Positions 1 to 43,642 of a stretch of 43,642 nt of DNA are shown piece after piece. Numbering within the stretch: the stretch's first letter is position 1; each line of letters opens with the position of its first letter. A program made the position numbers and the translations under genes. Under the pieces are notes generated by a model. The model saw only the letters and a list, made by a program, of their open reading frames with translations. It had not been told where the DNA came from and searched no databases. The stretch lies in the NCBI GenBank assembly GCA_945877595.1, contig CAMDVN010000015.1:1-43642 (forward strand), written 5' to 3'. This DNA is from Cyanobium sp. NIES-981. Lineage in GTDB: Bacteria > Cyanobacteriota > Cyanobacteriia > PCC-6307 > Cyanobiaceae.

Positions 1-150
1 TACCTGAGCTGTGATCCAGCCACCTTGGCCCGTGACCTGGGTCGACTGGTTGGCGCGGGCGGCTACGCCCTCGAATCGTTGCAGCCGCTCGATTTCTTTG
101 CCAACACCAGCCATGTGGAAACGTTGGCGGTGCTCAGGCAGAGCCCCTGA
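1..150 (+). CDS. 23S rRNA (uracil-5-)-methyltransferase RumA/RlmD family, C-terminal end (partial)
   Basis: The first 49 codons visible are the tail of a SAM-dependent RNA uracil-C5 methyltransferase of the TrmA/RumA family, which methylates uridine in 23S rRNA (or tRNA in the TrmA branch). The frame opens with [13 protein letters not shown]. In this family the catalytic cysteine lies just before this region and the (I/V)SC(D/N)P motif is part of the methyltransferase fold. It closes with [15 protein letters not shown], the standard family C-terminus. The stop is at 148-150. The 5' part lies outside the window. The gene is convergent with pheT, whose stop is about 12 bases away. Which uridine is modified cannot be told from the tail. 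Confidence 0.85.
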
Positions 151-161
151 TCAGCTCAGGC

Positions 162-2633
162 TCAACTCCTGAGCTGAAGTTGGGGGTGCTTCTCGAGGGC
201 GGCACGCACCTTGCCATGGGCCTGGTCGACCTCGGCATCGGTCAAGGTGCGTTTGGGATCGCGATAGCGAAGCCGATAGGTCTGGCTACTGAAGCCGCTC
301 TCAAGCTGGTTGCCGCTGTAGCGGTCAATGAGCTCAACCTGCTCGAGCAACGGCCGGCCGGCCTTGCGCATCAACCCGAGCAGCTCGGCTGAGGGGGTGA
401 GCTCTGGCACCACCACGGCCACATCCCGCATGGAGGCAGGCACGGTGGCATAGGGCTTCAAGGCGGGCTGCCAGCGATTGCTGCGGGTGGCCGCAGCTTC
501 GATTGCGGCCATCTCGAGGGTGAAGAGGTAAGTGGCCTCAGGCAAATCCTGGGCTGCCGCCTGGCTGGGATGCAGCTGACCAAACCAGCCGGCGCTGCGC
601 CCCTCGATCACCAGCTGGGCCCCCCGGCCTGGATGAAGCAAGGGGTGATCAACGAGGCGGCGATCCTCCACCGGCAGCCCCAGGGCACGGAGGGCCTGTT
701 GCAAATGGCCGCGTGCCTGGTGGTAATCAGGAGGAGTTGGCTTGCCGGAACTACTCCACAGTTCGGCACGGCGATCACCACTGATGACCCCTGTGATTTG
801 AATGGGGCTGGCATTGGGGTCGTTCTGGCTGAACACGGCTCCGATCTCAAAGCCCCAGAAACCGGTCTGACCGCTTTGCAGATTGCGGCGAGCGGCGGCA
901 AGCAGCTCGCCGTGGAGGGCATCGCGAAGGTGGCCGTAATCGGCCAGTAGGGGGTTGGCCAGGGGACGTCGGCCCTGGCCCGCCGCCACCAGCGAGAAAC
1001 TGCAGACCTCTTGAAGACCAGCCGCGCAGAGCGCCCGGCGCAGCCGCCGCTCCACTTGCTGGGCTGGGCTGAGCCCTCCGGGCTCGAGGGGGTCGGGGAG
1101 GTGGGCAGCAAACTGGTCGTAGCCCACCAGGCGTGCCACCTCCTCGATCAAGTCCACTTCACGGTGCAAATCCATGGCCCTGGCAGGGGGCACCTGAACC
1201 AGCCAGCCCTCGTCGGTGGGCTGCAGGGTGCAGCCGATCGCGCCGAGGGTCTGGGCAATGCGTTCATCGTCGAGGTCGGCAAAGGGCTCGCTTGGATCGG
1301 CGGGCTGCACAGGTCCCAGCAGGTTGTGGAGGGCATCGCGGCGCAGCGGCAGCGGGGGCTGGGGTTCGAGTGGCCGTTGGTGCAGCCAGCGGCCACTCAC
1401 CTGCACGCCGCTGCCACCGAGCTCTTGGAGCAGGGCCACGGCCCGGTCGGCGGCGGCAAGGGTCACCTCCCGGGGCAACCCTTTTTCAAAGCGACTGCTG
1501 GCCTCGCTGCGCAGCCCCACGCTGCGGGCCGACTGCCGCACCGCCTGGGGTGCAAACACCGCGGCTTCCAACCAGATGGCTGTGGTGCCGTGGTGCACCG
1601 CCGTCTCCAAGCCACCGATCACCCCAGCCAGGGCAATCGGGCGGTCTGCGTAGGTGACCAGCAACGACTCGCTGCCCAGCTGGTGGCTCTCGCCATCCAA
1701 GCCTGTGAAGGTCTCGTTGGGGAGGCCTTGGCGCAAACCGATCGACCTGAGCTCGGTCTGGCCGCCGCTGATCGCCGCCAGCCTGTCGCGGTCATAGGCA
1801 TGGAGGGGCTGGCCCAGCTCAAGCATCACCAGGTTGGTGATGTCCACCACATTGTTGATGGACCGCACGCCAGCCTTCTCCAATCTTCGGCGCAACCAGA
1901 GGGGGGAAGGGGCCACTTCGATCCCCTCCACGGCGGTGAGGCTGAACAGCCCACCCTGCTCAACGGCCGCCTGCACCTCGATGGGCAGGGGCAGGGAGCC
2001 TGCCTCAATTGGCGACGCCTCGGGGGCATGGGCTCGTCCTCCCACCAATGCCGCCACTTCCCTGGCAATGCCGAGCATCGAGAGCCCATCGGGGCGGTTG
2101 GCGGTGATCGCCAGCTCGAGCACGCAGTCATCGAGGCCAAAACTGGCCGCAACCGGGCTGCCCACTGGCGGAACCAGCTCGAGCAGGTCGTCCAAAATGG
2201 CGATGCCATCGGCTCGTTCGGAGTCGTCGCTGTGCTCGCCAAGCCCGAGCTCGCTGAGCGAGCAGATCATCCCGCTGCTGGCGATGCCACGCAGCTCGGC
2301 TGGCTTGATCGTGAGATTGACCGCTGGCAGCGTGGCGCCCACCAGCGCGACGGGAACGTGGATGCCGGCGCGTACGTTGGCGGCACCGCACACAATCTGA
2401 AGGGGTGATGCAGCACCCACGTCCACCTGGCAAACGCTGAGCTTGGTGGCGTCGGGATGGGGCTGGCGGTCTGTGACGAAGCCCACAACCACTCCGGCCA
2501 CCTGGCTGGCCAGGTCGTCGATCTGTTCCACCTCAAACCCAGCCACCGAGAGGCGTTCCGCCAGGCTGGTTGGATCGAGCGCCTCCTGCGGTGCGATCAC
2601 CAGCTCCTTTAGCCACTGGAGCGAGACGCGCAT
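162..2633 (-). CDS. pheT: Phenylalanine--tRNA ligase beta subunit
   Basis: This is the beta subunit of the heterotetrameric phenylalanyl-tRNA synthetase, which works with PheS (not in this window) to charge tRNA-Phe in the cytoplasm. At 823 residues it is the full bacterial length. The N-terminus has the EMAP/tRNA-binding OB-fold (about residues 40-155, with QPHPDATKLSVCQVDVG). It is followed by the B3/B4 editing domain (NNVVDITNLVMLELGQPLHAY near 260-280), the B5 domain, the catalytic-like core (HREVDLIEEVARLVGYD) and the C-terminal anticodon-binding FDX-ACB domain (VPASMRDVAVVVPE to the end). The ATG at 2633 gives the usual MRVSLQWLKEL start. The gene stands alone on the minus strand. A long antisense open frame lies inside it and is not a gene. 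Confidence 0.97.
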   Translation of the reverse strand: MRVSLQWLKELVIAPQEALDPTSLAERLSVAGFEVEQIDDLASQVAGVVVGFVTDRQPHPDATKLSVCQVDVGAASPLQIVCGAANVRAGIHVPVALVGATLPAVNLTIKPAELRGIASSGMICSLSELGLGEHSDDSERADGIAILDDLLELVPPVGSPVAASFGLDDCVLELAITANRPDGLSMLGIAREVAALVGGRAHAPEASPIEAGSLPLPIEVQAAVEQGGLFSLTAVEGIEVAPSPLWLRRRLEKAGVRSINNVVDITNLVMLELGQPLHAYDRDRLAAISGGQTELRSIGLRQGLPNETFTGLDGESHQLGSESLLVTYADRPIALAGVIGGLETAVHHGTTAIWLEAAVFAPQAVRQSARSVGLRSEASSRFEKGLPREVTLAAADRAVALLQELGGSGVQVSGRWLHQRPLEPQPPLPLRRDALHNLLGPVQPADPSEPFADLDDERIAQTLGAIGCTLQPTDEGWLVQVPPARAMDLHREVDLIEEVARLVGYDQFAAHLPDPLEPGGLSPAQQVERRLRRALCAAGLQEVCSFSLVAAGQGRRPLANPLLADYGHLRDALHGELLAAARRNLQSGQTGFWGFEIGAVFSQNDPNASPIQITGVISGDRRAELWSSSGKPTPPDYHQARGHLQQALRALGLPVEDRRLVDHPLLHPGRGAQLVIEGRSAGWFGQLHPSQAAAQDLPEATYLFTLEMAAIEAAATRSNRWQPALKPYATVPASMRDVAVVVPELTPSAELLGLMRKAGRPLLEQVELIDRYSGNQLESGFSSQTYRLRYRDPKRTLTDAEVDQAHGKVRAALEKHPQLQLRS

Positions 2634-2745
2634 CGAAGCTGCACAACACAGCCTCGAATCTTAGGGAGTGATCCATGGCGGTCTCACCAACAGGTAGGGT
2701 TGACCGTTGTTATCTCGCTTCGCATCAGCGGCGCAACGTCCTTCC

Positions 2746-2940
2746 ATGGCTAAGAACAAGGGCGTCCGGATCGTGATCACTCTTGAGTGCACCGAATGCC
2801 GGTCCAATCCCGCCAAGCGGTCCCCCGGTGTGTCCCGTTACACCACCGAGAAGAACCGCCGCAACACAACCGAACGGCTTGAACTGAAAAAGTTCTGTCG
2901 CCACTGCAACTCCGCGACGGTCCACAAGGAGATCAAGTGA
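2746..2940 (+). CDS. rpmG: 50S ribosomal protein L33
   Basis: A 64-residue large-subunit ribosomal protein. The ATG at 2746 gives [18 protein letters not shown], the standard cyanobacterial and chloroplast L33 N-terminus; the frame stays open upstream but that extension does not look like L33. Two CxxC-type pairs (ECTEC near residue 15 and KKFCRHC near residue 50) suggest the zinc-binding form. It is followed after 86 bases by rpsR and then by an RNase II-type gene, an order I recall from related cyanobacteria and plastids. No strong Shine-Dalgarno is visible before the ATG. Confidence 0.96.
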
Positions 2941-3026
2941 CCTTGAGCTCAGGTCTGGTCTTCCGCTAGAGCTGAGCTGTCGCCGAATCTGCACCGACAT
3001 CCCTTTTCTGATTCTTCTGCCGTTCT

Positions 3027-3248
3027 ATGTCCAGCTCATTTTTTAAAAAGCGCCTCTCCCCGATCAAGCCGGGTGATCCGATCGACTACAAAGATGTCGA
3101 TCTGCTCAAGAAGTTCATTACAGAGCGTGGCAAGATCCTGCCCCGCCGTCTCACTGGGCTCACGGCCAAGCAGCAGCGCGATCTCACCAACGCTGTGAAG
3201 CGTGCCCGGATCGTGGCGATGTTGCCCTTTGTGAACCCCGAAGGCTGA
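3027..3248 (+). CDS. rpsR: 30S ribosomal protein S18
   Basis: A 73-residue small-subunit ribosomal protein that binds next to S6 on the platform. It has the S18 signature: [35 protein letters not shown], read here in two halves at about residues 19-38 and 39-53, followed by the basic [12 protein letters not shown] end. The ATG at 3027 gives [17 protein letters not shown]. It lies 86 bases after rpmG and only 35 bases before the exonuclease frame, so all three are probably co-transcribed. Confidence 0.97.
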
Positions 3249-3283
3249 GTCAGACCCTGGCAGTCGATTTCCACGCCGGCGAT

Positions 3284-5287
3284 TTGGTGGGTCACAGCGA
3301 TGGGACCGAGCATTGGCTCGGCGTCGTTGTGGCCCAGGATCCCAAGCGGGTCACGGTGAGCCTGGGGTTCCAAGATCGACTTCGCAAGCTGCCGTCTCGG
3401 CAACTCAGCCTGATCAGGCGGGGTGATCAGTTTGGTCCAGTGGCTGATCGCCTCCAATCCCCCCCTTGGACCCTCAACCCCGATGGGCTGAGGGCAGACC
3501 AGCCCCGGGCCCGCGATGTGGGAGCTGCCTGGCTTTTGCTGCAGAGTTCCGGAGAGAGTCTTTCGCTTCGGGATTGGTTCGAACTCATTTATGGCAGTCC
3601 CAGCGCCAGTGAAGCGGCCGCAGGTTGGCTCTGGTTGCACAGTGATCAGTTGTGGTTTTCGGGGGCCGATCTGGCAATCCGGGCCAGGCCCCTCCAGGAT
3701 TTGGTACGACTGCGTCGCTTGCGTCACCGCGCCGAACGCAGTCGGCAAGCCCAAGAGCACTGGCATGGCCTGCTACGCCGGCGGGAGCCACTTCGCGCCG
3801 CCGAGCTGGATCCTGAGCAGGCCCACCAACTGGCCCAGCTGATCAGCTGGGCCAGCGGCAACCAGGCTGAGCCCCTGGCCCCAGCGCTGCTTCAGGCCTT
3901 GCGTCAGGCCCAATGCAGCCCCGAACCTGGGGCGATTCGCCATCTGCTCGTGGATCTGGGGCAATGGGACCCCCACGTCCTGCCCTCGCTGCAGACCAGC
4001 GTCTGGGCCCACGGATTTAGTGCTGAGCTCGAGGACGAGGCCCAACGGCTGATATCCACCGCTGATCAGGCCAGGCCTGGGGACAGCACACGGGTCGATC
4101 GTTGCGGGTTGCATTGCGTCACCATCGACGATGACGACACCCAGGACCTGGATGACGCCATAGGTCTGGAGCATCGCAGCGATGGATCCCCCCGGATCTG
4201 GATTCATGTGGCTGATCCGGGACGCCTGATCGCGGCTGGTGATCCCTTGGATCTGGAGGCCCAGCGTCGCGGCAGCAGCCTCTACTTGGCGCGCGGCATT
4301 TTGCCGATGTTTCCTTTGGCGCTCTCCTGTGGCCCCCTCAGTCTGCGGGCCGGGCAGCGCTGCGCGGCCTGGAGCCTCTGGGTGGAGCTCGAGGCCGATG
4401 GCGGGATTGCGGCCTATGGACTCGAGCGCACCTGGATCAAGCCCACCTATCGGCTGAGCTATGCCGATGCCGATGATCTGATTGATTTGGCCCCACCCCA
4501 GGAGGCCGATCTGGCTGCGCTGCACAAGCTGCTCCTGCGCCGTCGTGAGTGGCGCGAGCGGCATGGCGCCTTGAACCTCGATCAGCCTGAGGGGCGGGTG
4601 CGCAGTGACGGGCAGAGCAGCTGGCTCGAGGTCACCGAGCCCGGTCCGGCCCGGCAAATGGTTGCGGAGGCGATGATCCTGGCTGGGGCTGTGGTGGGCT
4701 ACCACGGGCAGAACCTGGGTCTTGCCCTGCCCTACCGCAGCCAGCTGCCAGGCAACCTTCCCGCCGCCGCAGAGCTCCAGGCGCTACCGGCCGGGCCGGT
4801 GCGCCATGCCGCCTTCAAGCAGGGCCTGAGCCGTGGCATCACCTCGGCGAGCCCGGCTGTTCACTTCAGCCTGGGGCTGCCGGCCTACGTGCAAGCCACC
4901 AGTCCAATCCGTCGCTACAGCGATCTGATTGTGCAGCGGCAGCTGGAAGCGCTCAACCAAGGCCGCGACCCCTTAGCGGCCGAAGCCATCCAAGCCTTGA
5001 TCAGCGCGATCGATGGACCCGTGCGCCAGGGTATCCAGATCAGCCGGGACGACCAACGCCACTGGCGCCAGGTCTGGTTTGCATCCCACCACGACGGCCA
5101 GTGGCCGGCCCAGTTTTTGCGTTGGCTGCGGGCCAGTGACCAGCTCGGCCTGGTCTGGGTGGAATCCCTAGCCATGGAGTTGGCGGCGCACTGCCCCGCC
5201 AGCTGTGGCCCCGGCGATGCGCTGCTGCTCAAGGTGCAGCAGGTCGACCCCCTGCGCGACAGCCTGCAGTTGCGGGCCCACCGCTAG
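3284..5287 (+). CDS. Ribonuclease II/R family 3'-5' exoribonuclease
   Basis: A processive 3'-5' RNA exonuclease of the RNB superfamily. The RNB catalytic domain runs from about residue 275 to 580. It carries the metal-binding aspartate cluster (VTIDDDDTQDLDDAIGL, near 283-299), the typical WIHVADPGRLI, and the late motif YVQATSPIRRYSDLIVQRQL. The end (GDALLLKVQQVDPLRDSLQL) looks like a shortened S1-type beta strand set rather than a full S1 domain, as in plastid-type enzymes. The first codon is uncertain. TTG at 3284 is the first common bacterial start, but in-frame sequence runs back to the rpsR stop without an ATG, GTG or TTG, and the upstream residues (AVDFHAGDLVG) resemble the family N-terminus. 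Co-transcription with rpmG-rpsR is likely. Confidence 0.9.
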   Translation: MVGHSDGTEHWLGVVVAQDPKRVTVSLGFQDRLRKLPSRQLSLIRRGDQFGPVADRLQSPPWTLNPDGLRADQPRARDVGAAWLLLQSSGESLSLRDWFELIYGSPSASEAAAGWLWLHSDQLWFSGADLAIRARPLQDLVRLRRLRHRAERSRQAQEHWHGLLRRREPLRAAELDPEQAHQLAQLISWASGNQAEPLAPALLQALRQAQCSPEPGAIRHLLVDLGQWDPHVLPSLQTSVWAHGFSAELEDEAQRLISTADQARPGDSTRVDRCGLHCVTIDDDDTQDLDDAIGLEHRSDGSPRIWIHVADPGRLIAAGDPLDLEAQRRGSSLYLARGILPMFPLALSCGPLSLRAGQRCAAWSLWVELEADGGIAAYGLERTWIKPTYRLSYADADDLIDLAPPQEADLAALHKLLLRRREWRERHGALNLDQPEGRVRSDGQSSWLEVTEPGPARQMVAEAMILAGAVVGYHGQNLGLALPYRSQLPGNLPAAAELQALPAGPVRHAAFKQGLSRGITSASPAVHFSLGLPAYVQATSPIRRYSDLIVQRQLEALNQGRDPLAAEAIQALISAIDGPVRQGIQISRDDQRHWRQVWFASHHDGQWPAQFLRWLRASDQLGLVWVESLAMELAAHCPASCGPGDALLLKVQQVDPLRDSLQLRAHR

Positions 5288-5292
5288 GCAGT

Positions 5293-7152
5293 TCAGGCCA
5301 GCCGGCTCACCCGCAACCAGGGCCCCCAGGGGTTGGCGCAGCCGATCAGCGCCACCTGGCCAGGCCGGCACTCGGCCAGATGCCGATGCAAGGCCGGCTC
5401 CAGGGTGATCAGCGGCCAGCAGGCTCCGGCTCCGGCCAGTTCATAGCCCCCCTGGCCATCGCGGCGCAGTAGCCCCTCAAACAGCTGCTCGTGGGGTTGG
5501 CCCGGGGCCTGGTGGGGATCGAGGCTGGCCGGCTGATCAGCCAGCGAGCCAGCTGGGTCGATGGACCCAGGTTCCTGAAGTGCCCTCAGCTGCCGCTGCT
5601 GCCATTGAGGGTGGTGCCAGGGCGTATCCCAGAGGGGGAACGGCCCGGCCGGTGCCGTTGGCTCCTGGATCAGGGCCCGCTGCAACGCCTCGACCGGGAG
5701 CTCGGCCGGCCGGCAGCCCCGTTGCAGGCAGAGGGCGGCAGCCAGACCGGCTGCCTGGCCGAGGTTGATCACCAGCGGTTGCAGTCGGGTGGCGCCATTG
5801 GCCATGTGGCTCACACTGATGCACTTGTCGGCGGCCAGCAGGTTCCCGGTGCTTTGACTCACCAGGGCGCCATAGGGAATGCAAAACGGGGTACCGCTCC
5901 AGCGTCCCCCCCAGCGACAGCTCTTGGGCGCCAGGGGCCAGTCGCCGCCTGGATAGTGATGGTCATTGGCATAGTTGCCCACGGCGATGGCCGTGCAACG
6001 GCCGTCCGGGGCCATGGGCAAAGGCGCCCTGGTGGCGCCACCGCTGCCACTGTCGCCACCGTTGCCACTGCCCTGGGGCAGCAGATCGGTCTCCACAACG
6101 GTGACGAGCCCCAGCAAGCGGCGACCTTCGCGCCAGTAGGGCATCAGGGCCAAGGGTGAAGCCCCCAGCAGAGCGTCCCCCTGCCCAGGTGTCGGAAACA
6201 CCTGGGCAGGGGTCAAGGCGCCCGCGCTCGCCTCCTCCAGAGCCCGGGCAAAGGCCAGGCTGTGCTCCTGCATCGACGCAGCCAGGATCTCCAGTTGGCT
6301 TGCCTGTTGCTGGGCAGAGCCAACCAACAGCGTGTCGAGGCCCTGGTGCCAGTCATTGCCATGCAATGGCCAATTGAGCATCACCAGATCCCCTGGCAAT
6401 CGCCCGTAGCTGAGGGTGCGCTCCAGGCCGAAACGATCCGTTGCACCGGTAAATGGGGCCGGCAGCGGACCTGTGGATCTGGTGAGGCCGGCCGGCCCAG
6501 GGGCCTTGAACCGTTCGGGTTGCAGTTGGGCCATGGCCACCCAGGTGGGTGACTGCACTGGCTGCCGTTGAAAAAAGGGGTCGCTTTGCAGTTGGGCGGC
6601 AGTGGGCGCGCTGGGCTCCTTCCACTGCTCCTGGCTCTCCCAGCCGAGCCGAAAATCCCCTCCCCCAAGCCCCAGCAGATCGCCAAGGTCACTGCCGTCA
6701 ATCACGAGATCGGGCAGCAGGCGCCAGCGCTGGTCGAGCGAGGTCTCCACGGTGACGGCGGTGATCAAAGCCCCATCCCGCTCCACCGCCAGCAGGCGAC
6801 AGTTGGGCAGCCAGCGAAGCCGTGGCTCGCCCTGCACCCACTGCCTCAGCACCGCCTCGGCGGTGGCTGGCCTGAATCCAAAGCAGCTCACCCAGTTGTG
6901 ATCGAGCCCGGTGGGCTCAGCCTTGGCCAAGGCGCGCAGCAGGGCTCCCCAGAGCCCCGTTTGCCATGGACTGAGTTCGTTGCCATCAGGAGCGCAGACC
7001 CCTGTGGCGCTCACCATTCCCCCCAGCCAGGGGCCTGGCGTGAGCAGCAGGGTCTCAACGCCGCTGCGGGCTGCTTGCAAGGCCGCAGCGGTGCCCCCGC
7101 TCCCCCCACCCCAGACCAGCAACGGCAGTTGCCCATGGTTGGGGGTTGCCAT
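5293..7152 (-). CDS. FAD-dependent oxidoreductase
   Basis: A large flavoprotein with an N-terminal Rossmann FAD-binding motif (LLVWGGGSGGTAAALQAA) and conserved flavin-family stretches further on (DLVIDGSDLGDLLGLGG; AADKCISVSHMANGATRLQP; LVINLGQAAGLAAAL). This matches the broad FAD_oxidored group whose members in cyanobacteria have no assigned substrate. The reaction is unknown. About residue 380-400 there is a Gly/Ser-rich insert (GSGNGGDSGSGGAT) that looks like a linker. I chose the ATG at 7152 (MATPNHGQLP). Longer starts at 7167, 7185 and 7275 are possible, but the longest would overlap the metG start and leave no room for divergent promoters. It ends 5 bases past the exonuclease stop, convergent with it. 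Confidence 0.82.
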   Translation of the reverse strand: MATPNHGQLPLLVWGGGSGGTAAALQAARSGVETLLLTPGPWLGGMVSATGVCAPDGNELSPWQTGLWGALLRALAKAEPTGLDHNWVSCFGFRPATAEAVLRQWVQGEPRLRWLPNCRLLAVERDGALITAVTVETSLDQRWRLLPDLVIDGSDLGDLLGLGGGDFRLGWESQEQWKEPSAPTAAQLQSDPFFQRQPVQSPTWVAMAQLQPERFKAPGPAGLTRSTGPLPAPFTGATDRFGLERTLSYGRLPGDLVMLNWPLHGNDWHQGLDTLLVGSAQQQASQLEILAASMQEHSLAFARALEEASAGALTPAQVFPTPGQGDALLGASPLALMPYWREGRRLLGLVTVVETDLLPQGSGNGGDSGSGGATRAPLPMAPDGRCTAIAVGNYANDHHYPGGDWPLAPKSCRWGGRWSGTPFCIPYGALVSQSTGNLLAADKCISVSHMANGATRLQPLVINLGQAAGLAAALCLQRGCRPAELPVEALQRALIQEPTAPAGPFPLWDTPWHHPQWQQRQLRALQEPGSIDPAGSLADQPASLDPHQAPGQPHEQLFEGLLRRDGQGGYELAGAGACWPLITLEPALHRHLAECRPGQVALIGCANPWGPWLRVSRLA

Positions 7153-7273
7153 GGCGCTGGTCTGCATTGAGGTGCTGCTATGCATGGCGGGAATGCCGAA
7201 GGCCGATCTGCAAACGACGGTCCTTGCTGAACCGTTGGAAACACCAGCAGGAGCCTGGGTAAGATCCCGCTGC

Positions 7274-8815
7274 ATGTCTTACACCCTCACCACCCCGCTC
7301 TATTACGTCAACGACCGGGCCCACCTCGGCAGTGCCTACACCACCCTGGCCTGCGATGCCGTGGCCCGCTATCGGCGGCTCATCGGTGAATCCGTGCGGT
7401 TCATCACCGGCTGTGATGAGCATGGCCAGAAGATTCAACGGACGGCAGAAGCGGCCGGGGTTACGCCCCAGGCCCATTGCGACGCCGTCAGTGAGGGCTA
7501 TCGACAGCTGTGGGCCCGCTGGCAGATCACCAACGACCGCTTCATCCGCACCACTGACCCTCGCCATCGCTCCATCGTTGAGCAATTTTTCGCCAGGGTG
7601 GAGGCCCAGGGCGATGTGGTCGAAGGCCGTCAGCAAGGCTGGTATTGCGTTGCCTGCGAGGAATTCAAAGACGATCCCGCCGATGCCGAAGCGCCCAGCT
7701 GCTCGGTGCACCAGAAGCCCTTGGAATGGCGGGATGAGTGCAATCTCTTTTTCCGCCTCTCCCGCTACCAGGGCGAGATTGAAGCCCTGATTCGTCGGCC
7801 GGGATTCATTACGCCCGCCAGTCGCCGCCGCGAAGTCGAGAATTTTGTCGCCCAAGGTCTGCGCGATTTCTCGATCTCCAGGGTGGAGCTTCCCTGGGGA
7901 ATCCCGGTGCCGGGCCACGACGGCCATACGTTCTATGTGTGGTTTGACGCCCTGCTGGGCTACCTCACCGCCCTGCTGGAGGCCGATGACCCTGCAGACC
8001 TCAACCTTGTGACCCAGCGGGGCTGGCCGGCCCAGTTGCATGTGATCGGCAAGGACATTCTTCGCTTTCATGCGGTCTACTGGCCGGCGATGTTGCTCTC
8101 GGCAGGTCTCCCCCTGCCAGACAAGGTGTTTGGTCATGGCTTCTTGACCCGGGAGGGCCAGAAGATGGGCAAATCCCTTGGCAACGTGCTTGATCCCGAG
8201 ATGTTGCTGGAGCGCTGTGGCAGCGATGCGGTGCGCTGGTACCTTTTGCGCGACATCCCCTTCGGCGACGACGGCGACTTTCAACAGCAGCGGTTCCTTG
8301 ATCTGGTCAACAACGATCTGGCCAACACGATCGGAAACCTGCTCAACCGCACCTCCTCCATGGCCCGTCGCTGGTTTGAAGGCGGCGTGCCACCTGCCGG
8401 AGGAGCCGTTGAGCCCACGCATCCGCTGGCCCTGATCGCCGCAGCGTGCCGAGACCGCTACCGCCCAGCCATGGAGCAGCTCGATTTTCGGACTGCTGCT
8501 GAAGCCACCTTGGAGCTCGCCATCGCAGCCAACGGCTATCTCAATGAGCAGGCTCCCTGGAGTCGCATGAAGCAGGACGGCAACCGCGAACAGGTGGCTG
8601 CTGATCTCTATGCCGTGCTGGAGGCCACCCGCTGGGTGGCGCTGCTGTTGGCCCCAATCGTTCCTGATCTCAGTGGGCGCATGTTGGTGCAGCTGGCCCA
8701 GGACCCATCCTGGCCGTGGTGGGACGCACTGGTTTGGGGACGGCTTGAACCCGAATCACCGCTGCCTGAGCCGTCGCCTGTGATGGCCCGACTCGAGCTA
8801 GAGGAGCCCCTGTGA
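7274..8815 (+). CDS. metG: Methionine--tRNA ligase
   Basis: A class I synthetase that charges elongator and initiator tRNA-Met. The nucleotide-binding HIGH-type motif is HLGSAY at residues 17-22 and the KMSKS-type loop is KMGKS near 297-301. A connective-peptide knuckle with Cys residues (CVACEEF and SCSVHQ near 130-150) is present. At 513 residues it is the short form with no C-terminal dimerising tRNA-binding domain, as is common in cyanobacteria. The ATG at 7274 gives MSYTLTTPLYYVND; the frame continues upstream but that extension is antisense to the FAD gene. The stop overlaps the GTG start of lptC (GTGA), suggesting translational coupling. Confidence 0.96.
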   Translation: MSYTLTTPLYYVNDRAHLGSAYTTLACDAVARYRRLIGESVRFITGCDEHGQKIQRTAEAAGVTPQAHCDAVSEGYRQLWARWQITNDRFIRTTDPRHRSIVEQFFARVEAQGDVVEGRQQGWYCVACEEFKDDPADAEAPSCSVHQKPLEWRDECNLFFRLSRYQGEIEALIRRPGFITPASRRREVENFVAQGLRDFSISRVELPWGIPVPGHDGHTFYVWFDALLGYLTALLEADDPADLNLVTQRGWPAQLHVIGKDILRFHAVYWPAMLLSAGLPLPDKVFGHGFLTREGQKMGKSLGNVLDPEMLLERCGSDAVRWYLLRDIPFGDDGDFQQQRFLDLVNNDLANTIGNLLNRTSSMARRWFEGGVPPAGGAVEPTHPLALIAAACRDRYRPAMEQLDFRTAAEATLELAIAANGYLNEQAPWSRMKQDGNREQVAADLYAVLEATRWVALLLAPIVPDLSGRMLVQLAQDPSWPWWDALVWGRLEPESPLPEPSPVMARLELEEPL

Positions 8816-10011
8816 GCAAGACGTTCTTTGTGCGCAAGGAGGTCTTTTGCACGCGCCGTTCGCCCCGCTGGCTGTTGCTGGTCGGATTGTTGGGGCTTTC
8901 GATCGGCGGTTGTGGGGCCAGAGCACCGGAAGCACCGACCACCCGCGTCACCCCCTTCGTGTTTCGCTCGCTGAACCTGCGCCAGCAGGATCCCCAGGGA
9001 CGCACTGCTTGGGCTGTCACCAGTCCGGAAGCTCGTTATGACCTGTCCAGACGGGTTGCCCAGGCCCAGGATCTACGGGGCACGATCTACGCCCTTGGCC
9101 AGCCCCGCTACACCGTGCAGGCCAGCCATGGCACCTTGCTCAACGACGGCCAGGTCATCCAGCTCGAGGGCAAGGCCCAGATCCGCCGACTCGGCCCTGA
9201 CCCCGTGACCATCCAGGCCACTCGGATGCGCTGGTACCCCCGTCTCCAACGGATTGAGCTGGATCGCAATGCTGAGGCGATCGATGGAAACTTGCGCCTG
9301 TTGGCCACTCGGGCCCGTTTCCTGATCGATCGCGACACCCTGGAACTCCGGGGCAAGCCGGAGCTTCGCCGCCTGGGTAGCGGTGCCGCTGATTCGCCAG
9401 TGCGGGTGTTGCTGCAGCAGGCTGACTGGATGCCCACGAGCGGGGCCCTTGAGGCAAAGGGAGCGATCAAGGTGGTTCGCACCCTGCCGTCGCGCCAAAT
9501 CCAAACCCTGACGGCCTCTGGCCTTCGAGGCAATACCCAGGAGCGCACGCTGCTATTTCAGGCGCCGGTGGTCTTGGATGATCCCTCCCAGAAAGCCTGG
9601 CTCAGGGGCCAGGCCATCAGCATCAACCTCACGACCAACACCCTGCATTCAGCAACACCCTTCAGGGCGGCGTTCCAACAACTCCGCATCAAAGGGCAGT
9701 CCCTGCAGGTTGATCTCAACACGGCGACCGCCACGATTGGCTCGGGCTGCGAGGTGGACCAAGCCGACGGGAGCCTTCGAGCATCACGTTGCCTTTGGAA
9801 TTGGCAGCGCCAGTCGCTTGCGGCCAGCGGCGGAGTTGAACTGCGACGCACGGCCAACCGCCAGGTGACCCGCGCCAGTCAAATGGAGGGTCGACTCGGG
9901 CCCTCTGGACGCCTTGAGTTCCGTAGCCCCGGCTCAAGGGTTACATCACGGCTGCAGTTGCCGGGTCCAAAGCCAGGGGCTGCTGCGCAGAAGCCGACCA
10001 TTCGTCTTTGA
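8812..10011 (+). CDS. lptC: LPS export periplasmic protein LptC-like (lipoprotein)
   Basis: A predicted envelope protein of the LptC/YrbK family, which carries lipopolysaccharide from the LptBFG transporter to LptA. The N-terminus has a hydrophobic stretch ending in a lipobox-like GGCGARAP (Cys near residue 34), so it is probably a lipoprotein rather than the single-TM protein of E. coli. The body (about 45-380) is rich in beta strands with OstA-like repeats (ARYDLSRRVAQAQDLRG; LLNDGQVIQLEGKAQI; RFLIDRDTLELRGKPEL). At 399 residues it is about twice E. coli LptC, as in other cyanobacteria. The start is GTG, overlapping the metG stop. Its last 71 bases overlap the 3' end of the convergent ccb gene. 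Confidence 0.8.
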   Translation: MSKTFFVRKEVFCTRRSPRWLLLVGLLGLSIGGCGARAPEAPTTRVTPFVFRSLNLRQQDPQGRTAWAVTSPEARYDLSRRVAQAQDLRGTIYALGQPRYTVQASHGTLLNDGQVIQLEGKAQIRRLGPDPVTIQATRMRWYPRLQRIELDRNAEAIDGNLRLLATRARFLIDRDTLELRGKPELRRLGSGAADSPVRVLLQQADWMPTSGALEAKGAIKVVRTLPSRQIQTLTASGLRGNTQERTLLFQAPVVLDDPSQKAWLRGQAISINLTTNTLHSATPFRAAFQQLRIKGQSLQVDLNTATATIGSGCEVDQADGSLRASRCLWNWQRQSLAASGGVELRRTANRQVTRASQMEGRLGPSGRLEFRSPGSRVTSRLQLPGPKPGAAAQKPTIRL

Positions 10012-10627
10012 GCTTCAGGGCCCAGCCTTTGACCCAGGCTTGGTCACTGGTGCTAAAGCAACGGGCCGACCAGCCTCCCAGCACCAGCAGACCATTGCTG
10101 CCGATCGGCTGCACCAACACGCTGGGCAGATCGGCGAGGAGTGGCTCGAATTCGGCTCGGCCGGGATAGTGGCGCAGGTCAACCAAATGAATGGCGGCCT
10201 GCTTGACCAGGCACCGCTCACAGATCGATCCCGCAGAAAATGCTGACGGGGCGGGTTCCTGCTCTGGCAGCAGGCCGCGCTGCAAGACCATCTCACCCTT
10301 CCAGAGGACCGCCACCACAGCCGCCGGTGTGGCAGTCAGCAGCATCTGTGATCCCCAGGCCAGTTCACGCCGCAGCGACTCCTGCAGCGTGCTGGCCAGC
10401 ACAAGCCCCTGGCGGCCCTGGAGGTTGGCCCGTTGGGGCGCCTCGGGCACCACCTGAGTCCAGAGCAGCCCCACCAGCATCAGACCAACAGCCAACAAAC
10501 TGCCCAGCACCGAGGTGCGTTGCAGGGCCTGATCAGCTGCGGGCGACGCCAGTTGATTGCCGACCACGGTGACCAGGCCAAGGGCGCCGGCGGCCACCGT
10601 GATGCGCGCCGAGAGAGGAGTGGCCAT
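9941..10627 (-). CDS. Cofactor assembly of complex C subunit B (Ccb2/Ccb4-like)
   Basis: A 228-residue membrane protein related to plastid CCB2/CCB4, which help attach haem c(i) covalently to cytochrome b6. Two N-terminal hydrophobic segments (VAAGALGLVTVVG, about 11-24; SVLGSLLAVGLMLVGLLWTQ, about 39-58) are followed by a soluble domain. That domain holds the segments ELAWGSQMLLTATPA and VLVQPIGSNGLLVLGGWSAR, which I recognise from cyanobacterial members. A CxxC (ICERC, near 134) lies in the soluble part. The ATG at 10627 starts MATPLSARITVA. The last 71 bases are antisense to the end of lptC, so the two convergent transcripts overlap. The assignment rests on remembered family similarity. 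Confidence 0.75.
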   Translation of the reverse strand: MATPLSARITVAAGALGLVTVVGNQLASPAADQALQRTSVLGSLLAVGLMLVGLLWTQVVPEAPQRANLQGRQGLVLASTLQESLRRELAWGSQMLLTATPAAVVAVLWKGEMVLQRGLLPEQEPAPSAFSAGSICERCLVKQAAIHLVDLRHYPGRAEFEPLLADLPSVLVQPIGSNGLLVLGGWSARCFSTSDQAWVKGWALKLKDEWSASAQQPLALDPATAAVM

Positions 10628-10706
10628 CGCCTTGGGTCGTTATCGCCAATGTCCAGGATGCCGGATCGAGCTTTTGTTGCTGGAATAGGCCAGTGATCCT
10701 TAAACC

Positions 10707-11111
10707 ATGGATGCCCCCGAAGCGTTTGCAGCCATCTGCCTGGCAGCCGTTGGCTGTGACGGTCAGCTCGGCCGCGAGGAAGCCCAGGCCCTGAGAACCC
10801 AACTTGAGTTTCGCAGCCCCTTTCGCGACCTTGGGGAGCAGGCCATGGGGGATCTTTTTGATGGACTGCTGGAGATCCTGCGTACTGATGGCTGGTCAGC
10901 CCTGGTAACGGGTGCGATCCCTGCCCTTCAACCCCATCAGCGTGAAACAGCCCTGGCCTTGGCAGCCCAGCTGGTGCGCGCCGATCGCATCGTGCAGCCT
11001 GAGGAAACCGCCTTCCTCCAGGCCCTGGCCAGCCAACTCACCCTGCCCGAGGGCCGGGCCGATCAGATCCTTGAGGTGATTGCGGTGTTGCACCGCGATG
11101 CCCTTGCCTAA
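10707..11111 (+). CDS. TerB-family (tellurite resistance-like) helical protein
   Basis: A 134-residue, probably all-helical soluble protein of the TerB-like superfamily. The features seen are an acidic N-terminal helix with a possible metal-binding segment (VGCDGQLGREEAQAL, residues 15-29) and the repeat of that pattern later (VRADRIVQPEETAFLQAL, about 88-105). This internal duplication of (D/R)xxxxxEE is typical of TerB domains. Such stand-alone proteins are widespread in cyanobacteria and are not linked to tellurite; the function is unknown. It is 64 bases upstream of the psb32 start favoured here and on the same strand. Confidence 0.7.
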   Translation: MDAPEAFAAICLAAVGCDGQLGREEAQALRTQLEFRSPFRDLGEQAMGDLFDGLLEILRTDGWSALVTGAIPALQPHQRETALALAAQLVRADRIVQPEETAFLQALASQLTLPEGRADQILEVIAVLHRDALA

Positions 11112-11175
11112 ATTGACACGCCCAGCAGGGCAGACAGGTCGGCCAGCAAACGGCAAACTGGATGCACTTGGCCTT

Positions 11176-11919
11176 GTGGTCTTGCGCGTTTCAGCTCTTC
11201 GCTTCCATGCCAGGCGCTTCCATGCCTGGCACTCCCATGCCCGGCACTCCCTTGATGCCGCGCTTGCTGTCGCGCTTGGTGGCTTCATCCTCATGGTCGT
11301 GCTGTTGTTACCAGTGGCTCCCGTGCACGCCACGAGTGCCGCCGGCCTCCCCAGTGAACCGCCGACCAACCACGTGCTCGACGGTGCCGATCTGCTCAGC
11401 CGTGCTGCCGTGGCCGATGTGGCCCGCGGGCTTGAGCAGTTTTCACCCCAGCAGGTGCAGGCCAGCTGGGTCAGCGTGGATCGTCTCGACTATGGCCTTG
11501 GCTTGACCCAGCTGGGTGAGCAGCTTCTCGAACGCTGGAGCGGCGGCACTGATCAGAACCAGCTGCTGTTTCTGATTGACGGTCAGACCAGTGCCACCGC
11601 CATCGTGGCCTCGGCACCGTTGCAGCAACAGCTTGGAGCCGACCTGCTCAAAAGCACGGCTCGCACCACCATGGCCCAGCCTTTGCGTGAGGGCGCTCGC
11701 TATCGCCAGGCCAGCCTGGATGCGATGAACCGGATTGCCGTGGTGCTGGCCGGCGGAGCAGATCCCGGCCCGCCTGAGATCAACGCGGTGACTGTGCTTC
11801 CAACGCACATCCCCAGCCGTGAGGAAACGGAATCCAGCAATGCCTTTACCTGGGTGATTGTGCTGTTGGTGGTGGGCACCCTGGTGCCGATGCTCACGTG
11901 GTGGGTCTTCTCACGCTGA
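11176..11919 (+). CDS. psb32: TPM-domain photosystem II repair protein Psb32-like
   Basis: A membrane-anchored protein with a lumenal or periplasmic TPM domain. In Synechocystis the family member Psb32 protects photosystem II and speeds its repair. Visible here are an Arg/His-rich N-terminus, a hydrophobic signal (LAVALGGFILMVVLLLPVA), a cleavage-like VHATS, the TPM fold (NHVLDGADLLSRAAVADVA; SGGTDQNQLLFLIDG), and a C-terminal TM helix (FTWVIVLLVVGTLVPMLTWW). The start is uncertain. GTG 11176 gives a normal signal peptide. ATGs at 11080 and 11098 would overlap the terB-like gene and add a long non-family leader. A 15-bp tandem repeat at 11201-11245 lies in the n-region. It is followed 3 bases later by pxcA. 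Confidence 0.75.
   Translation: MVLRVSALRFHARRFHAWHSHARHSLDAALAVALGGFILMVVLLLPVAPVHATSAAGLPSEPPTNHVLDGADLLSRAAVADVARGLEQFSPQQVQASWVSVDRLDYGLGLTQLGEQLLERWSGGTDQNQLLFLIDGQTSATAIVASAPLQQQLGADLLKSTARTTMAQPLREGARYRQASLDAMNRIAVVLAGGADPGPPEINAVTVLPTHIPSREETESSNAFTWVIVLLVVGTLVPMLTWWVFSR
11201..11245 (+). repeat. Three tandem 15-bp units in the psb32 leader
   Basis: GCTTCCATGCCAGGC, GCTTCCATGCCTGGC and ACTCCCATGCCCGGC follow one another (11201-11215, 11216-11230, 11231-11245), with a weaker fourth unit. In the psb32 frame they encode RFHAR, RFHAW and HSHAR-like pentapeptides just before the signal hydrophobic stretch. Confidence 0.85.
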
Positions 11920-11922
11920 ACC

Positions 11923-13065
11923 ATGGCTTTCAACAATTGGATCGGCACGTTTGGCCGTGCCCAAGACGTCGACGTGAGCAATCAGCTCGAGCGGGGCTAT
12001 GAAGCTGCACTGCTGATCCAAAGCATTGAACTGGAGCACTACAAGGACCGCCCCGTGCGGCCCGAACTCGATCTGCGTTTGCCGAAGGCCACCCAGGCCC
12101 AGTTGATGCGCCGCTTCAAGGCTGCGCTTCAGGTCTGCCGTGATGTGATTGCAGAGCTCGAAGCCCACCGATCCGAGCTCTCGGGCCAAGAATCCAGGCA
12201 GCTGCAGCTGGTTGAGGATGTGGTGTCCCGCTACACCTCACGAAAGCCCTTGCCGGCCATCAGCCGCTCGCCTGAGGTCTTGCCACGGAGCTTGATCGGT
12301 GTTGTGGATCAGGTGCGGCGTCAGCTCGATCCTGAAGCTGAGGCGTCGATGGTCGCCGGGTTTCGGCGCCGCCGCGATTCCACCCTCGTCTCCCTGCGGG
12401 TGTTGTTGTTGTTGATCCTCGTTCCTGTGTTGGTGCAGCAGGCCAGCCGGTCGTTGGTGGTCTCTCCCCTGGTTGATCGCTATGCGCCCACCAGTGCATT
12501 CCTCAGCTATCCCAAGCCGAAGCTCGAGGAGCGGGCGGTTGAAAAGTTACGGGTCTTTCAGGCCGAAATCGAATTTGACGCCCTCTTGAAGGGGGATCCA
12601 ATTCCCGATCGCGAAGAATTGCAGAAGCAGTTGGCTTCCCGTGCCCAGATCCTCAAGGAGGAGGCCGATCAGGAGAGCACTGAGGAGATCAAGAATGTGA
12701 TCTCCGATCTCTTCGCACTGCTTGGTTTCGTCCTGGTGTGCGTGACTTGCAGTCGTGATCTTCAGGTGCTGCGTGGATTCATTGACGAGCTGGTCTATGG
12801 GCTCAGTGACAGCGCCAAAGCCTTTGCCATCATTCTGTTCACTGACATCTTTGTTGGATTCCACAGCCCAGAGGGTTGGACCGTTCTTCTCGATGGAGTT
12901 GCCCATCACCTGGGGGTGCCAGCCCGGGAGAATTTCATCATGCTGTTCATTGCCACGTTCCCTGTGGTGCTGGCGACCATTTTCAAGTACTGGATCTTCC
13001 GCTATCTGAACCGGGTTTCGCCGTCGTCGGTGGCCACCCTTCGAAACATGAACGGTGGTGGCTGA
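11923..13065 (+). CDS. pxcA: Proton extrusion protein PxcA (CemA homologue)
   Basis: A 380-residue membrane protein, homologue of plastid CemA, needed for light-induced Na+-dependent proton extrusion and indirectly for CO2 uptake. The soluble N-terminal part (about 1-160) includes VSNQLERGYEAALLIQSIE and LDLRLPKATQAQLMRRF. Then come TM segments near 163-187 (VSLRVLLLLILVPVLVQQ), 262-280 (VISDLFALLGFVLVCVTC), 295-315 (KAFAIILFTDIFVGFHSPEG) and 335-360 (NFIMLFIATFPVVLATIFKY). The C-terminal HSPEGW and FRYLNRVSPSSVATLRNMN are family hallmarks. It sits directly after psb32, and its stop overlaps the cobU start by 11 bases, so this looks like one transcript. Confidence 0.95.
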   Translation: MAFNNWIGTFGRAQDVDVSNQLERGYEAALLIQSIELEHYKDRPVRPELDLRLPKATQAQLMRRFKAALQVCRDVIAELEAHRSELSGQESRQLQLVEDVVSRYTSRKPLPAISRSPEVLPRSLIGVVDQVRRQLDPEAEASMVAGFRRRRDSTLVSLRVLLLLILVPVLVQQASRSLVVSPLVDRYAPTSAFLSYPKPKLEERAVEKLRVFQAEIEFDALLKGDPIPDREELQKQLASRAQILKEEADQESTEEIKNVISDLFALLGFVLVCVTCSRDLQVLRGFIDELVYGLSDSAKAFAIILFTDIFVGFHSPEGWTVLLDGVAHHLGVPARENFIMLFIATFPVVLATIFKYWIFRYLNRVSPSSVATLRNMNGGG

Positions 13066-13618
13066 CCCCCAGCGCTGCGTGCTGGTGAGTGGACCGGCGC
13101 GCAGCGGCAAAAGCGCTTGGGCCGAGACCTTGGCCGCAGCTTCGGGCCGTGCGGTGCACTACCTCGCCACAGGCCCCCATCGTCCAGACGACGAGGCTTG
13201 GCAAGAGCGGCTCCGCCGCCACCGTGAGCGCCGGCCGGCCAGTTGGGGATGCCAGGAGGTTGGCTTGCAGCTGGCTCCCGCCCTCAGCGCCTGCCCAGCG
13301 GGGCACCTGGCACTGGTTGATTCCTTGGGTACCTGGGTTGCCGCTGGTTTGCACCTCGATCAACCGGCCTGGCAAACCGCCTCTGACCAGTTGCTGGAGG
13401 CTCTGCAAGCCACCCCAGCCCGGGTGGTGTTGGTGGCTGAGGAGACCGGCTGGGGGGTGGTCCCTGCCACCGCAGTGGGCGGCCTATTTCGCGATCGACA
13501 GGGTCTGCTCCTGCAAGCGGTGATGCGCCTGTGTGATGGAGCCTGGCTGGTGCTGCACGGTCGGGCGATCAATCTCCTCGAGTTCAGCGTGCCGGTGCCT
13601 AGTACGGGGGCCTGGTGA
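13055..13618 (+). CDS. cobU: Bifunctional adenosylcobinamide kinase/adenosylcobinamide-phosphate guanylyltransferase
   Basis: This enzyme acts late in cobalamin synthesis. It phosphorylates adenosylcobinamide and then transfers GMP to build AdoCbi-GDP. The P-loop GPARSGKS is at residues 13-20. It is followed by the family blocks VHYLATGPHRPDDEAWQERL and RRHRERRPASW, the latter containing the His that carries the GMP intermediate in characterised CobU. Later come VDSLGTWVAAGL and LVAEETGWGVVPATAVGGLF. The GTG start at 13055 overlaps the pxcA stop, and its own stop overlaps the trmL start (GTGATG at 13615). With the riboswitch-hupE unit elsewhere in the window, it shows an active B12 pathway. 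Confidence 0.93.
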   Translation: MVADPQRCVLVSGPARSGKSAWAETLAAASGRAVHYLATGPHRPDDEAWQERLRRHRERRPASWGCQEVGLQLAPALSACPAGHLALVDSLGTWVAAGLHLDQPAWQTASDQLLEALQATPARVVLVAEETGWGVVPATAVGGLFRDRQGLLLQAVMRLCDGAWLVLHGRAINLLEFSVPVPSTGAW

Positions 13619-14097
13619 TGCCCCGTGTGGTGCTCTTCCAGCCGCAGATTCCGCCCAACACCGGCAATGTGGCCCGCACCTGCGCCGCGACAGCCACGGC
13701 GCTGCATCTGATCGAACCCTTGGGCTTTTCGCTTGACGACCGCCAGCTCAAGCGCGCTGGCTTGGACTACTGGCCCCTGGTCGATTTGGCGACCCATGCC
13801 AGCTGGAGTTGCTTCGATCAGCACCGCCGGCGGCAGGGTGGTCGTTTGATTGCCTTCAGTAGCCATGCGAGCCAGTTCTACACGGATTTTGACTACCAGC
13901 CCGACGACTGGCTTCTCTTTGGGCGTGAGACCGATGGCCTTCCGGTCGATCCCCTTCAGGCGTCCAATGCAAGACTCGTGATTCCAATGCGCCAGGCTGC
14001 CCGCCGTCAGCCCGGTGGCGTACGGTCCCTCAACCTGGCGTCCTCGGTGGCCGTCGTTTTGTTTGAGGCTCTGCGTCAGCTCGATGGTCTTGAGTAG
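13615..14097 (+). CDS. trmL: tRNA (cytidine(34)-2'-O)-methyltransferase
   Basis: A SPOUT-class methyltransferase that 2'-O-methylates the wobble nucleotide of tRNA-Leu isoacceptors. At 160 residues it consists of the bare catalytic domain. Motif 1 is PNTGNVARTCAAT (near 14-26), motif 2 is LLFGRETDGLP (about 100-110) and motif 3 is [15 protein letters not shown] (about 138-152), which together form the trefoil knot. Both GTG 13615 and ATG 13618 fit as starts, the first overlapping the cobU stop. It ends the pxcA-cobU-trmL run; a 149-base gap precedes the peptidase. Confidence 0.93.
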   Translation: MMPRVVLFQPQIPPNTGNVARTCAATATALHLIEPLGFSLDDRQLKRAGLDYWPLVDLATHASWSCFDQHRRRQGGRLIAFSSHASQFYTDFDYQPDDWLLFGRETDGLPVDPLQASNARLVIPMRQAARRQPGGVRSLNLASSVAVVLFEALRQLDGLE

Positions 14098-14246
14098 GCA
14101 AATCCCCCACCAGCACATGAGTCTCGCCCGGTTAAGCAGCCCTGATGTGATCTGGGTTGCTTGAACATTCAGGTTCAATGGGTTACTGTCTGGCCGACCT
14201 ACGGTTGTTGGCTTCTCCAGAGGATTTGTTCAATGAGTTGTGGTGC

Positions 14247-15269
14247 ATGAAGCCTTTGCATTGGTTCAGTCCTGTTTTGTTGCTGGTTCCAGTAGCCGTC
14301 CCTGTCGTGGTGACGGCCATGGGTCAGCCCCAGTGGGACCGCAGTGAGACCAACCAGTTGCAGGCTTCGTTGCCCGCGCCGAGCACCGATCGGGTTTGGG
14401 TTCGGGTTCGCCAGCCAGCTGGCTTGCCGGCACTCGCACAACTGCTGAATCTTCCCCAGGCCAAGCTGGCCAGCCTCAACGACGTCCAGGCTGACCATGA
14501 CTTCGATCAGGGTGATTGGTTGGTCCTGCCAGCTCAGAAGGTCCGACTCGCCAAACTGTTGCCTGAGATCGACAGCTCAGACCTGCGTCGCTCCCCCCCC
14601 CTGCACCAGCTCCCCCCGATGGAGCCCAATGGCGTCGTGAGGTTGGGTGACAGCCTTCGCAGGATCGCGTTGCGCTACGGCGTTACCCTGCAAGAGCTCG
14701 TCAAGCTCAATCCCGGCCTTGAAACAGCCCGCCTGGTGGTGGGAACTCCCATCCGCTTGGCGAACTCTGCACCTGCACGACAGCGGCTGCTGCTGGGGCT
14801 CAGGCCCACGGGTAGTGGTGGCTTGAGCTGGCCAGACTTGCCGGATTTCGGCCAAGACGACTCCCAGCAGGATCAGAATCTCTCCCAAGAGGGCTGGATT
14901 TGGCCCTCCAAGGGCATGTTCAGCTCTGGGTATGGCTGGCGCTGGGGGCGAATGCACAAAGGCATCGACATCGCCAACAATGTGGGCACCAGTGTGGTGG
15001 CCGCCAAGGCAGGTCGAGTTAGCGCTTCGGGCTGGCACGATGGGGGTTATGGATACAGGGTGGTGATTAGCCACGATGATGGCAGTCACTCGCTTTACGC
15101 CCACAACAGCCGACTTCTGGTCAAAGAGGGCCAGGAGGTGGAGCAAGGCCAGCCGATCGCGGCCATGGGCAGTACGGGTCGAAGTACGGGGCCCCATCTC
15201 CATTTCGAGATCCACCCCCCCGGTCGAGGGGCGGCCAATCCCCTTCAGTTTCTGCCTCAGCGGGCCTGA
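14247..15269 (+). CDS. LysM and M23 (LytM-type) peptidoglycan peptidase
   Basis: A secreted, probably wall-associated metallopeptidase. The ATG at 14247 gives MKPLHWFSPVLLLVPVAVPV, a clear signal sequence; the frame continues 90 bases upstream but adds only a poor leader. A degenerate LysM-like segment (LPALAQLLNLPQAKLASLN) is followed by a good LysM (LGDSLRRIALRYGVTLQELV), then a linker rich in Gln/Asp. The C-terminal M23 domain has the zinc ligands of MHKGIDI (H237, D241) and HLHFE (H317, H319). Such proteins cut peptide cross-links or activate amidases at septation. It is the last gene before the tRNA-Met locus. Confidence 0.92.
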   Translation: MKPLHWFSPVLLLVPVAVPVVVTAMGQPQWDRSETNQLQASLPAPSTDRVWVRVRQPAGLPALAQLLNLPQAKLASLNDVQADHDFDQGDWLVLPAQKVRLAKLLPEIDSSDLRRSPPLHQLPPMEPNGVVRLGDSLRRIALRYGVTLQELVKLNPGLETARLVVGTPIRLANSAPARQRLLLGLRPTGSGGLSWPDLPDFGQDDSQQDQNLSQEGWIWPSKGMFSSGYGWRWGRMHKGIDIANNVGTSVVAAKAGRVSASGWHDGGYGYRVVISHDDGSHSLYAHNSRLLVKEGQEVEQGQPIAAMGSTGRSTGPHLHFEIHPPGRGAANPLQFLPQRA

Positions 15270-15313
15270 TCACCCAAAACCCAAAGCCCCGATCGTCTAA
15301 GATCAAATCACCC

Positions 15314-15387
15314 GGCTCGGTAGCTCAGCTGGTTAGAGCGTGGGATTCATAACCCCAAGGTCGGGAGTTCAAGTCTCCCCCGAGCCA
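15314..15387 (+). tRNA. tRNA-Met (CAT), elongator type
   Basis: A 74-nt cloverleaf. The acceptor stem is GGCTCGG (15314-15320) with CCGAGCC (15380-15386) and discriminator A at 15387. The D arm is GCTC...GAGC. The anticodon stem and loop read TGGGA-TTCATAA-CCCCA with anticodon CAT at 15348-15350. The T arm is GGGAG-TTCAAGT-CTCCC. The innermost anticodon-stem pair is an A-C mismatch. CCA is not encoded. The full seven-pair acceptor stem with a normal first pair argues for elongator rather than initiator; a tRNA-Ile with modified CAT is less likely. The 3' half is repeated at 17003. Confidence 0.95.
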
Positions 15388-15402
15388 TAGTCTTTCCTCA
15401 AG

Positions 15403-15425
15403 CCCTGCTCCGGCGGGGTTTTTTA
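15403..15425 (+). terminator. Rho-independent terminator of tRNA-Met
   Basis: A short stem CCCTG/CGGGG around the loop CTCCGG (15403-15418) is followed at once by a run of T (15419-15424). It begins 15 bases after the tRNA 3' end. A diverged copy of the same hairpin follows the tRNA fragment at 17060-17083. Confidence 0.7.
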
Positions 15426-16061
15426 TTACCTGAGACTGTGATGTTCGATGGTGAAACGCCCCCATCTCGCTTAGTGATCTTGATTTGAGGAACGTTGTTA
15501 AATAAGCGCCCATACGTCAAACCGAAGGCTCCGAGGCCAGCCCATCTCTGGTCGCAAGCCAATGACCAGCAGGTTGCAGCGCCCATGGCGTAGGTCACCG
15601 GCGCGGGGCCCTTACCGTGATCAATCTGTCGACGCAACGCGTTCACTGCTAAGGGGTGTCAGCTGAGCCTTCGGGTGGTATCGGTATGGATGGAGTTTGA
15701 GCTCAGGGGAGGAAGGTGACACACCGACCCTGACGAGCTCCTACCCCTTGTTCAGCTCAACATGGTGGGATTACACGCCCCGATGACGTCAATGGCCAGA
15801 TGAACAGCCATCAGCTTGATCTTCCTACGTTCGTCTGTTAGTAACCGTGGTGGTAGTGACTGGGAAGGCTGAGGGGGGTGTGCAGCGCTTGCTCATTGCT
15901 GGAAACCCAACTCAGGGTCGACACATCACCCCAGAAGTTAGCCATGGCTACTTTCCACAACGATCGAGTCCAGGCCAGATTGGCTTCACATCGTAGCCAT
16001 TCAATTTGACTGGACCAGATGCTAAAATTAAACTCAACAAAACCATCTCAGTCCCTATTCA
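15426..16061. other. Gene-poor stretch between tRNA-Met and the lipoprotein gene
   Basis: About 640 bases with no gene I can support. Open frames here are short and do not look like proteins; the best, on the minus strand at 15398-15646, runs across the tRNA terminator. It is probably decayed island DNA, as it lies between the tRNA-Met gene and the repeated tRNA end. No integrase, transposase or inverted repeat remnant could be recognised by eye. Confidence 0.5.
16006..16034 (+). promoter_or_regulatory. Possible sigma-70-type promoter of the lipoprotein gene
   Basis: TTGACT (16006-16011) is separated by 17 bases from TAAACT (16029-16034), 28 bases before the ATG at 16062. The -35 matches five of six consensus bases and the -10 four of six. 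The surrounding bases are AT-rich compared with the rest of the window. This is an inference from motif match only. Confidence 0.35.
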
Positions 16062-16499
16062 ATGAAGTTCCTTAAGGCGGCAGTCGCCATGGCCTTGATG
16101 ATAGCCTTGACAAGTTGTAAGGGTTCAGAATCTAACTCACCCGAACCGGCACCTCCAACGGCCGAGACTATCTCAATGGAAACTGCCTGCACGGAGATAA
16201 AGCCACTCCTGAGTCAAATTAATGAGACTATGGATACGGCGGCGAAGAATAATGCTGAACCAGATGACCCGGCCGTTTTAGAAGAATTTCAGTCCATTGC
16301 AGATAAAATTGGTGGCATTGGTGAGCGAATTGAGACGGAAGAAGGAGCGGCTCTAGCGCAGGAAATCGCCAATTCCTATACACAAATGTTCGAGGGATTT
16401 TCAAAGCGTGAACCACCCTCTGATAGTACGGTAAAAACGATTTCTCAAGCGGTGGACAACTTTGTTCTTGCATGCGATGGCCCTCCCAGTGAGAATTGA
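16062..16499 (+). CDS. Putative lipoprotein of unknown function
   Basis: A 145-residue predicted lipoprotein. The N-terminus MKFLKAAVAMALMIALTSCK is a textbook lipoprotein signal with the lipobox LTSC (Cys19). A Ser/Pro/Glu-rich linker follows, then a small acidic, probably helical domain with two cysteines (CTEI near residue 44 and LACDG near the end) that could pair. I do not recognise a family. Codon use is visibly more AT-rich than the neighbours (AAT, GAA and TTA are common), and the gene is the only one between the tRNA-Met gene and its repeated 3' end. It may therefore have arrived with the integrated element. The coding call rests on the signal peptide and the consistent frame. Confidence 0.7.
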   Translation: MKFLKAAVAMALMIALTSCKGSESNSPEPAPPTAETISMETACTEIKPLLSQINETMDTAAKNNAEPDDPAVLEEFQSIADKIGGIGERIETEEGAALAQEIANSYTQMFEGFSKREPPSDSTVKTISQAVDNFVLACDGPPSEN

Positions 16500-17002
16500 G
16501 TTCTCGATGCATTGTAAAGTCAGGGACATGATTCTCCTCCCCTGGGGTAAGCAATGGCCTGGGTCATCCAGCTCCTCCCTGGGCGTGTTTTAAAAAAGAG
16601 CACGACAGTGCCTCTTAAGTGGTGCAATGCAAGAGCTCCTGTAGCCCTTTCAGGAGGGTGAACAGGAGCAGTTATGGGTAGCTGCCACGAGGCTGATTGC
16701 AGAGCTCGGTTCATCCGCCACGAATCCGGATCGCTGAATGTCGAACTCAATGATCCATGAGTATGCAGATCGAGAGAGGCGCCGGTGCGGTGACCGAATG
16801 GCTACTCGCCAGCTGAACAAGGGCTGAGTCGTAGGGAACGTTGCCGACCACGCTGCTGCGCCGCTGGTCGGTAGGTTGTTGCGGCGGCCGGCACCGAACA
16901 GCGGCAGGTGCTGGGGGAAGACCTGTCAGAAACAGTCGCAAGGGGACAGAGTTACGACCAGAGTCCAGCATTTGCAACGGATCTGCCAGGATAGCGCTGT
17001 GC
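16500..17002. other. Gene-poor stretch before the tRNA-Met 3' repeat
   Basis: About 500 bases with no convincing gene. Short frames exist on both strands but have no recognisable domain and no good ribosome binding site. It reads as decayed DNA of the same element as the stretch after the tRNA. No terminal repeats or recombinase motif were visible. Confidence 0.45.
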
Positions 17003-17083
17003 TTCATAACCCCAAGCTCGGGAGTTCAAATCTGCCCTGAGCCATAGGTTTTTCTCCGGCTCTGCTCCAGCGAGGTTTTTTTA
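17003..17083 (+). repeat. Diverged copy of tRNA-Met 3' half plus terminator (att-like repeat)
   Basis: Bases 17003-17044 match the tRNA-Met from its anticodon loop to the discriminator base (15346-15387) at 38 of 42 positions. The resemblance continues through the ATAG after the tRNA and the terminator hairpin (CTCTG-CTCCAG-CGAGG, then a T run). The acceptor 5' strand and D arm are missing, so it is not a working tRNA. An intact tRNA followed downstream by a copy of its 3' end is the usual result of tyrosine-recombinase integration at a tRNA gene. The four changes in the tRNA part and the broken terminator pairing suggest the copy is old. Confidence 0.85.
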
Positions 17084-17241
17084 TGTCTGGACTGGGAACT
17101 AGGCCCATCGAATCAGCGCCTTGCTAAGAGGAGACAGTTTCTGAGCTCGTCAACGGCCATCAGCGTCTCGACCCCAGCTCCTTCAACCAGATCAGCTTGG
17201 CGTTTTGCCAGGTGATTTTTCATTGCTTCTGCACTCGAACC

Positions 17242-18726
17242 ATGACGACCAACTTGACCCTCCCATCGATTGCTGGCAATGAAGCCGAAATCCTTGCACT
17301 TGTTCAGCAAAAAAATTCTGTTTTCTCAAAGCACACCAACCTAAAGCTGGAGGATTTTCAGTCAGCCTTTGCCTGTGCTCTCCATATGCATCAGCCCACA
17401 ATTCCGGCGGGGTTGAATGGAGAACTTGTCTCCCATTTGCAATACATGCTGGAGCATAGCAACGAGGGCGACAATCACAATGCTGAGCCCTTTGCTCACT
17501 GCTACAAGCGGCTTGCTGAGATTATCCCCCAATTGATTCGAGAAGGATGCAATCCTCGGATTATGCTGGATTACTCGGGAAACTTGCTCTGGGGCTTTGA
17601 GCAAATGGGCCGCCACGACATCATCGAGGCACTGAAATGTCTCACGTGCGATCCCGTTGTTCAACCGCATGTGGAATGGCTCGGAACATTTTGGAGCCAT
17701 GCCGTTGCTCCCTCCACCCCGATCCCAGATCTGAAACTACAGATCTTGGCATGGCAACACCAATTTGCTGCCATGTTTGGCCGAGAGGCGCTGCGACGCG
17801 TCAAGGGCTTCTCGCCTCCAGAAATGCACCTTCCCAACCATCCCGACACGCTCTTTGAAATGGTCAAAGCCCTCAGAGACTGTGGCTACCGGTGGTTGCT
17901 GGTTCAGGAACACAGCGTTGAGAACCTCGATGGCACAAGCCTGGGTCATGGGCAGAAATATACCCCCAACCAATTGGTCGCACGCAACTCCAAGGGGGAA
18001 ACAGCCACCATCCTGGCTCTGATCAAGACCCAGGGCTCAGATACTAAACTTGTCGGACAGATGCAGCCCTATTACGAGGCTTTAGGTCTGGGACGACAAT
18101 CGCTCGGCGAGAGAACGATTCCATCCTTGGTCTCCCAAATTGCGGATGGCGAAAATGGTGGGGTCATGATGAATGAGTTTCCACAAGCCTTTATTCAGGC
18201 CCATCACAGGATTGCTTCCCAGGCTGGTCTGCAGAGCACAGTTGCGATCAACGGCACAGAGTACTTGGAGTTACTGGAGGCTGCCGGTGTTGAAGAGTCA
18301 CACTATCCGAAGATTCAGGCCATTCAGCAACATAAGGTTTGGCATCATTCGACCCGTCCAACGACCCCGGAATCGATCGAAGCCACCATCGTCGACCTCA
18401 AGGCGACAGACCCATCGTTCACCATGGCCGGTGCCTCATGGACCAACAACCTCAGTTGGGTGGAGGGCTACGACAACGTGCTGGAACCGATGGCTCGCCT
18501 CAGCGCTCAGTTTCACCAAGTCTTTGATCCCTTGGTCGCCATGGATCCTGCTGTGACCCAAACACGTCACTACCAAGAGGCGTTGCTCCACGTGTTGCTG
18601 CTGGAAACCAGTTGTTTCCGCTATTGGGGTCAGGGCACCTGGACTGACTACGCCACTGAGATCCACCGGCGTGGTGAAGCGTTGATTGAGCAGGTAACGG
18701 GCAAATTGGCGGCACTAGCTCAATGA
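17242..18726 (+). CDS. Glycoside hydrolase family 57-type protein
   Basis: A 494-residue protein with a GH57-type (beta/alpha)7 barrel. GH57 enzymes act on alpha-glucans such as starch or glycogen (amylase, branching enzyme, 4-alpha-glucanotransferase). The first conserved region is ALHMHQPTIPAG (near residue 47-58). The likely nucleophile region is GFSPPEMHLPNHPD (about 190-203). GGVMMNEFPQAF (about 310-321) stands near where the acid/base is expected, but the usual Asp is not obvious there. The substrate is therefore open. Homologues of this subtype are common in cyanobacteria as stand-alone genes. I chose ATG 17242 (MTTNLTLPSIAGNEAEI); the frame upstream adds a Cys/His-rich leader that does not fit. 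There is no signal peptide. It lies just outside the tRNA repeat. Confidence 0.82.
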   Translation: MTTNLTLPSIAGNEAEILALVQQKNSVFSKHTNLKLEDFQSAFACALHMHQPTIPAGLNGELVSHLQYMLEHSNEGDNHNAEPFAHCYKRLAEIIPQLIREGCNPRIMLDYSGNLLWGFEQMGRHDIIEALKCLTCDPVVQPHVEWLGTFWSHAVAPSTPIPDLKLQILAWQHQFAAMFGREALRRVKGFSPPEMHLPNHPDTLFEMVKALRDCGYRWLLVQEHSVENLDGTSLGHGQKYTPNQLVARNSKGETATILALIKTQGSDTKLVGQMQPYYEALGLGRQSLGERTIPSLVSQIADGENGGVMMNEFPQAFIQAHHRIASQAGLQSTVAINGTEYLELLEAAGVEESHYPKIQAIQQHKVWHHSTRPTTPESIEATIVDLKATDPSFTMAGASWTNNLSWVEGYDNVLEPMARLSAQFHQVFDPLVAMDPAVTQTRHYQEALLHVLLLETSCFRYWGQGTWTDYATEIHRRGEALIEQVTGKLAALAQ

Positions 18727-18842
18727 TGCTTACGCATTAACCCATTGATTTTGATGCAGCTGATGTGCTCCTCGTGTGATGCTGCGAGCTTTGCTGATGA
18801 GATCTTGTTTAGCCTTTTCAAGGTGTTTATACCACATTGGCA

Positions 18843-19655
18843 ATGGCCAAGATCTCACGCTTTCCAGCTCGTCTTCGCAACATTGCACTGGTAGGTGCGG
18901 CAGTCACCCTCTCACAGGTGACACTCTTCAGTGGTGGCGCTCAAGCGCTAACTGTCGATAAGATGATCTTCTTCTCGACCGATGTATCAGGCAGTATCGA
19001 TAGCGGCGAGTATGATACTCAGCGCCTCGGATGGGCCAATGCGTTCTTAACGCCTTCGATTAAATCCTCAATCGTTGCTGCCCCCAATGGAATCGCTGTC
19101 GCCGTGGGTCAGTGGGATACTGTCGCTCGTTCACCTTTGTCTATCGATTGGACGCATCTGACGGATGCAGCAAGCGTTGATGCTTTTTCGGCCCAATTTG
19201 CCGCGATGTTGCGTCAGGGTTCAGGTACGACCTGTATTTCATGCGGTCTCAATGCAGCCGTAAATTCGATTCAGGCTGCCGTTAGCAGTGGTCTCTTTGA
19301 TTCTGGCTCCAAGATCATTGATATTTCGGGTGATGGAGTCGACAACCAGTCGTCGGATGCACAGGTTCAAGCAGCTCGTGACCTCGCCGCGAGCCTCGGC
19401 ATTGGTGTGAATGGCTTGGCCATTGAAGGGGACTTCGGCCCTACGGGTGTTTCCGACTATTACCAGGCCAACGTCATCACACCCGGAGGATTCGTGGAGA
19501 CAGTCACTGGCTTCGGTGATTTTGAGACAGCTGCCACGATCAAGTTGGGCCGCGAGGTCAGTGATGTTCCTGGACCCCTTCCCCTCTTGGGTTTAGCCAT
19601 GGCCCTGGGATGGGCACGCCGGTTGCGGCAGCGCCTTGCCTGGTCTATGGGTTGA
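18843..19655 (+). CDS. Secreted DUF1194 (von Willebrand A-like) protein with PEP-CTERM-like anchor
   Basis: A 270-residue exported protein. A signal peptide (ALVGAAVTLSQVTLFSGGAQA) is followed by a DUF1194 vWA domain. The domain shows the MIDAS metal site DVSGSID (near 45-51) and later DISGDGVDNQSS and INGLAIEGD-type strands (here VNGLAIEGD). A Cys pair sits in TTCISCGLNAA. The C-terminus VPGPLPLLGLAMALGWARRL is a PEP-CTERM-like sorting tail: a P-rich motif, a hydrophobic helix, then basic residues. It implies processing by an exosortase and export to the surface. No exosortase or other PEP-CTERM gene is in this window. TTG 18837 is an alternative start. The role is unknown; ligand or surface binding is an inference from the vWA fold. 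Confidence 0.8.
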   Translation: MAKISRFPARLRNIALVGAAVTLSQVTLFSGGAQALTVDKMIFFSTDVSGSIDSGEYDTQRLGWANAFLTPSIKSSIVAAPNGIAVAVGQWDTVARSPLSIDWTHLTDAASVDAFSAQFAAMLRQGSGTTCISCGLNAAVNSIQAAVSSGLFDSGSKIIDISGDGVDNQSSDAQVQAARDLAASLGIGVNGLAIEGDFGPTGVSDYYQANVITPGGFVETVTGFGDFETAATIKLGREVSDVPGPLPLLGLAMALGWARRLRQRLAWSMG

Positions 19656-19665
19656 GCTGAATCTT

Positions 19666-20274
19666 TTATCGCATCTCGATGGCATTGAGGCGGTCACGAA
19701 AACTGGCCGATCCAGCCTCATCGGCCGTTTCATTGCCATCGAACCCGGCTCGAGACTGCGGCTCGGTCTCGACCATGGCGATCACAGGAATCGGCATGAA
19801 AGTGTCGTACGACGAATCGGCTGAATAGGCCGTGTCGGTGGACGCATTCCCAGGGGCATAGCCCCTGCCCACCTGGTTGCTCCGACCCCGGCCAAGGCGA
19901 ACCTTGCTACCAGTACTGGTTCGCCCAAGGCCACTTCCAGAAACACGTCCAGCTTCACCGCCTGCACCACGTCCTGCAGCACCACCTGCAACGCTGAGAG
20001 AGCCAGCACCAGTTCCACTGCCTGGAGTGCCGGTTGCAGCGCTGCTCGTCACGCTTCCTGATTCGCCCGTGCTGCCCCGGCGTCCCCGTAGTTGTCCTCC
20101 GGAGCGACCCTCCATCACCCGGGTTAAGAAGCGGCTGCGGTTGACTTCACCGATGCTCTGTCCCTCCTGGGGACGCACCAGTGGATTGCCTTTGAGTTCA
20201 GAGCGCAACTGATTCAGCAGACGGAAGTGTCCCGTGGCGTTGTATTTACGCAGTAAAACGGGATCCCAGGCCAT
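19666..20274 (-). CDS. Cyanobacterial protein of unknown function with Gly/Ser/Arg-rich linker
   Basis: A 202-residue protein with two conserved-looking ends and a low-complexity middle. The N-terminus (MAWDPVLLRKYNATGHFRLL, NQLRSELKG) looks like a short helical domain I recall from many Synechococcus proteins. Residues about 55-140 are almost only Gly, Ser, Ala, Thr and Arg. The C-terminus (MPIPVIAMVETEPQSRAGF and ASFRDRLNAIEM) is again ordered. There is no signal peptide or membrane helix. The Arg/Gly-rich linker could bind nucleic acid or protein partners, but this is speculation. It is convergent with the DUF1194 gene (10 bases apart) and divergent from the peroxiredoxin gene (218 bases). 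Confidence 0.75.
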   Translation of the reverse strand: MAWDPVLLRKYNATGHFRLLNQLRSELKGNPLVRPQEGQSIGEVNRSRFLTRVMEGRSGGQLRGRRGSTGESGSVTSSAATGTPGSGTGAGSLSVAGGAAGRGAGGEAGRVSGSGLGRTSTGSKVRLGRGRSNQVGRGYAPGNASTDTAYSADSSYDTFMPIPVIAMVETEPQSRAGFDGNETADEAGSASFRDRLNAIEMR

Positions 20275-20492
20275 CAGTGGTTGATTTCGGTTTGTTCAGC
20301 CTATGGCGCCGGTCTCACCGGCTGCCGGAGCTCGACCCAGTGGCTCCCCCTCCATTCCCACAACCACGAGGCGCAGAGACGCATCAAGTTGTGATAGGTT
20401 GAAACAGTGCTAAGTGGTAGTCGATTCGACTTTGGCTTGATGCCAGTCGATGCGGCTCAGCACGGCCCCCTTCACTCTCTCCACTCATCACC

Positions 20493-21083
20493 ATGTCAAG
20501 GCTTGTCGGTCTGCCGGCCCCCGACTTCACCGCCACCGCTGTGGTGGATCAGGAATTCAAGTCGGTGACTCTTTCCCAGTACCGCGGCAAGTACGTGGTG
20601 CTGTTCTTCTACCCCCTGGATTTCACCTTTGTGTGTCCTACGGAGATCACCGCATTCTCTGATCGCTACGGCGATTTCTCAAGCCGCAACTGTGAGGTTC
20701 TTGGCGTGTCGGTCGACAGCCAGTTCAGCCATCTGGCATGGGTTCAAACGGAGCGGAAGAATGGCGGTCTCGGCGACATCGCCTATCCGCTCGTTGCCGA
20801 CCTCAAGAAAGAGATCGCCCGTGCCTATGAAGTGCTCGATGAAGAGGCCGGTGTGGCCCTGCGCGGTCTCTTCATCATCGACCCTGAGGGCGTGATCATG
20901 CAGTCCACCATCAACAACTTGCCCGTGGGCCGTAGCGTCGACGAAACCCTGCGCCTGCTGCAGGCCTTCCAGCACGTGCAGTCGCACCCCGATGAGGTCT
21001 GCCCGGCAAACTGGACTCCCGGTGACAAGACCATGAACCCCGACCCCGTGAAGTCCAAAGAGTTCTTTGCGGCGGTCAACTGA
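20493..21083 (+). CDS. 2-Cys peroxiredoxin
   Basis: A thiol peroxidase that reduces H2O2 and organic peroxides with electrons from thioredoxin. It is 196 residues, the typical Prx1 length. The peroxidatic cysteine is C48 in [13 protein letters not shown] and the resolving cysteine is C170 in [11 protein letters not shown]. The GGLG motif is at 91-94. The C-terminal helix carries EFFAAVN where over-oxidation-sensitive enzymes have a YF motif. The ATG at 20493 gives [17 protein letters not shown]. It is monocistronic: a 218-base upstream gap and a hairpin terminator at 21122-21143. Confidence 0.95.
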
Positions 21084-21121
21084 GCCCTGCGTTGAGCATC
21101 AGGCTCCATTGTCTGAACCAC

Positions 21122-21143
21122 AGGGGCCCGAGAGGCCCCTTTC
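21122..21143 (+). terminator. Terminator after the peroxiredoxin gene
   Basis: AGGGGCC (21122-21128) pairs with GGCCCCT (21134-21140) around the loop CGAGA, followed by TTTCT. It lies 38 bases after the peroxiredoxin stop and just beyond the end of the convergent purQ, so it could serve both strands, though only the plus side has a T-rich tail. Confidence 0.65.
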
Positions 21144-21151
21144 TGCTGGGA

Positions 21152-21820
21152 TCAGACAGCCACTTGGGCGCCCAACAGGCTCGCCAGCAGGGCACGCCCA
21201 TCGGTTCCGCCGAGCTGGGGGTCACAGGCGCGTTCTGGGTGGGGCATCAACCCCAGCACATTTCCCGCCGGGTTGCAGAGGCCTGCGACATCGCCCGTTG
21301 ACCCGTTGGGGTTGGCTGCGTAGCGCAGCACGATCTGGCCTTGACCGTCCAGCTGCTCCAGCTGGGCTGGATCACACTGGTAGCGGCCTTCGCCGTGAGC
21401 GATCGGCAGCTGGATCTTCTGACCACTGCCATAGCCCTGCAACCAGACACACCGTTGCGGCTGAACCACCAGTTCAGTGTTGTCGCAGATGAAGTGCAGG
21501 TGTTGATTGCGGGTTAACGCCCCTGGCAGCAAACCCATCTCGGTGAGCACTTGGAATCCGTTGCAAATGCCGAGGACCGGGCCGCCGTCCTCGGCAAAAT
21601 CGCGCACGGCTTCGAGCACCGGTGCAAAGCGGGCAATGGCACCACAGCGCAGGTAATCGCCGTAGCTGAATCCACCGGGGAGCACCACCGCATCAATACC
21701 GCTGAGATCCCTCTCTTCATGCCAGAGGAAGCGGGTGGACAGCTGGAGACAACCTTCGAGGGCCCAGCGCACATCCCGGTCGCAGTTGGAGCCGGGGAAG
21801 ACCACGATGCCAACCGTCAT
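21152..21820 (-). CDS. purQ: Phosphoribosylformylglycinamidine synthase subunit PurQ
   Basis: The glutaminase subunit of FGAM synthase, which supplies ammonia to PurL in the fourth step of purine synthesis. It is a class I amidotransferase of 222 residues. The N-terminus is [17 protein letters not shown], the nucleophile Cys lies in [20 protein letters not shown], and the catalytic His/Glu pair is in [11 protein letters not shown] near the end. The ATG at 21820 overlaps the purS stop by four bases, so the two are translationally coupled and encode partners of one complex. PurL is not in the window. Confidence 0.97.
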
Positions 21821-22083
21821 GGCTGTTGCTCCACTTCACTGAGACTGAGCTGCCAATCCTCGATCACGGGATTGGCCAGAAGGCGATCGCTGAGGCGCTC
21901 CAGCTCACGTTGGGCCGTAGCCCGATCGGGAGCTTCGAGCTCCAGTTCAACCGATTTGCCGATCCGCAGCTTGCGGATTCCCTCGACCCCCAGGCGGATT
22001 GCGGCGGCACGGGTGGCCTCCCCGGCCGGATCCAGCACCGATGGACGCAGGGACACCTGCACATGAGCACGAAAAAGGGGCAC
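21817..22083 (-). CDS. purS: Phosphoribosylformylglycinamidine synthase subunit PurS
   Basis: A small structural subunit that bridges PurQ and PurL. Family blocks are [20 protein letters not shown], then [20 protein letters not shown] and [18 protein letters not shown] favour the GTG at 22083 ([10 protein letters not shown]), which gives 88 residues, the usual PurS size. The open frame reaches a TTG at 22131, which would add 16 residues unlike the family. The gene overlaps purQ by four bases. The upstream gap to the divergent secreted-protein gene is about 90 bases. Confidence 0.92.
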
Positions 22084-22175
22084 CAGGGAAGGGGTGTGGG
22101 TTGTTAAATCTTGCCAGGACAAGGGCTGCAAAGCATTAAAAGCGCTTCAGCGTGATGACACTGCCGTGCTGAGCC

Positions 22176-22505
22176 ATGACAGCGATGGCGATGAAACGGT
22201 TGGGTCTGCTGATGTGCCTGCTGTTGGCCTCCTCCAGCGGGGCTGCAGCCCATTCCTTGGAGCTGTTGCGCTGCCGCATGAGCCCGGGGCCCTGGAGATC
22301 GTGCCAAATGGAGGTGCAGGAGGTCGGTCAACGCTGGGAGCTCCTGATCGGTGGGGAACGCATTCGCTTTCACCACGATGGCCACGGGACGGTGAGGATG
22401 CAGCGCCAACGCCACCCTTGGCAGGTGGTGGAGCCCCGCTGGAATGCTGATTCAGCCCTGTGCTGGGACGGGGTTTGTGCCCAGGGCGATTTCCCGCTCG
22501 ACTGA
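22176..22505 (+). CDS. Small secreted protein of unknown function
   Basis: A 109-residue predicted exported protein. The N-terminus has a signal peptide (KRLGLLMCLLLASSSGAAAH). The mature part is about 80 residues with four cysteines in two pairs (LLRCRMSPGPWRSCQ; ALCWDGVCAQGD), which suggests two disulphides outside the cytoplasm. It is Trp- and His-rich. I do not recognise the family, but the layout resembles small conserved cyanobacterial proteins. ATGs at 22176, 22185 and 22191 are all possible starts. Its last 54 bases overlap the 3' end of the convergent cobW-family gene. Confidence 0.65.
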   Translation: MTAMAMKRLGLLMCLLLASSSGAAAHSLELLRCRMSPGPWRSCQMEVQEVGQRWELLIGGERIRFHHDGHGTVRMQRQRHPWQVVEPRWNADSALCWDGVCAQGDFPLD

Positions 22506-23558
22506 GATCGCGGCGTGCTCCAGGGCGGCTTCAATCGCGTCTTGGTCAAGATTGAAGCCGAGGACCACCAATTCCAGCTTTGGCTGAAGGGATGGCTGGA
22601 TGGGGCTGGCCTGATGGCCTTCATACCAGCACTCAAGCCTTGGACCGACGGCCTGAATCTGAAGCGGGCGAGCCTTGCCGGGCTGTTGAAGTCGGCCCTT
22701 TAAGCGGATCACAATCTGTTGATTGATCAGCTGCCTTAGGCACGCTTCCAGCGCAGCCTGCTCCCAATGCCCGGTGCGCTGCACAACCACAGACTCCATG
22801 GCCACGTGGGCATGGTCGTGGTGATGATCGTCTGGGCTGGGGGCTGCGCCCGGCTGTTCAGACCGGGGCGGTAGGCCGAGCAACACCCCAGGGTCAACCT
22901 TCCCCCGGGTCATCGGCAAAACTCCGGTGCCAGCGCGACAACGCTGCTTGAGATCGAGCTGCAAGGCGGTGATCTGGTCGTGGCTGAGCCGGTCACAGCG
23001 GCTGAGCAGCACCAGGTCGGCGGCCTCGAGCTGGTCTGCAAACAAATCCTCAATCGCATCGAGGTGATCCAGGCTGGGATCGGCCAGGCGCTGGGCCTCC
23101 AGGGCGGTGGCATCGGCCACCACCTGGCCCTGAGCCAGTGCTTCGCCATCGACCACGGTCACGACAGCATGAACGCGCGTGCGGCTGCGAATCCCCGGCC
23201 AGCGGAAGGCTGCGACCAGTGGTTCGGGCAGGGCTAGGCCACTGGTTTCGACCACAATCCCATCGAGGTCGTCGCTGCGTGCCAGCAGGGCCTCCATGGT
23301 TGGCAGGAAGTCGTCTTGCACGGTGCAGCAGAGGCAGCCATTGGCGAGCTCCACCAGGCGGTTGTCGAGCTCCTCGTCGGGGCAAAAGCCGCAGGAGCGC
23401 AGTAAATCTCCATCAATTCCGACCTCGCCAAACTCATTGACCAGCACCGCCAGGCGCTGGCCGCTGTGGAGGAGCAGGTGGCGCAGCAGGGTGGTTTTAC
23501 CGGCTCCCAAAAAACCAGTCACAACGGTGACTGGCAAGCGATGTGGAGTGGAGATCAC
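22452..23558 (-). CDS. cobW: CobW-family (G3E) GTP-dependent metallochaperone
   Basis: A 368-residue P-loop GTPase of the COG0523 group, which delivers metals (Co or Zn in known cases) to target proteins. The P-loop is VVTGFLGAGKTTLLRHL. The metal-binding CxCC motif is ELANGCLCCTVQDDF (near 70-84), and ETSGLALPEPLVAAF is switch-like. The G4 site reads LLSRCDRL instead of the usual NKxD. A His-rich run (DDHHHDHAHV, about 245-254) precedes the C-terminal domain. The start is GTG at 23558. It sits 6 bases after hupE and under the same cobalamin riboswitch, so a cobalt role is the best guess; a zinc chaperone (ZNG-like) is the alternative. Confidence 0.9.
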   Translation of the reverse strand: MISTPHRLPVTVVTGFLGAGKTTLLRHLLLHSGQRLAVLVNEFGEVGIDGDLLRSCGFCPDEELDNRLVELANGCLCCTVQDDFLPTMEALLARSDDLDGIVVETSGLALPEPLVAAFRWPGIRSRTRVHAVVTVVDGEALAQGQVVADATALEAQRLADPSLDHLDAIEDLFADQLEAADLVLLSRCDRLSHDQITALQLDLKQRCRAGTGVLPMTRGKVDPGVLLGLPPRSEQPGAAPSPDDHHHDHAHVAMESVVVQRTGHWEQAALEACLRQLINQQIVIRLKGRLQQPGKARPLQIQAVGPRLECWYEGHQASPIQPSLQPKLELVVLGFNLDQDAIEAALEHAAISVEREIALGTNPVPAQG

Positions 23559-23564
23559 GTCGGT

Positions 23565-24185
23565 TCAGCCCACCAAAGCGATGAGTTGGCTGGTGCTCCA
23601 AAATGCCCCGAGGCCCAATACGACCATGCCGAATGCTGTTTGCAACTGGGGTCTGAGGGTTGTGGTCAAGCGGGTCAGCAGGGTGAGGCTCCCGAGCAGC
23701 AGCAACCCCTGGCTCACAAAAAGGCCGCCAAAATAGGAGCCCAGAGGCATGGCGGTCCATCCCACAACTGAGGCGCTGAGCACGTAGCCATGGATGGCCA
23801 TGGCCGGCAGCAACACGGTCAAGGGCAAGCGCCCAAACAGCACCAGCGCTTCCAGCACCAGGGTGAAGCTCACCAGTGGCTCGGCCCCAGGCAAACCAGG
23901 CCAGATCAGGCCAATAGCGCTGCCCAGTAACCCCACGGCCAGCAAGCCCAGCATCCAGCGGGACTGATGGCGTAATCCCACAAGTGAAAGCGCCACCAGG
24001 AACACCAGGTGGTCAGGTCCCAGCACTGGATGGGCCAGGCCGCTGAGTAGCCCGTTGAAGATCGTGGGCTCCAAGACCGTCAGATCCATGACGTGGTGAG
24101 CGAGGCCTGGGGCCTCAGCTACCAGCACGGCGAGAAGGGCCAAGCCAACGATTCGGGTAGGGCCCGAACAAAGAAATTTCTGCAT
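23565..24185 (-). CDS. hupE: HupE/UreJ-family membrane protein, probable cobalt or nickel transporter
   Basis: A membrane protein of about 206 residues with a signal-like N-terminus (VGLALLAVLVAEAPGLAHH) and six or so hydrophobic helices. The family motif is in SGLAHPVLGPDHLVFLVALS (His/Asp/His of HPxxGxDHL), thought to form the metal path in HupE. It ends in a helix with SQLIALVG. Family members move Ni2+ or Co2+. The cobalamin riboswitch just upstream points to cobalt here. I favour ATG 24185 (MQKFLCSG); ATG 24221 and TTG 24227 lie close to the riboswitch edge. It is co-transcribed with the cobW-family gene 6 bases downstream. Confidence 0.88.
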   Translation of the reverse strand: MQKFLCSGPTRIVGLALLAVLVAEAPGLAHHVMDLTVLEPTIFNGLLSGLAHPVLGPDHLVFLVALSLVGLRHQSRWMLGLLAVGLLGSAIGLIWPGLPGAEPLVSFTLVLEALVLFGRLPLTVLLPAMAIHGYVLSASVVGWTAMPLGSYFGGLFVSQGLLLLGSLTLLTRLTTTLRPQLQTAFGMVVLGLGAFWSTSQLIALVG

Positions 24186-24233
24186 GGTGTCGGTCCGCGC
24201 CGAAGAAAAAGCCAAGGACATGTACAAAGCACC

Positions 24234-24350
24234 GGCGGGCGTTCTGACTTGATGGTCGGTCCATGATTGGGATCGAGCACCTTCACAGCTGCGGGACAGT
24301 GCCGGATTTGCACCGGACTTTCCCCGTTAACTCCGGGGACTGCTCCCCCC
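24234..24350 (-). promoter_or_regulatory. Cobalamin (AdoCbl) riboswitch
   Basis: Read on the minus strand, this leader shows the conserved core ACGGGGAAAGTCCGGTGCAA (about 24311-24330), then ATCCGGCACTGTCCCGCAGC and TGTGAAGGTGC. It ends with the B12 box AAGTCAGAACGCCCGCC (24234-24250). These blocks, in this order and spacing, define the cobalamin riboswitch. A GC-rich stem (TCCGGGGGGGAG... with CTCCCCCCC-like bases) lies at its 5' end. It is placed 13-50 bases before the possible hupE starts, so high B12 would be expected to shut off hupE and cobW. Exact boundaries are estimates. Confidence 0.9.
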
Positions 24351-24370
24351 CGGAACCGGACCTAGCGATG

Positions 24371-24880
24371 CTATCGGCACGCCAGACTTTCACGGGTGTT
24401 GACGCCGGTACGGGTGTTGATTCCCGTAGCCCGGGCGCAAAGGGCTTTTTGTTCGGTGAGATCGAGCACGGCGTCGCTGAAATCGGCTCCAGCGATGTCG
24501 CTTCCCTTGAAATGACTCTGCATCAACATGCCGTTGCGAAGAACGGCGTCCTTCAGATTGGCACCGTCGAAGCGGGTGGCGAAGGCGACGACATCCTCGA
24601 GATCGGCTCCTTGGAGATTGGCGCCTTGCAGATCACTGCTGTTGAAGACTGCACCGCGCAGATCGGCCTCGCTGAAATCAAAGCCCGCCATTGAGGCCTT
24701 GAGGAATTCCTGTTGCTGAAGGTTGCGGCCCTGCATGTTTGGGGTGAGATCTTGCAAGGACTTCTGGCCGCGCAGCTCGGGAGCTGTCATGGCCAGGGCG
24801 CTGGGGGCGACCTGGGTCATTAACAGAAGGGCAAAGACGGCAGCGAGCAGGCGGACCATCGGGCACATACGGTGGTTCAT
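24371..24880 (-). CDS. Exported pentapeptide-repeat protein
   Basis: A protein of about 169 residues with a signal peptide (MVRLLAAVFALLLMTQVAPS, cleavage near ALAM). A right-handed pentapeptide-repeat helix follows (FDFSEADLRGAVFNSSDL; QGANLQGADLEDV; FDGANLKDAVLRNGML; SDIAGADFSDAVL). Such proteins are frequent in cyanobacteria, often in the thylakoid lumen, with unknown roles. The C-terminus has a Cys-framed tail with a near-duplicate (GINTRTGVNTRE). Starts at 24880, 24868 and 24859 are possible; the frame further upstream is antisense to the next gene and was not used. It ends just before the riboswitch but on the same strand, so it may read into it. Confidence 0.82.
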   Translation of the reverse strand: MNHRMCPMVRLLAAVFALLLMTQVAPSALAMTAPELRGQKSLQDLTPNMQGRNLQQQEFLKASMAGFDFSEADLRGAVFNSSDLQGANLQGADLEDVVAFATRFDGANLKDAVLRNGMLMQSHFKGSDIAGADFSDAVLDLTEQKALCARATGINTRTGVNTRESLACR

Positions 24881-24895
24881 CAAGTTATGGCAGCC

Positions 24896-25540
24896 ATGGC
24901 AATGGCCCTGAGGGTTGTGGTTCCGCCCCATCCCCTGTTGAGTCACTGGTTGTGCGTGTTGCGGGATGCTCAGACGCCGCAGCCGCTGTTTGCCACGGCG
25001 ATGGCTGAGCTCGGTCGCTGGCTCACCTATGAGGCGTTGCGGGACTGGTTGCCCCGCCACAGGGTGACGATCGAGACCCCCCTCGCCACCTGCGACGGCG
25101 AGCTGGTGGATGCCGCCATCCCCTTGCTGGCCGTAGCGGCGCTGCGCGCAGGCCTGGGGCTTTGGCAGGGGGCCCAGGCGGTGCTGCCAGCCGCCCAGCT
25201 GGCCCACCTGACAATGAAGGGCGCCACGGTCACCATGGCTGCGCTGCCTGAACCGATCCCGGCAAACGCGGGGGTGCTGGTGTTTTGGCCTGAGCTGGCC
25301 GAACCCGAGCCCCTGCTTGCCGTGCTTGACCTCCTGGCGGAGCGCGGTGTGAGCGGGCCTCGGCTGCGGTTGATCACCAGCGTGGCCTCAGGACCGGCGC
25401 TCAAGGCTGTTGGCGAGCGCTACGGGGACCTCACCCTCTACGCCGCTGCCATTGATGCCGATCTCGATGAGGAGGGCCGGGTGCTGCCAGGTCTCGGGGT
25501 GCTGGAGGAGAGGTTGTTCGGCTTCAGAGCATCCCACTAG
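24896..25540 (+). CDS. Uracil phosphoribosyltransferase-like protein, PRPP motif lost
   Basis: A protein of about 214 residues that aligns by eye with cyanobacterial UPRTs, enzymes that make UMP from uracil and PRPP. It keeps LRVVVPPHPLLSHWL, RDAQTPQPLFATAMAELGRW, ETPLATCDGE and LRAGLGLWQGAQAVLP. However, the PRPP-loop normally written as DPMLATGG is replaced by FWPELAEPEP in VLVFWPELAEPEPLLAVL. The uracil-binding GLGDAGDR near the end reads GLGVLEER. The protein is therefore unlikely to be an active UPRT; a regulatory or other role is possible. The ATG at 24896 matches homologues (M-MALRVVVPPHP); ATGs at 24887 and 24902 and GTG 24872 are alternatives. It is divergent from, and almost abuts, the pentapeptide gene. 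Confidence 0.75.
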   Translation: MAMALRVVVPPHPLLSHWLCVLRDAQTPQPLFATAMAELGRWLTYEALRDWLPRHRVTIETPLATCDGELVDAAIPLLAVAALRAGLGLWQGAQAVLPAAQLAHLTMKGATVTMAALPEPIPANAGVLVFWPELAEPEPLLAVLDLLAERGVSGPRLRLITSVASGPALKAVGERYGDLTLYAAAIDADLDEEGRVLPGLGVLEERLFGFRASH

Positions 25541-25576
25541 TGTTGGCGGAGAACGGTTGATATCAGGCTTCAGACC

Positions 25577-25885
25577 ATGGCAGATCGCAACGCGGCAGGC
25601 TCCAGTAGCGCCCTGCTCGTCAGTGCTATGGCGGGGGCCCTTGTTGGCGCCGCCGGTCTTGCCTGGTGGCTTCTCTCTGAAGCTGACCGTCGCCGCCTGC
25701 AGCAGAGACAGCAGCGTGTGTTGCGGCTCAGCCGCTTGCAGCAAGCCGGTGACCTCCTTGATGAGAGCGCCGGCGCTCTCGGGACTGCCGCACCGGCAGA
25801 TCGGGAACTCCACGACAAGGTGCATGAACTCAATCAGGCGATTGATGACGTGCGTCGCCAGCTCGAGGGCATGGGCAGTCGGTAG
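25577..25885 (+). CDS. Small membrane protein with C-terminal coiled coil
   Basis: A 102-residue protein with one N-terminal TM helix (ALLVSAMAGALVGAAGLAWWLL, about 12-33). A charged helical tail follows, rich in Arg, Gln and Leu (RRRLQQRQQRVLRLSRLQQA), and it ends in an amphipathic coil (ELHDKVHELNQAIDDVRRQL). It would sit in a membrane with the tail in the cytoplasm. I do not know the family; the coil suggests self-association or a partner. It lies 36 bases after the UPRT-like gene and 44 bases before ilvD, on the same strand. Confidence 0.65.
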   Translation: MADRNAAGSSSALLVSAMAGALVGAAGLAWWLLSEADRRRLQQRQQRVLRLSRLQQAGDLLDESAGALGTAAPADRELHDKVHELNQAIDDVRRQLEGMGSR

Positions 25886-25929
25886 GTTGAACTCAGCGCA
25901 CCGCGGATGTGCGCCCCAGTAGCCAGGCC

Positions 25930-27600
25930 ATGCATCGCTCCGACGCCATCACCAAAGGGATCCAGCGCTCCCCCAACCGGGCCATGCTCCGGGCCGTGGG
26001 ATTTGGGGATGCCGATTTCGACAAGCCGATCATTGGCATTGCCAACGGTTACAGCACGATCACGCCCTGCAACATGGGTCTCAACGAGCTCACCCACCGG
26101 GCTGAAGCCGCCGCAAGGGCCGCGGGTGCCATGCCCCAAACCTTCGGCACCATCACAGTCAGTGATGGCATCTCGATGGGCACCGAGGGGATGAAGTATT
26201 CCCTGGTGAGCCGCGAGGTGATTGCCGATGCCATCGAAACGGCATGCAATGCCCAGAGCATGGATGGTGTTCTGGCTATTGGTGGCTGTGACAAGAACAT
26301 GCCAGCCGCAATGATTGCGATGGCACGCATGAACATCCCTGGCATTTTTGTCTATGGGGGTACGATCAAACCTGGCAAGCTCGGTGGCTGTGATCTGACC
26401 GTTGTCAGTTCATTTGAGGCTGTGGGTCAGATGGCCGCCGGCAAGATTGATGAAGCCAAGCTCATCGCCATTGAGAAGAATGCGTGTCCTGGGGTTGGAA
26501 GTTGTGGCGGCATGTTCACAGCCAATACCATGAGTTCGGCCATCGAAACCATGGGCCTGAGCCTGCCCTACAGCTCCACAATGGCCGCCGAAGATCCCGA
26601 AAAGGCCGAGAGTGCTGCCCGCAGTGCCGAGGTATTGGTCCAGGCAATTGAAGCCAACATTTGCCCTCTTGATCTGCTGACGCGTGAGGCTTTTGAAAAT
26701 GCAATCTCCGTGATTATGGCGGTGGGCGGATCCACCAATGCGGTGTTGCACCTGCTGGCGATTGCCCGCACGGCCGGCGTTCAGCTCAACATCGATGACT
26801 TTGAGACCATTCGCCAGCGGGTCCCGGTGATTTGCGATCTCAAACCCAGTGGTCGCTATGTGACCGTCGACCTGCATCAGGCCGGTGGCATCCCGCAAGT
26901 GATGAAACTGTTGCTCGATGCCGGCCTGCTCCACGGCAACTGCCGCACGATCGAAGGCAAAACCCTGAGCGAGCTGCTGGCTGAGGTGCCAGCTCAGCCC
27001 CCCGAAGGACAAGACGTGATCCGACCCCTGTCCAATCCCCTCTACGCCAAGGGCCATTTGGCCATTCTCAAGGGGAACCTGGCCGAGGAGGGCAGTGTGG
27101 CCAAGATCAGTGGTGTCAAGACCCCGGTGCTCACTGGGCCTGCGCGGGTGTTTGAGAGTGAGGAGACCTGTTTGGCGGCCATTCTCGCGGGTCAGATTAA
27201 GGCCGGCGATGTGATCGTGATTCGCAATGAGGGACCGGTTGGCGGGCCCGGTATGCGCGAGATGCTGGCCCCCACTTCGGCGATTGTGGGTCAGGGCCTG
27301 GGTGAATCGGTGGCATTGATCACCGATGGGCGCTTCTCTGGCGGCACCTACGGTCTTGTCGTGGGGCATGTGGCACCTGAGGCTGCCGTGGGCGGCACCA
27401 TTGCCCTCGTTCACGAAGGCGACCAGATCACCGTGGACGCCCATAGCCGTACCCTTCAGCTCCAAGTCGATGCAGCGGAGCTGGCGCGCCGCCGATCGAG
27501 CTGGACCCCCCCCAAGCCGCGCTACACCACAGGTGTTCTGGGCAAATACGCCCGCCTGGTCAGCTCGAGCAGCCAAGGTGCCGTTACCGATCAGCCCTAG
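25930..27600 (+). CDS. ilvD: Dihydroxy-acid dehydratase
   Basis: An iron-sulphur enzyme of valine, isoleucine and pantothenate synthesis that converts 2,3-dihydroxy acids to 2-keto acids. It is about 556 residues. The cluster cysteines are in [10 protein letters not shown] and [15 protein letters not shown], and other blocks such as [16 protein letters not shown] and [15 protein letters not shown] are intact. ATG 25930 ([20 protein letters not shown]) matches the usual cyanobacterial start; GTG 25909 adds seven residues. A long antisense open frame inside it is a shadow. The gene ends in a 4-base overlap with the convergent unknown gene at 27597. Confidence 0.96.
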
Positions 27601-28052
27601 GCCAGCAGAACTCTGAGCCGGCGAGCAAGGGCTTCCAAGGGAGCGCCATCCCCGGGGGCTGGGCAACGCAAGCCTGTGCCCCCATCCATCCAAACCGGGT
27701 GGGAACCATGCCAGAGCATCGGTCGTTCAGGATCGTTGAGCCAGGCCAGCGTGAGATTGAGGGTGCCCGAACTGCGATAGAGCTCGAGCTCCAAATCCTC
27801 GCGCTCGAGCCTTTGCCCCTCGGCACAACGCACCTCAAGCCGCAGGCAGCACTCTTCAGCCCATGCACGGTCTGCTGCAGTGACTGCATCAGTGGCTGTG
27901 ACTGCAGCAGTGGCAGTGACTGCGTCAGTGGAAGTGGCTGCCGGGTCTGCAGGCGGTTCGTCATCCACGGCAATGACGGCATGGCGCCAGGGTTTGCGGC
28001 AGAGGTCGGCCGTGGCAGCAACCAGCTGCAGCAGGTCCACGTTGGCGTTCAA
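27597..28052 (-). CDS. Unknown cyanobacterial protein with an Ala/Thr/Val tandem repeat
   Basis: A 151-residue soluble protein. The N-terminus [29 protein letters not shown] is ordered. It is followed by a low-complexity insert ([20 protein letters not shown], about 43-62) encoded by an 18-bp tandem repeat. An acidic/Arg helix and a Trp-rich region ([21 protein letters not shown]) come next, then a C-terminal helix. I recall similar proteins in Synechococcus but know no function. The TTG at 28052 overlaps the CIA30 stop (TTGA on the minus strand), so it is probably coupled to that gene. A GTG at residue 5 is an alternative start. Confidence 0.7.
27880..27933. repeat. Three tandem 18-bp units in the unknown gene
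   Basis: On the plus strand, GTGACTGCATCAGTGGCT (27880-27897), GTGACTGCAGCAGTGGCA (27898-27915) and GTGACTGCGTCAGTGGAA (27916-27933) follow each other. A partial unit lies before and after. They encode the Ala/Thr/Val-rich insert in frame on the minus strand. Copies differ at a few bases. Confidence 0.85.
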
Positions 28053-28603
28053 GGCATGGCCTCAATGGAGGCGAGCTCGAGGTGAATCAGACCGGGTCGG
28101 AACCCCTGGTTCAGCCCCCCTTGATCATCGAATTTGGAGTGCAGGATCTGCAGCCGTGTGATTCGGCTGGGATCAAAGCGGGGCTCAAAGCCAAACGGAC
28201 GCTGCAGGGGCTTCGCCCGCACCGACGCCTGCAGCGCGCTGAAGGGAACCTTCACGGTGGTGTGACCATCGGCCTCGGTGCTGAATTCCTGCACCCATCG
28301 CACTCCCCCAGGGATGAGTTCGCTCAGGCCCCCGAGGCCATCGGCACAGGCAACGGCCAACTTGAAGCGCCGACCCTCGCCAGCGATCAAGAGCTGGAGG
28401 CCCGTGAAGCCTTCCAGGTTGAGCGGCGGCGAAAACTGGGGCGAGCGCACGCTGATGAAGCCCCCTCCCTGTTCGATCAGGTCGCCGTCAAAGAGCAAGC
28501 CCTGCATGGAGCTCACCTTCACCTGTCCCTGACTACGCCCGCCCATTACCGTGTCGTTCAAGGCGTGCCAGCCGCTGAAGCCCTCTCCGGCCACAATCTG
28601 CAT
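28049..28603 (-). CDS. CIA30-family (NDUFAF1-like) protein
   Basis: A 184-residue protein of the CIA30 fold. In mitochondria CIA30 assists complex I assembly; in cyanobacteria the role is not settled. Family blocks seen are GWHALNDTVMGGRSQGQVKV (near 12-31), GGGFISVRSPQF, LEGFTGLQLLIAGEGRRFKL and the C-terminal FDPSRITRLQILHSKFD. No signal peptide is visible. The ATG at 28603 gives MQIVAGEGFSGWH. It is downstream of pgl by 23 bases, on the same strand, and overlaps the unknown gene at its 3' end. A link to NDH-1 or photosystem assembly is inference only. Confidence 0.8.
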   Translation of the reverse strand: MQIVAGEGFSGWHALNDTVMGGRSQGQVKVSSMQGLLFDGDLIEQGGGFISVRSPQFSPPLNLEGFTGLQLLIAGEGRRFKLAVACADGLGGLSELIPGGVRWVQEFSTEADGHTTVKVPFSALQASVRAKPLQRPFGFEPRFDPSRITRLQILHSKFDDQGGLNQGFRPGLIHLELASIEAMP

Positions 28604-28626
28604 GGAACTGAACGGCGGGTTTGCCC

Positions 28627-29367
28627 TCAGCTTCTCAGATCAGCCCCGGCTTCCGGATCCACGAGAATGAGCACATCGCTGTGCGGTCGCACGAGCCGTG
28701 CTGGCGTGCGCTCCGTAGATTCGGCTGGGTCAAGCAGGCGGGCCAAGGCAGTGCGCTTGCCCGCGCCACTCACCAGGAACACCACCTGGCGCGCAGCGCT
28801 CAGCACCGGGGCGGTGAGGGTGACCCTTGGCAATCCCTTGCCTTCGCCGATCGTGGTCCAGCGGTCGGCCACAGCCGGAGCTGCCGTGCCCGGGAACAGT
28901 GAAGCGGTATGCCCGTCATCGCCGAGTCCCAGCAGGATCAAATCAAACTGGGGCGGATTCCCCGGGCACAGTTGCTCGAGCAGTTCGGCGTAGGCCGATG
29001 CCCCCTCCACCGGACTGGGCTGGTCGGTGGGCACTGGATGGAAACAGGCTGCTGAACCTGGTCCATCCGCCATCAGGGTCTCGCGAACCATGCGGGCATT
29101 GCTGGACGGGTCGGTGTCGCTTACCCAGCGTTCATCACCCAGCAGCACATCAACCCGGTTCCAGGGCAGATGTTCCTGGCCGAGCCGTCGATAGGCCGGT
29201 CGTGGTGTTTCGCCACCTGCCAGAGCAATCTGAGCCCGGTCCCGTTGGGCCAGGGCCAGATCGATTGCTGAAGCGAGGGTTTCGGCGCAGAGGCGGCTGA
29301 GGTCCTCGCTCGATTCGGCCATTAACAGCCGGTAGCCCGCTGGGGCTGGGAGTGTCACGCTGGGCAT
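28627..29367 (-). CDS. pgl: 6-phosphogluconolactonase
   Basis: It hydrolyses 6-phosphogluconolactone in the oxidative pentose phosphate pathway. At 246 residues it is a DevB/SOL-type enzyme. Seen are LALAQRDRAQIALAGGETPR, then WNRVDVLLGDERWVSDTDPS and SNARMVRETLM, and LILLGLGDDGHTASLFPGT with the catalytic His. The ATG at 29367 has a clear Shine-Dalgarno (GGAGA) a few bases upstream. It lies 15 bases after gnd, whose product catalyses the next step of the same pathway. Confidence 0.95.
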   Translation of the reverse strand: MPSVTLPAPAGYRLLMAESSEDLSRLCAETLASAIDLALAQRDRAQIALAGGETPRPAYRRLGQEHLPWNRVDVLLGDERWVSDTDPSSNARMVRETLMADGPGSAACFHPVPTDQPSPVEGASAYAELLEQLCPGNPPQFDLILLGLGDDGHTASLFPGTAAPAVADRWTTIGEGKGLPRVTLTAPVLSAARQVVFLVSGAGKRTALARLLDPAESTERTPARLVRPHSDVLILVDPEAGADLRS

Positions 29368-29382
29368 GGTTTTGTCTCCGCT

Positions 29383-30816
29383 TCAGGTGAGCCACTCGGT
29401 GTGGAAGCTGCCGGGACGATCCACCCGGGCATAGGTATGGCTGCCAAAGCAGTCACGCATGGCCTGAACCAGGTTCTGGGGCAAACGGCCAGTGCCGTAG
29501 CTGGTGATGTAATCCAGGGTGCTGCTGAAGCAGGGCACAGGGATGCCAGCGTTGGCAGCGCCTGCCACCACTGAACGCAAACCATCGATGCGACGGTTGA
29601 TCTGCTCAGCAAACCAGGGGTCCACCATCAAATTTGAGAGATCAGGATTGGCCGTGTAGGCATCCTGAATGCGTTGCAGCAAACGGGCCCGAATGATGCA
29701 ACCACCCTTCCAAATCTGGCCGATTGCGGCGAAGTCGAGGTTGTAGTTGTGCAGCTTGCTGGCCTCCTGCAGCAGAGCCATGCCTTGGGCGTAGCTGGCG
29801 ATACAGGCCAAAATCGTGGCATCGCGAAGGGCGGGCAGGTCACTGCCCAGTTGACCCAGCTCAAACGAGTGTGTAGGCACCGTTGCGGGACGCACGGCCG
29901 GCAGGATCGCCTCTGCGGCCATTCGCTCGGGTCGCAGCGAGCTCAGCACCCTGGCATTGAGGGCTGCGTAGATGGTGGGCACTGGGACCCCCATGTTGAG
30001 GGCACTTTCGACCGTCCACAGACCGGTACCCTTCTGGCCGGCAGCATCCACGATGGCCTCCACCAAATCTGCACCGCTTTCGGGATCCTTGGTGCGCAGG
30101 CAGACCTCGGTGATCTCGACCAGAAACGATGCAAGCTCCTCGGTGCTGTTCCACTGGGCCAACACATCGGCCATCTGGTCGCCGTTCATGCCGGAGACCC
30201 GCTTCATGAGGTCATAGGCCTCAGCAAGGATCTGCTCGATGCCGTATTCGATGCCGTTGTGCACGGTCTTGACGAAGTGACCGGCACCACCAGGACCCAT
30301 GTAGGTGACGCAGGGTCCGTCATTGACCTGGGCCGCCATCTTGCGAACCAGCGGTTCGATCGCGTCGTAGGCCGCCCGGGTTCCCCCTGGCATCATGCTG
30401 GGGCCTTCAAGGGCACCCTTGGCACCGCCCGAGACCCCCATGCCGATGTAGCCGAAGCTCTTGCTCTCGAGCTCGGCCACGCGACGTTCGGTGTCGGTGT
30501 AGAGAGAATTGCCCCCATCAATCAGCAGGTCACCCTCCTCGAGCAGCGGTGACAGCGTCGCGATCAGGTCGTCGATCGGTTGGCCCGCCTTGACCATCAT
30601 CAGGATGCGACGGGGCCGCTCCAGCGAGGCCACAAACTCCTCAAGGCTTGCGGTGCCGATGATCTGCCGGCCGGCACCACGTCCTTGGAGAAATTCCTCG
30701 GTTTTGGCGTAGGTGCGGTTGTAGACGGAACTGGAGAACCCGTTGCGCTCTGCGTTGAGCACAAGGTTCTCACCCATGACACCAAGACCAATCAGGCCGA
30801 AATGCGCCTTGCCCAT
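29383..30816 (-). CDS. gnd: 6-phosphogluconate dehydrogenase, decarboxylating
   Basis: It oxidises 6-phosphogluconate to ribulose 5-phosphate with release of CO2 and formation of NADPH. The protein is 477 residues. The NADP Rossmann motif is GLGVMGENLVLNAERNGF near the start, followed by VYNRT. The substrate-binding blocks are LIDGGNSLYTDTERR, GVSGGAKGALEGPSMMPGG and HFVKTVHNGIEYG (with the catalytic Lys). The C-terminal all-helical domain ends in DRPGSFHTEWL. It is grouped with pgl and is preceded by glgC on the same strand after a 94-base gap containing a hairpin. Confidence 0.97.
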   Translation of the reverse strand: MGKAHFGLIGLGVMGENLVLNAERNGFSSSVYNRTYAKTEEFLQGRGAGRQIIGTASLEEFVASLERPRRILMMVKAGQPIDDLIATLSPLLEEGDLLIDGGNSLYTDTERRVAELESKSFGYIGMGVSGGAKGALEGPSMMPGGTRAAYDAIEPLVRKMAAQVNDGPCVTYMGPGGAGHFVKTVHNGIEYGIEQILAEAYDLMKRVSGMNGDQMADVLAQWNSTEELASFLVEITEVCLRTKDPESGADLVEAIVDAAGQKGTGLWTVESALNMGVPVPTIYAALNARVLSSLRPERMAAEAILPAVRPATVPTHSFELGQLGSDLPALRDATILACIASYAQGMALLQEASKLHNYNLDFAAIGQIWKGGCIIRARLLQRIQDAYTANPDLSNLMVDPWFAEQINRRIDGLRSVVAGAANAGIPVPCFSSTLDYITSYGTGRLPQNLVQAMRDCFGSHTYARVDRPGSFHTEWLT

Positions 30817-30856
30817 ACCACTGGATCTGTTTCGTCCACAGTCTGGCGATCGGCAG

Positions 30857-30885
30857 CAGGGCCACCAACATCATGGTGGGCCCTG
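30857..30885. terminator. Hairpin between glgC and gnd
   Basis: CAGGGCCACCA (30857-30867) pairs with TGGTGGGCCCTG (30874-30885) around a six-base loop, with a single bulged G. It lies 25 bases after the glgC stop on the minus strand. There is no T tract on either side, so it may be a terminator of the T-poor type or an RNA processing or stability element between glgC and gnd. Confidence 0.5.
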
Positions 30886-30910
30886 TTACACAGTGGTCAG
30901 GGTTTGCTGA

Positions 30911-32206
30911 TCAGATCACCGAGCCATTGGCAATCGTGCCGTTCTTCTCCACCACCACAATGCCGTTGCGAATGTAGAAGTTCAGCTCTGGTCGATCGGC
31001 CTCTTCGACCCGGTCCTTGTTGATGATGGTGACGTTGCTACCGATCCGAACATTTTTATCGAGAATGGCTCGCTTTACAGTGGTGCCGCGACCCACTCCG
31101 AGGGGTATGCCCCCACGTTCCCGCAGCACATCCCGTTCCTCACTGGATTCGAAGTAATCGGCACCCATCACCAGGGTGTCCTGAAGGACCACCTCATCTT
31201 CGACCCGCGAGCGCACGCCGAGCACACAGTGATGAATGCTGCAGGCCTTCAACAGCGAGCCCTCGCCAATGATTGACTCGGTGACCTGGGCATCCTGCAG
31301 CTTGCTGGGCGGTAGGTAGCGGGGCCGGGTGTAAATGGGAAATTTCTCGTCATAAAACGAGAAAGCGGGGTTGGGCTGCGCTGTGAGGGCCAGATTGGCT
31401 TCGTAGAAGGCTCCGATCGTACCGATGTCCTCCCAGTAATCGTCGAAGAGGAAGCTCTGCAGTCGATCGCCCATGGCGAGGGAGGTCGGGATGATCTCCT
31501 TGCCGAAATCAGTGGCGGTGGGGTTGCTTCCCAGCAGGTCGAAGAGGGTCTTGCGGCTAAACACATAGATCCCCATCGACGCCAGAAACGGCCTGCGAGC
31601 CGCTTCATCGGCCGAAAGTCCAAGGCTCTGGGTGTCGACCCGCATCGCCTCGAGGGACTCTCCCTTGGGCTTCTCACGAAACTCCTGAATGCGACCATCA
31701 CTGGTGGTGCGCATCAGGCCGAAGCCCTCAGCTTGTGCGGCATCCACGGGCAAGGCCCCCACCGTGAGGTCAGCACCGGTATCGATGTGATGCTGTACGA
31801 AGCGGCTGTAATCCATGCGGTACAGCTGATCTCCCGACAAGATCAGGTAGTGATCAACATCCCATTCCTGGAACAACCACTGATACTTTCGAACAGCATC
31901 GGCAGTTCCCTCAAACCAACTGGGGCTGTCGGGGGTCTGTTGGGCCGCAAGCACTTCGACAAACCCCTGACCAAAGCCGGCGGAGAGGTTGTAGCTCATC
32001 GTGAGATGGCGGTTCAACGACGCACTGTTGAACTGCGTCAACACGTAGATCTTGTTGATCTCGGAATTGATGCAATTGCTGATCGGAATGTCAATGAGGC
32101 GGTACTTGCCAGCCAGCGGCACCGCCGGCTTGGCGCGCATCTTGGTCAGGGGGTAGAGGCGGGTGCCAGCCCCGCCGCCCAGAATGATCGCCAGAACACG
32201 CTTCAT
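30911..32206 (-). CDS. glgC: Glucose-1-phosphate adenylyltransferase
   Basis: ADP-glucose pyrophosphorylase, the regulated first step of glycogen synthesis, turned on by 3-phosphoglycerate and off by phosphate in cyanobacteria. The protein is 431 residues. Seen are the nucleotide-binding [20 protein letters not shown], the substrate block [19 protein letters not shown], the catalytic region [15 protein letters not shown], and the left-handed beta-helix with the activator-site lysines near the end. ATG 32206 ([12 protein letters not shown]) is the family start; the frame runs 24 codons further with no family likeness. It is 117 bases downstream of hemA. Confidence 0.97.
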
Positions 32207-32323
32207 TGATCCAGCTGCCATCGGATTGGGGGACCGTACCGGAGCGCCTGGCTGGCTCGGTGCTCCGGGGTTCTTCACGGCACGAACTGTTGCAGAGGAG
32301 CCATGCTCAGCCCTCGCCCAAAC

Positions 32324-33637
32324 TCAGTTTTCGTCGCCCTGATCGGCGGTCAGATCAAACAGGATCTCGAGGGCCCGCATCGCACGATGCCGCTCTTGGC
32401 GTGGCTGCGGAGCACGCAGATTGGTCAAGGGAGTGTGCAGGATCTTGTTGATGATCCCCTTGCTCAGGGCCTCCACCACCTTGCGCTCGCGGGCCGAGAA
32501 ATCGGGACCCATGCGGCTAAGGGCCTTTTGGACTTCCTGCTCGCGGATGTCCTCGAGCTGACGGCGGAGCCGATTCAGCACCGGAACAGCCTCCAGCCCA
32601 TCCCACCATTCCAGGAAGAGACGGGCTTCCTCGGCGAGCATGCCTTCGGCCTCTTGGGCCACCTCGCGCCGGGCCTCTTGGTTGCGGTTCACCACCTCCT
32701 GGAGATCGTCGACATCGAAGCGTTGGACCCCAGGCAGGGCGCCGACGTCGGCGGCAATGTTGCGGGGCACCCCGATGTCGATGAGCATCAAGCTGGAGCG
32801 TCGGTTCAGGGGCTCCAAACGGGCGGCCGCCATGATCGGCTCTTCAGCCGCTGTGCTGGTGAACACCAGCGAGCAGGTGCTGAGGCAGTGGTCAAGATCG
32901 GCCAAGGGCCTGCACTGCACAGGCAGGGCGGGAAAATCAGCGGCCATCAGCTCGGCCTTCTCGACGGTGCGGTTGAGCAGCACCACCCCACGGCAACCCT
33001 TGGCCCCAAGGTGCTGGAGCAACAGCCGTGCCATTCGACCGGCTCCCACGACCGCCACCTGCTCCTCCTCAAGGCTGACGAGCTGGTCGAGGCCGCGGGC
33101 CTGCCCCACCTTGAGCTGGGCCAGTTCAACGGCCGCCGAACTGATTGAAACAGCCCCAGTGCCGAGGTTGGTTTCGGTGCGCACCCGCTTGCCCGTGCTC
33201 ACAGCCTGGTTGAGCAGGCGGTTGAGGATGGGCCCTACGGAACGGTGCTCCTGGCCCAGGCGCACCATCTTTTTGACCTGGGAAAGGATCTGACCCTCGC
33301 CCAGCACCAACGAATCAAGACCGGCAGCCACCCGGAGCAGGTGGGCTACCGCATCTTCGTGATGGTAGGTAAAGAGATGGGGGGTGAGCTCAGCCACCTC
33401 CAATCCCGAGTGTCGGCTCAGAAAGGAGCCAACCGCCGAGATCCCCTGGTCTGGGTTGCGGAGCAGGGTGTAGATCTCGAGACGGTTGCAGGTGCTGAGG
33501 ATGGACGCCTCCAGCACCTGGTCATCGGATCGCAACAGCTGGAGGGATTCCTCCATAGTCTGATCCGGGATGCTAAGTCGCTCCCGGATCTCCACTGGAG
33601 CCGTGCGATGACTGAGGCCGACAACGGCAAGGTGCAT
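32324..33637 (-). CDS. hemA: Glutamyl-tRNA reductase
   Basis: It reduces glutamyl-tRNA to glutamate-1-semialdehyde, the committing step of haem and chlorophyll synthesis. The protein is 437 residues. The catalytic Cys is C50 in SILSTCNRLEIYT. The N-terminal GLSHRTAPVEIRERLS and the central tRNA-binding block (LVLGEGQILSQVKKMVRLGQ) are intact. The NADPH-binding VAVVGAGRMARLLLQHLGAK and the C-terminal dimerisation helix follow. The ATG at 33637 gives MHLAVVGLSHR. glpX is 12 bases upstream, so the two may share a transcript. Confidence 0.97.
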   Translation of the reverse strand: MHLAVVGLSHRTAPVEIRERLSIPDQTMEESLQLLRSDDQVLEASILSTCNRLEIYTLLRNPDQGISAVGSFLSRHSGLEVAELTPHLFTYHHEDAVAHLLRVAAGLDSLVLGEGQILSQVKKMVRLGQEHRSVGPILNRLLNQAVSTGKRVRTETNLGTGAVSISSAAVELAQLKVGQARGLDQLVSLEEEQVAVVGAGRMARLLLQHLGAKGCRGVVLLNRTVEKAELMAADFPALPVQCRPLADLDHCLSTCSLVFTSTAAEEPIMAAARLEPLNRRSSLMLIDIGVPRNIAADVGALPGVQRFDVDDLQEVVNRNQEARREVAQEAEGMLAEEARLFLEWWDGLEAVPVLNRLRRQLEDIREQEVQKALSRMGPDFSARERKVVEALSKGIINKILHTPLTNLRAPQPRQERHRAMRALEILFDLTADQGDEN

Positions 33638-33649
33638 GGAGGACTGATC

Positions 33650-34654
33650 TCAGCTCAGAGCAATGCTCTGAGCACCGGGCTTGATGTGCACCGTATTGGT
33701 AAAACGGGCCGTGTTGTCGAGGGTGCTGATCACCAGGCTGCTGGTGCGGGTGCAATCCTTCTCGAATTTGACACCGTGGAACAGCAGACCATCGGTGATG
33801 CCGCTGCCGGCAAACACAACGTTCTCACCTGAGGCCAGTTCTTCGGCTTCATAGATTTTGTCAACATCTGTGATTCCCATCTCATTGAGACGGGCAATGT
33901 TGCCTTCTTTGGTGTAATCGGCCCATTCGGAGGTCTGGGCGATAGCGGGGTCATACACGAGCTGGCCCTGGAAATGGCCACCCAAGGCGCGCATGGCAGC
34001 CGCTGAGATCACTCCCTCAGGGGCTGCGCCAATGCCCATCAGGCAGTGGGTGCCAGTGCCGGCAAAACCACAGGCAATGGCGGCCTGCACGTCTCCATCG
34101 GAGATCGGCTGCACCCGTGCGCCAGTAGCCCGAATCTCGGCGATCAGATTCTTATGGCGAGCCCGATCCATCACCACGATGGTGAGTTCAGAGGCAGCGA
34201 GGCCGAGGCACTCGCTGAGAATCTTGATGTTTTCCGTGGCCGACTTGCGAATGTCGACCTTGCCCTTGGCGGCCGGAGGGGCGGCCAATTTGTTCATGTA
34301 GAAATCTGGAGCGTTGAAGAGCCCGCCCCGATCTGAAGCGGCGAGCACGGCCATCGAGCCGCGCTGGCTGTTGGCACAGAGGTTGGTGCCTTCGCAGGGG
34401 TCAACGGCGAAGTCCACACCAGGTCCGGTGCCACTGCCGACTTCTTCACCGATGTAGAGCATGGGGGCTTCGTCACGCTCCCCCTCACCGATCACGATGC
34501 GGCCCTGCATCTGGATCTGACCCATGCGCTTTCGCATGGCTTCAACGGCGGCAGCATCGGCCTCGTCCTTCTTTCCGAGACCGGTGAGTTCGGCAGAGGC
34601 GATGGCGGCCTGCTCAACGACCTCGAGAATTTCCTGAATGAGGGTGCGGTCCAC
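33650..34654 (-). CDS. glpX: Class II fructose-1,6-bisphosphatase/sedoheptulose-1,7-bisphosphatase
   Basis: The dual-function bisphosphatase (F/SBPase) of the cyanobacterial Calvin cycle. It is 334 residues, of the GlpX type. Seen are [40 protein letters not shown] (metal-binding DPxEGT), [20 protein letters not shown] and [20 protein letters not shown]. The start at 34654 is GTG ([10 protein letters not shown]), the family N-terminus. It lies upstream of hemA and is divergent from rpe, another Calvin-cycle gene, across 184 bases. Confidence 0.96.
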
Positions 34655-34803
34655 GGCGATCCGGCAAGGGAGGAAGCTTCAGTCAGGAGATGGCCGGGAA
34701 GCCGCAATCGCCGGTCAGGGCTTGCCGCTGCAGCGATTCTCGGTCTTGAAGCGGCCGCAACTGTATCAGTCTCACCATGAAGGGGTCGGGAGGGGCCCCT
34801 TCC

Positions 34804-34809
34804 TACAAT
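34804..34809 (+). promoter_or_regulatory. Possible -10 element of rpe
   Basis: TACAAT (34804-34809) matches five of six -10 consensus bases and lies 30 bases before the rpe ATG. No good -35 hexamer is at the expected distance. It follows directly on a hairpin-forming GAAGGGG...CCCCTTC (34779-34802), so this short region may be both stop and start signal. This is inference from motif only. Confidence 0.35.
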
Positions 34810-34838
34810 CCAATTTCCTTGCCTCCCGGCGGCCCGCC

Positions 34839-35522
34839 ATGAGCACCAAGCCCCTGGTTGTTTCCCCTTCCATTCTCTCCGCCGACTTTTCGCGGCTCGG
34901 TGAAGACGTTCGTGCCGTCGACCAGGCCGGTGCCGACTGGATTCACGTCGATGTGATGGACGGCCGTTTCGTTCCCAACATCACGATCGGCCCCCTAATC
35001 GTCGAAGCACTGAGACCCGTTACAACCAAGCCGCTCGACGTTCACCTGATGATCGTGGAGCCTGAGAAGTACGTGGCTGATTTCGCCAAGGCGGGGGCCG
35101 ACATCATCAGCGTTCAGGTTGAGGCCTGTCCGCATCTGCATCGCAACCTGGCCCAGATCAAGGATCTCGGCAAGATGGCCGGCGCGGTGCTCAATCCCGG
35201 CACCCCGCTCGACACGCTCGAGTACTGCCTTGAGCTCTGTGACCTTGTGCTGATCATGAGTGTCAACCCTGGTTTTGGTGGCCAGAGCTTTATTGCCTCC
35301 CAGGTCAACAAAATCCGTGACCTGCGCCGCATGTGTGACGAACGTGGCCTCGACCCCTGGATCGAAGTCGATGGGGGGATTAAAGGCTCCAATGCGTGGC
35401 AGGTGATCGAGGCAGGAGCCAATGCGATCGTTTCGGGCTCTGGTGTGTTTAACCAGCCGAACTATGCCGAGGCCATTACCGGCATTCGCACCAGCAAGCG
35501 CCCCGTAGCCTCTCTGGTCTGA
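34839..35522 (+). CDS. rpe: Ribulose-phosphate 3-epimerase
   Basis: It interconverts ribulose 5-phosphate and xylulose 5-phosphate in the Calvin and pentose phosphate cycles. It is a 227-residue TIM barrel. Seen are [56 protein letters not shown] and WIEVDGGI, carrying the catalytic Asp pair and metal His ligands. ATG 34839 ([11 protein letters not shown]) was chosen; the open frame goes further upstream into the glpX leader and has no family likeness. A strong hairpin follows at 35565. Confidence 0.97.
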
Positions 35523-35564
35523 ACCACCCACCGGGGGCCATTTTCGGGACCCCTTCCCTCGAGC

Positions 35565-35586
35565 AGGGGGCCCTTTAGGGCCCCCT
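35565..35586 (+). terminator. GC-rich terminator after rpe
   Basis: AGGGGGCCC (35565-35573) pairs perfectly with GGGCCCCCT (35578-35586) around the loop TTTA, 43 bases after the rpe stop. There is no T run after it. Upstream, GGGGGCCATTTTCGGGACCCC (35533-35553) can form a second, weaker stem. These are probably transcription stops for rpe. Confidence 0.55.
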
Positions 35587-35686
35587 CCCTCAAGCCAGGC
35601 CTAGCACTGAGAGGCAAACGGCCGAAGCTGATGTTCACCAGGCCATTGACGCTGGGCATAGGCAACACGCCAACCGTGGCGGCAAC

Positions 35687-35746
35687 TAGCCATAGCAGCC
35701 ATTAGCCATAGCAGCCATTAGCCATAGCAGCCATTAGCTATGGCAT
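35687..35746. repeat. Tandem 16-bp repeat with terminal hairpin
   Basis: TAGCCATAGCAGCCAT occurs three times in a row without change (35687-35702, 35703-35718, 35719-35734) and is followed by TAGCTATGGCAT. Because GCCATAGC in each unit is complementary to GCTATGGC at 35736-35743, the array can form an 8-bp hairpin in several registers. It lies between rpe and ccsA, in no gene, and just downstream of the ccsA stop on the minus strand. Confidence 0.85.
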
Positions 35747-35761
35747 TGTGGACCTTCAGGT

Positions 35762-36685
35762 TCAAGTATCGAAGAACCAGCCATAACTATGCAGGCCGAT
35801 TCCCAGTAAATTGACTCCGATATAGCAGACGGCAATCACAACCAGGCCCACTGAGGCGACGATCGCTGGCTTGCGCCCTTGCCAGCCACGGATCAAACGG
35901 GTATGCAAATAGGCGGCATAGACCAGCCAGCAGATCAGGGCCCAGGTTTCCTTGGGATCCCAGCTCCACCAGCTTCCCCAGGCCTCATTGGCCCACACGG
36001 CGCCGCTCACCAGGCCCACCGACAGGAGCAGGAAACCCACCGTGATGGTTCGATAGCTCAGGCTGTCCAGTTGTTCGGCGATCGAGATCGTGATGCTGCG
36101 CAGATTGAGGGGTGCAGCGCCGCCTGCCCCCACGGTTCCTGTGGCCAGCGTGGCTTGGCGGTAACCACCACTGCCAATCGAGCTGCTGCGCAGCTCCAGG
36201 GCTTGCTGGCGATCGGTGAACAGCACAGCGACCGAGAGCAGCGAGCCCACCAAGAGGGCCGCATAGCTCAGCATGATCACACTGACATGCATCACCAGCC
36301 AACTCGAGCGCAGCGCCGGTACCAGCGGAGATGCTTCCTGGAGTCGATCCGGCAAAGCAAAACTGGCGAAGGCCACGCAGCCCAGGGCCATGGGGCTGCT
36401 GGCTGCATTCACGAGCGGAGAGGGCCAAGACCGCTCCACCAACAATTGGGTCAAGGTGCAGCCCCAGGCCAGAAAACAGAGCGATTCATACAAATTACTG
36501 ATCGGGAAATGTCCCGAATCCCACCAGCGCAACACGAGTTGCACAGTCAGCATGAGATTGGCGAGAGCCACCAAGACCGTCACGACTGAGCTGCGCTGAC
36601 CGCCGCTCAGAGACCAGAAGGCCAAGGGCAAGGCCAGCAATAGCAGGGCGAAAGCCCCCAAACCCAGGGCAAGAACCGGATCCAT
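35762..36685 (-). CDS. ccsA: System II cytochrome c biogenesis protein CcsA
   Basis: A polytopic haem-handling protein that, with Ccs1/CcsB, attaches haem to c-type cytochromes on the lumenal or periplasmic side. It is 307 residues with about eight hydrophobic segments. The haem-handling WWD motif is [20 protein letters not shown] near 240-260, and conserved His residues lie in [17 protein letters not shown] and [14 protein letters not shown] hydrophilic loop rich in Gly/Ser sits near 170-190. ATG 36685 ([12 protein letters not shown]) is a membrane-protein start; the frame runs 43 codons upstream, overlapping lptF. It is probably at the end of the lptA-lptB-lptF transcript. Confidence 0.93.
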
Positions 36686-36782
36686 CGGCATCAGATTGAG
36701 GCAGAGGGCAGAACCCCTCGACGCGAATGGGTCCAGTCTGCCGTTTGAAGCGCCGATTGGGGGCCAAAGCGGGAAGGGCGAA

Positions 36783-37952
36783 TCAGCGGCTGGCCTGACG
36801 CAACAACAGGCCACCTGCGGTCAATCCGATGACCACAGGCATCCAGGCTGAAATGATCGGCAGCAGGGTGCCCTTGACGCCAAGCGAACTGAAAATGAAC
36901 GACAACAGGTAGTAGCCGAAGATCAACATGACGCTGATGCCGAATCCCTGGCTGCGGCTGGTGCGTGAATTGGGCCGCACCCCCAGGCTGCTGCCCACTA
37001 AGCCAAAAACTAGGCAGATCGCTGGAAAGGCGAATTTTTCCTGAATCCGCACCCGCAGTCGGCGGGCTTCCTTTTGATTGTTGGCTTCCTGGAGCAGCCG
37101 CTCAGCCCGCCGCGCCTGGGCCACCGTCATTTGGTTGGCATCGGTTGGGAGACGCGCTACTTCGATGGGCCCTTGACCCAGTGGATAGAGGTAGCGATCA
37201 AAAGTGGCTGAAGTGGTAAGGCCGCCGTTTTCATCAACATTGACGATGCGACCGTCGCGAAATTCCCACATCGCCTTGGTTTGGTCCCAATGGCCGCTGT
37301 TGGCCATCAACATTTGTCGCTGGCCAACCCTGGAAAAATCAATCACCGTGACATCACTCATCTCACCATTGCTAAATCGGCGCGCATAGAACAGTTGTGA
37401 GAGTCCTTGGCCCACATTGCCATCGGGTGCGGTGAGCTCACCAAACCGCGAATACAGGGTGTTGTCCCCAGATTCCGTGGCAATGGCCTGCCCCAGGGCA
37501 CGGTTGAGGGTGTTGGCTGCGGCCAAATTGGCGCGGGGCACAATTGCATCATTGAAGACAAACGTGAGCAGGCTCATCAGCAGGGCGAGCCCGAGGGCAG
37601 GAGCCACCATGCGTCGGGTGCTCACCCCGACGCTGCGCAGAGCTGTGAGTTCGCTGCTGCCCGACAACCTGCTGTAGGCCAGCAGGGTGGCCATCAACGT
37701 GGCCATCGGAAAGGCCAGCACCAAAAAGGCAGGCAGGTTGAGGCCTAGCACCTGGAGCGCAGCCCAAAGGGGTAGCCCTGATTCAGCGACCCGACGCACC
37801 AGTTCAAACACCACGCCCACGGAGAGCGACACCGCAGTGAAGGCGGCGATGCCAAACATCAATGGACCGATCAGCTCACCAAGTAACCAGCGGTCCATGA
37901 GAGGAAGCCGGCGCCACTGGCGTACCACCTGGTCCCGATAGCGTCCGATCAC
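36783..37952 (-). CDS. LptF/LptG-family lipopolysaccharide export permease
   Basis: A permease of the YjgP/YjgQ family, the membrane part of the ABC transporter that extracts lipopolysaccharide from the inner membrane. It is 389 residues. Three N-terminal TM helices ([54 protein letters not shown]) are followed by a periplasmic beta-jellyroll (about 130-270) and three C-terminal helices. Only one such gene is visible here; E. coli has two. As I recall, cyanobacteria carry a single member that may act as a homodimer. The ATG at 37952 overlaps the lptB stop by four bases. Confidence 0.92.
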
Positions 37953-38677
37953 AGTTGAAACCCCTCGCCGAGATAGTGGCGACGCACGATCGGATCGGAC
38001 CCCATGGCCTCTGCCGAGCCTGAGGCCAGAATCGTTCCATCGGTGAGGATGTAGGCGCGGTCGGTGATGGCCAGGGTCTCGCGCACGTTGTGGTCGGTGA
38101 TCAATACACCCATGCCACGGTCCCGCAGGCTGCCAACCAACCCCTGCAGATCGGCCACTGCCATGGGGTCGACGCCAGCAAAAGGCTCATCCAGTAGCAG
38201 ATAGCGAGGTCCACGGGTGCCAACGGCCAAGGCCCGGGCCACCTCACAGCGGCGACGCTCACCCCCGGAAAGCTGGAAGCCCTTGCGGTGCGCAAAGGCT
38301 TGGAGCCGAAATTCAGCAATGAGCCCATCCAGGCGGGCGCGGCGCTCGGTCTCGGGGCTGCCACTGGCCTCGAGGGCGAGGCGCAGGTTGTCACGCACCG
38401 TCAATTGACGAAACACACTCGGTTCCTGGGGCAGATAGCCAATCCCCTGACGGGCCCGCTGGGGCATTGGCAGGGTTTGAACGGCCTCACCATCCAGCAG
38501 CACCGCTCCTGAATCAGGCCGCAACAGACCAGTAATGAGGTGGAACGTGGTGGTTTTACCAGCGCCGTTTGGGCCCAACAGACCTACCACTTCGCCTGGA
38601 TTGAGCTCCAGGCTCACATCCCTGACCAACGGTCTGCCGTCAATGCTCAGGGCCACCCGCTCCAAGGACAGGGTCAT
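37949..38677 (-). CDS. lptB: Lipopolysaccharide export ATPase LptB
   Basis: The ABC ATPase that powers lipopolysaccharide extraction together with LptF/G. It is 242 residues. Walker A is GLLGPNGAGKTTTFHLI, the ABC signature FQLSGGERRRCEVARAL, Walker B YLLLDEPFAGVDP and the H-loop LITDHNVRETLAI. The text is close to E. coli LptB throughout. The ATG at 38677 overlaps the lptA stop, and its stop overlaps the lptF start, so the three are translationally coupled in the order lptA-lptB-lptF. Confidence 0.97.
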   Translation of the reverse strand: MTLSLERVALSIDGRPLVRDVSLELNPGEVVGLLGPNGAGKTTTFHLITGLLRPDSGAVLLDGEAVQTLPMPQRARQGIGYLPQEPSVFRQLTVRDNLRLALEASGSPETERRARLDGLIAEFRLQAFAHRKGFQLSGGERRRCEVARALAVGTRGPRYLLLDEPFAGVDPMAVADLQGLVGSLRDRGMGVLITDHNVRETLAITDRAYILTDGTILASGSAEAMGSDPIVRRHYLGEGFQL

Positions 38678-39159
38678 CGCGGCACAGCGGGGGTGTTGAG
38701 GCGAAGGGTGCTCACCACCTGCTGTCCAGGAACGGGTTCGGCGATCACCCGCTGGCTGTTGACCAGCACGGTGACCTTCGCTGCACGCAGAGCATGACCA
38801 TCGGGTTGAATCACGTCCACATCGCCACTGAGCACGATTCGACCTTCTTGCACGAAATACTGCGCTTGACGAGCGGTGGCAACAACGCGCTGATCGGGAT
38901 AAACAATGCGCACGTTGCCAGAAGCCGTGATAACACCAAGGGCGTTATCGGCTTTCTGTACATCCGATTCAATCGTGACCAGGCCGGCGGTGGTGAGAGC
39001 CGAAGCCGCTGAAGGTGTGGCCACAGGGGCCACCTGCTGTGTCTGAGCTTGCAGAGTGTTGGCAACGCCCAGGATCAAACCTGGGCAAATCCCCAGGATC
39101 AGGCCTGCGCGGGCCAGGGCTTTGGCAAGCTCAGGTAACACCGTGATGACCGTTAGCAA
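38674..39159 (-). CDS. lptA: LptA/OstA-like periplasmic lipopolysaccharide-binding protein
   Basis: A 161-residue exported protein that would bridge the periplasm for lipopolysaccharide. A hydrophobic N-terminal signal (ARAGLILGICPGLILG, ending near ANTLQAQ) is followed by a single OstA-like beta-jellyroll (about 60-150: VTIESDVQKADNALGVITAS; GNVRIVYPDQRVVATARQAQ; GRIVLSGDVDVIQPDGHALR). It overlaps lptB by four bases. The signal contains the near-duplicate GLILG twice, encoded by a short direct repeat. DUF309 lies 12 bases upstream, so the operon probably begins there or earlier. Confidence 0.9.
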   Translation of the reverse strand: MLTVITVLPELAKALARAGLILGICPGLILGVANTLQAQTQQVAPVATPSAASALTTAGLVTIESDVQKADNALGVITASGNVRIVYPDQRVVATARQAQYFVQEGRIVLSGDVDVIQPDGHALRAAKVTVLVNSQRVIAEPVPGQQVVSTLRLNTPAVPR

Positions 39160-39171
39160 CGTGGGTGCAAT

Positions 39172-39573
39172 CTACAGAGCATCGCCCGACCTATCCGGCA
39201 ACAGCTGGAGGGGTGGATCAGCTTGCGAGCCGATCACCTCACCCACTTGGAGTGCCTTCAGACGCACCTGTGCGGCTTGGCGCAAGGCATGCAAATCAAG
39301 TCCAAGGGCAGCTTCATCAGCCCGATTCAATCGGCCCAGACCCTCGCCCATGAGCATCGTGGCCCCACGCTGATTGCCACGCTCAAGATGGAGTTGAGCG
39401 ACAGCGATCTGAAGAATGGCCTGCAGCACGACCCGCATCGGTCCTCCCGTCTCATGCCAGAGCTCTTCCAAGGCATCGTGACAGTCATACCAATCGCCAG
39501 CATTGAACAACCGCACCGCCTCATGGAGGCGGGGGTCACGCAACAATGACGATTCTTCGCCGAGATCAGCCAA
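39172..39573 (-). CDS. DUF309 domain protein
   Basis: A 133-residue helical protein of the DUF309 family. The signature is AVRLFNAGDWYDCHDALEEL (near 19-38), then W-HETGGPMR and the helix AILQIAVAQLHLERGNQRGA. The conserved His/Glu in HDALEELWHE suggest metal binding, but no function is established. No signal peptide or membrane helix is seen. It is 12 bases before lptA and 33 bases after typA, all on the same strand, so it is in the envelope-gene cluster by position. Confidence 0.88.
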   Translation of the reverse strand: MADLGEESSLLRDPRLHEAVRLFNAGDWYDCHDALEELWHETGGPMRVVLQAILQIAVAQLHLERGNQRGATMLMGEGLGRLNRADEAALGLDLHALRQAAQVRLKALQVGEVIGSQADPPLQLLPDRSGDAL

Positions 39574-39606
39574 GGATTTCGTCGATTTCAGTGGCCGTGT
39601 TGGACT

Positions 39607-41415
39607 TCAGCGCTTGGCCGGCCTTCTTGATGGCAATTTCCGCAGCCGAATCGATTCGGGCGTGACCTCCAGCATTTCATCGGGACCGATGTACTCCAAG
39701 GCCCTCTCCAAGGTCATCTGAACCGGTGCCTGTAGGGCATCGAGTTCATCGGCACCGGCAGCGCGCATGTTGGTGAGCTGCTTCGCTTTGCAGACATTGA
39801 TTTCGAGATCCGGTGGACGGTTGTTCTCGCCGATGATCATGCCCTTGTAGACCCTGGTACCAGGCGTAATGAAGAATTGACCACGGTCCTCAGCGTTCTT
39901 CAGTGCATAGAAAGTCGCCGTTCCTTCCTCGAAAGAAATCAATACGCCATTGCGACGGTTGTCAAACTCACCCTGCATGGGGCGATAGTCCAGGAAGGAG
40001 TGACTCATGATGCCCTCACCGCGGGTGGCGCGGATGAACTCACCCCGGAAACCAATGAGCCCCCTTGACGGAACAACGAATTCGAGCTGGGTTCTACCGT
40101 CATTGGTTGATTCCATGTTTTGCATTTCTCCCTTGCGCATTCCGAGTTTTTCAATACAGCCACCAACAGCGGCCTCGGGAACATCCATGACCAAGGTTTC
40201 GAAGGGTTCATGGGGTGTGCCGTCAATGGTGCGGAAGATGACCTGGGGCTGGCTCACCTGAAACTCATAGCCCTCACGCCGCATGGTCTCAATCAAGATG
40301 CCCAGGTGTAACTCTCCCCGGCCGCAAACTGAAAAACGGTCAGGTGAATCAGTGTCTTCAACTCTGAGTGCCACGTTGGTGAGCAGCTCCTTTTGCAGCC
40401 GATCACGAATCTGACGGCTGGTCACAAACTTTCCTTCTTTGCCAGCAAAAGGAGAGTCGTTGACCACAAAGGTCATCTGCAAGGTCGGTTCGTCAACCTT
40501 GATCAAAGGCAGGGCCTCAGGATGATCCGGACAGGCAATTGTTTCACCGATATTGACCTCATCAAACCCAGCAACGGCAACGAGATCACCAGCACGGGCT
40601 TCCTGAATCTCAACCCGTTGCAATCCCTTGAAACCGAGAAGCTTGCTAATCCGGCCACGTTTGATGCTGGAATCGTCACGGATCAAAGCGACTGGCTGTC
40701 CAGCTCTGATGGTGCCATTGTGAATCCTCCCAATCATGATACGACCGAGAAAGTCGCTGTAATCAAGGGTTGTAACCTGCATTTGCAGGGGCTTGGCTGG
40801 ATCGCCAACCGGGGGTGGAACGTGGCGCAAAATAGCTTCAAAGAGCGGCTTCATGTTGTCGCTCTCCGTTTTCATATCTGGCTTGGCATACCCACCCATT
40901 CCGCTGCCAAAGAGGTAGGTGAAATCACATTGATCATCATCAGCACCCAGCTCGAGAAATAGGTCGAGTACCTTGTCGACAGCAACTTCGGGGTCAACAC
41001 GGGCTCGATCGATCTTGTTAACGAATACAATTGGACGCAGCCCTTTTTCAAGAGCTTTTTTCAGAACAAAGCGGGTTTGGGGCATCGGACCTTCGTTGGC
41101 ATCAACGATGAGCAAGCAACCGTCCACCATGCCAAGAACTCGCTCCACTTCACCGCCAAAATCGGCGTGGCCTGGAGTATCGACGATGTTAATCCGAATC
41201 CCACTGTAATCAACAGCTGTATTTTTTGACAGAATCGTGATGCCACGCTCTCGTTCCAGGTCGTTTGAATCCAGCACGCAGGTGGGCACGGCTTCGCCCT
41301 CGCGAAAAATGCCCGACTGGTTCAGCAACGCATCCACGAGCGTGGTCTTGCCGTGGTCAACGTGGGCAATGATCGCGACGTTGCGAATCGGCGTTCCTTT
41401 GTGCTCACCACTCAT
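39607..41415 (-). CDS. typA: Translational GTPase TypA/BipA
   Basis: A ribosome-binding GTPase of the EF-G group involved in 50S assembly and stress or cold adaptation. It is 602 residues. G1 is AHVDHGKTT (about 17-25), G2 RERGITI, G3 [12 protein letters not shown] and G4 VFVNKIDRA. Domain II and the C-terminal TypA-specific part ([40 protein letters not shown]) are intact. ATG 41415 ([13 protein letters not shown]) was chosen because an AAAGGAA Shine-Dalgarno sits about 8 bases before it. The frame extends 11 codons further upstream. Confidence 0.97.
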
Positions 41416-41453
41416 GGGGCTATTCCTTTCAACTTTGAGTCCAAGCAAAGACT

Positions 41454-42275
41454 CTATCTCAGCCCCCTTGGCCGCCCCTGGCCGGCCAGTCGCTGGGCTG
41501 GCTCAAACTGTTGCAACGCTGCAGCGCTGCCCTCGAACCGCCAATGCCAGGGCTCGTAACTGACGGCCTGCTGGTTGCCCGGAGGAAAAGAGAGGATGAA
41601 GTGAAAGCGGGCTGCATTGGCCGTCAACCAAGCAAAGGCCGACGTCTGGGCAAACGAGCCCGACAAATCGGTCTGGGGATTGCGAGCATCGCCCAAATCG
41701 ACGGCAAAGCCGGTGCTGTGTTCAGAGTACCCAGGTGGAGCCGAGACCCTGGCCCGTTCCTGGGCACTTTGATTACGGCTCGATTTGACATCGAAGAACA
41801 ATTGCTGCTGCAGCGCCACTGAACGGAATGCACTCAGCACCTTGATCTCAATGCCATCGGCTCTGGCGGCGTCCAGAAGTTGCAGCAGCGCATCCGCAGC
41901 ATCTCGGTGCAGCCTCAGGCCTGGCGCCACCGTCACAAGATCCAGGGCAGCTGCTTCTGGATAGGGGAAATGGCCCAACAGGCGGCCATCAAGACCCGGT
42001 CGGGAGGCCAGGCCAGCCAATGGCACGGGTGCGAGAAAACGGAGCAGCACGGTGGGTTGCCAAACCAAAACCGCCGTCGATCCAACGGCCATCACCACGG
42101 CCAGCGCCACCACGAGCTTTGGCCAGGGAGTACCCCGACGCCTCAGCGGCTCGAGACGGCGCGCCATGGGGATGTCGTCACTTGCCTGGTCGAGCATGGG
42201 TTGCCCTAGACGCGGTGGCCGCCGTTTTGCAGCCGATTTACTGGAGGAGGGCAGGAACCCAGGTGCCATACTCAT
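41454..42275 (-). CDS. VanY-type D-alanyl-D-alanine carboxypeptidase
   Basis: A membrane-anchored peptidoglycan carboxypeptidase of the M15B family. After a cytoplasmic basic stretch there is one TM helix ([20 protein letters not shown], about 52-71). The catalytic domain runs about 110-265. Zinc ligands are in the family motifs [19 protein letters not shown] (His and Asp) and EPWHWRFEG (His). [16 protein letters not shown] is also typical. ATG 42275 or 42269 was chosen because the frame upstream runs into the divergent chlP gene. It would remove the last D-Ala of wall peptides. It is 38 bases upstream of typA. Confidence 0.9.
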
Positions 42276-42289
42276 GACAATCCTAGATG

Positions 42290-42309
42290 GGAGGCTCGAA
42301 CTAGCCTCC
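42290..42309. promoter_or_regulatory. Perfect inverted repeat between vanY and chlP
   Basis: GGAGGCT (42290-42296) and AGCCTCC (42303-42309) form a 7-bp perfect stem around CGAACT in the 95-base gap between divergent genes. It could be an operator or a hairpin in one of the leaders. No known binding-site consensus was recognised. Confidence 0.4.
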
Positions 42310-42370
42310 AACACCCCCGCCAACAGTGTTAGCTTCCAGCCAACATCCCTTTTTTGGTGGAGCGGATCTG

Positions 42371-43642
42371 ATGTTGCGTGTCGCAGTAGTGGGCGGCGGT
42401 CCAAGTGGCTCCTGCGCTGCCGAGGTGCTCGCGAAGGCCGGGATCCAAACCTGGATTTTCGAGCGCAAGCTCGATAACGCCAAGCCATGTGGCGGAGCAA
42501 TTCCCCTGTGCATGGTTCAAGAGTTTGACTTGCCTGAGTCAATTATTGACCGCAAGGTGCGCAACATGAAGATGATTTCACCTTCCAACCGCGAGGTGGA
42601 CATCAATCTCGACAACGAGGATGAATACATCGGCATGTGCCGTCGGGAAGTCATGGATGCCTACCTGCGCAACCGCGCCGCCGGGCTCGGAGCCCAGCTT
42701 GTCAATGGTCTGGTGACGAAGATTGATACTGGTTCAAAGCGTCAGGGGCCTTACACCCTCACCTACTCCGACTACGCATCCGGAGAGGCCACGGGGGAAA
42801 CCAAGAGCATTGAAGTCGATGTGATCATCGGTGCCGACGGTGCCAACAGTCGCGTGGCCAAGGCCATGGATGCCGGCGATTACAACGTGGCAATCGCTTT
42901 CCAGGAACGGATCAAACTTCCGCCTGAAGAGATGAAATATTACGAAAGCCTAGCTGAAATGTACGTGGGCACGGATGTGTCCCCCGATTTCTATGCTTGG
43001 GTGTTCCCCAAATATGATCACGTAGCCGTTGGTACCGGCACGATGCAGCAGAATCAAGGCTTGATTAAAAGCCTTCAGGAGGGAATCCGGGAACGTGCCA
43101 AAAAGCGGCTGGTTAATGGCGAAGTGATCAAGGTGGAGGCCCATCCGATCCCTGAACACCCCCGTCCAAGGCGCGTGGTTGGTCGCATGGCCCTCGTGGG
43201 CGATGCTGCTGGGTATGTGACCAAGAGTTCCGGTGAAGGCATTTACTTTGCTGCAAAAAGTGGCCGCATGTGTGCCGAGCAGATTGTGGCTGCAAGCCAC
43301 AGTGGCCAAAGCATCCCCAGCGAGGCCGATCTCAAGGTCTATATCAAAAAATGGGATCGGAAGTATGGGGCCACCTACAAGGTGCTCGAGTTACTCCAAA
43401 ATATTTTCTATCGCAACGATGCTGCCCGTGAGGCATTCGTCGAAATGTGTGATGACAAAGACGTTCAACGTCTTACTTTTGACAGTTATCTCTACAAGCG
43501 GGTCGTCATGATGAATCCGTGGCAGCAGGTAAAACTTACCTTAATGACGATTGGTTCGGTTCTGCGCGGTAATGCCCTAGCCCCGCAGGGCTACAAGCCT
43601 GTTGACAGCGCTGTTCGAGGCGATGCCGAAGTGAACGCCATG
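42371..43642 (+). CDS. chlP: Geranylgeranyl reductase ChlP (partial, 3' end cut by window)
   Basis: It reduces the geranylgeranyl side chain to phytyl for chlorophyll and tocopherol. 424 codons are visible and no stop is reached; full proteins are near 450 residues. The FAD Rossmann motif is VAVVGGGPSGSCAAEVLAKA at the start, followed by IFERKLDNAKPCGGAIPLCM (substrate-binding region). Later come VIIGADGANSRVAKAMDAGD and GRMALVGDAAGYVTKSSGEG, which bind FAD. ATG 42371 is preceded at 8 bases by GGTGGAG, a fair Shine-Dalgarno. It is divergent from vanY. Confidence 0.96.
   Translation, partial: MLRVAVVGGGPSGSCAAEVLAKAGIQTWIFERKLDNAKPCGGAIPLCMVQEFDLPESIIDRKVRNMKMISPSNREVDINLDNEDEYIGMCRREVMDAYLRNRAAGLGAQLVNGLVTKIDTGSKRQGPYTLTYSDYASGEATGETKSIEVDVIIGADGANSRVAKAMDAGDYNVAIAFQERIKLPPEEMKYYESLAEMYVGTDVSPDFYAWVFPKYDHVAVGTGTMQQNQGLIKSLQEGIRERAKKRLVNGEVIKVEAHPIPEHPRPRRVVGRMALVGDAAGYVTKSSGEGIYFAAKSGRMCAEQIVAASHSGQSIPSEADLKVYIKKWDRKYGATYKVLELLQNIFYRNDAAREAFVEMCDDKDVQRLTFDSYLYKRVVMMNPWQQVKLTLMTIGSVLRGNALAPQGYKPVDSAVRGDAEVNAM

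Follow-up and report, generated by a model that had tools for sequence, protein, structure and literature searches.

We sought to identify the origin of a truncated tRNA repeat in Cyanobium sp. NIES-981, located within a 43,642-nucleotide stretch of DNA (contig CAMDVN010000015.1) that was analysed as a whole and is here called the window. ARAGORN and Rfam found a single intact tRNA at 15314-15387 on the plus strand, a CAT tRNA that is called tRNA-Met (elongator Met or Ile-CAT), and a displaced 3' fragment of it lies downstream in the same orientation. The initial annotation had described bases 17003-17044 as a repeat of the tRNA from the anticodon loop onward, with similarity running on into the terminator, and alignment confirmed both points. 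One ungapped direct repeat of 84 nt at 83% identity connects 15341-15424 with 16998-17081, and its tRNA part (15346-15387 versus 17003-17044, plus strand) is identical at 38 of 42 positions, with a BLAST E-value of 8e-13 when searched against 28 kb downstream. The similarity ends sharply immediately 5' of TTCATAA, and no tRNA 5' half was recognisable in the 45 nt upstream of the copy. At the other end the terminator after the intact tRNA (15388-15424) is matched by a terminator copy from 17045 to about 17081, and beyond the T-run a weaker similarity extends ~20 nt further. Searched genome-wide, the tRNA with its terminator matched only this displaced copy and, weakly, the initiator-type tRNA. 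Divergence between the copies is 10% in the tRNA part and ~24% in the terminator part, presumably because only one copy of the tRNA but both copies of the terminator were free to change.

A break inside the anticodon loop recurs in phages. An exact search of IMG/VR with the 42-nt tRNA 3' half matched three phage contigs, and in all three the match starts at the first base of TTCATAA, the same first base as in the window copy, with no tRNA 5' half before it and an integrase-like gene adjoining. The limits of the att core in the intact tRNA, that is its 3' half from 15346 on the plus strand, were taken from these contigs, and the terminator after the intact tRNA is identical to that of phage contig L113 at 27 of 29 positions. 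A search of viral contigs with a combined pattern of core, spacing and arm gave no match. Cyanophage P-SS2 carries a piece of the initiator-type tRNA with a terminator between bet and int, which has been published as a putative attP (PMC2784084).

Integrases of this phage type match nothing in Pfam, PF00589 included, and their alignment retains the tyrosine-recombinase residues R, HxxR-like, GH and Y as read by eye. A PF00589 search of 31 genomes found no integrase adjoining tRNA-Met, a result that is uninformative because the model is blind to the P-SS2-type family. The family was detected in relatives with an alignment of the three phage integrases, applied to 300 genomes. Eleven of the 12 best matches adjoin a CAT tRNA and one adjoins tRNA-Thr, while the loci fetched from a weaker group adjoin tRNA-Lys. 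The integrase lies downstream of the tRNA studied here in G014, G091, G173 (as fragments), G199, G211 and G240, and also in G028 with one gene between; in other genomes the best matches lie downstream of the initiator-type tRNA. Elements that insert into this tRNA are phage-like and occur in freshwater and marine cyanobacteria.

If the DNA beside the tRNA was acquired, then relatives should show the site without it. Three same-genus genomes (G001, G003 and G004) have an unoccupied site. In these, and in most other Cyanobiaceae loci examined, a homologue of the window gene at 19666-20274 (minus strand) lies no more than a few hundred bases beyond an M23 peptidase gene and the tRNA, and after it comes a peroxiredoxin, which in the window lies at 20493-21083 (plus strand); together these genes form the resident right flank (19666-21083). 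Since they directly follow the tRNA in most relatives, the extra DNA amounts to 4.3 kb, from 15388 to about 19669, and the displaced copy sits within it. Homology with the unoccupied genomes restarts at about 19670, and the insert has a G+C content of 53% against 64% and 61% on its two sides. The GH57 gene had been taken as the resident flank of the interval, and foreign DNA had been thought to extend only to 17083; the unoccupied relatives place GH57 within the extra DNA, and the foreign stretch reaches the resident genes. Further along the window, a cobalamin riboswitch (Rfam RF00174, 63.5 bits) was found at 24217-24374 on the minus strand, just upstream of minus-strand genes whose ends lie at 23565 and 22452.

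The part of the insert before the displaced copy (15447-17002), which is missing in relatives and has a G+C content of 53%, carries a small lipoprotein-like gene of 145 aa (16062-16499, plus strand) without a Pfam match, the odd gene that the initial annotation had correctly placed there together with the absence of a recombinase. Its family has five copies in this genome and four in G161, with no relative in the other 149 of 151 genomes searched. In at least one paralogue the similarity reaches about 70 nt beyond the gene on its upstream side, and no tRNA genes were found adjoining the paralogues. The part after the copy (17104-19669) is likewise missing at this place in relatives and holds a GH57 gene (17242-18726, plus strand) and a DUF1194 gene (18837-19655, plus strand). 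The nearest GH57 homologues belong to other genera (81%, versus 67-71% for full-length same-genus copies, around which no tRNA was found within 1.5 kb), and the best DUF1194 match (68%) is also from another genus. No recombinase was recognisable in 15388-19700, even by a family-specific HMM with all filters off; no transposase-like gene was recognised among the ORFs examined in the insert, and phage genes other than an integrase are likewise not left in it. Having no integrase, the insert is classed as a remnant and not as an element, as had been proposed.

Cargo at this tRNA varies among other genomes, its size ranging from roughly 1 kb up to almost 40 kb, so that the islands of other sizes predicted by the initial annotation were found, in several cases with the predicted integrase next to the tRNA; conservation of the same 1.6 kb, named there as evidence to the contrary, was not borne out, the same-genus genomes being without the insert. 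G014 carries a near-complete element of 21.4 kb with attL and attR. Its left end consists of this tRNA, a terminator, TGTCTG, arm sequence and integrase, and its right copy, 21.4 kb on, reads TTCATAACCC, a short deletion, and then TTCAAG through the terminator to TGTCTG, giving an exact repeat of 60 nt from TTCAAG to TGTCTG. The limits of this direct repeat indicate an identity block that spans the anticodon loop to just past the terminator, as in the window, which agrees with the earlier proposal that the crossover block exceeds the tRNA end. G215 has the initiator-type tRNA with an integrase and a displaced 3' half 64.8 kb away, and no distal repeats were found in the islands of G091 and G028. 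A terminator repeat found in G173 at 1.6 kb beyond the tRNA comes without any piece of tRNA, and we took it for an ordinary terminator. In G096 the tRNA is directly followed by one uninterrupted open frame of about 6020 codons (343-18405 downstream of it).

Taken with the phage attP candidates, the integrases beside this tRNA, the G014 element and the unoccupied sites, the repeat in the window is very probably a scar left when elements with a P-SS2-type tyrosine integrase integrated site-specifically at tRNA-Met, in line with the recombinase type first proposed. The attP of such an element would carry the 3' half of the tRNA, starting at the anticodon loop and in most cases backed by a terminator, so that recombination inside the block would at one end leave the tRNA whole and with a terminator, and would displace the old 3' half with its terminator to the other.

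We then considered whether one element or two had integrated. The displaced copy in G014 is followed by flank resembling the sequence directly after the tRNA in G140, whereas in the window arm-like ATGTCTGGACTGGGAACTAGG comes after it (17083-17103, plus strand, completing the att-type stretch 17045-17103). In comparisons with shuffled sequences, which concern short similarities and partners picked after the sequences were seen, ATGTCTGGACTGGGAACTAGG resembled the P-SS2 arm (p 0.002) and the G098 copies (p 0.000-0.001) but not resident flank (p 0.32-0.97). The arm-like stretch after the intact tRNA (15425-15446, which with the terminator forms a left-end type att sequence at 15388-15446, plus strand) is closest to a displaced G098 copy, with 0 of 2000 shuffles as good. 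The TGTCTGGGACTGGG region may be an arm site. Upstream of the displaced core, GGATCTGCC (16979-16987, plus strand), which lies 15 nt ahead of it, is a possible, weak candidate for a P-arm remnant, with p 0.006 to 0.18 in shuffles against individual sites and counterparts 14 nt before the core in P-SS2 and one G098 copy. In att-site terms the window thus has a core that begins at the anticodon loop and stops where the tRNA ends, a clear terminator, and an arm that is short but better than shuffles. G098 shares the window's architecture of a tRNA plus displaced 3' halves: its initiator-type tRNA is followed by four of them within 12 kb (2011-13815 of the locus), most with terminator and arm behind.

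Because arm-type sequence follows the intact tRNA as well as the copy, we favour two elements integrated successively, and on balance the 17003 copy is then likely to have been the left end of the inner element. The later element would have displaced the left end of the earlier one, and both would afterwards have shed their integrases together with most of their DNA, so that what survives is the lipoprotein gene in the outer remnant (15447-17002) and GH57 and DUF1194 in what is probably the inner one (17104-19669). A single element would instead make the copy an attR with the original host 3' half and terminator, GH57 and DUF1194 having already been present or having come in by other means, for example homologous exchange. 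Some island-free genomes (G167) do have a terminator after this tRNA, a third att piece could not be recognised near 19669, and the GH57 and DUF1194 homologues in the other genomes examined are not beside tRNA-Met; with arm-like sequence and not resident flank after the copy, we regard this reading as possible but rather doubtful. It is improbable, though conceivable, that the 1.6-kb unit is not what remains of a collapsed phage but a small cassette that has no integrase, holds one gene flanked on either side by an att junction, and was inserted by a phage integrase acting in trans. The same might hold for four units of 1.2-4 kb in G098 that are likewise bounded by att sequence, and if so, tRNA-Met genes would act as cassette arrays. 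Between the G098 copies we also noted ORFs resembling, by eye, prochlorosin-type precursor leaders and REP-type transposases. That the tRNA gene was duplicated in tandem and one 5' half then decayed, an alternative raised by the initial annotation as a refutation, is very improbable: such duplications do occur and the copy includes the terminator, yet its 3' half is 90% identical while the 5' half is missing, the break falls on the base where phage att cores start, foreign DNA separates the copies, same-genus genomes have no duplicate, and two full tandem tRNAs were seen here in no relative. Movement of the fragment by insertion-sequence activity, which has been reported close to tRNA-Met islands (PMC2784084) and would suit the transposase-like ORFs of G098, is hardly credible for an insert in which no transposase-like gene was recognised among the ORFs examined and whose breakpoint coincides with the att sites of integrase-bearing elements.

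Successive integration at tRNA-Met therefore remains the preferred reading, and the window holds a new, apparently double example of a scar type that is already well known. Tycheposons of Prochlorococcus carry variable cargo and occupy tRNA genes of picocyanobacteria by means of a tyrosine recombinase. The elements proposed here would resemble them in these traits, but the window retains no element machinery. The putative P-SS2 attP shares with the window the tRNA-Met 3' part from the anticodon loop, the terminator and the arm, and adjoins an integrase of the same family, while the variable tRNA-Met island of Prochlorococcus MIT9313 carries displaced pseudo-tRNA-Met copies (PMC2784084); P-SS2 differs in matching the initiator-type tRNA where the window uses the other CAT tRNA, and the window differs from both in that its copies are decayed and integrase and transposase are gone. 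Islander islands (PMC4383910) likewise combine an intact tRNA, a same-orientation displaced 3' fragment and an anticodon-type crossover, and tandem islands are known in that catalogue. The Islander filters would reject the window unit, which falls short of the 2-kb minimum and lacks an integrase. P-SS2-type integrases moreover lack the PF00589 match that Islander requires (PMC4383910), and island finders based on PF00589 would for this reason miss such elements. The locus links a hypervariable spot beside the picocyanobacterial tRNA-Met with one particular family of integrases and with the att site of that family, and suggests that elements integrated there repeatedly, one stacked on another. 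Across the genomes, this divergent family without a Pfam match sits just downstream of tRNA-Met, tRNA-fMet, tRNA-Lys or, once, tRNA-Thr.
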